Assembly: GCA_031763025.1 (NCBI GenBank)
Contig: JASSKH010000002.1
Span: 13,199,468-13,263,467, forward strand
From: Macrocystis pyrifera
Lineage: Eukaryota; Sar; Phaeophyceae; Laminariales; Laminariaceae
Direction of reading: 5' to 3'
Length of the DNA stretch: 64,000 nucleotides
Positions 1-64,000 of the stretch are shown in pieces (positions within the stretch are counted from its first letter, which is position 1; each line of letters opens with the position of its first letter). The notes below the pieces were generated by a model. The model searched no databases. It had not been told where the DNA came from and saw only the letters and a list, made by a program, of their open reading frames with translations. A program made the translations under genes and the position numbers.

Positions 1-101
1 ATCGGCCATTGGAAACTGTTCGAAAATTTAAGCTTGCGGACAGACAGACAAGATTGCAATTACCGCAGCTGAGACTCAGTTTTACAAACTGAGAATTGTG
101 C
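1..101 (+). repeat. Dispersed repeat copy A, ending in a hairpin
   Basis: This is the 3' part of a repeat also found at about 27535-27755 and 47640-47890. All three share the words CGGCCATTGGAAA (or close variants), a short (GACA)n run, and a conserved tail that ends in the perfect hairpin CTCAGTTT-TAC-AAACTGAG. Similarity stops right after the hairpin in every copy, so the hairpin marks a true element end. The window starts inside this copy, so its left part is not visible. No coding capacity. Confidence 0.75.
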
Positions 102-816
102 AATATCATATATAATAATATCATATATAATATTATAATGTTATATATCATGTACCTTGTATATTGTGATGTGTCACTTCATACCTGCCCTATATACGAT
201 CGTGCTTTCGTGTGCTATTATCACCCATATATGTACGTCACCGCCGTGTCACATCGGTACTTGCTCGTGGCTGGGGCCTGTGCCACACTGATGGTAAAGC
301 GCTGGCTCGGTACTTGGTGATCTGTGCCCGCTACGTACTACCCGGTACACCAAATGCATGAATGATGATACAGCGACCCCTTCTCCGCGAGGGTATATTG
401 CATGTAGATGTGTGGCGGCGCTTGACGATGTCGAAGGCGACTGCTGTAGCTGTGGCTCGCTCGTGGCCGCAGGCGATGGCATATTCGACTCGCTCATCGC
501 GGACCAAACCCGCACGACAGGAAGACAGCAGCGGGCACAGACCCCTGGTACGTCCCCTTGTGTGTGCGTCACGCTTCGTACTCGTGCTCGTACTTACGTA
601 CCAGGTATATACTGCACATATATTCCGCCCAAAATGCACGCCCGAAAGATGCAAGATATATCGTCGAGACAGCAAGTGGTCATATTATGCCACATATCGG
701 ATAGCTATGTCACGTATTTCACCCCATACAGGCCGATATATCATCTTATATCACTGTGATGCGGAGACCGGTCTAGGGTAGTGGTAAGGGTAGTGGTAAG
801 GGACGCAGGTGGTTCT
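102..816. other. No recognisable gene
   Basis: Several overlapping short open frames lie here on both strands. None resembles a known protein, none has consistent codon character, and no repeat partner was found in the window. Confidence 0.5.
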
Positions 817-1256
817 GGCAGCTGGAAAGCAGTGCTTCGCTTCTTCTGATTTAGATCTTCTTATTGATGGCGAGAGCTTAGGAGGTGCTCTGGTAGAGAA
901 GTGAGAGGTAGGGGGGGCGGGACTCGACGCCCAGATATACTCGTCCCACCCCACGCCACAAGCTCTCCCAAATTCCTCTTATCTGATGTACGCCTACAGA
1001 ACTTTCCTATGGCTACCGGTCGTTCTTCTGCTAATATAAGAACTTCTCCCTTCGTGGTCCTATCTGCGTTAAGGAATATTACTCTCGTCTAGGGGGTTAT
1101 CCGCCCTAGGGAACATTCCTAAAAGAACATTACTCTCGACTAACGGAATATCCGCCGGGTTAATCCATTCTTTGGATTATTCTCGTATTCGTGAGACTAT
1201 AAGACTGCAACGTATTATATATATCTATAGCCCATGAGTACTCTACTCATATCACA
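816..1256 (-). repeat. LTR-like 440-bp repeat, left copy
   Basis: It is about 99% identical by eye to 14519-14961, in the same orientation. The differences seen are one A in an A run, two substitutions near 880 and 920, and a small change in a TA tract. Read on the minus strand it starts TGTGATATGAG, just after a purine-rich stretch (AGGGTGGGCTAA) that resembles a polypurine tract, and ends near CAGCTGCCA. That suits a 3' LTR of a minus-strand retroelement. It contains the palindrome ATGAGTA-CTC-TACTCAT. The short frame at 901-1092 is present in both copies simply because the repeat is duplicated. Confidence 0.55.
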
Positions 1257-2890
1257 TTAGCCCACCCTGAATAGTCGTATATGCAGACCACAAGATGGTC
1301 GGAGGGTGATGACAAAGTTCATCCCGAACGGCCAGGAAAAAGGTGGTCGAAGATGCGGCTATTCGAAACAAAAGAAATGAGGCTATAGATCCCCCCACAC
1401 CTCGTAATAAAACCCAAACACTACGAAGAGGCGGTGTTCGCTGCGAACAACCACGGAAAGGGAGACTAAAGGAGAGAGAGACACAGAAGTCATAGCAGAG
1501 GCGAAAGGAAAAATCACCCAAAATGAAAACAAAGAAAGACGAACGCAAAATGAGGCAGAAACCGAAGCGAAGGCCGAAGAAGAAAACGAAGACCCAAATG
1601 AAGGCAAAAGAGGGACGTACAAGCGTTTCACTGGAGCCATTGCCTGGGCCCCAAGGAAGTACGAAAGGGTTGTTCGCTGAACCGGGTTGGCGAACGAGGA
1701 AACTCTAAAAAGGAGACAGCGATCACAATTCAAAAACATATATATATATATATATATCCGCTAGGCCCCATGCCTTGTCTTGTGGCGAAGGTCCTAACAT
1801 GGTAGTCATCATGCGAGACAGAAGGGACACAGCTAGAGTGCTATGAGGGCTGCGTGTACTAGGGACTACTAAAACCGAGAGACGCAACAAACAACGCGGC
1901 GTCTCGGAGACCTGTCCGTGGTGTGAACAAAACCAGCAAACGTAGCAAGGTAGCCAACTCAATAAAAACAAACTCAAAGACGGTGGCGGCAAGAAAATCC
2001 GCAAGAAAATCGGCCTAATGCGTGCAGTTCGAAGTTGTAGATAGCGCGGGGCCCAAACACTAGCGTGTGCAACTCGGTCAACCGGGGCGACATCAAACGT
2101 GGTGTCGTTTGCCAGAGGACAGAGGGGTGTGCGGAATACCGGACAAGAAAGAATGAAGAAGAAAAGGGAAAGAGAAAACGAAATACCATCGGGACCAGAA
2201 AACAGACAAAAAGCTGGACACAGGTCAGGAGAAACCGATCGTGTCCGAACCGCTTACGTATGGCCGATAACTCAGCGGCCTTCCGGGGCGGCAATGCTAT
2301 CGGGACCCTACTTGTCAAACATGGAAGAAACACGGGTGAGCTGGAAGCTCGATATAGTCTTAGCTCGAGGATCGTCTGAAACACGGGTCGGCGGAAGTCG
2401 ACTAAGGTCAGAGCACAGCTCAGGCTACAACACGATTTTACCTCGGCGTGATATCGCCGATAATTGGCTGTAGGCTAGTGGAGTACAAACACAAATGCAA
2501 ATGAAGGTATCGCTACGAGTCAGTGGCCTGAACGTAAGGAGGTTACACGGAGCCGTAGGCAATAAGAAGAAAAACAAACGGCGGGGTGGGGGGGGGCGAT
2601 GATACTCCCAAACATACCCAAAAAAGAAACATACACGGCCTCGGATCGGTAGCCAACTCGGGGTCGGTCGAGCGATACCGGTGGCGGTAGATGGAAACAA
2701 ACACTCCCAAGAAGATGACTGCTGATGACTATTGAAGACTAACCCTGAAGAACTACTCTTAGGATATTGCAGACTAACCAGAACCAAATACCCAGAACTA
2801 ACAAAAGACTAAACTAAGGCTAACCAGGGGGGGGAGTGGAAACGGTGGGGGTTCCGCGGGACGCATCAGAGTTCCGCAGCACCCCACGTG
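1257..2890. other. Non-coding stretch downstream of the gypsy pol
   Basis: Purine-rich, A-rich DNA with a (TA)n tract near 1740-1757. Frames here are lysine/arginine-rich because of base composition and match nothing recognisable. If the 440-bp repeats are LTRs of the gypsy element, this would be its 3' untranslated region. No LTR was found directly next to the pol end at 2891. Confidence 0.45.
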
Positions 2891-5700
2891 CTAGGGTTCC
2901 ATTCCCAGGCGTTGAAGACACCACGATCCGTATACGGCGTTCCGTGCTGTAGTGTAGCGGGCGGGTTGGAGGTCGATCTTGATCGGGCCGGGGTCGTCCA
3001 GGAACCGGACGATGTAGGAGCTTCCCGGTGAAGGCTCCGGCGGAGTTCCCAAAGAGGCGTCAGGGGGTGAAACTGTGAGCGACCTTGCCCAGCCACCAAA
3101 GGCCGTCGCGCGCCTTGTACCATATGTGTGCTCCGGAGGGTAGGATGGTGGTGCTGAAGTTGTGGAGCCAAAGGCTGCGGGAGACCAAGGCGTAGCCTGG
3201 GCGAGGAAGATTTGTCCTTGAGATCGTGCCAGTTCGCGGTGAGCGGCGCCGATGCGCATCTCGCGGTAGAGGCGGTTCGTCTGGCGGTGCTGGGTTGGTG
3301 ATCGTGACCAGTAAAGTAGGATGTGGCGCCGGAAGTGTTGAAGGTCCAGCTCGCGTTCCCAAGAGGGGCTGAGAAGTCCAGTCCAGTGACTCTCGTACAG
3401 AACGGCGATGACCCCGCCGCGGCCGCGTACGAGTTGATGGCCAGTGATCTGCTCGACCTCGAGGCGTTCTGGAGGAGGAGTGACGTCGTCGACGGTGACG
3501 TGGTAAGGGGGGGACTTGGCGGCAGAAGCTGTGAGCACGTATGTAGTAAGGTCCGCGGGCAGATGCTTGGGGATGTCGCTGGTGTTGTCGGGGTTCCGGC
3601 AAGGTTTGCATCGTTGGACGGAGACGCGTGGCTTGGAGTCCCGTCCCGGAAGGTCCGATGGAAGGTCGAGGAAAAGTATCTTGTCGTGAAGGGGGCGATT
3701 GTCGGGGGTGTTTGAGGCGGGCGTCGGCCCTACGGCGAGGACCTTGAAGGGGCCATTCCAGTTCAGGGAAAGCTTCGTCTTGAGGACGGTTGCGTCGGTG
3801 CCCTTTTTGACGCCTTGGCGGATGGTTGAGGCGGAATTGTGGACCCAAACCCAGCCGCCTACGGTGAAGGGGGGGGATGCTAGGAAGGCGGCCATGATGG
3901 GCGCATTGCGGCGCTGAAGACGCGAGACGGTGAGTCGGTGTAGTTCGCGGACGAGGGAATAGGCGCGTCGTTGTCGGTCGGTGGCGAGGTTGATGTAAAC
4001 CAGGTGATCGCGGTCCAAGCTTTGGTGACCGCCGATGTTGTCGGGTTCGAAGACCGAGAGCGGGAGGCGAGGAAGGTGGCCCATGTGGATTTCGTTAGGT
4101 GCAAGCCCTGTGGCGGCGTTCACGGAATTGTTGTAGGCCGACGACACGTGTGGGAGCAGCACGTCCCAGTCGGTCTGCTGTTCGTTGCCAACCATAGAGA
4201 GCATTTGGGCCAGTACGTGGTTGACGCGCTCGACGCCGCCGTTGGTGCAGGGGTGGTAGGAGCTGGTGTTGACCTTGTGGATGCCAAGGCGTTCGTAGAC
4301 GATGTTCGCAAGCTTGGAGGTGAAGTGTAGTCCGTTGTCGGAGAGAAGTGTAACCGGGCACCCCCAGAGAGGGATGTACTCGTTCAGGAAGATGTCGGCA
4401 GTGCCGGCGGCCGTGAACTGCGCCGCTGAAACGGCATACATATCGGCGCGGCGGCTGAAGCGGTCTGTGAAGAGGAGGATGTGGACGTTCCCCCGCGCGG
4501 CGTGAGCGGCAGGGGCCCGAAGTAGTCGACGCTGACGGTGATGCCAGGCCCGTTGGGCAAAGGAAGAGAAAGGATGGGCCAACGAATGGTGTGCCGGGAG
4601 GTCTTCCGCGCCTGGCATTGAAGGCAACAGCGGATCCACCAGCGGACGGAAGCGTCCATGCCAATCCACCAAAAGAAACGTGCCAACATACGGACCGTTC
4701 GGGTGACTCCCAGGTGTAGAGAGGTGGTGGCGTGGCATGTGTTCAGCACCCAAGGGCGCATTAACATTGGCACGTAGACGCGTGGGCGTGGGGTAGAGGG
4801 GGCGGGTGGTGGTAGGCTGTTCCCGGATGAGGTTGTGGGCGGTCGTTGAACCAGGAGGGTGGTTTCGTCGTCGGTACGGTGTAGCTTGCTTTTGGAGGCA
4901 AGAGTGAGGACGTCCGAAAGTTGTGGGCGCCGGGGCCGGGGGGATGAAGTCCAGGAGGTCGTGCGACGTGGGAGTGGGAGAGTCCAACGACAGGAGGCGG
5001 ATGGTGGCGCAGCACAGGGGCTCCGCGCGTTGTTCTCGCGCCCAGTCTTTGTAGGTGTAGTGCTCGACGCAGGCGAGGAGGTAGGGGTCATCATCGGGTT
5101 CGACGACGGGCTCCGGAAGGGGTACTGACGGTGGTGTTTGTGCCGGCGGCGAGGGCGTTTTTAAAGGGGTCGGTCTTTGCGTGGTGGGCGCCGATGGCTT
5201 GTGTGGCGGTCGGCATCCAAACCGGTAGTCGGCTGTGGGCCGAGGGGTTCCCGCGGCAGCGGCGACGCGATGGCGGGTCCGAAAAGATATCAGACCTGAA
5301 AGGGCTGGTGTCGTGGCGCCAATGGTGGGCGGCGGAGAGACGACGGACGGCATGGAAGCCGAGCCTGGAGGAGCTCCGGTGTTCACGGCGGCATTCTCGG
5401 TGCCGGCAAGCTGTCCGGTGGTGGAGTCGCGGGTCGCAATAGGCCCGATGAAGGTGTGGGTTGCGGGGGAAAGGGTGGGGTGCTCCATACGTGGTCCGAG
5501 TAGGCGAAAGTCGCGGAAGTCGTCGTCAGTGAAGGGGAGCGGCTGGACGGTCGGGATGGATCTGGAAGGGGGGGACACGAGCCCACCCAAGCCGATACCC
5601 GGGGTGGAAGGGTCGTTCGGCGCGAAGCCGCAGGGGCGGATGAGGTAGATGCCGACGGTGTCGGGGCCAGTGAGGCGGTTGCGTCCGGTGCGGTCGGCGT
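2891..5700 (-). pseudogene. Gypsy integrase and chromodomain
   Basis: C-terminal part of Pol. The zinc-binding region (about 4615-4740) reads CHATTSLHLGV... with a later CCLQCQARK, in the family style with FFWW-x-GM between. The catalytic core has the D-D-E triad: first Asp in SVDYFGPL (codon 4525-4527), second in LLSDNG (4337-4339), Glu in GVERVNH (4229-4231). The tail carries a chromodomain-like segment at about 3309-3463 with EVEQI, HWTGL and PSWERE, matching the usual YxVKWxG and WE positions; such modules steer insertion through chromatin marks. The integrase N-terminal half lies in another frame than its flanks, with changes near 4938-4943 and 4490-4494, so the gene as read is broken. 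A long proline/threonine-rich linker separates RNase H from the integrase. Confidence 0.88.
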
Positions 5701-7330
5701 CGGTGGCTGGTTGGGGAAGCCGGGAGAGGAAGTCGGCGTTGCCGTTGGTCTTGCCCTTCCGGCACTCCAGCGTGTAGGTGTACGCTGAAAGGAACTCCAG
5801 CCATCGCCGGACACGAGCGTTATGTTCTCCGACCTTGGCGATGTTCTCGAGCGCCTTGTGGTCCGAGTAGATCTGGAAGCGGGTGGACCATAAGTGTCCG
5901 CGGAGGCGTTTGATCGCCCACACGATGCTCCCGGCCTCGAGGTCGAGGGGTGTCCATGAACGTTCGGAGTCCAGGGTGGCACGGCTTATGAAGAGGATGG
6001 GGCGGACTGAGCCGTCGGCTTGCTCTTGCTCAAGGGTCGCTCCGAAGCCGTCGATGCTAGCGTCGCAGTAGAGGCGGAAGGGGCGGGAGTTGTCGGCGAC
6101 GGCGTCCCAGTCGGGGTAGACGAGGATCGGCGGTTCGGCAAGTTCTTGGAGAATGGCGCGTACGGTGGTTTCCATGGCGGGGGTGAAGTCGAACGTCGCG
6201 CCTTGCTTGAGTAGAGCGTTGATGGGGCGCAGACGTCGAGAAAGGTTTGGCAGGAACTTGCCGTGGTAGTTGATGCCTCCAAGGAGTGAGCGCACTTGCT
6301 TCTTGTCGGTCGGCATGGGCATTCTGGTGAGGGCGGCGACCTTGTCGGAATTTGGGCTGTAGCCGCCAGCGGAAATGGTGTGTCCCAGGAAATCGGCGGT
6401 GGTGGCGCCAATTTTGGCCTTGGCGGGGGGAGAGTTTGAGGTGGTGCTTCCGGAGGCGTGCGAAGAGGGCTCTCATGTTGGCGACGTGGTCGGTGGGGTC
6501 GGGGTCGAAGACGATGATGTCGTCGAGGTACGCGGCGACGCGTTCCAGGCCCTTGATGACCTCGTTGATGACCTTCACGAACCAGCCCGGGGAGGCGCTG
6601 CTTCCTTGCGGCATAACAAGCCATTCGAACAGCCGGTTGGAAGTGCAAAACGCCGTCAAAGGGATGGTGTCCTCGTCGATGGTGATTTGGTGGAACGAGG
6701 AGACCAGGTCGAAGAGAGAAAAGATGCGACCTTTGCCCAAGGAGTCGAGGACTTCGTCGACGCGGGGGATGGGGAGTTGCCCGAGGGAGCTGATGGCGTT
6801 GAGCTTCTTGTAGTTGATCGTAATCCGGACACCTCCATCCTTTTTGGGGATGGCCACCATAGGGCTTGAGTATGGCGACGTAGAATGTTGGATCAGGCCG
6901 GCGGCCAGGTACTGGTCTAATACTGCGTCTGCCTTCTTTGCGAGGATGGGGTTGATCCTGTAGGGGCGGGAAGTGACCGGTGCGCTGCCCGGGGGTACGG
7001 TGATCTTGAACGGCATCAGCGAGCACGAGCCGAAGTCGGTTTTTGAGGTGGAGAAAACGTCCTGGAACTCGCAGAGGACGTCTCCCAGGTTGTTGATATC
7101 CGACGGGGTCCATCAAGAACCGTGCAGGTCGAAGTTGCCGTCGCGTAGGTGTAACGGCAGACGTTCCCAGAGGTCGAGGAAGCTGTCCCGTTGGTCGGTG
7201 TTGAGGCGTGCAAGGAGTTGTGGGCACAGGGCTTTTGGTGCGGTAGGAGGGTCATCTGTCGATGGGCTCTGGTCGGCCACGGGGATGTTGTCGTGGAGGG
7301 CATGTACATCCGGAATCGGAGGGGGGGTGG
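5700..7330 (-). pseudogene. Gypsy reverse transcriptase and RNase H
   Basis: The RT fingers/palm begin near 7016 (MPFKITVPPG) and include SPMVAIPKKDG, the first catalytic Asp in FSLFDL, FEWLVMPQG, and the YLDD box at 6519-6530. RNase H follows at about 5723-6076, with LYCDAS (Asp codon near 6064), the Glu of PLDLEA, YSDHKAL (near 5863) and NADFLSRLP. The segment after YLDD continues in another frame through an extra base in the six-G run 6425-6430; beyond it the expected FLGH-type connection motif is readable. Upstream, a TGA at 7113-7115 interrupts the protease-RT linker, and a base appears missing in the seven-G run 7321-7327. The catalytic residues are all kept. Confidence 0.9.
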
Positions 7331-8446
7331 GGAGGGGCCAAGGAAGGGTGTCCAAGGGTGGAAAGTGGTACCTTTACCGGTGGGGAGTAGGAGGTTCCGA
7401 GGAGGTCGCCCGGCTCGAGATCGGTAGATCCGGATAGGGGGACCGTTTGGCATCCGTCGGAGACGAAAATGGCCGTGTCGGAAAGTGGGTTTCTCGCGGG
7501 GGAGCATGTTCACCATGTAGTTCCCGGTAAATGCTGGAGCGCCTGACTGGCGCGCCAGGTTGACCTTAACGAGCTTGGGGGTGGAGGAAAGCGAAATAGC
7601 TTTGTTGCCGGCGAATCGGAGATGGTAGACGTCGTCAGTGGAACGGTCGTCGGGAATGAATGATGAGGCTCCGTTGGGGTCATGGTGGTTCAAGGAGAGC
7701 TCACCGCGGGTTCGCCGGGGAGGTTGGTGGGGGGGGGTGGGCTGTTGCTGGAGCGTGGTATACGAGCGTTGCTCGAAGCGCATCCAGCTGTCTCGTCCCA
7801 GAAGGATGGGGTGCTGAATGGTTCCTGCAGGAACTACGCAGGCCCATACTGCCAGGGCAGCAGTGGGGGACTGGAGGCGCATAAACTGGATGCTTAAGCG
7901 GATGGAGACGGAGGTGGAGAGGGGGGCTGAAGTGCCGAAACCTCCCCATGAACGGGGGGAACTGTGCCGTTCGCACGCATCGGTGGCTGCCTGGGAAGCC
8001 TTCAGTTGTTCCACCGCGGATGCGGTGATAAACGACTGGGGCGAGCCGGTATCGAGCAGTGCCACGAGTTCGCGGCGCGTAGTGGCGGTGGGGCCGCTGT
8101 GCACGAGTACTTTCGTCGTGAATGACGCGTCGTCGATGGTAATGATGCCGCTTGTAAGGCATGGCCCGTGTTCCGGTATCGGCGGGCGGCGGGTAGGGAG
8201 GTGGCTGTGAGTTGCGGTGTTGATGGTGGACACTTGGGCAAAGTGGCTGCTGGGGTAGGCGTCGGGGGTAGACGGCGGTAGGAGTGGCCCAAGTGGAGAG
8301 GTAGGCGGTTGCCATGGAGGGGTTGGGCTTGTTTCGTGGATGCCGTCGGCTGTGGGGGAGACCCGGGTGGAGTCGGTGGGGGCGGGTGTTGGCTCCGGGT
8401 CGTGAAGATGGGGAGGAAATGGAGGCTGGGCGGAGCAATTGGCGCC
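7331..8446 (-). pseudogene. Gypsy aspartic protease region
   Basis: A retroviral-type aspartic protease lies at about 7778-8125. The active-site motif is ALLDTGSPQSF (DTG codons at 8045-8053), and the second hallmark is HPILLGRDSW, matching the ILGxD strand. It would cleave the Gag-Pol polyprotein. The region upstream of it is a proline-rich linker that runs directly, in the same frame, from the end of the NADAR domain, so protease and NADAR belong to one polyprotein. The linker after it leads to RT but is frame-shifted at 7321-7327. Confidence 0.85.
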
Positions 8447-8901
8447 GAGGCTTTCTCGAACGTCCATCAGTATCCTGCCCAGCAGATTCCGACCACGCCA
8501 ACGCGTCGGGTCACAGGCGTCCGGATGGTCGGCCTTGAAGCCTATGCCCAGATGGGGTCGTGTGGGCTGGCCTCGGCGATGTGCTTGTCGCCGGTTGCCA
8601 TTAGCTCCTCCCGTAGCTCCGGGTGTTGGCGGAACTTGGAGAAGTTAATGTAGAGGACGATGGTGTGGCGGTGTCGCTCCCAGACCATTTCGTCGAAGTC
8701 GGAAACGGTTCGCCCAAGTGCTTTTTGGCGGGCCGGGTCGCGGGTCGCTTTGATGCGGCGCTCAGTTGTGATGCCCCCGAAGAGCGCGGCCTTCTGCGCC
8801 ATCATCATCTGCTCAGCGCAGTTGTATGTGACGCCATCGTGTTCGATGTCGCACAGGTACCACAGCGAAAAGACCGAAGAGGAGTCCCAAAAGAAGTGGA
8901 A
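8447..8901 (-). pseudogene. NADAR (YbiA-like) domain in retrotransposon Pol
   Basis: A complete NADAR domain of about 150 residues, the usual family length. Visible family marks in order are FSLWY, YNCAEQMMMAQKAALF, RDPARQKALGR, WERHRHTIV, SKFRQHPEL, LMATGD, EASPHDPIW, then, after a one-base frame change in the CCC at 8547-8549, GIGFKADHP, WRGRNLLGRILM and DVRESL. The last part is in frame with the protease region, so the domain is the N-terminal portion of Pol. NADAR proteins are known to act on ADP-ribose-type substrates; some remove ADP-ribose from guanine in DarT1-type systems, and YbiA/RibX-type members act in riboflavin-precursor damage control. What this one does for the element is not known. 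The reading frame begins about 95 codons earlier, at 9186, with a serine/proline-rich lead. Confidence 0.9.
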
Positions 8902-9186
8902 AGATGAGGCTGCCTCTGCGGTGACGTATGCAGTTGATGGCGTCTTTTGTGTTGGGGGTGGGGGGCGACGATAATCTTTCCTATCGCCGCCTGGCGTCGA
9001 CGGAGGTAGAGTCAGCAATGATCGAGCGGTGCTGACCGGAACCCTCGTGTTCGCGGGGGAATTGCTCGGCAAAGCCGAGGTACCGGGGCGGTCCTCGCCG
9101 GGGCTTATAAGCCGGGCGGGACGACCCTCAAGCGCCCTATCGTCCAACTTTTGGAGAACAGGGGCATACTCGCTAGGGGATGCCAC
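8902..9186 (-). pseudogene. Serine/proline-rich lead of the NADAR-Pol frame
   Basis: About 95 codons of low-complexity sequence, opening with MASPSEYAPV and continuing in frame into the NADAR domain. It lies in a different frame from the upstream Gag tail, which could reflect a natural Gag-to-Pol frameshift or separate initiation. With so many frame breaks nearby this cannot be decided. No motif recognised. Confidence 0.5.
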
Positions 9187-10330
9187 ACCTGGGGTCCGTG
9201 TCCACGCTTTGCGCGAAGCAGGCGAGGAGGACGGGTCAGGGGGCTCAGGGCAGACCCTGGTCGACGTTGGTCGCGAGTCTTCCGTATTTAAAACGGGACT
9301 GTCCCTCGAGGCTCAGGGACAGCGGTGGTGTCAACACCGTGGCAGCTGGAGGAAGCCCGTCGTTCGCGGGTTCAACGCTGTAACAAGAAATGTGCGCATG
9401 CTGGAACAAGCGCGTATGGAGCGGCCAATTTGTGGCAGGCTCAGGGGGCAATGGCCCGGTAGACGAAACAGTAGTTTCGTGTGAACCGGAACCGCTGGTA
9501 GCCGTAATCGTCGAGACGTTTCCCAGGGTAGCAATGTCTGGGGTCTCGGCAATAGTCGGCAAGCAGCGTTTCTCACCGCCAGAAGACGTCGAGTGGAGCA
9601 TCCCGGTGGGGCTCGGCGCCTTGGCCTCCTCCCGCCCACACCTCAAGGCAATCACTTGGGCAAGATGATCAGTGCTTGAACAAGTGGCTATGAAATGGGC
9701 TGGGGTAGGGGGGGGGCATTGGAGGGCAGGGGTCGGGGAGGCGTGATGCACGTGATTTACTCGTGCGTCCTGGGAGCCTCGGGTGCTCGCAGTAGATGCT
9801 GTTGGTGGAGATGCGGCAGTTGCTCCACCATCGGCTTGTCAGTTGGTGCGGAAGGTTCCCGGCTGCCGCTGGTTCGGGTGGGTACCCGAGTTGGTGCTGC
9901 CCATCCGCATGTTCGCGGGGTCGGCAGGTGCGGAAGTATTGGTCGCAGGGGTATGCACCGTCAACGCGGAAGACGAGGGGGCAGGCTCGATGCGTTGTTG
10001 TTGGAACTGTTGCCCTGGCGACTGTCGGTTGCCGTTGTCGTATGACCGGCCGTTTTTGTGGCGCCAGTTGTCGGAGCGCCCGTTGTTGCCGCGGTAGTTG
10101 CGGGAGTGGTTCTGGTTGGAGCGGTTGCTGTTGTAGTTTCCGCTGCGGTTGTTGTTGTTGTTGCCTCGACGGTTGTTGTTGTCGTAGCGGTTGGAGTTTC
10201 GCTTCAGGTTGTGCTCGTAGTGTCCACGGCGATATAAGAGCATCCTCTGCTGCCATTGGCGGCAGGCGTGTCCGACTACCGGGCTGAGGATGCCGAACGT
10301 GTTGCGAAGCGCAGGGGGCAGGTCTTCATA
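9187..10330 (-). pseudogene. Gag C-terminal region, Asn/Arg-rich
   Basis: This continues the frame of the Gag part above after a TAG at 10331-10333. It reads through LPPALRNTFG, a remnant resembling a zinc knuckle (ACRQWQQRM then YRRGHYEH, with the expected later cysteine lacking), and a tail very rich in Asn and Arg (about 9960-10230), as expected for nucleic-acid binding. A TGA stands at 9839-9841, after which the same frame stays open to 9245. The Asn/Arg tail comes from GTT/GTC-rich triplet DNA, so slippage is likely. Confidence 0.55.
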
Positions 10331-11478
10331 CTATGTCCGTGCTATTGCAGTTGGGGTAGTGGTCACCGTGAGCTCGTAGGGCTTGGGCGTGGGACACCAC
10401 GACGTTCCGCCTCCGTCGTGGGCTCCGTGTTGGCTCTCGTCATCAGGCTGCGCGCTCGTGAGGAGCGGGGCGCTGTCGTCGTAGGGGGCGCTGTCGAGGT
10501 GGGAAGGGGCGGTGTCGCCGGCGATGGCATGTCCGTCGTGGGGCGGGTGATTGAGGGTGTCGGGGGAGCGGGTCGAGACGGTTGGGTTCCACACGTAGCC
10601 GCGGCCGGCGTTCGAGTGAAAATACCGTGGCTCGAGTAAACGGGTATGGGCGGCCCCGATGAACTCGGAAGAAACACCCTCGGTGGCGGCGCGGGCCAGA
10701 ACGAAAGTGATCGACGGGTTACAGTCGGGTGTGAAGAGCCGCCATACACGGTGTACCTCTAGCGAGACATCCGAGGCCGTCGCGTCGCGTGTACTCTGCA
10801 TCCAGCGGAGCTTAGCATCGAGGAAGACCCAGTCATTGGGCTCAAAGCCGAACGTCTGCGGGTGCCGGTGCCCAGTGGGTATGGGGGCTGGCAAGGGTTG
10901 GGCCGGTAGTGGTGCCTGGGACATTATGGTCCCAGTTTGGTTTTTGGGAGGCTGGGAGGTGGTGGTCCTAGACATCGCGGCGGACGTATAGGGTGCCCAT
11001 GGTGAGGAGCGAACGGCTGCGATTGGGCCGTGATGGCCGCGGTCGCAGCTGTAGTCCCATAGGTGGAGTCGAAAGGGTTCGAGGGAGGGGTGGGGGACGG
11101 TGGTAACACGAGTAGGAGGTCAGCGCCCTCTTTCGCGAGAAGGAGGAGCTTCTCGTGGTGGGCTTTGAGGGCCGCACGGCGCTCACGGAGGGCCGTGGGA
11201 TCGCCTTGGTAACGCCCCGGATTGAGAGCCAGGGTGGAGGTTTCCTGTGCAGAGACCTCCGGGTTGATGGTAGGCCCGACACTGGTCGTGCCTGCTCCCA
11301 TTGGAGAAGATCCCGGTGTGGTGGGGTGTAGCGTGAAGTCGCTCAGAATGGTTTCGAAGCCAGGGGTGTCGTCGTCGGTAGCGCGAAAGGTCCTTGCGAC
11401 ATACCTCGCCTCGCGAGGGTGGGTGGCGTCGGGGGAGTGGGCGCCAGGAATGTTGGTGGAGGAAGCTTTCTCGGCCAT
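10331..11478 (-). pseudogene. Gypsy Gag N-terminal and capsid-like region
   Basis: Two overlapping frames: 10924-11478, starting MAEKASSTNI, and 10331-10975, starting MSRTTTSQPP. They probably formed one Gag; the shift falls near the A/C runs at 10935-10975. The first has a charged helix-prone stretch (ALRERRAALKAHHEKLLLL), the second a region with FGFEPNDWVFLDAKLRW and TRLLEPRYFHSN. Position, length and the basic tail downstream support Gag. I do not recognise a named capsid family by sequence. Confidence 0.6.
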
Positions 11479-14400
11479 GATTAGGCGGGTGGAACGCTTG
11501 AAATGGGGCGGGAAAAGGTTTGGTGGAAGATGGAGAGGGTGGGTGGATCCAGGCTTGGATCAGGGTAGGCGGCTACAATACCAACGAACCGATCTAGGAG
11601 AGAAAAGGAGTGACGGTAAAGACGTACGATAGGAGGTGTTGAGGTTGTGCGTGCCACGATTTTGGTGCCCGTCGAAGGATATTTTTATAGTTGAGGGCAT
11701 CTAACTAGCGCCAGGCGCCTCGCGTTTGATCGCGCCCGGGTCACTCAAGTGATATCAGTTGAACAGAATTGAACAGAACTCCGTCTGAAATGCCCAATGT
11801 TCGTAATGATAACAGAGCGTGACGCTTACTGAGCGTGGGCAGTGCAAGACCTTTCGTTGGGATACTAATAAGAGTACCCGTAAAGAAAATGTGCAGGTCG
11901 AGTCGGGAAAAAAAAATGCAGCATGCCGGCACTATTTAGTAGCTGCACAGAATATCGGGCGATTCCCTGAACGGTGGGCAGCTTGTCGTTCCGTGGCAAA
12001 ACAGACAGTAACCGGTGCATTTCGGGGCGTCGCGAGGTCCGACACGATGTGAGATACGTAGGGTATATAAGAGGTAGCACAAGTGGGAAACCAAAAATAA
12101 ATAAATAGACCCCGGTACGTAAAAATGTGGAAAAGGGTATCATTTGGCTCCTGTGGGGAGGTCCAATACTCTAATCCGCCGCGAAAAATTGTATATTATT
12201 TTGTTTAATTTGGCCAGCATTTAGTTCATCTCTTTGGAACTGGTCACTGCCCGGGCCACAGTTATTATGTTCCATATGTGAGCAGCAGGCAGCTGCTGTA
12301 TTTGTGAGAAGCTGGACAAACAAGGGATAAACAGATGATATGTTACTCGTTTGTGTAACCTTTGTAGTGTTACAGTTCTAGGCAGCCTGTACCCTGCATA
12401 TTTGTAAAAGCGGGTGGGGATGGGATGCGCTGGAAAATAACACTTGTAACAAACTTGAACAGTGTCTGCCCTGCTTTGGCTAAAAAGTGGGGAAAAAAAA
12501 AAAGAGAAAACAAAAACAAAAGTCGAAAGCGAAACGGGAAAGGGAGGGAAAACAAACACGACCAAACAGAATATTCGGACCAGATGAGGTATCGTACATT
12601 CTGTTAATGTAGTACAGCTGGGGGGGGGTAGACGTAAACAGCAGTAGTCAGACAAGGTTGGGCGCCATAAAGCCTCGTTGTATCGTTAACGCTGAAGATC
12701 GTGCACGTAGGCAGCTTATACCTTATTTCTGGCGTAAAACTGAGAAATTTAGATGCACACAGGCAGCCGTGGGACAAGGTTCAGCATCATAAAGCTGTGT
12801 TATGTCGTTGACGCTGGGAAACGTGCACGTAAAGAGCAGCAGTAAAATAAAATAAAACAAAAAAAATGGAAATAATGGCCGTTATTTGTATCCTACAGGC
12901 TGTGGGGGTGGGGCAAAAAAGGTAGCAGAAATCTGGTCAATTTCGGCAACATGCGCCCTGTTTATATAATAAAGGCTCCGCAGGAGGTGCATCATGCCGC
13001 TTGTTCTGTACCTCGTAGGGTAGAAGCAGCGTAACGATGGGCCAATCTGAAGAGGGGTGCAGATATGTATGCTGGTCCCAAACGAGGTACGTATAACCAC
13101 GTGAGATTCGCCTACAGATATATCCCTAAAGAGCTACGTGCAACCATATAAGATTCGTCTGCGAGTATATGCGTTCCTATACGATGGATGTGCGACTCCA
13201 TCACATCGAGACGGGGGGACCTACCCAATTGTGTATCGTTTGGCTACCTAAATATATGGCAGGGAACGAGGGGGGGGTTCACGGGAATTTTCGCTACTAC
13301 ATACGTAATATTATTACTACGTACCACGGCACCACTATTCACTATTTGTACCTCGCTCGTATACCAGTCTCTGTAGGCCAGTATATGGTTTGAAATCCGG
13401 TATCCAAAGGGCATGAAAAAAAATAATAATAAATATATACACATGATTCTTCTCGCTATCAGGGGGGCGCAAGTGAGGTCAGTCAATACGTACACCATTG
13501 CTCGTGTCAGGTAAAAATAAATAAATAATAATAATGGCCTCTCAAGAACTCGCAGGCGAATATTCCATGCGATGGATACAAGCGGATACAATTCGCAATT
13601 ATGGTCAAGCCGTTTGTACGCTGCATACAGATGCGTATACTAACGATGGCGTAGTAGGTCACACCACCGGCATACATATCACGTGCCAAAGAATAAGGTG
13701 TCGGTACGTACTGCTGCGTGGTTGTCCTATCAGTACGATAGCAGCTTCTTTGTAGTCGTGGTAAGGGTCAAATCCCATACAACATGGGTATAAACCGGAA
13801 GATGCAGACAAAATGTCTGCGGGCAAGAATGTGTGCCAGTAGTTCCACATACAGTAGTACTTACTACGTGCATTTCCTGTGAAAGGGCGGGCATATCGAG
13901 GCGGAGGGGTACAAAGGAAAACGCTGCTTGGTTTGTGCGATGAGCACGAGGTCATTTGGGGGGTCTCCAGGTGCATTCAACCACGTGGAATCGTATCGTG
14001 GAGGTCATCGACCTCGTCATTCCACGGCGGAGACGGGGTATAAGGGGCGGAAAAACAAACCTCGATCATCATACTGCTAATAGCACCAGTACTTATATAT
14101 CAAGTACTTACTAAGAAAGAACAACAGAGCTTGTTGTACGTACTTGCACGTGCGATTTGACGGTGCCTACTAAGAGGGGAGAAGCGTCAACTCACCTATA
14201 CTGGGAGGGGGGAGAAGCATCTACTTATGCCACTAGGCAGCTTGTCACGCTCTACACTATAAAGGCACTCAGTAACGCAGGTTCGTAAAATAAAAAGAAG
14301 AAAAAACAAAAGAAAAGAGAGAGCAAGAAGAACGAAAGAAACGAGAAACAGGGAACATATAAACAAAAATAAGTAAATAAAAAGTTGACTTCAAAACCAG

Positions 14401-14518
14401 ATGCCTCCCGGATAGGGATGGCTCACATGATCGTGAGAAGGTCTAGAAGAAGCGCTGCAGTCCCAAGCTTGGCCAGAACATTCGTTGAATGCGACGACGT
14501 CAGATGTGATGCTCTGAC
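11479..14518. other. Non-coding stretch upstream of gag
   Basis: Three kilobases with no recognisable gene. It could be the 5' leader of the gypsy element if the 440-bp repeats are its LTRs, though 3 kb would be long. It contains a diverged tandem pair at about 12645-12720 and 12775-12845, sharing CAAGGTT...CATAAAGC...CGTGCACGTA. It is A-rich near 12490-12545 and 14285-14385. Confidence 0.45.
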
Positions 14519-14961
14519 GGCAGCTGGAAAAGCAGTGCTTCGCTTCTTCTGATTTAGATCTTCTTATTGATGGCGAGAGCTGAGGAGGTGCTCTGGTAGA
14601 GAAGTGAGAGGTAGGGGGGGCGGGACTCTACGCCCAGATATACTCGTCCCACCCCACGCCACAAGCTCTCCCAAATTCCTCTTATCTGATGTACGCCTAC
14701 AGAACTTTCCTATGGCTACCGGTCGTTCTTCTGCTAATATAAGAACTTCTCCCTTCGTGGTCCTATCTGCGTTAAGGAATATTACTCTCGTCTAGGGGGT
14801 TATCCGCCCTAGGGAACATTCCTAAAAGAACATTACTCTCGACTAACGGAATATCCGCCGGGTTAATCCATTCTTTGGATTATTCTCGTATTCGTGAGAC
14901 TATAAGACTGCAACGTATCATATATATATCTATAGCCCATGAGTACTCTACTCATATCACA
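14519..14961 (-). repeat. LTR-like 440-bp repeat, right copy
   Basis: Near-identical direct partner of 816-1256. On the minus strand it starts TGTGATATGAG and ends at CCAGCTGCC, followed by GTCAGAGCATC. That resembles only weakly a methionine-tRNA primer site (TGCCGTCAGAGC against TGGTATCAGAGC), so the match is not proof. No 5-bp target duplication shared by the outer flanks was found. Confidence 0.55.
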
Positions 14962-15087
14962 TCACCTTATATAGGCCGATATATCCAGTCATAGCGGACG
15001 TATATATCATATACCAAATATCATATCACATTTTAGTCAAATCGTGCTGAAAGCCCCTATATATAACGATGTAATACGATATGATAT

Positions 15088-16235
15088 ACAAGGCGCTTCG
15101 CTCCGCGGGCGGCCTACGCCGCCCGCTACGCTCGCTCAGGAAGGAAACATCAAATTATACGAAGCGGACAGAGGTCCATGATTGAATATTGTTTTTTTTT
15201 ATGGCCCCTGTAGTTAGCTGCGAACTGGCGACTTGATAATGCCAAGAGTCCCGCCGCCATGCTTCAGGAGAAAACAGCTCGGACGCCACATATGCTTCGC
15301 GTCGCGGGCGGTTTTCCGCTACGCTCGCTCACACGTCGTACATACATACGTACATACCCCAGGTAGGGTGCTTATTTTCTTCTTTCGATATGCTCTGTGT
15401 CTGTGGACTCGTATGTACGAAAGATAAAGCACAGAACGGCACAGCAACACAGCAAAAACAACGAAATTGAAACCGAAAAATTCGAAATGAAAAAATCCCC
15501 GTCCCCTTTCGTGTAATAATTTACTACCTGAGTGGAACACCTTACACCACCAGTAAAAAAAAAAAATGAAGAAAAGAAACAATCTTACAGCAGAGCTTCT
15601 ATCTCAGTCTCATACGCCGCCCGCCCCTCTCGCGACCATCTCGCAATCGATTCAGTCCGGGTAAAGCTTCCCTCCCTCTCTTCCACAGTGAGCCCCGTCG
15701 CCCGCCTCGCGTGAAGCCCGGTGCTCACCGTGGACCTCGACGCAAGCTCGACAATGTTGGTGCTCATTCGGGGTACCTCCCTCTTGTGACTCTCAGTCTG
15801 ATCGCGAAAATAAGCACCGCTTGAATATTATCTTACAATCCCGAACGAACCTTAAATACTCGTACGTACTCTATCCAAAATCGTAAATGGAGGCCAGACA
15901 GAGCCTATTGATGCATCCCTCGTGTCTCGAGGCACACGCGACGCCTAGGCACGAAAGCGGCGATCGCGCTCCTTGCAACTCCCCCTTTACTCGCCTGCAT
16001 CCGCTGACACCCGCGACGGTGCCGGGTTCGCCCGCGCAACCGTGCTCGGAGTACACGCACGCACACGAAACGAAAGAAGAAAAAAGGAAAGAAGGACTCA
16101 AAGTACGACGCGAAATAAATGGAGAAAACAAAGACTCGCTGGAACGGTCCGGCAAGTAATAAACGGAGGCGATTCCCAAGTGGGAGCTCTGAGGATGTAC
16201 CAACCGAGCACTCTCAGAGGTTGAGATATCTATAA
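15088..16235. repeat. 1.15-kb tandem duplication, unit 1
   Basis: It begins with a GC-rich hairpin (arms GCGGGCGGC at 15105-15113 and its complement at 15118-15126, loop CTAC) and ends with the word GAGGTTGAGATATCTATAAG. The same order of sequence is repeated in unit 2. A 60-codon minus frame at 15585-15767 is kept in both units, but its differences are mainly amino-acid-changing, so it is probably not a gene. Confidence 0.85.
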
Positions 16236-16243
16236 GTATATCT

Positions 16244-17396
16244 ACAAGGCTATTCGCTCCGCGGGCGGCCTACGCCGCCCGCTACGCTCGCTCAGGAAGG
16301 AAACATCAAATTATGCGAAGCGAACAGAGGTCCATGAGTATTGTTTTTTTCATGGCCCCTGTAGTTAGCTGCAAACTGGCGACTTGATAATGCCAAGAGT
16401 CCCGCCGCCATGCTTCAGGAGAAAACAGCTCGGACGCCACATATGCTTCGTGTCGCGGGCGGTTTTCCGCTACGCTCGCTCGCACGTCGTACATACGTAC
16501 ATACCCCAGGTAGGGTACTAATTTTCTTCTTTCGATATGCTCTGTGTCTGTGTACTCGTCGTATGTACGAAAGATAAAGCACAGAACGGCACAGCAACAC
16601 AGCAAACACAATGAAAATGAAACCGAAAAATTCTAAAAGAAAAAAATCCCCGTCCCCTTTCGTGTAATAATTTACTACCTGAGTGGAACACCTTACACCA
16701 CCAGTAAAAAAAAAGAAAAAAATGAAAAAAAGAAAAAATCTTACAGCAGAACTTCTCTCTCAGCCTCGTACGCCGCCCGCCCCTCTCGCGACCATGTCGC
16801 CACCGATTCAGTCCGGGTAAAGCTTCGCTCCCTCTCTTCCACAGTGAGCCCCGTCGCCCGCCTCGCGTGAAGCCCGGTTCTCACGGTGAACCTCGACGTA
16901 AGCTCGACAATGTTGGTGCTCATTCGGGGTACCTCCCTCTTGTGACTCTCAGCCCGGTCGCAAAAATAAGCACCGCTTGAATATTATCTTACAATCCCGA
17001 ACGAACCTTAAATACCCGTACGTACTCTATCCAAAATCACAAATGGAGGCCAGACAGAGCCTATTGATGCATCCCTCGTGTCTCGAGGCACACGCGACGC
17101 CTAGGCACGAAAGCAGCGACCGCGCTCCTTGCAACTCCCCCTCTACTCGCCAGCATCCGCTGACACCCGCGACGGTGCCGAGTTCGCCCGCGCAACCGTG
17201 CTCGGAGTACACGCACGCACACGAAACGAAAGAAGAAAAAAGGAAAGAAGGACTGAAAGTACTACGAGAAATGGAGAGAACAAAGACTCGCTGGAACGCT
17301 CCGGCAAGTAATAAACGGAGGCGATTCCCAAGTGGGAGCTCTGAGAGGCCAGGGATGTACCAACCGAGCACGCTCAGAGGTTGAGATATCTATAAG
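16244..17396. repeat. 1.15-kb tandem duplication, unit 2
   Basis: Collinear with unit 1, with scattered substitutions and small indels. It carries the same GC-rich hairpin near 16261-16282 and the same ending. A diverged third copy of the middle section lies far away at 46565-47075, so the unit derives from a dispersed family and not only a local duplication. Confidence 0.85.
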
Positions 17397-18590
17397 TTGT
17401 TCTATATCGCACGTTCCGGTGAAAAAAAACATGACTAAGTACTATGGAAATATCATATCGTATAGGGGGTATATATAAGGTAGCCCTATACTGATTGTTA
17501 TTGCCCTCGATAAAATGCATTCGAGCGCTGTTCTCAGTTTGCTTGTCTCTTTTTTTGTGAAGTCGCAGGTGGAGTTGTTGATGAGAGTGACGGGAGAGGC
17601 CAGTCGGGATCAGCACAGACGGAACCCCAGAGTGCTGTGTCTGGCTCAGGCAGAGCGTCTACTTGTTGACTATCGGTACCACTTATTATATAGTACTCGG
17701 CGGGGACATATATCCAGCAGCAGCACACGAAGACGGCACGAGCACCCGTACCAGTACCACAGCAATGGGATCGATATCATTGAGATGTAATTGGGGCTGC
17801 AGGGCTGAATACAAGACTGTTGGCCAATGAAAAACGCAACATGAACGGGGAGAGATCTCCAACAATCATTCAGAAAGCTGACGACGCTCTCTTGGCCAAA
17901 GCAAAACATGTCGGTTGTTTATTACAACACAAGTAAACCACATATTGACAAGACCTTAGAAATCTCTGTACCGCGAAATAGTTGTTGGCGAAATGAGAAC
18001 TGATCTGAGGTGGATGCATGCTCTGGGGGGCAAGAGCTTGCCGCCGGCGTCCTACGGAATCCTCCCAAACCTGCAAAAAGCCCATATTTTGTTGTGTGAT
18101 GTTACACATTCGACAGATTGGCGTCTTTTCAACAGCCCGGCTATTATTTTTGCGAGTACCGAAACAATACGACGAGAGGATAGCAAAATACAAATAAAGG
18201 CGATTTCAAAAATTTATAAAATAAAGGCGAAAAGTAGAAAGTAATCAACTACGCGTAACTGCTCTGTGCTGTTGTTGTAAAATACCTACGATAATAGTAT
18301 TCAATCTTGGGTCATTCTTTTTGCGAGTACCGAAACATTCATACGACGAGGATCGCAAAATACAAATAAAGGCGAAAAGTAGAAAGTAATCAACAAACTA
18401 CTATGTTGTTGTAACAGACCGACGATAGTTCGTCTGCATTTTTTTAGTAGTAGTATGCTATTTTTCAACAGTACTCTTCAGGTCCTGGAGTATTAGCGCA
18501 GAACGAAAATTGAATATGGTGTTTTCGTCGGTACACTTATTATCCAAAAATGATGTCTCTCCGGCATGTGCTTTATCAATTTTATAATTT
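17397..18590. other. No gene; fragment of the 26-kb repeat family
   Basis: At about 17995-18080 there is a copy of the GGTGGATGCATGCTCT...CAAGAGCTTGCC repeat that occurs three times at 26.1-27.0 kb. A short duplication around CGAGTACCGAAACA...ACAAATAAAGGCGAAAAGTAG occurs at 18150-18240, 18320-18390 and again near 19000-19055. Nothing else was recognised. Confidence 0.55.
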
Positions 18591-18830
18591 TTGAAATACG
18601 TCAGCTGTGAGTTCGACTGATTAAATAGTTGATACTCAACTTTGAAAGCTGCGTAATACGCCTCGTCTATATTCCATTTTTACCTAATTTTACAAGTATT
18701 GTGATAAACCGAGAGCGCGTATTCTATATGTGATTCCTTGTCAAAGATATAGGCCAGCGGCTTCCCTGGATGCTGCCCGGGTCAACAGGACAATTTTAAA
18801 TAATCATTCTGCGCACTGATACTATATAAC
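18590..18830 (+). repeat. Dispersed repeat, inverted partner of 28030-28285
   Basis: This segment reads, in reverse complement, as 28030-28285. It includes the conserved palindrome-bearing motif (GTCAGCTGTGAGTTCGAC at about 18600), the word TGCGTAATACGCCTCGTCTA, and a far end at CTGCGCACTGATACTATATA. The first 90 bp also match 28800-28890 and 38168-38260 in direct orientation. Non-coding. Confidence 0.8.
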
Positions 18831-19107
18831 CCTTTATCAATTTCTAAAAAGTATAGATCATCTCGGAAAACGATCAAATGGGTGTCGATGTGCAATAATT
18901 TGCAAGTACGTACGTGGTATGCTGTACCAATCTCTCGTATACGATGGATGAGCGCTGTACTCTGGCAGGTTATTCATTGTATTATTATACCTGGTATGCG
19001 AGTACGGAAACATACGATGACGATCGCAAACAAATAAAGGCGAAAAGTAGAAAGTAATCCACTGCTGCCGGCGGCGTCCTACGGTATCCCCCCAAACCTG
19101 AAGAAAA

Positions 19108-19290
19108 GCCCTTTGCACTTTGCTTTCGAAGTTGTATTATATTAATGCGCGACCCCCCGCCCGGAAAGGGGGGTTGGAGAAGGGGTGACCCCCCCGGGGC
19201 TGCCCCAACGGCAACCCCGCGCTAACATCCGCATACTCGAATCAACTCCCAACCCAACTGGCGACACAGAACTCTCGACGCCAGCCTCCA
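19108..19290 (+). repeat. Direct repeat pair with 20001-20186, first copy
   Basis: It shares TTTGCACTTTGCTTTCGAAG, a GC-rich segment with runs of C and G (GACCCCCCGCCCGG...), and CAACTGGCGACACAGAACTC with the second copy at 20001-20186. Within the first copy the last 45 bp (CCAACTGGCGACACAGAACT) are duplicated once more up to 19325. Non-coding. Confidence 0.85.
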
Positions 19291-19799
19291 ACCCAACTGG
19301 CGACACAGAACTCTCGACGCCAGCCTACCAAGCCGCTATCAGAAAAGCCGTTTCTGACAAATAACTCGAGAAACCACACCAAGTACAAGATAACCTCACA
19401 CGTGAGAAAATCGACACGCACTTGTACCAGGCATGCACAAATAACACAAGTACATTTAAACTCACGATGCACTTCAATGTTGATGTACGGATAACCCCCT
19501 TCTCCGATACATTCAGATTACGCGCAAAATCCGAGCCGATGCAACACCACGTCAACGCCACGTTTACTTTTATCAACTATAATAGTATGATATAAAGAAA
19601 CCCCACTTGCATCGAACAATCCCAAACGCCAAAGAAGGCGGCTAGCCCACGCCGCCACTCGCGCAATCTACGACACCCGGTCGCACCATCAGCGAAATTA
19701 CCGGGTACGTATAACATACAGCAACAAACGCAAACGTTACTGCGACTATTGAACTCCCCCCCACTGACTCCCCTCAAAAGCACGGGCGGGTGGGTGGGA

Positions 19800-20186
19800 A
19801 CTCAAACTAGTCTCACACCTTGGACCTGTAACTCTGCCTCCGCATCACTGCGCTGATACGTGTAGGTTGCGGCTACGTACCAGACAAGGTGTGTTTACCA
19901 AGGGCTACGATTCATGCTACCATGAATCACCGCAGTCATCTGATTGGCTTGAACTTCTTAGGTACGTACAAAACTCACATTCTCTCATTCTTCCGAGAAT
20001 GTTCTGCTTTGCACTTTGCTTTCGAAGTTGTATTATATTAATGCGCAACCCCCCGCCCGGAAAGGGGGGTTGGAGAAGGGGTGACCCCCCCGGGGCTGCC
20101 CCAACGGCAACCCCGCGCTAACATCCGTATACTCGAGTCAACTCCCAACCCAACTGGCGACACAGAACTCTCGACGCCAGCCTCCA
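19800..20186 (+). repeat. Dispersed repeats, partners at 25685 and 19108
   Basis: 19800-20008 is nearly identical to 25685-25888, including the hairpin GATTCATG-CTAC-CATGAATC and the inverted words CATTCTC/GAGAATG. It is followed by the second copy of the 19108-19290 repeat. Two unrelated repeat families are therefore joined here. Non-coding. Confidence 0.85.
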
Positions 20187-20292
20187 TCACACATGGGAGT
20201 TGACCCTATTTACTGATGTATTCTTACGACCCCTTCCCCGTCCCACTTGCAATCTCGTAGGGAACGCATGTGATAACACACTTCACCATTAT

Positions 20293-20640
20293 TTACTTCT
20301 GCCTATTCACCCCTAAGAGTGAATTAACTCGCCCCCATTCAGTGCCCTGGCCCGGCTGGATCCCACCGCTCATCCCTTCGTGGGCCATAACGTCCGCTAC
20401 CCAACTGGCATCCTCTCCGTGACTGCGAACATACGCCTTGTACGCATCGGACGCCCATCGGCCCTCACGCTCCAACACCTTAGGTGGATCAACCCGCTCC
20501 CGCCCAGGTCCGGCGGGATCCCATTGTCACGACCCTCCTAGGCCACTCCGTTTGCTATCCAGATGGCGTCCCGCCCCGTGGCGAAACACGTCCATCAACC
20601 GCCGGGCTGCAACCCCTCTGGTACCGCTCCCCCTTTCGAC
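20293..20640 (-). pseudogene. Tyrosine recombinase remnant (DIRS/Crypton-like)
   Basis: On the minus strand 20293-20520 reads VLEREGRWASDAYKAYVR, then SHGEDASWVADVM. GRW-SDAY-YVR is the C-terminal hallmark of tyrosine recombinases of DIRS and Crypton type, where the final Tyr is the nucleophile. Upstream in the same frame, after a TGA at 20527-20529, a decayed FRHGAGRHLDSKRSG resembles the usual H/FRRGGATHL box with its Arg. The rest of a catalytic domain is not readable, so this is a fragment. A host-gene origin is unlikely given the surroundings. Confidence 0.5.
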
Positions 20641-21129
20641 GAGTTCGTTGCGCCTCCAATCCTCGGGAGTGCCGAGCGTACTCGTGCGCACACTCCCGCC
20701 AACGCAACCACTCGTCGCTGGGTTATCGGCCGATGAAGCGGAGTCCGCATAGAGCATCCGCCGCTGCAGACGCAGCACGTAACGAGGGGTCCGGCGAGGA
20801 AAAACAAAGGTAGTAACAAGACATACACGCGAACGTGCGAAGGTGCGCAACGAACCCACACCCGAACACACGTAGAAACTGCCCCTTTCCCAAGCAGGTC
20901 ACCTTTCAACTCACGAAACCACACCTCAACGCGGGCTGCACTGCGCTGCAAGTTGAACGGTTTCGCGATTGAGGTCAACATCAGTCCGTCGCACACGGAC
21001 GGTATAAACAGCCCAACTCGCAGAACACAAGGGGAAAAAGTAACCAGGTGGAAAAAAAAAAGAAAAAAACCACCTGGGAAAAAAAATTGCCCAAGAATGC
21101 TCGCGGATCAGGACAGAAAATCACTGACT

Positions 21130-24100
21130 GACTGAAAAAAAAAAAACACACCTTCCCCGCCCATGGACGGGTGCCGCGCACACGCACTGCAACAGCACAC
21201 AAACCAACGTGTGGCTCATACTTCCCCAGATGAACGATACACGAAATAAGGGCGACGAAGTCAACAAGTTGCGACACTTGCTTCGCTGAAGCAGATGCAC
21301 ACACTGCAACAGGACACTGCCTCCCCCTGTGGACGGGTGTTAAGCACACGAAGAAACACCAAGATGCGACACATGCTTCGCTGAAGCAGACGCACACACT
21401 ACAACAGCACACCGTCCCACCCTCTAGGCGGCTGTTACGCATAAGAAGAAACAGGTACCCATGAAATCCGCGGCGGCGGAGATACGCGGTGTACCCATGG
21501 ACACCACGAAACGCGTTGCGAAGAATCCCCCCAGGTGACCGGCACACGGACATGCGCGAGGAAGCCGACTAGTTGCGACGCCTGCGCGGCGCTGAACCAG
21601 ATGCACACACTGCACACACTGCAACGGCACACAGTCCAACGTGTATCACATGCTTCCCCGGACGAACGGCAAACAAAACATGCACGAGGAAGCCGACGAA
21701 GTGCGGCATCTGCAAATATCTGACATGCAGCGCTGAAGCACACCCACACACTGCAACAGCACCCGGTCCAACCTGTGGCAAACGCTTCCGCGAATGAACG
21801 CCACATGAAACACGGACGAGGGCGCCAACAAACGCGACGCCTGCATCGCTGAAGCAGGCGCACACGCTGCGACAGCACACCGTCCCCCCTGTGGACGGGT
21901 GGTACGCAGACGAAGAAACGAGAACCGACGCAAATCGCTTTGGCGGCGATACGCGGTGTGCCCGCGGAGGTCACCAAACATATCGCAAAAAAACTTCCCC
22001 CGGATGAACAGCTAACGAAACATGCACGAGGAAGCCGACGAGTCGCGACACCTGTAGCGCTGGAGCAGATGCTCATTCTGCAACAGCACACAGTCCAACT
22101 TGTGCCACATACTTCCCCGGATGAACGACACGCGAAACATGGACGGGGGAGCCAAAGAGTTGCGACACCTGCTTCGCTGAAACAGACGTACGCACTACCA
22201 TAGCCCACGGTCCAACTTGTGGCACACGCTCCCCCGGATGAACGACAAACGCACACGAAACATGGACGCGTAGCGCAGGAGCAGACGCACATGCTGCATC
22301 AGCACACTGTCCAACTTGTGATACATGCTTCCACGGATGAACGGCACACGAAGCACGGACGGGGAGCCAAAGAGTGACACCTGCTTCGCTGGAACAGACG
22401 TACGCACTGCAATAGCACACGGTCCAACTTGTGGCACACGCTCCCCCGGATTCCCGGATGAACGGCGCACGAAACACGGACGGGGAGCCAAAGAGTGACA
22501 CCTGCTTCGCTGGAACAGACGTACGCACTGCAATAGCACACGGTCCAACTTGTGGCACACGCTCCCCCGGATTCCCGGATGAACGCGCACGAAACACGGA
22601 CGGGGAGCCAAAGAGTGACACCTGCTTCGCTGAAACAGACGTACGCACTGCAATAGCACACGGTCCAACTTGTGGCACACGCTCCCCCGGATAAACGGCA
22701 CACGAAACACGGACGGGGAGCCAAAGAGTGACACCTGCTTCGCTGAAACAGACGTACACACTGCAATAGCACACGGTCCAACTTGCGGCACACGCCTCCC
22801 CGAATGAACGGCACACGAAGCACGGACGGGGAGCCAAAGAGTGACACCTGCTTCGCTGGAACAGACGTACGCACTGCAATAGCACACGGTCCAACTTGTG
22901 GCACACGCTCCCCCGGATTCCCGGGTGAACGGCACACGAAACACGGACGGGGAGCCAAAGAGTGACACCTGCTTCGCTGAAACAGACGTACGCACTGCAA
23001 TAGCACACGGTCCAACTTGTGGCACGCGCTTCCCCGGATAAACGGCACACGAAACACGGACGGGGAGCCAAAGAGTGACACCTGCTTCGCTGAAACAGAC
23101 GTACGCACTGCAATAGCCCACGGTCCAACTTGCGGCACACGCCTCCCCGAATGAACGGCACACGAAACACGGACGGGGAGCCAAAGAGTGACACCTGCTT
23201 CGCTGAAACAGACGTACGCACTGCAATAGCACACGGTCCAACGTGTGGCACACGCTTCCCCGGATTCCCGGATGATCAGCACGCGAAACACGGACGGGGT
23301 GCCAAAGAGTGACACCTGCTTCGCTGAAACAGACGTACGCACTGCAATAGCACACGGTCCAACTTGTGGCGCACGCCTCCCCGGATGAACGGCACACGAA
23401 ACGGACGGGGAGGCAAAGAGTGACACCTGCTTCGCTGAAACAGACGTACGCACTGCAATAGCCCACGGTCCAACTTGTGGCACACGCTTCCCCAGATGAA
23501 CGGCACACGAAATACGGACGGGGAGCCAAAGAGTGACACCTGCTTCGCTGAAACAGACGTACGCACTGCAATAGCACACGGTCCAACCTGTGGCACACGC
23601 TTCCCCGGATTCCCGGATGAACGGCACACGAAACACGGACGGGGAGCCAAAGAGTGACACCTGCTTCGCTGAAACAGACGTACGCACTGCAATAGCACAC
23701 GGTCCAACTTGTGGCACGCGCTTCCCCGGATGAACGGCACACGAAACACGGACGGGGAGCCAAAGAGTGACACCTGCTTCGCTGAAACAGACGTACGCAC
23801 TGCAATAGCACACGGTCCAACTTGCAGCACACGCCTCCCCAAATGAACGGCACACGAAACACGGACGGGGAGCCAAAGAGTGACACCTGCTTCGCTGAAA
23901 CAGACGTACGCACTGCAATAGCACACGGTCCAACTTGTGGCACACGTTCCCCGGATGAACGACAAACGCACACGAAACATGGGCGCGTAGCGCTGAAGCA
24001 AATGCACATGCTGCATCATCACACTGTCCAACTTGTGACACATGCTTCCCCAGATGAACGGCACACGAAACATGGACGGGGAGCCAAAGAGAGTGACACC

Positions 24101-24640
24101 TGCTTCGCTGAAACAGACGTACGCACTGCAATAGCACCACGAAACATGGACAAGGAAATAAATAAGATACGACACCTTCTTCGCTGAAGCAGGCGCACAC
24201 ACTGCGACAGCACACCGTCCCCCTGTCGACTGGTGATATGCACGACACCTGTAGTGCTGAAGCAGACGTACATGCTGCAACAGCACACAGTCCAACTTGT
24301 GGCACATGCTTCCCCGGATGAACGGCACACGAGACACGGACACTGGAGTCAAGGAGTTGCGACACCTGCTTCGCTGAAACAGACGCGCGCACTACAATAG
24401 CACATGGTCCAACGTGTGGCACACGCTCCCCCGAATGAACCGCACACGAAACATGGACGAGGAAGTCAACAAGATGCAACCTGTTTCGCTGAAGCAGGCG
24501 CACACCCTGCGACAGCACCCCCGACCCCCCTGTGGACGGGTGCTACACAGACGAAGAAACGAGAACCGACGAAATCCGCTTCGGCGGCGATACGCGGTGT
24601 ACCCACGGAGGTCACGAACCCGCTCGTGGAACTTCTCCCG
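21130..24640. repeat. Satellite array, diverged flanks and ordered core
   Basis: About 3.5 kb built from one family of units carrying words such as GACACCTGCTTCGCTGAA, CAGACG, GCACACTGCAA and GTCCAAC. The flanks (21130-22330 and 24000-24640) are diverged and carry a longer sub-unit, GGACGGGTG...GGCGGCGATACGCGGTGT, at about 21450-21530, 21895-21990 and 24535-24625. The core is regular. Long minus-strand frames here are a by-product of the unit and are treated as non-genic. Confidence 0.9.
22330..23990. repeat. Satellite core with 113/113/121-bp higher-order period
   Basis: The anchor GGGGAGCC (one copy GGGGTGCC, another GGGGAGGC) starts at 22361, 22482, 22602, 22715, 22828, 22949, 23062, 23175, 23296, 23407, 23520, 23641, 23754 and 23867. 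Intervals are 121, 120, 113, 113, 121, 113, 113, 121, 111, 113, 121, 113, 113. The 121-bp units carry an extra ATTCCCGG. From 22602 the order 113-113-121 recurs, a three-monomer higher-order unit of about 347 bp. Confidence 0.92.
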
Positions 24641-24649
24641 GATTAACGG

Positions 24650-26080
24650 CTAATGTAATATGCACGAGGAAGCCGACGCGACCCCCCCGATTCGCGACGA
24701 GCAACTTGTACCACCATAGGTGGTTAAGCTACAGTGGAGCAACCGGTACCAGTTAGACCCCAATCCACGTAATATTGTAGCGAAGGACAATAAAACACCA
24801 GTTACCACCGCTACCAGCTACACAGCCTGTATGCTCTGATAATCTCGTACCACCAAGAAACAATCAGAGCACCAATAGCTCAGAGTACGCTCTACCAGAA
24901 TACTGCACAGGCCCTAGTTTCGGGAAACCGCTATCCCATACATTGGTAGTATACCCCGGTACGAGCATTTGACATATCGTACATACAACCACTGCTGCAC
25001 GAACACTGCTGTATACGCATGGCTGTACCAGTTATACTCACATAACCTTTTCTCGAGTTTGGTACCACCGATAAAAGTCTCGCATGAGGTATGATATTTC
25101 GCATTAATATTATTAATAAAAGTACGAGCACTTGAAAGAACGTACGACCGCTGCTGCACAAACCCTGCTGCTGTATCCGCACTTCTGCTGAACCCTTCAT
25201 ATTTACTATCAATAATCGTGCCTTTCCTCGAGTTTGGTACCAAGCAAAAGTACGAGGGGATGCGTCTGGTATAATATTCCCGCAAGCACACACTACCGGC
25301 CCATCGCTGCTGTACGCATGCGTTTGCAATTTGCGAACATAATGATACCACCGAGGGCGCAACATCCCGGGTAACGTCACACTGCTGTGCTACAGCAGTA
25401 CACATCCCCTGTAACGTCTCACTGTGCTACGACATACCAGAGGTACCGATCTTGCCGATTCGTTCCCGTGCTGGCTTGTCCGGCCACGCTTGCCATGCCC
25501 TCCGACATAGTCCCCAAGGTCTTCCGTCCACACTCCCAGCTAGCACCTCTTGTACACTCACAAGACACCACGAACGAGTCTCTCCGGAAGGGTCCCTCCC
25601 TCGATCAAGAAAATAAAATAAAAAAAGTGTCTGGCTGGCGAAAACCCTGCCTGCTCAGCGTTCAAACAGATCAGATCGAACGCTCAACTCAAACTAGTCT
25701 CACTCCTTGGACCTGTAGCTCTGCCTCCGCATCACTGCGCTGATACGTGTAGGTTGCGGCTACGTACCAGACAAGGTGTGTTTACCAAGGGCTACGATTC
25801 ATGCTACCATGAATCACCGCAGTCATCTGATTGGCTTGAACTTCTTACGTACGTACAAAACTCACATTCTCTCATTCTTCCGAGAATGTTTTGCATTTTT
25901 TGCCTTTCGCTGCTGTAAAGACTTGCGATAGTAAGCATTTTTTTTGCCATTCGGGGAGTAGTACCCGTACTGCGTAGATAATTTTGCTCTGGCACAAAAA
26001 GCAACCCACTCCTGTTGTACTACTGTAAATACCGCCTATAGCATGCGAATGTAAACGCGAAGCACACCAAAAAAGTATTA
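24650..26080. other. No gene; diverged tandem pair and a repeat copy
   Basis: A diverged pair with a spacing of about 165 bp lies at about 24955-25090 and 25115-25270, sharing TACGAGCA..TTGA, GCTGCTGCAC and CTCGAGTTTGGTACCA. 25685-25888 is the second copy of the 19800-20008 repeat. The remainder shows no coding signal. Confidence 0.55.
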
Positions 26081-27030
26081 TTTCAGCTCGTGCCCCGATA
26101 CACGATAGACGCTCGATCTCGACAGAGACTCAGCCCACGGACAACCCGCGCGGTGGCGTGCTAGATCAACTAGTATAGATGACGGGCTCGAAGAAATGAG
26201 GTGGATGCATGCTCTAGGGGGCAAGAGCTTGCCGGCGGCGTCCAACGGTATCCTCTCAAAACTGAAAAAGGCCTATTTTTTGTCATTCGAGACGTTTGTT
26301 GTACTGAATCATGATGATATATATATGTACTGATAGACACAATACATTTTTTTGCCATTATGTTATGATACTGCTTGGATACAGCACTCTGCAGTATACA
26401 GCAGTACTCGTCCATAATTTGCTCTCAATCTCGACAGAGACTCAGCCTACGGACAACCCGCGCGGTGGCGGGCAAGATCAACTAGTATAGATGACGGGCT
26501 CGAAGAAATGAGGTGGATGCATGCTCTAGGGGGCAAGAGCTTGCCGGCGGCGTCCAACAGTATCCTCCCAAAACTGAAAAAAGCCCCTTTTTCGCCATTC
26601 GAGACGTTTGTTGTACTGATGTACTGTTGGACACAATGTATTTTTTTTTTTGCCATTCTGTTATGATACTGCTTGGATACAGCACTCTACAGTACAGCAG
26701 TACTCGTCCATAATTTTGCTCTGACACAAAAAGTAACCCACTCCTGTTGTACTCTAAAAAACCTGCTGTAGATTGCGAATGGAAACGCGAAGTTCACCAA
26801 AAAAGTATTATTTCAGCTGGTGCGACGATACACATTTGACGCTCGATCTCGACAGAGACTCAGCCCACGGGCAACCCGCGCGGTGGCGGGCAAGATCAAC
26901 TAGTATAGATGACGGGCTCGAAGAAATGAGGTGGATGCATGCTCTAGGGGGCAAGAGCTTGCCGGCGGCGTCCTACGGTATCCTCCCAAACCTGAAAAAA
27001 AGCCCATTTTTTGCCATTCGAGACGGATGC
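26080..27030 (+). repeat. Three copies of a 300-400-bp repeat
   Basis: Copies at about 26105-26410, 26430-26710 and 26845-27030 share CTCGACAGAGACTCAGCC, GCGCGGTGGCG, GATCAACTAGTATAGATGAC and AGGTGGATGCATGCTCTAGG...CAAGAGCTTGCCGGCGGCGTCC. Single fragments of the same family occur near 17995 and 19062. A GAGCTTGC/GCATGCTC near-inverted pair sits in each copy. Non-coding. Confidence 0.85.
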
Positions 27031-27109
27031 AGCAGTAGTAGTACTCGTCATAGCTAATGTTTTTCATCTATTTCGTGCACACCAGCGGCCAGTGCGCTGC
27101 ACTGAGCGT

Positions 27110-27342
27110 GGGACCCAAGCGTCTGAGCCAACTCTTACTCTTGTATTCATCGCCACTCTTGCACAACAAGACAGCACTACAACAGTAGCATGCACCTGGT
27201 CTGGTGTATAGACGTCTCCCCAACTCAGTATGGGCGTCTGAGCCAACTCTTCTATTCATCCCCACCCTTGCACAACAAGACGGCACTACAGCAGTAGCAG
27301 GCACCTGGTCTGGTGTATAGCCCTCTCCCCAACTCGGTATGG
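27110..27342 (+). repeat. Two tandem 110-bp units
   Basis: Unit 1 at about 27118-27230 and unit 2 at about 27234-27342 share GCGTCTGAGCCAACTCTT, CACAACAAGACRGCACTAC and CACCTGGTCTGGTGTATAG. There are few differences, so the duplication is recent. Confidence 0.85.
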
Positions 27343-27755
27343 GACATGGGATATGTTGGTATGGTATGTGGGAATATGGTATATAGGAATATGGGATATT
27401 GGTGGTATGGTATATGGGGATATATATATGGGAAAACCACCGTATGTGGTATGGTATGTGTTGACGATATGGTACGGGAAAATCACAGTATATGGTATGG
27501 TACGTTTGTGGTATGGTACCATGGTACGATGTCGTGGATGTATCACATGGCTAAATTTGCCTTGTGGTATGGTATGTTTCAGTATACAAGGTTTGTAAGG
27601 GTCGAAAACGTCGTACGAATATCAATTGTAATGAGCTTATATATCGGCCATTGGAAAGTGTTCGAAAATATAAGCTTGCGGACAGACAGACAGACAGACA
27701 GAGAGACAAGGTTGCAATTACCGCAGCTGAGACTCAGTTTTACAAACTGAGAATA
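27343..27755 (+). repeat. TATGG-rich tract and dispersed repeat copy B
   Basis: 27343-27530 is a degenerate GGTATGGTATGT/GGGATATGG tract. From about 27535 begins a copy of the repeat also seen at 1-101 and 47640-47890: ATGGTATGTTTCAGTA, AAGGGTCGAA, GGCCATTGGAAA, a (GACA)n run at about 27678-27710, and the terminal hairpin CTCAGTTT-TAC-AAACTGAG ending at 27755. No coding capacity. Confidence 0.85.
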
Positions 27756-27889
27756 CCAGGCTCTAGCAGCCAGTTTTCAGACAGAAATCTTTGAAATTGT
27801 GGAGTTTCCAATGTCCTGCTTGGCTCTAACAGGTCGGAATGATTCCCCGTAGTTATTTGCCAGAATTCGCGACTTCAGAGGCCCAGAGC

Positions 27890-28040
27890 ACGCGCCACGG
27901 ACCTCGGCCGGGGCTCGCATTAGCGCCGTGGTGTACACGCGGGCTCCCTGTGTGCCACGCAGCCTAGAGTGTGAGAGGAGACCCGCGGTCGGACGAGAAA
28001 AGTAAAGTACAAGGGAAAAAAAGTTGATTTGGTACTATAT
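27890..28040. repeat. Diverged copy of a macrosatellite segment
   Basis: The words GCCACGGA.C..GGCCGG, GAGACCCGCGGTC.AACGAGAAAAGT and TTTGGTACTATATAATA are shared with 57890-58045 and 61660-61815 of the macrosatellite. This is a single isolated copy, joined directly to the inverted repeat at 28030. Confidence 0.6.
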
Positions 28041-28890
28041 AATATCAATGCGCAGAATGATTATTTTAAATTGTCCTGTTGACCCGGGCAGCATCCAGGG
28101 GAGCCGCTGGCCTATATCTTTGACAAGGAATCACATATAGAATACGCGCGTTCGGTTTATCACAATACTTGTAAAATTCGGTAAAAATGGAATATATACG
28201 AGGCGTATTACGCAGCTTGCAAAGTTGAGTATCAACTATTTAGTCAGTCGAACTCACAGCGGGTGTATTTCAAAACTTATAAAAACAAAATAGTTAAAAT
28301 TCTGATATTTCAAACCCAACTTTTTTGGGGGTGTGGAGCCAACTCTCGAGAGTGGGGCACGGCCAGGACGGGCTGGGCTGTCCGCACCTGGCCCAGCCCG
28401 TGACATATTCGAATCACGGGCTGAAGCCTGACCCAGCCTGCGAGATACCAACTTTACCGACCGTCGGCCAAGCTCGTTTCGCTAGATTCCATCTCGTAGG
28501 CCGTCTGCCCGGCCTGGCCTGTGACATCCCCAGGTCATGTTCGCGTTTGTCTTCCAGCAGTGGCTCCTCCTCCCGGAAACTTCGAGGCCACAACCTCCTC
28601 GTTAGCCCGCGCCCAGCGGTGTCTTTGGGTGGCCGCCCGTTGTCCACAAGCAGCGTACGAAGCAGAGTCTGCCATGCCCCTATACCGACCATCGGATACC
28701 GTTGGTGCGCGTGGGTTTCGTAGTGCCTTGATCAGGCGTATTTTGAGACATCACAAATGTCACGACACAATTTCCACGCATTTTGGGCATGTAAATATTT
28801 TATAATTTTTGAAATACGTCAGCTGTGAGTTCGACTGATTAAATAGTTGATACTCAACTTTGCAAGCTGCGTAATACGCCTCGTCTATAT
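28030..28890. repeat. Foldback-type element with a GC-rich core
   Basis: Arms of about 90 bp at 28200-28285 and 28800-28890 are reverse complements, with few mismatches, and flank a GC-rich core (28317-28780). The left side extends to 28030 with sequence matching 18590-18830 in inverse. The same core occurs without the paired arms at 29523-29990 and 38905-39345. This suggests a non-autonomous DNA element. The core has long frames on both strands, but its copies differ mostly at amino-acid-changing positions. Confidence 0.7.
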
Positions 28891-29990
28891 TTTGCAGTTA
28901 TCTGGGAAAACCACAAATCAATGTGATGGCAAACAATTTTGTGGAAAACCGTCGGTTGAACCACAACCATTACGTAACAGCTAGGTTTTAAAAGGCGGGA
29001 AGACATCAAGATACTTCCTTAAAAGAGGAGCAGCAACGCACCGCCGCGACATGAGCCACCCGCACGCTCACAACGCAACAGTATCACCAGCCACAGCAGT
29101 CGTCGCATCGATGTCATCAACTTCTCCTTCGACCGCAAGCGCAAACGCAAGCCACCCTCCCGTGAACACCCGCCTGCCAAACCTGTCAACGGCACCAAGC
29201 GCAAGCCCTCGCGTCGTAAACTTCTTCACGCGCGGGGTGGTGTTGCGACTTATAGAAAGGGAATCGATAATCGTCGTAATCAACGGATACGCAGTGAAGG
29301 ACTACCTACGCAGCAACCTCACGGTGAAGTACTGTCGGGCTCCGCCCGACACGGTCAAGAAGCTTATTAGGGCCGTTCCTAACGAACAAAAAAAAAACAC
29401 GATTCGTGATTTTTAGGCATGCCAAAAGATCACGATCCGTGACATTTCAGTTCTCACGAAAAAAAGCCGAAAAATGTCGCGTTTCGTGATATTTTCAAAT
29501 AGTTAAAGTTCTGATATTTCAAACCCAACTTTTTTGGGGGTGTGGAGCCAACTCTCGAGAGTGGGGCACGGCCAGGCCGGGCTGGGCTGTCCGCACCTGG
29601 CCCAGCCCGTGACATATTCGAATCACGGGCCGAAGACCCAGCCTGCGAGATTCCAACTTTACCGACCGTCGGCCAAGCTCGTTTCGCTAGATTCCATCTC
29701 GTAGGCCGTCTGCCCGGCCTGGCCTGTGACATCCCCAGGTCATGTTCGCGTTTGTCTTCCAGCAGTGGCTCCTCCTCCCGGAAACTTCGAGGCCACAACC
29801 TCCTCGTTAGCCCGCGCCCAGCGGTGTCTTTGGGTGGCCGCCCGTTGTCCACAAGCAGCGTACGAAGCAGAGTCTGCCATGCCCCTATACCGACCATCGG
29901 ATACCGTTGGTGCGCGTGGGTTGCGTAGTGCCTTGATCAGGCGTATTTTGAGACATCACAAATGTCACGACACAATTTCCACCTCCCCGG
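28787..29990 (+). repeat. 1.2-kb direct repeat L beside the DDE gene
   Basis: It starts CATTTTGGGCATGTAAATAT and ends near CACAATTTCCAC. It is nearly identical to 38157-39345. The first 730 bp, including a complete 121-codon frame, differ at only a few bases between copies; the GC-rich last 460 bp differ more. It also contains CACGATTCGTGATTTTT and ATCACGATCCGTGAC, words of the same kind as the palindrome cluster at 39345-39515. Confidence 0.9.
29051..29416 (+). CDS. 121-aa conserved ORF in repeat L, unknown
   Basis: It begins MSHPHAHNATVSP and has a low-complexity Ser/Thr/Ala/Pro N-terminal half (about 1-55). A more ordered second half follows, including VVNFFTRGVVLRLIERES, IIVVINGYAVKDYLRSNL and VKYCRAPPDTVKKLIRAV, and it ends KNTIRDF. 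The protein is identical to that at 38429-38794, and the stop lies in the CACGATTCGTGATTTTTAG end motif. The second half looks like a folded alpha/beta segment, but I do not recognise a family. It may be an exon of a larger gene carried by the repeat. A role in mobility is only a guess from its position beside the DDE gene. Confidence 0.45.
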   Translation: MSHPHAHNATVSPATAVVASMSSTSPSTASANASHPPVNTRLPNLSTAPSASPRVVNFFTRGVVLRLIERESIIVVINGYAVKDYLRSNLTVKYCRAPPDTVKKLIRAVPNEQKKNTIRDF

Positions 29991-30222
29991 CTGGATGGCG
30001 TTACTGCAGACCAACCATCGTACCGAAACCTGAACTGACAATCCTGGGATACGAATGACTGACTGTTTGAGTGGAAGGAAGAAAAAAAAAATGATGCCCA
30101 TCAGGCCATGGGCACGAAGGGTTTGCAATGAACGAAGCCGAAGTCGAAAGGGGTCATGCAGTGCGGGGTGATCGATGGTGGCCCGATGACAATACGCGAG
30201 CACAGCACTGCCGGCTTGAGGC

Positions 30223-33200
30223 TTGAAGGAGTCATGTCGGGCAGACTGCCTGATAGATCTGTGCCGGGTGCATCCATGGCACCCGCCAATCGGATGTTCA
30301 ATTGCCATGGGTGCAAGCGGTGGATTAACCAGGGCAGGTACCGTACAGGCATTCCCAACGACGCAAATCCACCATTTCTGTTGCCAGTGCACAGCAACAA
30401 TGGCAATGCAGCTTCCGGCTGGAGGCTTTGGGGGTGCCGCCTCGTCCAGGCGTCTTCCCCGGCCGGTGGGGGGCGGTGCAAGTGCAGAGGGTGAAGTGGC
30501 AACGCGGAGTGGTGGTACTTCATCGTCGAGCCACCCTCCAAGGTCACAATCGTCCCCTCCCGAGGGTGGAGGTGGTACATTGCCGAGTGATTGCTGTGCG
30601 GGCGCGGATGAGGACATAGACGTAGGGGAAGAGGGCAAAGAGGAAGCGCCTGCGGAGGAAGAGCCTGTGGAGGTAGAGGTTGGCGGGGGGGGACCTGAGG
30701 AGGAAGAACCTTGGGAGGAAGAACCTGGGGAGGAAGAGCCTGAGGAGGGAGAGGCCAAGGAAGACGACCCACGTCGTTGGAGCAGCAGAGCGCTACAAGT
30801 GGCGATGTCGCGCTTAGGCCGGGCGGTAGTGGATTTTCTTCCAACTATAGCAGCAAACGGCAGCTTATTGCCGCCGAAGAAAAAGGCAGCGGGGGGCAAG
30901 GGCAAGAGGAAGGATATCGCTGAGTCGTCGCCCCGTGATGTAGCTGCAGCATTTCGGAAGCGATTTCCTCAAGCACCCATATGCCATCCCGTGGAAAGCG
31001 TCGAGACTCGGGCGATTGAAGCGATGCAACCCGACGCAGCTACTCTCGACATGAAGAAGCGGGAGGGGCAAGGAGCCGATATGGGACGCCTGTTAAGATT
31101 GTCGGCGATGTCCGTGTTCGCCACAATTCACGTGGTGGTTGCTCTTTACGTGCATGAGGTGGTGTTCTTCGAGGAGCTGGTCGGCCTGAAGCCCTTCCAG
31201 GCAAGTAAATCAAGCCCACCTGGCCGGTGTTGCACTACAAGTTGTTCGTGAGCTTGACACATGGAGTCGCGGACTTCAACTTGTGGTGAGCTGTATTGCT
31301 CTTGTGTTGTTTGAGGTATACAGCAGTAGACAACACTTTCAATGATTTGGCTACGCTCGATACGGCATGAAATGGCTTAATAATATACCCTGGTCTGTGT
31401 CATACCTGAGGTGCAGACCAGCAACGGCATGGGAGTAAGGATGATATGTCCGGGTTGCCGATCGAACAAGTTTGTGAAAACTCCAGGGACATCGAGGCAC
31501 GGCTTCCCTCCCCTGTCCTGGCAAAGAGTGAGTGCGCAATTTAAGGCGTCCCCTGGTGATTTCAGCCTGTTTGCCACAGATCTGTGTCTTGATACCGATG
31601 TCATGATGGCGTTCTTGCAAGTATTTTGGGAAAGAACTAAGTTGTGTATCTCCCGGTGTGCTCATGTGGTGTCCTATGGCAGGTGCGAGTGGCGCACGAC
31701 GTAGACAGGGTGGTGATGCCAGTTTCGGGCAAGTATTCCTGCAAGAATCCTAAATGCCCGATGGTAATCGCGAGTGCTCAGAAGGCAGCGGAGGCGGATC
31801 TGAAGGCACCGATTGGTATCGACTGGGAGGACGAAGATACTGTCAAACACTACTGCAAAGACGGGGTATCCTTCAACACAATGGATGAAAGGTATTGGTA
31901 TGTCGGGCGGCGTTGCATAGTCTAGGGGTACAACACTAACAATAGACTCGCGGCGAGACGTTGATTATGAAGGATATGCGACACACGCGGCGGTAATGTC
32001 GTGTATCGGGGAGTACAATAGTGAAGCTTCACCACACCCTGTTTGTAGGGATGGAGGTGACCAGATCAAGTGCAACGACCGTGGTAACCATGCCTTGTTC
32101 ACAGTTTGTGGCAGCCACTATGAACAACACGTTGCACAATATTTCCATGCAATTACCCAGGTACATGAAGTTGCTTCCTGAGGCGATTGTTGCCAAACTC
32201 CCCTTCCGCTTCTTCAAGCAAAATGGCGCATCGGAGGGGCTCATTGACAGAGTTAGGGCTACGGAGGGTAACACGCAGGTGCTACTGTAAGGCGACGTAG
32301 TTCGCTCCTTTTTATTTTTTCAGTGCTTTCAAGCTTTCCTTGTGTCGTATTTGCTTCAGGCTGACAGTGGGTTGGGAGTTGTTTTGAAGCTACGACGAAC
32401 TAAGGAGTTTCTCTCGTTTTTCTTCCCCCCCCTCGGCCCCCCTGTACTTTCCCCTTCTCAGAACTGTTTTTTTCTACAATACGCTATGTTGTTGCGACGG
32501 CCGTCAGAATTTCCACAGGGTTATGTCTGCGGGAAAGCAGGGTCAAGAGGTCAGGGACATGAGGAGGTATGTTCGGTTTGTGGACGGCCAGCAGACTGCC
32601 GAGCGCAAGAGGCGAGTCGACGGCAAGTGTACTCTTTGGCCAGGGTGGAAGTTCAACCGTGGGACCCTGATATCTACACCTTCTGTCCCCGTGTTAAATA
32701 CCATCTTCAAGGCAGGGCACGAAGAGGTGACAGCTACTGTACTGTTTTAGGGTGTCCGTCGACCAGCAGCGCAGATAAAAGCCGGCTTCCATTGTACATG
32801 GCCAACTGTTGGCCGTTTTTCTCGCCGCTATTCGATTCTGGGTTGACCTTTCTGTTAATCTCCGCAGTAGCTCGTTTTCGTCTATCTCATCGGTTGGTCT
32901 TTGACGACGGAAACATTAACAACCGCGTCATGCGCACTTAATTTGGTTTTTCGTCATCGCTACACAGGACAAGGACCATATGCGGGCGGAGTTGGAGTCG
33001 GAGTCTTCTGGAAGTTTTCTCAACTGGGACGGTACGTTCCGTATTGCTAGAAGGACTGCGGATGAGGCCAGGTGTCTGTTCTTCGCAATGGGAGAGGACG
33101 CCAAGGTTCACACGTTTGGAGCTTTGCGGTCAGAGAGCCAGGCTGAGATCGTTCCCCTCTTGATGAGGTGTGTTTCGTCCCGCCATGTAATGGACGCTAG

Positions 33201-36200
33201 CTGGTAATTACTTCATCGAGCCTTGCTGCCTTCTGGCTTGGAGTACATCTTCCTTTCTGCTTGTTGAGTTTGTACGAAGCTGCAGATAAGTGTGTATTTC
33301 TTCTAGCATTATCTATGGCAAGTATGGCCTGACGTTGCCTTGTGTCCGCTGTCCATAACGTTGAAATTCGAAATACCGCCCGCAGATACAGGGATAGACG
33401 GGAGAGGAGCGGTACACTGTACGATCTGAAGTACGTGTACGACGACCGCTGTTGCCAACAGCTTCGCAATACTGCACGGCACTTCGTGACCGGAGTGTTC
33501 CCAAGTGTGATGCGTGCGCCCTTCGGGGATGCGTTCCACATGATACAGGTGTAGTGGGTATGTCCGCGTTGGCTCGGCTTGCTGGTGAAACTAAGCATTA
33601 AAGGCATGCAGAATGTATTCTCCAGTTATTAGTACATGCAAACGCAGTTTGATATTGTGTGCACGTTGGAGTACCCATTGCCCAAAGCGTGTTTGGGCAG
33701 CACACCTATTTTCATTGTAATCGCTCGCTCTTCGCACACCCTTTGCACGCCAACATTTTCCTCGCGACGGACTTGCTTGAAGAACGTTTCGGGTTCGACC
33801 ACTTCAAAGGACCACTCACGACGAGTTCAATTTGCGAAGGAGATCGGGCAGGCTGTCCGCTCCAAGCACGAGCCTGATGTGGAGGCCGTGACGCAGTATC
33901 TTCAAGGTCGTGGACTGGACAAGACAACGGCGGAGGCAAAGGCTAAATCCAAGAGTATGGCGATGTACGTACGGACGAAGTCTCGCCCGGTGCCCGATAT
34001 GGTAGGTGAAGTGAGGAGGGTGGTGAATTTTCACCAGGAGCTGGACGCGAAATGTCTGGAGCAGGGTGAGCTCCCGCTGCTGAGCCCACCGAAACGAAAG
34101 GGTAAGTCAGGGCCCGCGGGCACTGCTGCAGTGGCGAACAATCTCATCAAGTGCCTCGAGAATGGATGTGGGTCTGACCCACTGCCGGTGGAGGAAATGT
34201 AAGTGTGCCGTGGGCTGGGTACATATCCCAGCCAATGTTGTATGGTTAAGGACTTCTCGCACATGTCCGACGTTCTCTCTTGCCATGTATTAATCCCACT
34301 TACTCGTACATTGTACGCCCTTGTCGCTTGTCACTTATTTATAATTTCCGCCACGTGCTTCTGCCTAGGTACATGGAGGTTGGTCGGGGGCCGAAGACGA
34401 ACCTTATGTCATACTCGAAGAAAGGAGGCACGGGCAAGAACGAAGCGTTCCACAGCAGCATTAACCGTTCGGTTGATGGCACGTCTCACATCAGCGCTGA
34501 AGCAATTGACATGAAGCTGCTAGCTCGGGTTCACCGTCACAACTACGAGATGGACCGCAAACATGGCCGCACGAGCAAGGAATCGACTGGGCGCGTTTGG
34601 ATTGAGCGGGACGCCAACGACGCAGCGAAGCTCTGCCTTACTACGGAACCTTTCCCCAAAGCGGGTCCCCGCCCTCAGGTGAGACCCGAGAGTTGGCCAT
34701 TTTCGTACAGATGTGCAGAATTACTATTTACGGTAAACACAGCTGATATGGCGGCAAGGGAGCACCAGTAAGTGTTTATGTTCTTTTTTATGTTGTTTGT
34801 TTGTGTCTACTGTTTATATCAGTTTGTTATGAGGTGCGAGCTACGTCTATCGACGACGCACAGCTTTTGGTGTTCCTGTACGATGTAACGTTTTTCTTGT
34901 TCGGTGTGTCTTACTTCGGATCATCCTTGTCGTCGTTTTCCTCACAAAAAAAAATCAAATCACTGTCCATCTTCCATATTGCTGTAGTTTCTTCTGTTCG
35001 CTTGATCATCCGCAGCTTTCGCGCACGCTTAGCTTCGATAAGTGAGCGCACGCTATTAACAGCATCGTCATCCATTCAGAACCACTCACCTCCACTGTTA
35101 CACCCACCACTGTCACACCCACCTCCCGTTTGTTTTGTAACAACTTCCTACCAGTATGTGCCATTCGTCTCTTTTTATTCTGCGTTTGCGATTGTGCTCT
35201 TATGTGTATTCTGCTCCGCTGTTCCCGGCAATTCTCCAAATTCGTATAGGTGTCCAAGGATGGCTTCGAGCCGATGGGGTTCGAGTATGCCCAACGCATG
35301 AGGCGGGACGAGCTGGCAAAATGTCGGAACGAAGGACTAAGGAGTGCCCGTGCAAGTAGGGTGGCGCAACGGAGTACGGTCGAGAGTTCACGGGGCGACT
35401 CTGGAATCGACCGTCATCCTCCTCAACCCTTGGCGAGGGTCGGAGGCGCAGCTGAGGCTGCGGGGGTGAAAGAAAAAGCAGGTGGTCTCCCACAACCCCT
35501 TCAGCAAGACCGCCTAGCGGTTGCCGAGACGAGCAGGACAAGCGACAGTGCGGTTGGAGGGGCCGACAGAGCAGTTGGAGGGGCCGACAGTGCGGTTGGG
35601 GGGGGCGACTGTGCTGTTGGAGGGGCCGACGTCGGAGAAGCCCCTCGTACGGTCAACTTGGGTGGGTCACGGGTTAAGCATGTGAGACGGCCCACCGTCG
35701 AATCCCAGCGCCCCCTCACCCCACGAAGCCCGGAAGAGGTCGTCTTGCTGAGCCAATCGTTAGCGAAAGCGCAGAGGCAGAACGAAAAGGACGTGCCCGC
35801 AGCGGCGGTAGAGCTGTACAACACGGAGTTCTTTAAGGAGCAGTTCTCGGAGGTGTCCACGCCGACGATCCGTGCGCCCACTTCAACGGGAAAGGTGAAA
35901 AAGAGATCGATCGAAGTGGCCGCGCAGAAAGCCTCCAAGAATGTCGAAAAGCTCGCCACAGCCTTGAGCAAGGGTCACTCCACTGCGAGGGAGCCCACTG
36001 CGAGTGAGCCCACCGCGAGTGAGCCGCCCGTTGAGCCCAAGAGAAAGCGCAAACGCTGGGATGTACATGCTGCAAGACTCACTGTTGCGAACGGCACTCC
36101 TCTGGGGATTGGACAGATCAACACGCTCTCAGACACGTTGGCCAACATGTACTTGCGATCTCTGCACCTGTCAGCCAGTGGCAACAGGGACGCCAAGCGC

Positions 36201-36452
36201 CAGCGCCTGCAGGACTACTTTAGAGCTAAAAACCTGACGTCATACTCCCCTCCGGTCGATCCGGGTAGGGGCAAAGCGGCATCGGGGGCGGAAGCGGAAG
36301 CTGAGACTATGACGGGGGTGGACGCGGGGGCAGGAGCAGGGACTGGGACGGGGCCGGGAGCGGGGTTTGGGACGGGAGCGGGAGGGGGGGGGGGGGGCGG
36401 GGGCGGTGGCGGAAGTATCTGTTTTCCAGCCGATCCAAACCGCGGCATATGA
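30223..36452 (+). CDS. DDE-transposase-like gene with many introns
   Basis: An intron-split gene. The N-terminal region (about 30470-31204) is low-complexity, then strongly acidic with EEEP repeats, then basic (PPKKKAAGGKGKRK). Next come CxxC segments: MICPGCRSNKF at about 31440 and KYSCKNPKCP at about 31730, preceded by RVAHDVDR. A catalytic-looking set follows: WDGTFRIARR (Asp codon 33028-33030), YVYDDRCC (33441-33446), APFGDAFHMIQ (33528-33530) and GTGKNEAFHSSINR (Glu codon 34442-34444). Similar strings (DxDCC, LDxxH, ESFH) occur, from memory, in DUF6729-type proteins abundant in fish and some protists, which look like DDE/RNase-H-fold transposases. The tail is long, with seven-residue AVGGADS repeats and a SAP-like helix pair (LRSLHLSASGNRDAKRQRLQDYF). 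Frames stay open across the exons, so the copy may be intact. The exact start and early splice sites are uncertain. Confidence 0.65.
31411..31892 (+). CDS. DDE gene, putative zinc-binding exons
   Basis: Two likely exons. The first, 31411-31527, follows an acceptor at CATACCTGAG and ends at a GTGAGT donor; it encodes GMGVRMICPGCRSNKFVK. The second, 31683 to about 31891, follows GGCAG and ends at a GTATTG donor; it encodes RVAHDVDRVVMPVSGKYSCK then NPKCP and an acidic segment with IDWEDEDTV. The pairs of Cys suggest a zinc site in front of the catalytic fold. Confidence 0.55.
32160..32290 (+). CDS. DDE gene, candidate helical exon
   Basis: After an acceptor at TTACCCAG, the frame reads YMKLLPEAIVAKLPFRFFKQ then NGASEGLIDRVRATEG, before a CAG-GTGCTA donor. 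The pattern LPxxxxxxFPxxxxxxxGxxxxLIxxV matches a region placed between the zinc part and the catalytic domain in related proteins, as I recall them. The following stretch 32290-32490 looks intronic (T-rich). Confidence 0.4.
32969..33203 (+). CDS. DDE gene, exon with first catalytic Asp
   Basis: It begins after CTACACAG and ends at CTG-GTAATT. It encodes DKDHMRAELESESS then FLNWDGTFRIARR, ARCLFFAMGEDAKVHTFGAL and SQAEIVPLLMR. The WDGTF Asp in a beta-strand context followed by a second strand is typical of the first acidic residue in RNase-H-fold transposases. Confidence 0.65.
33383..33548 (+). CDS. DDE gene, exon with second and third Asp
   Basis: It encodes RRERSGTLYDLKYVYDDRCC then TGVFPSVMRAPFGDAFHMIQ, ending at ATACAG-GTGTAG. 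The DDRCC and DAFH strings are the two further acidic sites. The acceptor is weakly defined (an AG at 33381-33382 is the best candidate), so the start is approximate. Confidence 0.55.
33790..34198 (+). CDS. DDE gene, helical exon before the last intron pair
   Basis: It encodes DHSRRVQFAKEIGQAVRSKH, a basic helical stretch with DKTTAEAKAKSKSMAMYV, and ends LPVEEM at a clear GTAAGT donor (GT at 34199-34200). The intron 34199-34368 has a good polypyrimidine end (TTCTGCCTAG), and joining keeps the frame. The exon start is approximate. Confidence 0.6.
34369..34678 (+). CDS. DDE gene, exon with catalytic Glu
   Basis: It encodes YMEVGRGPKTNLMSYSKKGG then TGKNEAFHSSINRSVDG and ISAEAIDMKLLARVHRHNYE. 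The Glu of NEAFH followed by a helix is the expected last acidic residue of a DDE core. It ends at CCTCAG-GTGAGA in phase 0, matching the phase of the next exon at 35250. Confidence 0.65.
35250..36452 (+). CDS. DDE gene, last exon with repeats and SAP-like end
   Basis: It begins after the acceptor TTCGTATAG, in phase 0, with VSKDGFEPMGFEYAQRMRR. It then has four seven-residue AVGGAD(S/R) repeats (35545-35635), basic and proline-rich linkers, KKRSIEVAAQKASKNVEKLA, a short SEPTASEPTASEPP repeat, KRKRKRWD, and a SAP-like helix pair near 36130-36225. The end is a glycine/alanine tract coded by G-rich DNA (about 36280-36415), which may be expanded or mis-assembled. A nuclear location would fit the basic cluster. 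Confidence 0.6.
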   Translation: MSKDGFEPMGFEYAQRMRRDELAKCRNEGLRSARASRVAQRSTVESSRGDSGIDRHPPQPLARVGGAAEAAGVKEKAGGLPQPLQQDRLAVAETSRTSDSAVGGADRAVGGADSAVGGGDCAVGGADVGEAPRTVNLGGSRVKHVRRPTVESQRPLTPRSPEEVVLLSQSLAKAQRQNEKDVPAAAVELYNTEFFKEQFSEVSTPTIRAPTSTGKVKKRSIEVAAQKASKNVEKLATALSKGHSTAREPTASEPTASEPPVEPKRKRKRWDVHAARLTVANGTPLGIGQINTLSDTLANMYLRSLHLSASGNRDAKRQRLQDYFRAKNLTSYSPPVDPGRGKAASGAEAEAETMTGVDAGAGAGTGTGPGAGFGTGAGGGGGGGGGGGSICFPADPNRGI

Positions 36453-38040
36453 TATCGGGGGAAGCGCGGCGGGGGCGGGGGCGAGAGCGGGGGCGGCTGT
36501 TTTCCTGCCGATCCAAACCGCTGCACATGATATGGAGGGAAGCGCGGCGGGGGCGGGGGTAGGAGCGGTGGCGGTAGCGGGGGTGGCTGGTGTTGCAGCT
36601 ATGGATAGTAAAGGAGAACTTAATTTAGAGGGTTTGAGGCCCATGTTAACCGTGCAGGCGATGTCGGTTTGTTGTTGATCGTCTGTATGCCGTGCAGATA
36701 GATGTACATACTGTAGGTATATACCGGTCATACATACTATAGATACATACCGGCACCATTTGTCCAATGAGCTTGCTGGATGGTCCTTTTCTGAAGTGTT
36801 TTGATTGGTTTGTGATGTATCGGAAGGGACACGGCATGTTTCCACTGAACTCGTGCTGGCGTTTATTTTTAGGACGTTAATTTGCATCGTTTCGTCTGTG
36901 CGTCGTCGTTACGTTTTTTTTGTTGTTTTAGAGTGTTGAGTTTCATTCGTTGTACTGGATGTTTGGCGTATTGCGACGCTTTTATTTTTTCGTCTATTAT
37001 ACCGTGCTGCTTCGGGCTTCGTTGTGGGGGGGCATTCTTTGCAGCTTTTCTCCTGTAACGTTACGATACATTCTCGTACGGCTAAATCAACATTATCGAT
37101 GCTATTGTGCTAGAATTTTGCTTGTTTTATGGCTGAAGCATGATCTGCATGTGCTCGGACGGCAATACATAAAAAAAAACTACTCATATACTGTTATTGC
37201 GATGTATGACGAAGCAAGAGAGCGCATTGACAGGGGCTGTTTTCAACCCTGAGTGTCTTTTATATTTTAGAATGGGTATGCTCATCTTGAACAGCGTCAT
37301 ATTATACTACTTCTGCTGTTGACGTACTCCCACTCTGTACCCAAATGTAACGGCCAATACCGAAATATAGTGGGTACTTGGATTAACTATTTATACATAC
37401 ATGTTACTTATATTTAGGGACAGTGTGGAACTTCTCCTTCTCTGTACGAGTACTTATGATGCCGCCTTACATACCAGGTCTAATCATATCCAATACTGGT
37501 ATCAGTCCATCCAGCCGGTAGCCGGTATACAGCAGCACAGGACACAGGTATATGGCTATATATATATTACCTCGTGCCTTGTGCCAGGTAATTGGTATAT
37601 GTACACCGTATATATTAAGAAAACGAGCCCAGATTCACACGGAAATAAGAAGTTCGGGAGTCGTTTACCACTATAGCCAGTATACTCGTACACGACGTAC
37701 TGAATTTAGGGTAGGAATCCTGTTTCTGGTATATACTACTTCCAGCGGGGCGCTGCTACAAAGCCAGAGGCAGCCGGCCTGACTCCGTGTCAGTCGCAGG
37801 CCTGCCTGCCTAGGGGCTGGATGTTAGGACACCCAGGTTTGAATACGTATATGCACGGCAACTACTGGGCACACGGGACACGACCAAAGGGCCATATCCA
37901 GCCCACGAAGTTTGGCAGTTAAGTTATTTCTTGGGCCCTGTATCGTATGACGATATCCCTGCTGTGATAGGTATTTAGTAATTTTCATAACATTCAGCGA
38001 TTATAAAAAACAATCGCTGGAGAAATTGTAAGTATCATAT
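36453..38040. other. No recognisable gene
   Basis: T-rich sequence after the DDE gene. 36453-36600 still has G-rich repeats resembling the end of the last exon: GGGGGCGGGGGCGAGAGCGG and a duplicated CCGATCCAAACCGC..CA.ATGATAT. The rest has no coding or repeat signal. Confidence 0.5.
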
Positions 38041-38045
38041 TAAAC

Positions 38046-38105
38046 GGAATGGGCAAAATGGGCAACATGCCCATCGGTGCCCATCGAGTGCCCATTGCCC
38101 ATTTT
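38046..38105. repeat. Inverted TGGGCA/TGCCCA cluster
   Basis: Repeated ATGGGCAA words (two) are followed by four ATGCCCAT-type words, so the 60 bases can fold into a stem (AATGGGCAAAATGGGCA against TGCCCATTGCCCATT). It lies 50 bp before repeat R. Confidence 0.7.
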
Positions 38106-38156
38106 TTACTTGAAAACTCGAATTTTTTATTTTTTCAGTAACCCAAATACCCCCTC

Positions 38157-39345
38157 GCATTTTGGGCATGTAAATATTTTATAATTTTTGAAATACGTCA
38201 GCTGTGAGTTCGACTGATTAAATAGTTGATACTCAACTTTGCAAGCTGCGTAATACGCCTCGTCTATATTTTGCAGTTATCTGGGAAAACCACAAATCAA
38301 TGTGATGGCAAACAATTTTGTGGAAAACCGTCGGTTGAACCACAACCATTACGTAACAGCTAGGTTTTAAAAGCGGGAAGACATCAAGATACTTCCTTAA
38401 AAGAGGAGCAGCAACGCACCGCCGCGACATGAGCCACCCGCACGCTCACAACGCAACAGTATCACCAGCCACAGCAGTCGTCGCATCGATGTCATCAACT
38501 TCTCCTTCGACCGCAAGCGCAAACGCAAGCCACCCTCCCGTGAACACCCGCCTGCCAAACCTGTCAACGGCACCAAGCGCAAGCCCTCGCGTCGTAAACT
38601 TCTTCACGCGCGGGGTGGTGTTGCGACTTATAGAAAGGGAATCGATAATCGTCGTAATCAACGGATACGCAGTGAAGGACTACCTACGCAGCAACCTCAC
38701 GGTGAAGTACTGTCGGGCTCCGCCCGACACGGTCAAGAAGCTTATTAGGGCCGTTCCTAACGAACAAAAAAAAAACACGATTCGTGATTTTTAGGCATGC
38801 CAAAAGATCACGATCCGTGACAGTTCAGTTCTCACGAAAAAAGCCGAAAAATGTCGCGTTTCGTGATATTTTCAAATAGTTAAAGTTCTGATATTTCAAA
38901 CCCAACTTTTTTGGGGGTGTGGAGCAAACTCTCGAGAGTGGGGCACGGCCAGGCCGGGCTGGGCCGTCCGCACCTGGCCCAGCCCGTGACATATTCGAAT
39001 CGCGGGCCGAAGCCTGACCCAGCCTGCGAGATTCCAACTTCACCGACCGTCGGCCAAGCTCGTTTGGCGAGATTCCATCTCGCAGGCCGTCTGCCCGGCC
39101 TGGCCTGTGACATCCTCAGGTCATTTTCCCGTTTGTCTTCCAGCAGTGGCTCCTCCTCCCGGAAACTCCGAGGCCACAACCTCCTCGTTAGCCCGCGCCC
39201 AGCGGTGTCTTTGGGTGGCCGCCCGTTGTCCACAAGCAGCGTACGAAGCAGAGTCTGCCATGCCCCTATGACGACCATCGGATACCGTTGGTGCACGTGG
39301 GTTTCGTAGTGCCTTGATCAGGCGTATATTGAGACACGACAAATG
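38157..39345 (+). repeat. 1.2-kb direct repeat R beside the DDE gene
   Basis: Partner of 28787-29990, starting with the same CATTTTGGGCATGTAAATAT. Together L and R enclose an 8.2-kb segment with the DDE gene. R is followed at once by the TCGTGATTTTTTT cluster, which L lacks. Confidence 0.9.
38429..38794 (+). CDS. 121-aa conserved ORF in repeat R, unknown
   Basis: The protein is identical to the one at 29051-29416, with the same stop in the CACGATTCGTGATTTTTAG word. No base difference was found over the whole frame when read by eye, although flanking parts of the repeats do differ. That could mean recent copying or selection on this part. Family unknown. Confidence 0.45.
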   Translation: MSHPHAHNATVSPATAVVASMSSTSPSTASANASHPPVNTRLPNLSTAPSASPRVVNFFTRGVVLRLIERESIIVVINGYAVKDYLRSNLTVKYCRAPPDTVKKLIRAVPNEQKKNTIRDF

Positions 39346-39515
39346 TCACGAATCGTGATTTTTTTTTTTTTAGGGAAAAGCTAAAAAAAATGGCGTCATG
39401 AATCGTGATTTTTTTGTCGTGAATCATGAATCGTGATTTTTTTGTCGTGGTCCACGACAAAAAAATCACGATTCACGACAAAAATCTCACGAATCATGAT
39501 TTTTTTTTTTTTTTG
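39345..39515. repeat. TCGTGATTTTTTT cluster with a 49-bp palindrome
   Basis: The word AATCGTGATTTTTTT or its complement occurs five or more times. A perfect palindrome has 24-base arms at 39427-39450 and 39452-39475 around one T, with GTCGTGG-T-CCACGAC at its centre. An inverted-repeat transposon end, or the product of element-end fusion, is the simplest reading. Confidence 0.9.
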
Positions 39516-39526
39516 TTCTTTATTAG

Positions 39527-39660
39527 GAGTGACCCTTATACCCTCCAACTCTTGGGTTGTGCAAGCGACATCCCCCGCCAGCGCCGTCAACATAGCCAAG
39601 GAGATAAAGGCTGCTGCCTCGCTTGCCGTCGACTCGGACGACCGTCACCCGGACGTGAAG
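39527..39660 (+). CDS. Possible lone exon, unknown gene
   Basis: After a T-run acceptor (TTCTTTATTAG) an open frame reads GVTLIPSNSWVVQATSPASA, NIAKEIKAAASLAVDSDD and ends at GTGAAG-GTACAA. The composition is protein-like and bounded by plausible splice sites. No family recognised and no neighbouring exon found. Confidence 0.28.
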
Positions 39661-40044
39661 GTACAATGTTGCAGCACTGCCGGCCTGTCGTGTTTTTCGA
39701 TCAATTACTTGTGTCGCGTTTTCGGCATCTCGTGTTGTCTGTCTGCTTGCCTGCGCACTTGTGACACGTGCGACCACGTTATGCGTTGCGATACTTTTGA
39801 ATGCGACACGCGCTACCACGTCTTCTTACTCGTCACACGCGCTACCGCGTCTTACTCGTCATCCGTCTCCTTGCATGTGCGCGCTTGTTTTTCACGTTAT
39901 TTTGTTAATCGTCCTATTCATGCTGTAGCATGCGCTGATTGTCCTGTTGTGCTTCGCCCTGCTTGCAAAGTCTCCACGGGACTTGACCACCGCCTCCCAG
40001 TCTCGCGTTTTCTGTGCTTCGTGTTGTCTCCTTGTAGTGTGCAA

Positions 40045-40254
40045 TGTTGATAAGTCCCAGGCGAAGAAAGATGATGTTTCAGGTTTTAGTATCATTCTCC
40101 CGCAGCAGAGTAGATACAGATGGAAGTGACCCTGGTGGGTATCACGTACACCCACAGAAGGAACCACCAAATAATCTCATAATAAGCCAATATACCGAAT
40201 AGTCATTAATAAGCCAATATACCGAATACTCATGAAACCGTCAAATACTGAACA
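40045..40254 (-). repeat. LTR, left (3') copy
   Basis: Ends TGTTGATAAG...ACTGAACA, so TG/CA termini with a 4-base inverted end. It differs from the right copy by a 26-bp tandem duplication of AATAAGCCAATATACCGAAT plus the following TAGTCAT, and by scattered substitutions. Confidence 0.8.
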
Positions 40255-41424
40255 AGCACATTCGAACACACTCCCTGCTTTTTCAGCGAAACAGCAGTGA
40301 CAATTCAAGATAACAGAACAAAACTCATCTCCATGATCAAAAACCAACTAAAATATTTCAAGAGGAAACCCGTACCTTACAAGGAAAAACCTCTTCCTCC
40401 CGTATGTATTGCAGATCTCCTTTGCAACAGCTCAATGCCGTAAAAACAAAAACTAAAGCGATAGATAAATGATACAGCTTGCGAGGAACACCGTTCCCCC
40501 GGACACAGATCTCCCTGTGCCCCCTACTCCCGCCATAAATTCTCAGATCGTAGCGGTAACGCGATATACCAAATATATTCCCTACAGAATTTGCCCGGCG
40601 CTTAATATTCCCGAAACAACATCCGTTTTGTGTCAGAACCAAAAATAAAAACACTCCCTGTTTCTGGTTCAGTTCACTAGCTATCCTTGTTCCCTGAAAT
40701 ACTTCACCTTCCCACTCGTGTATCGAGATTTTCATCACCCTCAACCATGAATAATCATACCCACAATATTTCATCTCCCAACTCGCGAACAAGATTTCCA
40801 TCTCCCATCAAGTTCGGCAAAACAATGGTGACAGGACAACCAATCATCATGAACATGCATACCCTCCCTTGTTCTGCCACCACTAGGCAGCACAAAGACA
40901 AATTCCTGCAAGACCCAATGAAATCAGTATCCACCAACACCGCATAACATAAATACGCCCTTGACCCGGACCCTCACCAAACCATTAAAATAAGCGATAT
41001 TATGGTATTTGTCCAGTTGCTCTTCTGGGCCTGCCCACATCAAACACGGAGCGCAACAAAGCGCAGTGGATGGCGTACAGGGCAGTAACATTCTACCCAA
41101 ACACACAAAAATACGACATTTCAATTTCCAGGTGGGGGTGGGGGGGTTATTCACGTATATCATCCAGAAAAAGCCCACATATTGGGTGCTCGTACGTACC
41201 ATCCAGTATGAACCTTATTTCATACTTTTACTTGTACGTACTACGAATCAATTAACAAATTTTTACCCTCGTCGTAAAAAGAAACAAAAACTTCAAAATG
41301 TAACAGTGGATCGAAGATCTACCGTCACGAGTACAAACGACACCCCATCGCCCCGCGTGTTGCCGGACCCCCCAGAAACAAATCCAGCGGACGATCCAAC
41401 CACGCCTGCCCCATCCACGACCTC

Positions 41425-41520
41425 CCGCTGCTGCTGCTGCTGCTGACCTTCCGCGGCTGCTGCTGCTGCTGTTCCTGACCTCCCGCTGTGCTGTTGCTGC
41501 TGCTGCTGTTGTCGTCGTGT
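41425..41520. repeat. CTG/CAG triplet tract
   Basis: Four blocks of CTG triplets, interrupted by CCTTCCGCGG and CCTGACCTCC. They lie in the pol-less interior of the copia-type element. The minus frame gives poly-Gln blocks, the result of triplet expansion and not evidence of a gene. Confidence 0.85.
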
Positions 41521-41903
41521 GCACGTGACTACTGCTGTGTCACGCGACTTGCTGCCGATGCAGACGTGCCCTGCTTCGTTAATAGTACCGCTGCAGCAGC
41601 ACCCGATTCCCCCCACGCCGGCTCGCTCGACCACTACCACACCGTAGTCGAGTGCGCGCATCACGTACGCGGCTTTCCCGACCATGCCACTTGGGTGGCC
41701 GGGTGCACACGGCCTGGCTCACCGTGCGACTTCACGCGAAAACGTGCAGATATGTCTCCCATCCCCACCGCTTCCAGCCCCACCACAATCTTCCCCCAGT
41801 GGGGTGCGCACGATTGAGTTTCGCACGACTTGTTGTCCCCCGCGCCACTCCCGGCGCAGGCGCCTGCGGTTCTGCTCCCACCGCAGGGCTTTTCCCTCCC
41901 TCT

Positions 41904-43150
41904 TCAAAACTCCGTCGTTTCTTCGGCATACTCCACCAGCGCCAACACAGCCTCCGCCCCCGCTTTCGATCCGTCGTCGATGTCCGCCGGCGATCGACAC
42001 TTGCTACTGTCGTGCCCCCTTCCACCACACCGTTCACAAAGTTTGGTGGTGCAGTTGTCGCTGTAGTGGCCTGTAGCCCTGCATCGCCAGCACTTCACCG
42101 AATCCTTCTTCTTCCCTCCCTTTCCCCGACCTCCTCCCTGTCCTCCGTTACCACCATGTCCACGCCCTCCCTTGCTGACGAGCGCAAGGCTGTTGCCGCC
42201 CTTGCCCTTGCCGAAACTTGGAAGTAACGTTTCGTATTGGTTCCGTACCAGGTTCAGGATTTATTTTCGGTCGTAGACCTGTTTCAAATTTAGGTTTCGG
42301 ATCTCGAGTGCGTATTCGGGAGAGGAGAGAGCAGACACGAAACAGGAGTATAGGGTGTCATCGTCCACTGTCATTCCAGCATTTAGCAACTTTACCCGAA
42401 GATCTTCAATCTCGTAGAACTTTTCTACCGGGTCATCCTGCTTGCCAATCTTGAAGTTGTAAAGTTCCCTCATACATGTACCCTTTTGGGCATTTGTTTT
42501 GGTGTCGTACCAATCTAGGATCTCCTCCCAGCACCTCCTTGGGGATGTACTTCGGTGGAATCTAGCTCTGTCAGCGTTCGACTCCAAAGCCTGTGACAAA
42601 AACACCCATGCCACAAGCTGCTTCTCATATGTTGAGGCTGTCACTCCCTGGGCCATGAGAGACTTTTTGTCATTCCCCTCGGCCCCAATCTCGACGTACT
42701 CGTCGCTGTCGAAGACAGTCTCGAATCCGTGGAGCTTCGTGTAAACCTTCATCTGTTTACAGAAAACTTCAAAATCCTCCTGGCCTTTCAGCACAGGGAT
42801 CGCCATTTTGAGCTGTCCCAAAAAAACTTGTCCTCGAAGTCCACCCGACACGTTAGAGGGCTGCTCACCTGTGGGGTTATTACCCCAGTCCTCCTTTCTT
42901 CCATTGTAGTGGCCAGCTCCCTCGGGAACGCGTTTACCCTCCCGGCTCCCGTTGCCAACGTCGGAGTGTTCCGACGCTGGCGTTGAAGCATCTCTCCCTG
43001 CTCCAACTGCAGTAGCTAGCTGTTGCTGTCTACCGGACCCCACCTGTGCCATCATCTCGAGGATCTCGGCGTGATTCACCTTTCGACGCTCCTCTGCGTC
43101 GGCGGCCGCCTACTGCAGCCCCTCGAGGGCGAGGCCCTGCTCTAATACCA
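41904..43150 (-). pseudogene. Copia-type Gag with two zinc knuckles
   Basis: From about 43150 the frame reads MVLEQGLALEGLQ, then a TAG near 43112, then NHAEILEMMAQ. The capsid-like part is typical of copia Gag: MAIPVLKGQEDFEVFCKQMK, AWVFLSQAL, CWEEILDWYDT, LYNFKIGKQDDPVEKFYEIE and LLNAGMTVDD. A TAA stands at 42261-42263, after which the same frame goes on through a Gly/Lys-rich linker to two CX2CX4HX4C knuckles (CWRCRATGHYSDNC and CERCGGRGHDSSKC, about 42020-42095), ending at a stop at 41904-41906. Only two stops separate this from a full Gag. Confidence 0.85.
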
Positions 43151-43211
43151 TAGCCCGAAGATCTTCTGCTTCGTCACCCAAGAGCCTAGGTTGTCAACGT
43201 TGAAAAGAGAG

Positions 43212-43392
43212 TGTTGATAAGTCCCAGGCGAAGAAAAATGATGTTTGAGGTTTTAGTATTATTCTCCCGGCAGAGTATACACAGATGGAAGTGACCCTGG
43301 TGGGTATCACGTACACCCACAGAAGTAACCACCAAATAATCTCACAATAAGCCAATATACCGAATAGTCATGAAACTGTCAAATACTGAATT
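43212..43392 (-). repeat. LTR, right (5') copy
   Basis: Matches 40045-40254 but lacks its internal 26-bp duplication. On the minus strand its end CTTATCAACA is followed by about 60 bp before the gag frame. A recognisable primer-binding site does not directly follow it. Confidence 0.8.
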
Positions 43393-44025
43393 GTAGGGCA
43401 GGGCAAGGGTTGCCCCGTTGTTCCCTAGGGTTTTACCATATAACAAAAAATTGGCCGGCGGTATGACAATTCTCTCGCGACGTCGATATTTGCCACGTAG
43501 AATATTACTTGTTTGCAGATGCTGCTGTTGCCGCTATTTCGAAGAAAACACATAAACAAAACGTCACAGTCGAGCATCGCGCAGATTGCGATGACCTCGG
43601 CGTGTCGCGAACACACCCACACCAAATAAAACGCTGCCGTGAAGTCAAAGATGACAAAAATAATACAAGTAGACTTTTCGCCGATGATCGTCACGTAAAT
43701 GCACCCCGTAAACAACACTCTGTCGACCGAACAGTTAATATAAATGTAGCCGCGCAGAACTCGAAAGGCTGGACGCGCCGTGCAACATTTCTACAAAATT
43801 CGTTCTAGCGAAAAGACGGAAACAAGAAGGCAGGCAGTCCTAATCGAGAAGCAATATCACATCAAAAATCAAAACGTTTCAACACACATGTGAAGAACAC
43901 GGGAGACGCTCAAGGCGGCGGTACGTCGGAGTCGAGTCGGCAAGGCACGGCTGCGCTCCCCACGTCGTAGTGGCCAGGACTTCGGTAAGGCGGAGGCATG
44001 ATGGGTCCTTGTCTAGTCGCCTCGA
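43393..44025. other. No recognisable gene
   Basis: Short frames on both strands, none with a recognisable motif. No repeat partner noted apart from CCCTAGGGTTTTACC, which resembles the hairpin word near 47544. Confidence 0.45.
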
Positions 44026-45660
44026 TTATCTTTGCGCGTTCTTGGCTTGCGCGCTCATGTAGCTAGCACTACGGTATGGTGTCGTTTGTGCCTGGGGAAC
44101 AGGCAAGGTCATAGACTTTCGAAGGTAGACATACATATGCTGGAAACCATGATACCAGTCATAGTCGAAATCGTCGCAAGACGTGGTACTCCCCCCGAGT
44201 ATGCAATCGTGCTTCAACCACCGCCCTCTCGAACGCAACTGGGTCACGAAATGGTTCGGAACGGAGTAGATGACAGCTACGAGGCAGTACTCAACGCCTA
44301 TCATCAAAATGGGTGACGGTGCTGGCGGCTCTCCGGCGTCCTCGTAGATGTTTACACGTGCAGACGCGAAGAAAACGCGATCTGGGGCGTTGTCCGCACT
44401 CCAAGGAAGAATCGACCATGTGGATGTGCTGATGTGCTGGGCGCAGCTCACGTCGCAGGGGGGGCACGGAGCAGGTCCAGGAAATGAGAAGTCGGAGGCG
44501 GCTCCGGTTAGAAACAAGGCATTGACTGCATCATGGAGTGACTGGGGCGGTCCGTGCGGAATCAAGACTGGTGCGGGATCTCGCCATCGTGCACATTGGG
44601 ATGCGGTTATTTCGATATGGCCACGGTCTTCGATATGGCAATCGGTAGTGTAGTTGCCAGTTGAATCCGAGAGCCGTCCGAGTGTACATGATACGAGCAT
44701 GCCGTTCCACGACGTCACCTGGCCACCCGCTGTTGGGGTGGAGTTGATCATCAGGTCGAAGGGTGATCGCTTCGTATATGGAGCCTGGCGTTCCCATTAC
44801 GGATCCTGCGCCCGGTACCAAGGATCTTGTCACGTGCTTGAGCCAAAGAATCCTGCATTCCGCCAAAGAATGCGACGCATACCGAACGAAATCATACAAT
44901 ACGTTTAGAAGACACATGAAAGCACAACGTAGTATTTATGTATATATGGGTACTTGCGGGCGCCGGTAAGTATTGGGGGGTATTATTACGACGAGATGTG
45001 GATAGCAGAACAAGCAAGAACTTACCAAGAGGGTGCGTTGGAGAGGCTTGCCGTCGAACATGCAGGCACGCACAGCCGCAAGAGTGGAGAAGAAGATGGC
45101 TCCAGCTGGTGTTGCCATGGTTGGGTTGGGGAGAGGGTGTCCTTCCCAAGCAGCTATGGCAGAGGCGATGGCGGTGTTGAAGAAGCAATTGTTGTTCTCA
45201 TTGCGCGGCAGGAAAGGTGAAGGGCGGATGGAGCCGGTGTCTGTTTGTCCGTCGTTGGTGTGGGATGTATAACTAGCCGGAGGACTTGTCGTGGCCGGTC
45301 GGAATGAAGAGGGATCATCCAAGAACAAGGCTAGTGTAGCCTTGTCGAGGCGTTCGAGGTAGTCGATCATAGCCGCTACATCGTCGTCCTGTGGATGGGT
45401 CAGATCGTCGAGAGTAACCGGCGACAGCAAGAACAGCTTGCTGGCATCGGTCGCTCGGGACAGAGCGACGTAGACAGCCGCGCTGTCCATATAGCCGTCT
45501 ACTGGCTTACGAATGTCGAGCACAAGTTTAGGGATGGTTTCGCCTTGTGCTCGATAGACTGAGGAAAGAATACCAAGAGACAGAGGCACCTGCATTCTGT
45601 TGATGGTGAATTTCCGCTTGCTTTTACCAACGATGGAGAACTTCCTGTAAACCGGACAGC
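44026..45660 (-). CDS. Pif1-like helicase end fused to C19-like peptidase
   Basis: Exon 1 (about 45026-45660, minus) reads FSIVGKSKRKFTINRMQVPL, then LGILSSVYRAQGETIPKLVL and AAVYVALSRATDASKLFLL. These are the last motifs of Pif1/Helitron-type superfamily 1 helicases (xxSxxKxQGxT and YVALSR). After a linker comes NENNNCFFNTAIASAIAAW, a Cys box like ubiquitin-specific proteases (Cys codon 45185-45187). A likely intron (GTAAGT donor at 45025, acceptor near 44788) leads in phase to exon 2, which holds VEYCLVAVIYSVPNHFVTQL and RGRWLKHDCI. This is the YxLxAVIxHxxxHY-type His box (His codon 44251-44253). It ends at 44026 after a Pro/Ala-rich tail. The upstream helicase motifs are missing: a TAA lies near 45697. 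It could be a truncated mobile-element gene. Confidence 0.65.
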
Positions 45661-45734
45661 AGCCGATGACCTCGAGGGAGCCCGTCCAGCTTTAGCCCAG
45701 CTCTGTCGGCGGAGGCGATGTTTGGAAGGCTTGA

Positions 45735-45990
45735 GCTATAGGTGGTACTTCATCTGCACATGTTTTGAAGGCTTGAGCTACAGAAGATAGCTCATCTACA
45801 CACATTTTCCCAGGCTGAGCTATAGGAGCTGCATGAGTTACAGTAGCTCATCTGCGCCCGAGATGAGCTATAGGAGCTACATGAGCTACACAAGTTTCCC
45901 CCGGCTTGAGCTATAGGCGGTAGCTCATCTGCACATGTTTTCGAAGCGTGAGCTATGCACAATAGATGAGCTAGCTCATGAGCTGTCCGG
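45735..45990. repeat. GAGCTA-rich short tandem repeats
   Basis: About six diverged units contain TTGAGCTATAGG.GGTAGCTCATCTGCACATGTTTT. Each unit has TGAGCTA and TAGCTCA, so it can fold on itself. Non-coding, joined directly to the lost 5' part of the helicase gene. Confidence 0.75.
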
Positions 45991-45998
45991 GGTGTGCA

Positions 45999-46044
45999 GA
46001 AAGTTGAGTATCGACCGATCGGTTGAACTCACAGCTGACGTACA
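45999..46044 (-). repeat. Isolated copy of the conserved palindromic motif
   Basis: A 46-base segment with AAGTTGAGTATC...GTTGAACTCACAGCTGACGTA. It matches the motif at 18597, 28200-28250, 28815 and 38182 but has a shorter, perfect centre ACCGATCGGT (46014-46023). The surrounding sequence does not match the other copies. Confidence 0.65.
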
Positions 46045-46564
46045 GATCCGACCAACCAAACAGGGACACATTCGACACAAGGAAAAAAACTGTTGTGAAT
46101 CAACAGCCAAACCCTCTGGTCAAGAGCCACGAGCGACAGCGATAGATACAACGGTAGGTCGGTCTACAGCAGTCTACACCATCTGCACATCTGCACCCAC
46201 CTCTTTTTTGAAGGCATGCTTCAACCTGGACTGCTGTGTTGTTATAGGTTTTTCGCTGCTCGTGCCGAGGTAGCTGCTCGAATCCAGCGCTTTAGACTAG
46301 ACCACAAAAGGACAAATGCTACTGTGCGCGATTTTGCTGTCGTATCTTGCTTAGCCGCGGTTCGTGGCCGCGTCAGTCTCAGCCTTGGCATGTGTTCGGT
46401 ACGTAAGATCGCCTGACTTGCTGACCGGAGTATCCAACGGTTTGTATGTTTGTATGGGGTTGGACGACGCGGGTACAAGGGGATAGTTACTTATCGTCCC
46501 CTGAGTTGATTTTTTAAACGTGACTCACGAGTTGCGTTTACTGCTTGCCCGTTCCACCGGTCAA
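46045..46564. other. No recognisable gene
   Basis: No coding or repeat signal recognised apart from short frames. Confidence 0.4.
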
Positions 46565-47075
46565 AAAGAAAAAAAAACGAACAGCAGAGCTTCCCTCTTA
46601 GCCTTGTACGCCGCCCGCCCGTCTCGCGACCACCTCATCACCGATTGGGTCCGGATAAGTTTTCCTCCCTCTCTGCCACAGTGAGCGCCGTCGTCCGCCT
46701 CGCGTCAAGCCCGGTGCTCACCGTGGCCTTGCTTCGCCACTTCGACAAAGTTGGTGCTCAAACTGCATTGAAGTCTCTTCGACGTTTAGTTTGGTCGCAA
46801 AATAAGCACCGCTTGAATACTATTTCGCATATCAAAACGACCCTTATATCTCGTATATGGTGCAAGCGGAGCCTCACAAGGAGGCCAGACAGATACCATT
46901 TGTGCTTCCTGCGTGTCTCGAGACACACGCGACGCCTAGCCATGCAAACGGCGAAGGCGCTACTTGCAACACCCCCTCTGCCTGCTAGCACCCGCTGACA
47001 CCCGCAGCGGCGCCGGGCTCGCCCGCGGTACCGTGTTCTGACTACACGCACGCGCACGAAACGAAATAAAATGGC
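46565..47075 (+). repeat. Diverged third copy of the 15-17-kb tandem unit
   Basis: Collinear with about 15590-16080: AACAGCAGAGCTTC, GCCGCCCGCC, TCTCGCGACCA, CCACAGTGAGC, CAAGCCCGGTGCTCACCG, GTGTCTCGAG.CACACGCGACGCCTAG and CACGCGCACGAAACGAAA. It has substitutions and indels throughout. Confidence 0.8.
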
Positions 47076-47189
47076 TTCAGGTTGTGTAAGCAACGCTTGA
47101 CTCGTACCTGGTATGTTCATAAGAATACGAGTACGAGAAGGAGCTTCTATTGACGCACGCAGTGTTTGTTGGAGAATATAAGCTGTACC

Positions 47190-47510
47190 GGGACATTGTT
47201 TTTTGCCAGAAAACGGTGTACCTTGACAGAAAATGTCATATGACTTGGGTTTGGTGTACCCTGATCACCTCGTTTTACTTTTCGTACCGTAAACTGGCAA
47301 AAATACGATGGTGTACCGTTTTTTTTTTTTTTGGCATTTTTGCAAGTGAGACGGACGGACATGGATGTTTCGCCAAAAAAAAAACGGTATACCTTGACCG
47401 AAAATGTCATCTAACTTGGGTTTGGTGTACCCTGATGGCCTGGTTTGAGTTTTTTGTGCCGTAAACTGGCAAAAAAGCGTTGGTGTACCGTTTTTTGTCA
47501 TTTTGTCCCG
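47190..47510 (+). repeat. Two tandem units with GGTGTACCxT words
   Basis: Units at about 47205-47330 and 47378-47500 share ACGGTRTACCTTGAC.GAAAATGTCAT, CTTGGGTTTGGTGTACCCTG, CCGTAAACTGGCAAAAA and GGTGTACCGTTTTTT. Homopolymer T and A runs differ in length. Confidence 0.85.
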
Positions 47511-47543
47511 TTAGGATGGGAAATTAATTTTGCTTCTAGATTA

Positions 47544-47562
47544 CCCTAGGTAAAACCTAGGG
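47544..47562. repeat. Perfect hairpin CCCTAGGT-AAA-ACCTAGGG
   Basis: Eight-base arms with a three-base loop, immediately before copy C of the dispersed repeat. Confidence 0.8.
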
Positions 47563-47574
47563 AATGGAAAAACC

Positions 47575-47810
47575 ACGGTATGGGATATGGTATCTTGGTG
47601 TTTCGTGGTATTGGTACAATGGTACGGTTTGATATTGTGGTATGGTATGATGGTACGGTGTCATGGATGTATTATATGGTTAAATTTTCCTGGTGGTATG
47701 GTATGTTTCAGTACATAAGGTCTGTAAGGGTCGAATACGTCGTACGAATATCATCTGTAACGACCTTATATATCGACCATTGGAAAATGTTCGAAAATAT
47801 AAGCCATGCG

Positions 47811-47844
<34 letters not shown>

Positions 47845-47893
47845 TTTGCCATTTTACCGCAGCTGAGACTCAGTTTTACAAACTGAGAACTTC
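47575..47893 (+). repeat. Dispersed repeat copy C, ending in a hairpin
   Basis: The longest of the three copies: a GGTATGGTAT-rich start, ATGGTATGTTTCAGTA, GGTC.GTAAGGGTCGAA, CCATTGGAAAATGTTCGAAA, a (GACA)n run at about 47812-47845, and the terminal CTCAGTTT-TAC-AAACTGAG hairpin. The order of parts agrees with copy B at 27343-27755. Confidence 0.85.
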
Positions 47894-49296
47894 AAGCTGA
47901 TTTTGTCACTCATGCTCACGGAGGGAGGAAAGCCAACGCCCCGACACCCCCGTTTCTCCATTACCTACATTGTGGCCTCAGTCAAGCAATCTGCGCGTGC
48001 TCATGCGAGGGTTACAAACAACTAGTCTGCACGTGCTCATGGGAGGCTTACGAGGCCCCCGCCCACGCCACCCTCCAGCGCCTACCCCACTCCTTGGTAA
48101 GCAAATGATTTGGCTGCCTCCTTGTGAGTAGGGACGTAGGGCTGATGACGCAAATCTCATGGCAAACTGTGGTACAGTACCAACATGTTAGAAAACAAGA
48201 ACTCCGCTAGACTCATGCTACGCCAGAAAACCATCCGAAGCATAAATTTACTGTGCCAATGCAATGCTACCCCCCCCATTGTATGGCCCCGCCCCCCGTG
48301 GGCAAGCACTCATAAGGCCGCCTCCTCTCGACGGAAGGAAGCTGCGAGGCCATCGCGGTGGAAGAACTGCAGGCACAGCATGCCATAAACACAGCCACAA
48401 CAAATTGAATCAATTATTCGCAATCACGTACAGCATTGCAGCAATAGACGACAATCACGCCCGCCATCTTCCCAGAACCCATGTATAACCACCTCACTCT
48501 CAGACCCCACCCCCATCCACTTCTACTATGCCCCTTCGCTCGGTCGATCGCGCAGTTGCTCCTTTCGCGACCGACCGACCTCGCGCAACCCAGCATTAGG
48601 AGTACTGATATTATTTCTGAGTAGTAGCAGCAGATAAGAGTCACAAAACATTTGACGAACGTGTGCGAGGGCGCCTGCTCGTGAGGTTAGGGTACTGGCG
48701 CCATTGCGGCGGTGTTTTCGCAAGCAGAAACAATGCGAAGATCCATCCCCAATCCCCTCCGCTCCCAGAATCAATGGTATCACTACTGAAGATGGAACCC
48801 CTCCACCCTCCCCGTCCCAATAGCTTCTCTCTCCCCAAGTGGTAACGCTCCTATCAGCTCTATTTGATTGGGCGCCTTTGATGGGGGGTGATGAGACCAT
48901 GGAGATGGTAGCGCTACGACAGTACACGACCACCATCATGCCAGAAAATATATCCACGAAACAACGAGCAAACCATCGGACACCATCATCCCACACCATC
49001 AATCGAACCAGTGCTGCTCCTCCCAGCCCTACCTTCCCCCCTGTCCCTAGAAAAACCCTCACTAGCATCGGAATGAACTCCCGGCTCGTGTGGAGGGAGG
49101 ATGATGAGATGATTGTCGTGGTAGTGATATGAAGGTACACGACTACTAGCATGCCAGACAAACTATCTACGAAACATGGAACAAACCCGTTGCAAAACGA
49201 TCATCACACTAGTACTTTATCAATCAAAGCACGGCTCAACCGCCACCTACCCCCACCCCTTCCCCTCCTCCCAAGCATCCCTTCGCCCGCGTTCCA
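47894..49296. other. No recognised gene; one long unassigned frame
   Basis: A 211-codon minus frame at 48526-49161 has an internal duplication (GMLVVVYLHITTTTIISSSS against a similar GMMVVVYCRSATISMVSS segment), which reflects a DNA duplication of about 49050-49140 and 48880-48960. It resembles no family I know and its composition is not convincing. Exons of the eIF2B beta gene were not found here, and downstream on that strand none are expected. Confidence 0.4.
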
Positions 49297-49455
49297 CTAG
49301 GCCGCCTGTTCGTGGGGGGGGGAGATTATGAGGTCCTCACGGTGATAATACTCAGCGAGCAACCGGTAGACGTAGGACGGTTGCAGTCCCCCCATGTTGG
49401 TGATGTATAGGTCGACCAGGTTGGGGGGAATATAGTCGTACGAGGGGTTTAACAC
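49297..49455 (-). CDS. EIF2B2-like: Last exon of eIF2B beta subunit
   Basis: On the minus strand, after a long pyrimidine tract and acceptor CCGTACCAAG, the exon reads VLNPSYDYIPPNLVDLYITN then MGGLQPSYVYRLLAEYYHRE and DLIISPPHEQAA, ending at a TAG. NPxxDYVPPxLxxLxITNxGGxxPSYxYRLxxxYYxxDD is the characteristic C-terminus of the beta subunit of eIF2B, the guanine-nucleotide exchange factor that recycles eIF2 in translation initiation. No further eIF2B exon could be read upstream (to about 51 kb), so this is either a last exon after a long intron or a stranded fragment. It is the only housekeeping sequence seen in the window. Confidence 0.72.
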   Translation of the reverse strand: MLNPSYDYIPPNLVDLYITNMGGLQPSYVYRLLAEYYHREDLIISPPHEQAA

Positions 49456-49617
49456 CTTGGTACGGCCGCAAAAAGGAAAGCGCGAGAGGAGTTGGGCAAG
49501 GGGGACAACAAGGGAAGATAATGGGGGGGGGGTGAGGTTGTACTCATTATCATGTATGGCCGTAGTCGTATGACCAAAGACCCTCGCATCCCTACAATGT
49601 CGGGACGGAGGACGTCG

Positions 49618-49775
49618 GGTTTTCACCGACTACGCAGACATTGCTTGCACCAAGCGCGAAGCGCCGTGAGGTGTTGGACGAGTCGCATGAAGGGTGAGCT
49701 GCATCCTGCTAAGAACCGCTTTAGGGGCGCATTTTCTCGCATATGGATGACAGCATCAATGAATTGATCTAATTT
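49618..49775 (-). CDS. Possible exon, unknown
   Basis: An open minus frame reads QKLDQFIDAVIHMRENAPLK, RFLAGCSSPFMRLVQHLTAL and RAWCKQCLRSR before a TGA. It is amphipathic and looks like real helical protein. It lies just upstream of the eIF2B beta exon, on the same strand, but is not part of eIF2B beta as I know it. No family recognised. Confidence 0.3.
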
Positions 49776-52570
49776 CTGGTGTGGCCACTTCAAGAGACAG
49801 CAATGGGTTTACTATGCCACTGCCTCGTGGGTGCCTCACCATATAAGCACTACGTGATAAGATCATCCCCCTTGTGCGGAATAAAGGTTCTCCCCGCACA
49901 AAAGGATCTAACTTGGCTGCCAACTGTGGTAACCGCCAAAAAAAAAAACACCGGTACCCTGGCTGTCCACTGTAGCTCACGCAGTGAGAGGCGTGTTTTA
50001 CAGCGTCGTCGCCAACCGTCCCCAACCCAACCTATATATATACCAGGTATATACATATTTGGGAGGGGGGGAGGGGATAATTGGGGCGGAACGCAAAGTG
50101 AGAGGGGGAATAGAAGGACGGAGGGAGAGGCACAAATGGCGGGGGGAACGGGATGCGTGGGAGGGAACAGGGGGAGAGGTCGAGAACAGAAGGAGACGCG
50201 GGTGCGACAGGTGGGAGGGGGCGTAAATACTCGTTTGTCGCTTGCCTTAGCAACTTGACCATTGACCACGCATCTTTTTCAAGACGTAGCACCGTTCCTA
50301 CCAGTACCCCTAATAGAGACACCTCCAACATTTGGGCGCTCAATACGTTTTTTCTACGTACCACTCTGGGCCATATCATAGCTAGCATATGGACATTCGT
50401 TTGAAGATCTCGACATCAAAACGCACAATCGCAGCTTGGTTATAGTTCTTGATCTGGCGGTGGAAAGCAGCATTTTCCGATTGACTCATTAGTGACCTTC
50501 ATATCCTATCACGAAGCAAGGTCACTCGGAGTTCTTCGCGCATATGCTCCTGCTTGAAGTGATTGAAACGTTTGTTCTTGAAAACAACAACACCGGATTC
50601 AGAAGTGTCTCCTCGATCCGAAAAACAATTCAAGCAGCAAACACAAAAAAATGAAACGACAACCGGCATGCTTTCATTATCGATTTTTTTCTTCGGTAGA
50701 GTGAGTTGAGGGTAGCCGAAAGGCTCTTCTAGCAGCAGCACGCTGCAGAAGCAGCAGAACGTGACGTGCAGCAGCAGGAGCAATTATTCTCGCATAACCT
50801 CGGCGGTAGCAGACATGTCCCGAGGCCGCTCTCGGGGCACTTGGCCGATTCAAAACATCCCGAGAGTTTTCGGCGAACAGAATGCTGAGGTCGAATCTCA
50901 TATCACCCATCTATGGCTCTTCCATAATCTGCTATCCAAATATGCGTACGTCATATTTGTACCAATTTCATTAGGGTTTGACTAGTCGTCGGTAACGGGA
51001 GAATATATAAGCTTTCGCAATATATTATTTTCGCGCAGACACAGGCCCAACCGTCACGTAGTAACGTAATGTTACGTCCAGTTGTCCTTATGGCAGCGTG
51101 GTGACGTAGCGTTAAGGTTAGATCTTTAATGCGAGTAACATGTTAACAAAATGTTACACACCCATTCGTGCTACACCGCGACCACCTCCAAAGGCAATTT
51201 ACTCAACTGGGGTCAAGTGTTACGTTATCCGACCCTGACGAGGAATAAGGGGGCTCCAATAGCGTGCGAATAACATACTGTGATGGAAAACACGATATTT
51301 GCTACAAACGTTATGGTAGGGCGTTATACCTAGTATCGCTCTGAACCCTCACAAAATATTAGGGTGATATGCCGAGAGCATCCTGTATTATAACATTATG
51401 TTAGCAAGTCAGCGAATCGGCGGGTTGTGATCTGTTCATGCTAGGTTGATAACGCACTAGTCTGGACAAATCCTACAATTTTGTTGAGATTATAGGACAC
51501 GTATCAATCACGGCACTACACTACGTTAACGTACCAGAGCTGCCGAGATCGAGCAGAAACGTAACGTTAATGCGTTAAAACGTTCGGTGATATGCATTCA
51601 ACTCTATGTTAGGGCGTGTTCAAGTCGCTGTGTTTGCCCCCATATCGTACATAAGTGTTATCCAAGTGATGCGTTATCCGAGGTATGAACTACTGCTTGC
51701 AACGCGGTGAAGGATATTGGCAATCCAGCATGCACGCCATGCGTGGTATCGTAAGCGCGCGAAAGGGGACAACATACCGGGGCACGTACTACAAAAGGTG
51801 AGACAAAGTCGAGTCTCAAGACTACCCAGGAACGCTAAGGAACATGTTACGAAGTACGCGCGAGTAGGCGTTTCACCAAAAAATCCAAACGACTTGGAAC
51901 GAGAGTTACGCGTTTCACAAGAAAAAAGTAACTTTTTAAGATGTAAAAAACTGATGCAAATATACAATAATCCAGAGTTTGTATTCACCCTTTTAACCCT
52001 TTTAGCCGAATACTTGACCGCCTCAAACAGGAACGAAATTGCTTGGCACGCCCTTTTTTGGGGCACGCTATGTTAGTAATTGAATAAATCTGCGAGAGCC
52101 CCAGCTAAGTTTTGATGAAAGGCGTTTCTTCATACGTGTAGTACCCATGGCACTACGTACTAGTAATAGCGTGCAAAATACGACATGTCCAATTTGCAAT
52201 TTTTTTCCCGACTTTTCGTTGATTCTGGCTGGCAATTTTGACATCCACAATAACTTCGCGAGTCGTTTCTGCCTACGACTGCTGCCCGGTGTACCCGGCG
52301 CCCTCAAGCCCCCCATAATGAGCGTGACTCAATTTCGTGGGTTGTGGTTGCATGTGGGGAGATATAGCTGTCCGCAAGTGAAGTGAAAACATTTAGCTGG
52401 AGCATTTTCTGTGGTCTCATTTTGTGTTTTCTGGAGTTCGTCCAGTTTTGACCACTGCACTGCAGTTGTACCCATGTTTGTCTACTACCCAGATATCGGA
52501 CGGGTAGTACCCGGACCTGCACTACCCGTTCGAGTACGCACAACCCGTCGGGTATTTGGGCCCGGGTACC
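49776..52570. other. No recognisable gene
   Basis: Contains G-rich (50060-50225) and plain AT-rich stretches. 51050-51680 is unusually dense in GTTA/TAAC words such as ACGTAACGTTA. A 119-codon plus frame at 51717-52076 and its minus counterpart show no known motif. Confidence 0.4.
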
Positions 52571-52572
52571 CG

Positions 52573-52780
52573 GGTAATCGACATGAACGGGTATCCAGGT
52601 ACCCGTGATTTTCAAGTCCCCGGTGAGATATCCCTCACCATACCTCCGAGAACCCCTCTGAACAACCTCAGTAACTTTCCAAGTTTTCCAATACGCACAC
52701 CTCTAGCAGGTATCGCGAGGGATGTCGCACCGGGGACACGAAAATTACCTGTCACCCGGGTACCCGAGTCCAGATACACT
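52573..52780. repeat. Imperfect foldback (MITE-like)
   Basis: Arms of about 45 bases at about 52588-52636 and 52705-52765 are inverted. They share CCCGTGATTTTC.AGTCCCCGGTG and ATATCCCTC with the complement of GAGGGATGTCGCACCGGGGACACGAAAATTAC...CCGGGTACCC. Several GGGTACCCG words lie just outside (52495-52600) and again at 53450-53560. Too short to code for anything. Confidence 0.55.
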
Positions 52781-52789
52781 GCGTGTTGG

Positions 52790-54300
52790 AGAACCTGACA
52801 GCTTATCGTATTGCTTTCATTTTCCATCCAATTTATTACTTTCGCCCCTCTGTTTTCTCTCCCTCCTAGTCGTAACTCAGATTCGGGGTCACAAAGCAGG
52901 CTCCTCTCCCCCTCCCCACTTCGGTACGTGCCTTTACTTTATCGCGAGGGTACAGCACTTTCTTCCCTAATCGACTCGTGTCGAATTTTGCATACGCCGC
53001 TATTAATAGGCGCTTTTTGCAGTCGATTCGGTTCAAAAAGAAGAACCCGTATATGCTACAACACCAAATAGAAAACAGGAAAGATGTCCAGGCCAGGTTT
53101 CCTTTAGGAGAGTGTGTTCTGCACTAACTTCAGTGTAACGACCCCCGATTTTCTCATGTTCCCGTAGATATCAGTCAGCTTTTCTTATTGCTCACCAGGG
53201 TATTTTCCTAATATATGTCCTGTACTGTATATCATATAATAACCCCAACCGAAGCGACATATTACATTATGGGAAACCGTTTGAAATTAATGATTTCCAG
53301 GAGGAGAGGAGAGAAAACACAGAACATATGAAGATCGTCTCGGCGTCGCCACAAGCTCCATGCCGTTTATTTCATGTTGTATCTCCTCCACTATTTTCTG
53401 TGTGCACGTTCGTAAACAGCTATGTATGTTGTCTGGCTACCTGGGCACCCGCACTACTCGGGTATGTCTGCCTGAATAAACGGGCACCCTGCCACGGTTA
53501 CAGGTAAAACACTTGAAAAAGCCCGGGTAACTGTTTGTAACGGGTATCCGGCCGGGTACAACTCTACACTGCAGCACCTCGAATTCGAGGTGTAGACTTC
53601 CGTTGAGAATGCGCGGGCGGCTAATCTGGAGAAAATCTCGAGTTACCGTAGATGAAACACTATAACGCACGCCCTCTGCTAAGACACGAACCAGCGGGAC
53701 GTACGATCACAAAGAGTATTCGAAAAGCGGCGGGAATTTCTGTACCGATAAATAGCTAGAGATTAGAGTGAGCCGGAAACCCGGGGATTGGGGGTGGATA
53801 AGATCCGGCGTGGCCACAAGTGCTTCCAACGCCTTGCTATAGTGGAACACTGTCGTTGCACGTACTTTCGCGGCATTGCACCGTACGCGACACTTCGCGA
53901 ACGCTGGTGGAGGAATAGACTCCGTGCATGAGCAAAACAAAATCCCATTCTAGCAGCTGGCGCCGAAACTTGTGAAATAAACTGTTGTATATCATCAATA
54001 ATCGTGACTCTCAATCACATGATCGTGTAGTTGAATGTGTTGATATTCGCCAACTACTCATGATTAAATCAGCCCGATTTAGACGAATTACTCAACAATC
54101 AAACCCACCGTCAACGAGACCTTTCAATGGTGAATTAGGGAAATTTCGACTTGCCAAAATAGCAAAAAGCTTGCCAAACTTGTTTAGGAAACATTCCGTA
54201 GCTGTTCGTTAGCAAATTGAAGGAAAGTGAATTTTGTTATTTCATTTGCTACGTGTACGATGACTCATAGAAGTTGGCCCTTAGCCGTTTGGTAGTCGAT
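52790..54300. other. No recognisable gene
   Basis: 53430-53570 has CGGGCACCC/CGGGTATCCGG words like those at 52495-52600, in the opposite sense. They may be decayed ends of one 1.1-kb insertion. Otherwise no coding or repeat signal. Confidence 0.4.
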
Positions 54301-57300
54301 TTCGTAATACGTACAAGGTTCCCCGTCGGGATATGGGTGGCGTGAAATCCGTGGGGTGCCGCAAGTTGAAAAGGGAGACGCAGGTAAAACCCTTGCACTT
54401 CTTTTTGGAGTAAAATGAGTCATGGGCTACTGTATTGCTAAAAGCGAAGAGTAGTAGTCTAGCCATCGATGTTCTCGCATGTCTTGGGATATAGGAGGCA
54501 CGGACTACTGTATTGCTCAAAGGAAAGCGTAGCACTAAGCAGAAACGTAGTGTCATCTGTACAATGTTCGTGTTTCAGATGATATGTCTTACGGGATCTG
54601 TGTGAGATAGATCTTACACACGTTAGCCTGGGTGTGATCTGTATAATCCAGACGCTTCATATTTGTTTGCATAGGTAGGATCTGTGTGATCTGTATGATG
54701 TACATGTTTGCCGGGTGGGATCTGTGAGATCTTCATGGCATGTACATCTTTTACCCGGAAGAGATCTGTATGAGGTAGATAATACATGTGTGCCTGGGTG
54801 GGATGTTTTTTCGCAGCATGATCTTTTTATGTTAACCTGCAGCAGCAGCTATACCTTCACTTACTGATTAAAAGCTCTGATGACTTGGAACTTTGGCACA
54901 TGTTTTTGCGTGGGTGAGGTCTACATGATCTGTACTCTGTAGGTACGATATCTACAGTAGATGTGATCTGTATTGATGTGAGTTATATCATCCAGCTATT
55001 TATCGCCTGGGTGGGATCTGTATCATCGATATATGTGTGACCCTTGATGACCTGAACACCTCCATCGGGTGGGGTCTGCACAATCTGCACGAAATGCACA
55101 TGTCAATCGAATATAAATGCACCGGAGTCAACTGATGAATAGCTTTGGGTGGGTAGGTCTGCATGATCTGAAGGATCCGTACGATCTGCAGGATCTGTAT
55201 AATGTAGATGCATCACCCTTTTTTTGGCTGGGTGAGATGTGCTTGATCTTATGATTGCACTTGCGTGCCGGGTGGGACCTGTATGATCTGAATGCCATGT
55301 GTTCATGATGTGGAGGATCTGCATGATCTGAAGTATTTATATTTTCTACACACTCCCAACTAGTTTGCCTGGGGAGATATGTATGTTCCGTTTTATTTGT
55401 ACTTGTGTGCCAGGAGGGATCTGGTTGATCTCAGTGACATGCACACGTTTAGCCGGAGCAGGAATTGTCCGGTTACAATTTTCATAGATGTGTACCTGAG
55501 TGTGTGATCTGTACAATCTGTACATTTTGACCGGGATGCGATCTGTCCGATCTGCCTGATCTGTACATCTTTAACGAGATGAGGTCTGTATGATCTACAT
55601 GATCTGCACATTTATATCGGTGGGTGTGCATGATCTGCAGGATCTGTATGGTCTATCTGAGTGGAATCTGTGTGATATGTATGATCTGTACACCGGGATG
55701 GGGTATGTACGACCTGCATGATCCGCACATATTTATCGGTGGGTCTGCATGATCTGCAGGATATGTACGATCTGTATGATCTGCGGGATTTCTGTATGAT
55801 CTGGAGGGTCTGAAAAATCTGGATACTTCACACTTGTTTACAGCATGTTTAGCCGGGATGGGGTCTGTATGAGGTAGATATTTCAAAGGTGTGTACCTGA
55901 GTGGGATCTGTGTGATATGTACATCTTTACCGGGTGGGATCTGTACGATCTGCAGAATCTGTATGATCTGCAGGATCTCTATAATCTACCTGAGTGGAAT
56001 CTGTGTGATCTGTATGTTCTCTACATGTTGACGGGGATGGGGTTTGTACGATCTGTAGGATCTGTATGATCTGCAGGATTTGTAAAAGGGACATGTATGA
56101 CGAGGTAGATATTTCACGCGTGTGCACCTGAGTGGGAACCTGCAGGATTTCTGTATGATCCGCGGCATCTGGAAAATCTGAATACTTCACACTTGTTTAC
56201 ATGCTTAGCCGGGATGGGGTCTGTATGAGGTAGACATTTCACACGTGTGTACTTGAGTGGGAACTTGTTCTGTGTGATCTGTGCATATGTGTGATCTGCA
56301 GGGTTTGTATGATCTACCTGAGTGGTAATCTGTGAGATCTGTATGATATGTTTATTTTGACCAGGATGGGGTCTGTACGATCTGCATGATCTGCATATGT
56401 TTATCGGTGGGTTTGCATGATCGATGTTCGTCGGCGGGTTTGCATGACCTGCAGGATCTGTATGACCTGTATGGTCTGCAGGAAATGTAATATTTGACAG
56501 GTGTGTGCCTGAGTGGGATCTTGATCATTGTGATCTGTACATCTTTACCGGGTGGGATCTGTATGATCTGCATGAATTGCACATGTTTCGTCGGAAAGAT
56601 CAAAGAATCAATGGTCAAACCAAGCTCGAAAATGAGTTGATCGACAACCCAATACACGCGCAACGCAACGCAATTAATACCTGATACGAAGCATACTGGT
56701 ACACGAAATAGAAGCCAGGGTGTGATAAAATCATCAGTCGTATGGACACAAGGAAAACAAGCTGCGCCAGCAGCAACAGCAGCGCAGCAGGAGCGGCATC
56801 AGCAGGAGCAGCAAGATAATCATCCGTGTGACACGGGCAAAAAACAAAAATATGGGTAGCAGCAAGAAAAGCAACCTTGCGCCAGCAGCAACAGCAGTAG
56901 TAGCAGCTATACCGTGATTGTGCGCAGCAGTGTGCAACAGCAGCGGCAGCAGCAGGAGCAGCAAGACAAGCAACTTAGTGGCACAGGCAAAAAAAAAAGG
57001 GTAGCAGCAAGAAAACCAACCAGCGCAAGCAACAGTAGCAGCTATGCCGTGATTGTGCGCAGCAGCGGCAGCAACAGGAGTGGCAAAATAATAAGCAATC
57101 GTCGTATAATCGTGTAGCATGCAGCTATTTTGAAATGAGTTGTTTCTTCATCGAGAAGAGAGAACATTTTTTTTGCAGCTGAAAATACGAAGATCCGATA
57201 AGGTTTCCAAGCCTATTGCACCGAAAAAAAAAAAAGACACGAGACCACGATCACTCGACTGCTCAATCGCGACGAGCACGAGACGAACACGAGCACGACG

Positions 57301-58040
57301 TGGCCAAGCAGTCACGAGCACACGAACAAACGAGTACTCAGCAGCAGCAGCACTCAGCAGCATTCGAGCAACACTCGACTCGAGCAGCACTCGTACGCCT
57401 GTTGTTGCTGTTGTTGTACTGCTGCGTACTGCTCGAGCAGCACTCGAGCGCACGAGCATGGATAGGTTTCCAAGCCTATTGCATCGAAAAAAAAAAACAA
57501 CACGAGACCACGATCACTCGATTGCTCGAACGCGACGGGCACGAGACAAACACAAGCACGACGTGGCCAAGCAGTCACGAGCACACGAGCACCCAGCAGC
57601 AGCACTCAGTAGCATTCGAGCAACACTCGACTCGAGCAGCACTCGTACGACTGCTGTTGCTGCTGTTGTACTGCTGCGTACTGCTCGAGCAGCGATCGAG
57701 CGCACGAGCATGAATGAGCTCGAGCAGTACGAGGTCGAGCAGCACTGAGTAGCAGCGAGAAGCGAACAAAAACATTGCAGCTGAAAATACGAAGATCGGG
57801 GTAGGTTTCCAAGCCCCTAGATGGCTTTTCGGAAGTGGGACCCCATCCCCTGAGTTGCTTGCTGGGTCACGTGACTTTGACCACCTACAGCATGTGCCAC
57901 GGAGCCCGGCCGGAGCCAACGCTTGCACCGTACAGTCCACGCCGCCCCCCTGCGGGCCCCGCAGCAGGAAGCACGAGAAAAGACCCGTGGCCAAACGAGA
58001 AAAGTGACCTATTCCGGAAAAAAAACGGCCATTTGGTACA
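54300..58040. repeat. Macrosatellite unit 1 (about 3.73 kb)
   Basis: Order of parts: a 300-bp lead starting CAAGGTTCCCC at 54314; a TGATCTG-type minisatellite (about 54580-56600); a short unique part with AAGCTCGAAAATGAGTTGAT; AGC/CAG-rich DNA (56755-57110); a CTCGAGCAGCACTCG / CACGAGCAC block (57235-57750); and GTAGGTTTCCAAGCCCCTAG with a GC-rich tail (57801-58020). The same order recurs in units 2 and 3. No protein gene recognised. Confidence 0.92.
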
Positions 58041-61000
58041 AAGTACAAGGTTCCCCTTCGGGATGTGGGTGGCATGAAATTCGGGGGGTGTCGCAAGTTG
58101 AAAAGGGAGACGCAGGTAAAACCCTTGCACCTCTTCTTGATGTAAAAATGATCTCGGAGTAAAAAAATGAGTCATGGGCTACTGTGTTGCTAAAAACGAA
58201 TAGTAGTACCCTAGTCTTCGATGCTCTCGCATGTCTTGGCGTATAGGAGGTATGGACTACTGTATAACTCAAAGGAAAGCGTAGACCTCAGAAGGAAATT
58301 GACGGGATTTTTTTTTATCATCCTGGTATTTATCGCGTGGGTGGGATATGTAGCATCGATATGTATATGTGTAATCCTTCATGATCCGAACACCCATACC
58401 GGGTGGAGTCTACACGATCTGCACGAACTACACATGTTAATCGAGCATACATGCACCTTGATAAACTGATGAATAGCTTTGCGTGGGTGGGTCTGCATGA
58501 TCTGAAGGATTTGCAAGATCTGCAGGATTTGTATAATGTGGTATCATCCTTTTTTTTGGCGGTGAGATCTGCTTGGTCTTTATGATTGCACTTGCGTGCC
58601 GAGTGGGATGATCTGAATGCCATGTGTGCATGATGTGGAGGATCTATCTACATGATCTGAAGGGTCATTTGTCTACACACACTCCAACTAGTTTGCCTGG
58701 GGAGACACGTACGTTCTGTATCTTTTGTACTTGTGTGCCAAGTGGGATCTGGTTGATCTCAATGACATGCACATGTTTAGCCTGGAGGGGATCTGTGTGC
58801 TTACAATTTTCATAGATGTGTACCTGAGTAGAATCTGTGTTTTCTGCACAATCAATACATTTCGACCGGCATGGGATCTGTCCGATCTGTCTGATCTGTA
58901 CATCTAGAGCGAGACAGGGTCTGTACGATCTGCACGATCTTCACATGTTTTTCGGCGGGTGTCATTGATCTGCAGGATCCGCATGATCTACCTGAGTGGA
59001 ATCTGTGTGATCTGCATGATCTGTACACCGGGATAGGGTATGTACGATCTCCATGATATGCACATTTTTATTGGTGGGTCTGCATGATCTGCAGGATCTG
59101 TATGATCTGCGGCATTTCTCTATGATCTGGAGGATCTGTAAAGTTTGGATACTTCACGCTTGTGTACAGCATTTTTAGCCGGGATGAGGTCTGTATGAGG
59201 TAGATATTTCACAGGTGTGTACCTGATTGAGATCTGTGTGATCTGTACATCTTTACCCGGTGGGGTCTGTATGATCTGCAGGATCTGTATGATTTACCTC
59301 AATGGAATCTGTGTGATCTGTATGATCTGTACATCTTAACCGGGATGCGGTCTGTACGATTTGCAGGATCTGTATGATCTGAAGAATCTGTAAAATCTGG
59401 ATACTGCACTCTTGCTTTCAGCACGTTTAGCCGGCATGGGGTGTGTATGTAGATGTTTCACACGTGTGTACCTGAGTGGGAACTTGTAGGATTTCTTTAT
59501 GATCTGAAGTACCTGTAAAATCTGAATACTTCACACTGGTGTACATCATGTTTAGCCGAGATGGGGTCTGTATGAGGTAGATATTTCACACGTTTGTACC
59601 TGAGTGGAACTCGATCTGTGTGGTCTGTACCTATCTATGTGTAATCTGCAGGATATGTATGATCTGTACACATTGTGTGATCTGCAGGATCTGTATTATC
59701 TACCTGAGTGAAACCTGTGTGAAATGTATGATCTGTTCATCTGGACCTGGATGGGGTCTGTATGATCTGCATGATCTGCACATCTTTATCTGTGGGTTTG
59801 CATGACCTGCAGGAATTGTATGACCTGCAGGATCTGTGATATGTGGCAGGTGTGTGTACCTGAGGGGGGTGCTGATGTGTGTGATCTGTACATATTTACC
59901 GGGTGGTATCTGTATGATGAGGTAGTTATTTCACACGTGTGTACCTGAGTGAGAACTTGCAGGATTTCTGTATGATCTGCAGGATTTGTGAATCTGGGTA
60001 CTTCATAATTGTTTGCGACATGTTTAGCCGGGATGGGGTCCGTATGTGAGGTAGATATTCACACGTGTGTACATGAGTGGGAACTTGATCTGTGTGATCT
60101 GTACACATGTGTGATCTGCAGAATCTGTATGGTCTACCTGAATGGAATATATGTGATCTGTAATATATGTTCATCTTGATCGGGATGAGGTCTATACGAT
60201 CTGTATGATTTGCGCATATTTATCGATGGGTTTGTATGACCTGCAGGATCTGTCTGATCCGCAGGATCTGTAATATTTGGCAGGTGTGTACCCGAATGGG
60301 ATCTTTGTCTGTGTGATGTGTACGTCTTCACCGGGTGGGATCTGCATGATCTGCATGAACTGCACATGTTTCGTCGGGAAGATCAAATAATCAACCAAGA
60401 CAAATAAGCTCGAAAATGAGTTGATGAACAACCCTATACACGCGTAACGCAATTAACACCAGGTACAAAATATACTGGTACACGAAATAGCCAGAGTGCG
60501 ATAAAAACATCAGTCGCACGGACACAAAAAAACGAAGAGTAGCAGCAAGGAAAGCAACCTCCGCCAGCAACATCAGCAGTAGCTATACCGTGACAGTGTG
60601 CAGCAGCAGCGTCATCAGCACGAGCACCAAGATAAGCCACCGTGTGACACGGGCAAAAATATACTTTGGGTAGCAGCAAGAAAAGGTGCCAGCCTCAGCA
60701 GTATAGTATTAATAGTCGCAGCAACTATACCGTGATTGTGCGCAGCAGTGTGCAGCAGCAGCGGCAGCAACAGCAGGAGCAGCAAGATAAGCAACCGCGT
60801 GGCACGGGCAAAAATAAAATAAGGGTAGCAGCAAGAAAAGCAACCTGTCCCAGAAACAGTAGCAGCTATACCGTGATTGTGTGTAGCAGTAGCGGCAGCA
60901 ACAATAGGAGTAGTAGCAGAATAATAAGGAAACCGTGTGGCACGGGCACATTGTACAAAGGGCAGTGAACACTCGGCTATTACACGCAACCCAATACATG

Positions 61001-61810
61001 GTGCAAAGATCCGATAAATGATTAATCGCACCGAGATACCAAAAATATGCCACCAGGTATGTACGTACATGGTGGCTCAGCCTCTTCTCACGTCTTGTCG
61101 CCAAGCACGAGCACACGAGGACTCAGCAGCAGCAGCAGCAACACTCAGCAGCACTCGAGCAACACTTGATTCGAGCAGCACTCGTACGCCTGTTGTTGCT
61201 GTTCTTGTACTGCTGCGTACTGCTCGAGCAGCACTCGAGCGCACGAGCATCATGAGTAGGTTTCCAACCCTATATTAAAAAAAAGACACGATCACTCGAT
61301 TGCTCAAGCGCAACAAGCACGAGACGAACACTAGCACGTCGTGACCAAGCAGCCACGGGCACACGAGCACTCAGCAGCAGAGCAGCAGCACCCAGCGACA
61401 CTCGAGCAACATTCGACTCGAGCAGCACTCGTACGCCTGTTTTTGCTGTAGTTTTACTGCTGAATCAGCTCGAGCAGCACGAGCTCGAGCAGCACTGCTG
61501 CTGTGTGTTGCAGTTGCAGCAAGAAGCGAGAAGAACAAAATCTTTTCAGCTAAAAATTCGAAGATCCGGGTAGGTTTCCAAGTCCCTAGATGGCTTTTCG
61601 GAAGTGGGACCCCATCCCCTGAGTTTCTTGCTGGGTCACGTGACTTTGACCACCTAGAGCATGTGCCATGGAGCCCGGCCGGGACCAACGCTTGCATCGT
61701 ACTGTCCACGCCGCCCCCCTGTGGGTCCCGCAACCGAAAGCACGAGAAAAGACCCGCGGTCTAACGAGAAAAGTGAACTAAAAAAAAACAACCATTTGGT
61801 ACTATATAAT
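58041..61810. repeat. Macrosatellite unit 2 (about 3.77 kb)
   Basis: Lead anchor CAAGGTTCCCC at 58046; minisatellite about 58320-60390; CAG-rich DNA 60540-60935; CTCGAGCAGCAC block 61080-61500; tail from GTAGGTTTCCAAGTCCCTAG at 61570. Its length difference from unit 1 comes from the internal minisatellites. Confidence 0.92.
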
Positions 61811-64000
61811 AATACAAGGTTCCCCTCCGGGATGTGGGTGGCGTGAATCCGGGGGGTGTCGCAAGTTCAAAAGGGAGACGCAGGTAAAACCTTTGCACCT
61901 CTGGTTTGAGTAAAAATGATCTCGGAGTAACATGAGTCACGGGTTACAGTGGTACTGTAATATTGCTAAAAGCGAAGAGAAGTAGTCTATTTCGGGGCCC
62001 ATAGTAAATGGGACCAAATACTGTAAAAATAAAGGTAAATATACAGGGTTTGTGTCTACTATAAGTCCTATTTACTATGGTCCCCCGTGATAGTCTTCGA
62101 TGCTCTCGCATGTCCTGGAGTATAGGAAGCATGGACTACTGTATTGCTCAAAGGAAAGCGTAGCATTCAGAAGGAAATTGACGGGATTTGTATCATCCAG
62201 GTATTTATCGCCTGGGTGGAATCTGTATCATCGAAATATGTGTGATCCTTGATGATCTGAACACCTCTACCGGGTGGAGTCTGCAAGGCCTGCATGAACT
62301 ACACATGTTAATCGAACATACATGTACCGTGATTAACTGATGAATAGCTTTGCGTGGGTGGGTCTGCATGATCTGAAGGATGTGTACGATCTGCAGGATT
62401 TGTATAATATAGATGTATCACCCTTTTTTTGGCGATGAGATCTGCTTGGTCTTTATGATTGCACTTGCGTGCCGAGTGGAATGATCTGAAGGATCTATTA
62501 TCTACACACTCCAACTAATTTGCCTGGGGAGACATGTATGTTCTGTACCATTTGCACTAGAGTGCCAGGCGGGATCTGGTTGGTCTCAATGACATGAACA
62601 AGTTTAGCCTGAAGGGGATCTGTGTGGTTACAATTTTGTTAGATGTGTATCTGAGTAGAATCTGTGTGATCTGTACAATCAGTACCTTTCGACCGGGATG
62701 GGATCTGTCCGATCTGCCTGATCTGTACATGTTGAGCGAGATAGGGTCTGTACGATCTGCATGATCTGCAAATGTTTATCGGTGTCAATGATCTGCAGGA
62801 TCTGTATAATCTGCAGGATCCGTATGATCTACCTGAGTGGAATCTGTGTGATATGTATGATCTGTACACCGGGATAGGGTATGTACGATCTACATGATAT
62901 GCCCATTTTTATCGGTGGGTCTGCATGACCCGCAGGATCTATATGATCTGCAGGATCTGTACGATCTTCGGTGTTTCTGTATGATCTGGAGGATCTGTAA
63001 AATCTATGTACTTCACACTTGTTTACAGCATGTTTAGCAGGGATGGGGTCTGTATAAGGTAGACATTTCACACGTGTGTAACTGAGAGGGATCTGTGTAT
63101 TTGTACATTTTTACCGGATGGGATGTGTATGATCTGCAGGATATGTATGATCTGCAGAATCTTTACGATCTGCAGAATCTTTATGATCTGCAGGATCTGT
63201 ATGATCTACCCGAGAATGTGTGCGATACGTATGATCTGCAGGATTTCTGTATGATCTGGAGGATCTATAAAATCTGGATACTTCACACTTGCTTTCAGCA
63301 TGTTTAGCAGGGATGGGGTCTGTATGAGGTAGATTTCACACGTGTGTACCTGACCGGGACCTTGCGGGATTTCTTTGTGATATGAAGGATCTGTAAAATC
63401 TAAATACTTCACATTTGTTTAGATCATGTTTTGCCGAGATAGGGTCTGTATGAGGTAGACATTTCACACGTTTGTACCTGAGTGGGAACTTGATCTGCGT
63501 GGTCTGTACCTATGTGTAATCTGCAGCATCTGTATCATATGTACACATGTGTGATCTGCAGGATCTGTATGATCTATATGACTAGAATCTGTGTGATCTG
63601 TATGATCTGTTCAGCTTGATCGGGATGGGGTCTGTATGATCTGCATGATCTGCACATGTTTATCGGTGGGTTTGTATGACCTGCAGGATCTGTAATATTC
63701 AGCAGGTGTGTACCTGAGGGGGATGTTGATGTGTGATCTGTACAAATTTACCAGGTGGTATCTGTATGATGAGGTAGATATTTTACATGTGAGTACCTCA
63801 GTGGGAACTTGAAGGATTTCTGCATGATCTGCAGGATTTGTAAATCTGGATACTTCATTGTTTAGATACTATTTAGCCGGGATGGGGTCCGTATGAGGTA
63901 GATATTCACACGTGCGTACCTGAGTGGGAACTTGATCTGCGTGATCGGTACATATGTGTGATCTGCAGGATCTGTATGATCCACCTGAGTGGATTATATA
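61811..64000. repeat. Macrosatellite unit 3, cut by window end
   Basis: Lead anchor CAAGGTTCCCC at 61815. It carries an extra 110-bp insertion-like part near 61985-62095 that contains near-inverted words (GGGGCCCATAGTAAATGGGACCA against TTTACTATGGTCCCCCG). Then the TGATCTG minisatellite runs from about 62190 to the end of the window. Confidence 0.9.
61988..62092. repeat. Small inverted-repeat insertion in unit 3
   Basis: It begins TTCGGGGCCCATAGTAAATG and ends with TTTACTATGGTCCCCCGTGA, an imperfect inverted pair of about 20 bases. Units 1 and 2 lack it at the matching place, between TAGTAGTCTA and the CTTCGATG word. A short mobile element is the simplest explanation. Confidence 0.55.

Follow-up and report, generated by a model that had tools for sequence, protein, structure and literature searches.

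Organization of the element

The stretch of Macrocystis pyrifera DNA analysed here (the window, 64 kb in length) carries on its minus strand a retrotransposon with paired long terminal repeats (LTRs) in direct orientation, which align with each other over 444 columns (Table 1). The paired LTRs, together with the order protease, reverse transcriptase (RT), RNase H and integrase between them, place the element in the Ty3/Gypsy group; in this assignment the protease is recognized by its motif and by the alignment of database relatives. Head-to-tail copies of about 1.15 kb with 93% identity (15084-16237 and 16240-17397) lie just outside the element.

Table 1. Features of the NADAR-bearing element in the window.
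Feature	Position	Strand	Basis
Complete element, ~14.1 kb	817..14962	-	LTR pair and domain order
5' LTR	14519..14962	-	98.9% identity with 817-1257
Probable gag region, overlapping ORFs	9839..11559	-	placement between 5' LTR and Pol only
NADAR, profile positions 1-130, ORF 8542-9312	8545..8895	-	PF08719 E=3.5e-33; AlphaFold model
NADAR, profile positions 129-162, ORF 7016-8644 (other frame)	8447..8551	-	PF08719 E=3.9e-7, 30.9 bits, cut-off 35.1
Aspartic protease region	7508..8152	-	LLDTGSPQSF motif by eye; 33 of 113 database relatives align there
Reverse transcriptase	6414..6851	-	Pfam RVT_1 E=6.3e-24
RNase H	5780..6094	-	Pfam RT_RNaseH E=3e-28
Integrase zinc-binding domain, another frame	4597..4773	-	Pfam Integrase_H2C2 E=2.6e-16
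Integrase core, weak match	4250..4495	-	Pfam rve E=2.6e-5, 24.9 bits, under cut-off 32.6
Putative chromodomain	3305..3460	-	PF00385 E=0.019, 15.3 bits, under cut-off 25.1
3' LTR	817..1257	-	98.9% identity with 14519-14962

The original prediction described a complete NADAR domain that leads directly, in the protease frame, into the remainder of Pol. This order is borne out, and RT, RNase H and integrase were all recovered downstream by Pfam, the integrase core as a weak match below its cut-off. The continuity of frame is not: the first 117 NADAR residues lie in one ORF and only the last fifth of the domain (about 35 residues) shares the frame of the protease, and further shifts separate protease from RT and RT from RNase H and interrupt the integrase. 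These changes of frame along Pol identify the window copy as damaged. In other kelp copies (for example L179, L181 and L186) the matches to NADAR, protease, RT and RNase H all fall in a single frame.

The window protease gave no Pfam match, and the relative P0017 displays Asp_protease_2 only at E=0.027. Pfam scans of the ORFs at 9669-10325, 10331-11119 and 10924-11559 in the gag region were likewise without a match, and inspection of the element by eye revealed no recognizable target-site duplication or primer-binding site. Taken as a whole, the sequence comparisons indicate that the window almost certainly contains one copy, with a broken frame, of a Ty3/Gypsy LTR retrotransposon that is present many times in M. 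pyrifera and groups with the NADAR-bearing Gypsy elements of Ectocarpus.

The C-terminal end of Pol and the chromovirus label

The element had initially been called a chromovirus with a chromodomain at the end of Pol. A putative Chromo match is present at this position; however, it is weak, below the cut-off in the window and missing from the full-length scans of four of five relatives. The PF00385 match has E=0.18 in a 286-residue piece of the window translation and gains significance when the piece is trimmed to 95 residues (Table 1). In trimmed C-terminal pieces Chromo is the sole Pfam match in all seven aligned rows, these being the window and six of the 14 relatives found, with a best E of 0.0017. 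In full-length scans it is absent at E<=1 from P0016, P0017, P0046 and P0023, and reaches just 0.098 in P0033. Comparison of the chromodomain profile with the PDB gave MPP8 and swi6 chains as the best matches (E 0.12-0.15), followed by an unrelated hydrolase at 0.16. The available text of PMC12477816 describes the chromodomains of Ectocarpus Gypsy lineages as putative and these lineages as unrelated to chromoviruses; because it sets them apart in this way, the name chromovirus is not supported for the window element.

Identity and predicted fold of the NADAR domain

The NADAR assignment at 8447-8901 proved correct in its coordinates and in its motifs (YNCAEQ, RDPARQKALGR, SKFRQHPEL, EASPHDPIWG and WRGRNLLG), with a Pfam score far beyond chance. 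Two overlapping pieces on the minus strand, which together span 8447-8895, cover 162 of the 163 positions of the PF08719 profile; the first scores 115.6 bits against a cut-off of 35.1, while the second falls below this cut-off when taken alone. The description of the domain as complete thus holds for the profile, nearly all of which is covered, but not for the reading frame, since the domain is split over two frames in this copy.

The AlphaFold model of the piece at 8545-8916 has a mean pLDDT of 94. A Foldseek search with this model found only two PDB matches at E<=0.001, 8bau (E=3.2e-7, with a TM-score of 0.86 by query length and 0.58 by target length) and 2b3w (E=1.5e-4). The predicted structure of an intact relative, P0134 (pLDDT 93), matches 8bau at E=1.4e-11, and the two models resemble 8bau and Escherichia coli YbiA and no other PDB entry at this threshold. 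The structure prediction therefore recovers the NADAR fold, and its nearest neighbour is the ADP-ribose-bound NADAR of P. nicotianae (8bau), which has the same fold and active-site residues as the window domain. Three features of the YbiA subfamily are present, namely a PF08719 match above cut-off, a glutamate at the position of E125 and the predicted NADAR fold. In contrast to bacterial YbiA-type proteins and the P. nicotianae NADAR, which stand alone or are linked to DarT, the window domain is located inside a retrotransposon Pol.

Copies in the kelp genome

When the host assembly was searched with the Pfam NADAR model, all of the best 150 of 1264 candidates scored exceeded the cut-off. The same search with the NADAR piece of the window gave 78-100% identity for the best 150 of 1062 candidates scored (the window itself included), and by our own count about 124 of these 150 window-type matches have no stop inside the match. 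A domain with this degree of similarity is therefore present at a minimum of 150 places, and the original prediction, which would have lost its force had related copies lacked NADAR, gains from this result.

We fetched 40 loci from the 150 places found with the Pfam model; since they came mostly from the top of the ranking, with some chosen for the length of their open reading frames, this sample favours well-kept copies. In all 40 the protease lies next to NADAR on the same strand, 242-288 bp after it; RT is found further downstream in 28, and a stop interrupts NADAR in eight. We considered a one-off insertion or an accident of assembly and rejected both in view of the many copies and the constant linkage of NADAR to protease. 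The loci divide into two families, with 12 of the window type and 28 of the other type; the NADAR of L181 has a mean identity of 48% to the other type.

Ten of the 12 window-type loci (L176, L177, L182, L183, L196, L197 and L203-L206) are without RT and share one deletion of about 1.17 kb, equivalent to 6977-5802 of the window. Its breakpoints coincide in seven loci and are displaced by a few bases in L182, L196 and L197. The flanking parts are retained at 93-97% identity. NADAR is free of stops in all ten, and a profile scan puts the protease, or at least part of it, in the same frame as NADAR; a cruder motif scan placed the protease motif of L204 in another frame and missed the NADAR motif of L177. 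L196 and L197 are 31 kb apart on one contig, and L176 and L205 are alike in score; some of these loci may thus be duplicates of each other rather than ten certain independent insertions. The retention of NADAR in this derivative is only suggestive of its importance, since protease and integrase escaped the deletion just as NADAR did.

The contig that contains the window (22.0 Mb, 4.1% of the assembly) holds 38 of the 150 window-type matches and 26 of the 150 Pfam NADAR matches, as counted by eye. The binomial probability of this excess is about 1e-19 for the window type and 5e-10 for the Pfam model, values that refer to best-scoring matches only and to copies that are not independent. Our guess is that this contig is scaffold 2 of the giant kelp genome paper (PMC10498591), which in the available passage, on sex-determining regions, is described as gene-poor and of lower diversity in its second half.

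Relatives and prior reports

A database search with residues 1-420 of ORF 2891-6472, in which scoring was limited to the 7996 candidates with most words in common, returned 113 proteins, of which 20 by our own count are named Ectocarpus sp. CCAP 1310/34. The expected class of Ty3 Pols that open with NADAR was found: the domain was detected in 27 of these relatives, as it was before the protease in every kelp locus fetched, and was not detected in the other 86. The NADAR-to-RT spacing is 470-519 residues in 13 of the 27; in the other 14, many of them partial or spliced models, it differs or cannot be measured. In a quick tree the RNase H of the window falls within a 97-row group (SH-aLRT 100) that contains the Ectocarpus sp. 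CCAP 1310/34 proteins.

In most NADAR-less rows of the brown-algal group the sequence starts so close to RT that the domain could not be included, but four rows of the group (P0090, P0030, P0063 and P0106) have at least 640 residues before RT. P0090, with 662 residues in this region, seems genuinely to lack NADAR and possibly represents a stage that preceded its acquisition. In P0030 and P0063 the domain appears to have been skipped by the gene model, P0063 retaining about 30 residues that resemble by eye the start of a NADAR, and P0106 has PF14214 at its front. Outside the brown-algal group, P0116, P0119 and P0127 also have at least 640 residues before RT and no NADAR.

NADAR-bearing retroelements have already been catalogued, the available text of PMC12477816 (September 2025) describing one Gypsy lineage of Ectocarpus sp. 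7, Gypsy-12_Ec32 and its relatives. Because the same arrangement was published there, the kelp element is a new, expanded branch of a known family and not a new kind of element. The two share NADAR in the N-terminal region of Pol, before the protease, an order that the window keeps despite its broken frame; sequence comparisons used the Ectocarpus sp. CCAP 1310/34 proteins as stand-ins for Gypsy-12_Ec32. The kelp element differs in its high copy number and RT-less derivative, and the window NADAR is just 41-47% identical to seven other retroelement NADARs aligned beside it. The words kelp, Macrocystis and Saccharina are absent from the main text of PMC12477816. Our analysis thus extends the 2025 report to another brown-algal genome. 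New here are the kelp representatives of the lineage, a NADAR branch that has diverged, an RT-less derivative that has been amplified and retains NADAR, and data that point to selection and to a conserved active site.

More distant parallels are known by description. The Tx1 LINEs of the Pacific oyster, as presented in part of PMC12477816, have a NADAR in ORF1 and are also retroelements, but of the non-LTR type and with a divergent NADAR. Nidoviruses, picornaviruses and hepe-like viruses likewise carry NADAR in their replication polyprotein, according to the accessible text of the survey of viral NADARs (PMC9503650), but differ from the kelp element in having an RNA-dependent RNA polymerase. 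That same portion of the survey contains none of the terms retrotransposon, retroelement and reverse transcri-, and among the matches listed in open-licence literature on ADP-ribosylation acting on retrotransposons nothing dealt directly with NADAR.

In Ectocarpus, the stress-induced protein Esi0017_0056 (391 residues, with NADAR/DUF1768 at 132-291) has mostly prokaryotic relatives according to an excerpt of PMC7922944; it is perhaps a fragment of such NADAR retroelements or descends from them.

Origin of the NADAR domain

The nearest stand-alone relatives found for the domain are mostly bacterial where named, with one sponge among them. A five-residue loop after FW and the NLLG motif are common to the retroelement NADARs, the window and a bacterial subtype that includes Myxococcus, Corallococcus, a planctomycete and a proteobacterial MAG; this likeness agrees with the suggestion, made in the part of PMC12477816 available to us, that horizontal transfer was the source of NADAR.

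A single capture is sufficient to account for the sequence relationships, although our first tree, built from 31 retroelement rows, 17 of 80 viral loci and 32 of 119 cellular rows, seemed to argue convincingly for two captures, or for an exchange of the domain inside a single Pol lineage, by which window-type and Ectocarpus-type NADARs would have come separately from bacteria. In this tree, which used the N-terminal piece of the window, the retroelement label needs two changes, and one change suffices in 1% of 200 bootstrap trees. The window NADAR has a mean identity of 43.5% to 27 other retroelement NADARs and 46.7% to 32 cellular ones, and the window RNase H, unlike its NADAR, falls among those of other retroelement Pols. 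However, likelihood tests rejected neither a single retroelement clade (p-AU 0.469) nor the nested placements tried (p-AU 0.19-0.35). In a later tree with nine of the 12 window-type and seven of the 28 other-type kelp loci added, and without P0003, part of which is out of frame, the one-clade tree was 4.88 log units higher (p-AU 0.579). RNase H also allows window-type Pols to lie outside the rest (p-AU 0.44), and in its loop and NLLG motif the window agrees with the bacterial subtype that the other retroelement NADARs also match. At equal RNase H identity, NADAR identities of pairs that include the window are 0.37-0.48 (20 pairs) against bin means of 0.51-0.61 for the others; these values are lower yet mostly inside the range of the other pairs. 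Two captures therefore returned to the position of an alternative, which we consider unlikely.

Conservation of the active site and selection

Residue numbers follow the P. nicotianae NADAR, as given in the accessible part of PMC11543638 and transferred through alignments. The window has E43, K50, K75, R79, W89, R93, E125, D130 and W133, with F in place of Y84 and E in place of D86. Across 31 retroelement rows, for which five of the 27 NADAR-bearing Pol proteins were excluded for short domains, E43 is conserved in 26 of the 27 with a residue, K50 and W89 in 31 of 31, E125 in 28 of 30 and W133 in 28 of 29; in the 40 kelp loci E43 and K50 are each found in 39, and E125 and W133 in all. Among the 31 rows R93 is replaced by cysteine in 12, and position 86 varies widely. 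The conserved residues have thus been kept across copies, as the prediction of a functional NADAR demands, and loss of the active site was rejected.

The same portion of PMC11543638 reports aspartate at the position of E125 in the BC4488 type, and in the antitoxin NADARs linked to DarT1, and histidine in the phage type. No aspartate was found at this position in the window or the 40 kelp loci, all of which have glutamate; the window domain is therefore not of the DarT1 antitoxin type.

For diverged pairs of copies (pS>=0.4) the median dN/dS is 0.174 for NADAR, 0.18 for protease, 0.082 for RT and 0.073 for RNase H, from 84, 50, 23 and 12 correctable pairs, respectively, with only near-full single-frame matches admitted as rows. 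Mean pN/pS values are 0.356/0.748 for NADAR (336 pairs, 40 rows), 0.344/0.737 for protease (105 pairs, 22 rows), 0.123/0.666 for RT (23 pairs, 24 rows) and 0.179/0.745 for RNase H (34 pairs, 19 rows). The NADAR ratio of 0.17 is rough, because synonymous sites are near saturation (mean pS 0.75, with 84 of the 336 pairs correctable). Near pairs have higher dN/dS (0.43 for NADAR, 0.47 for protease, 0.32 for RT and 0.54 for RNase H), as expected where decay after insertion is mixed in. NADAR in this lineage is under purifying selection, like the protease, and is less constrained than RT. From the predicted structure and the aligned residues, we consider it very probable that the NADAR of the lineage is catalytically competent.

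Possible function in the retrotransposon

The original prediction, which referred to DarT1-type systems, was that the element may carry NADAR to reverse ADP-ribosylation of its nucleic acid, or to handle a nucleotide by-product during reverse transcription. Fold, active-site residues and selection speak for a catalytic NADAR that acts on ADP-ribose, but not for one of the DarT1 antitoxin type; its target could be element nucleic acid, a nucleotide by-product or a host signal. In the mechanism we propose, a working ADP-ribosyl hydrolase would be made in the same amounts as Pol and would enter the particles together with the RNA of the element, where the protease might cut it free. It would there remove ADP-ribose, linked to guanine by analogy, from element RNA or cDNA and so unblock reverse transcription. 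Removal of guanine-linked ADP-ribose is the leading guess because the oomycete NADAR, the nearest solved relative, acts on guanosine-linked ADP-ribose, a hydrolase activity described in the available text of PMC11125620. A kelp Gypsy element whose NADAR de-ADP-ribosylates its own nucleic acid is the best explanation of the data as a whole, to which we give a little less than an even chance; this particular substrate and role, argued from the oomycete enzyme, we put forward more tentatively.

NADAR might instead process the RNA intermediate, or ADP-ribose derivatives left as by-products of RNA repair, with no mark of host defence involved. Such a role has been suggested for the Ectocarpus retrotransposons (PMC12477816, in the text available) and a place in repair systems for NADARs more widely (in part of PMC9503650), and it would conserve the catalytic residues equally; we regard it as rather unlikely, and the element ORFs scanned against Pfam, which lie within 2891-11559, contain no KptA, ligase or 2H. 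Action on soluble host signals, such as cyclic ADP-ribose or other NAD-derived molecules, is argued for many phage NADARs in that survey and is compatible with a domain that is not of the DarT1 antitoxin type. The same excerpt, however, argues that the NADARs of eukaryotic RNA-virus polyproteins target mainly macromolecules, and a product made at the level of Pol and held inside a particle would be a poor means of clearing a diffusible signal, which makes this reading improbable. It is less probable still that NADAR is now a structural or nucleic-acid-binding module in which catalysis no longer matters: ligand contacts do vary at position 86 and R93, but E43, K50, W89, E125 and W133 are near-completely conserved in the retroelement rows and kelp loci.

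If the element does carry a nucleic-acid de-ADP-ribosylase in its particles, brown algae may restrict retroelements by ADP-ribosylating guanines in RNA or cDNA. We think this unlikely as it stands, and raise it because NADAR has been preserved through a large expansion and in the RT-less derivative; if true, it would amount to a base-modification defence in eukaryotes and a countermeasure borne by a retroelement. PMC11125620, in the portion available to us, calls the physiological roles of NADARs in eukaryotes unclear. A NADAR fixed beside protease and RT, selected and multiply copied, allows this question to be addressed in vitro and hints that brown algae may control their retroelements through ADP-ribose.

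Other features of the window

A tandem array occupies 22294-24137, with 12.2 copies of a 113-bp unit over 22574-23968. On the minus strand at 42261-43109 lies a Copia-type gag ORF (PF14223, E=1.7e-7), which marks a second LTR element or its remnant. Direct repeats of 1.2 kb at 28774-29970 and 38153-39351, 97.8% identical and 9.4 kb apart, are possibly the LTR pair of another element.
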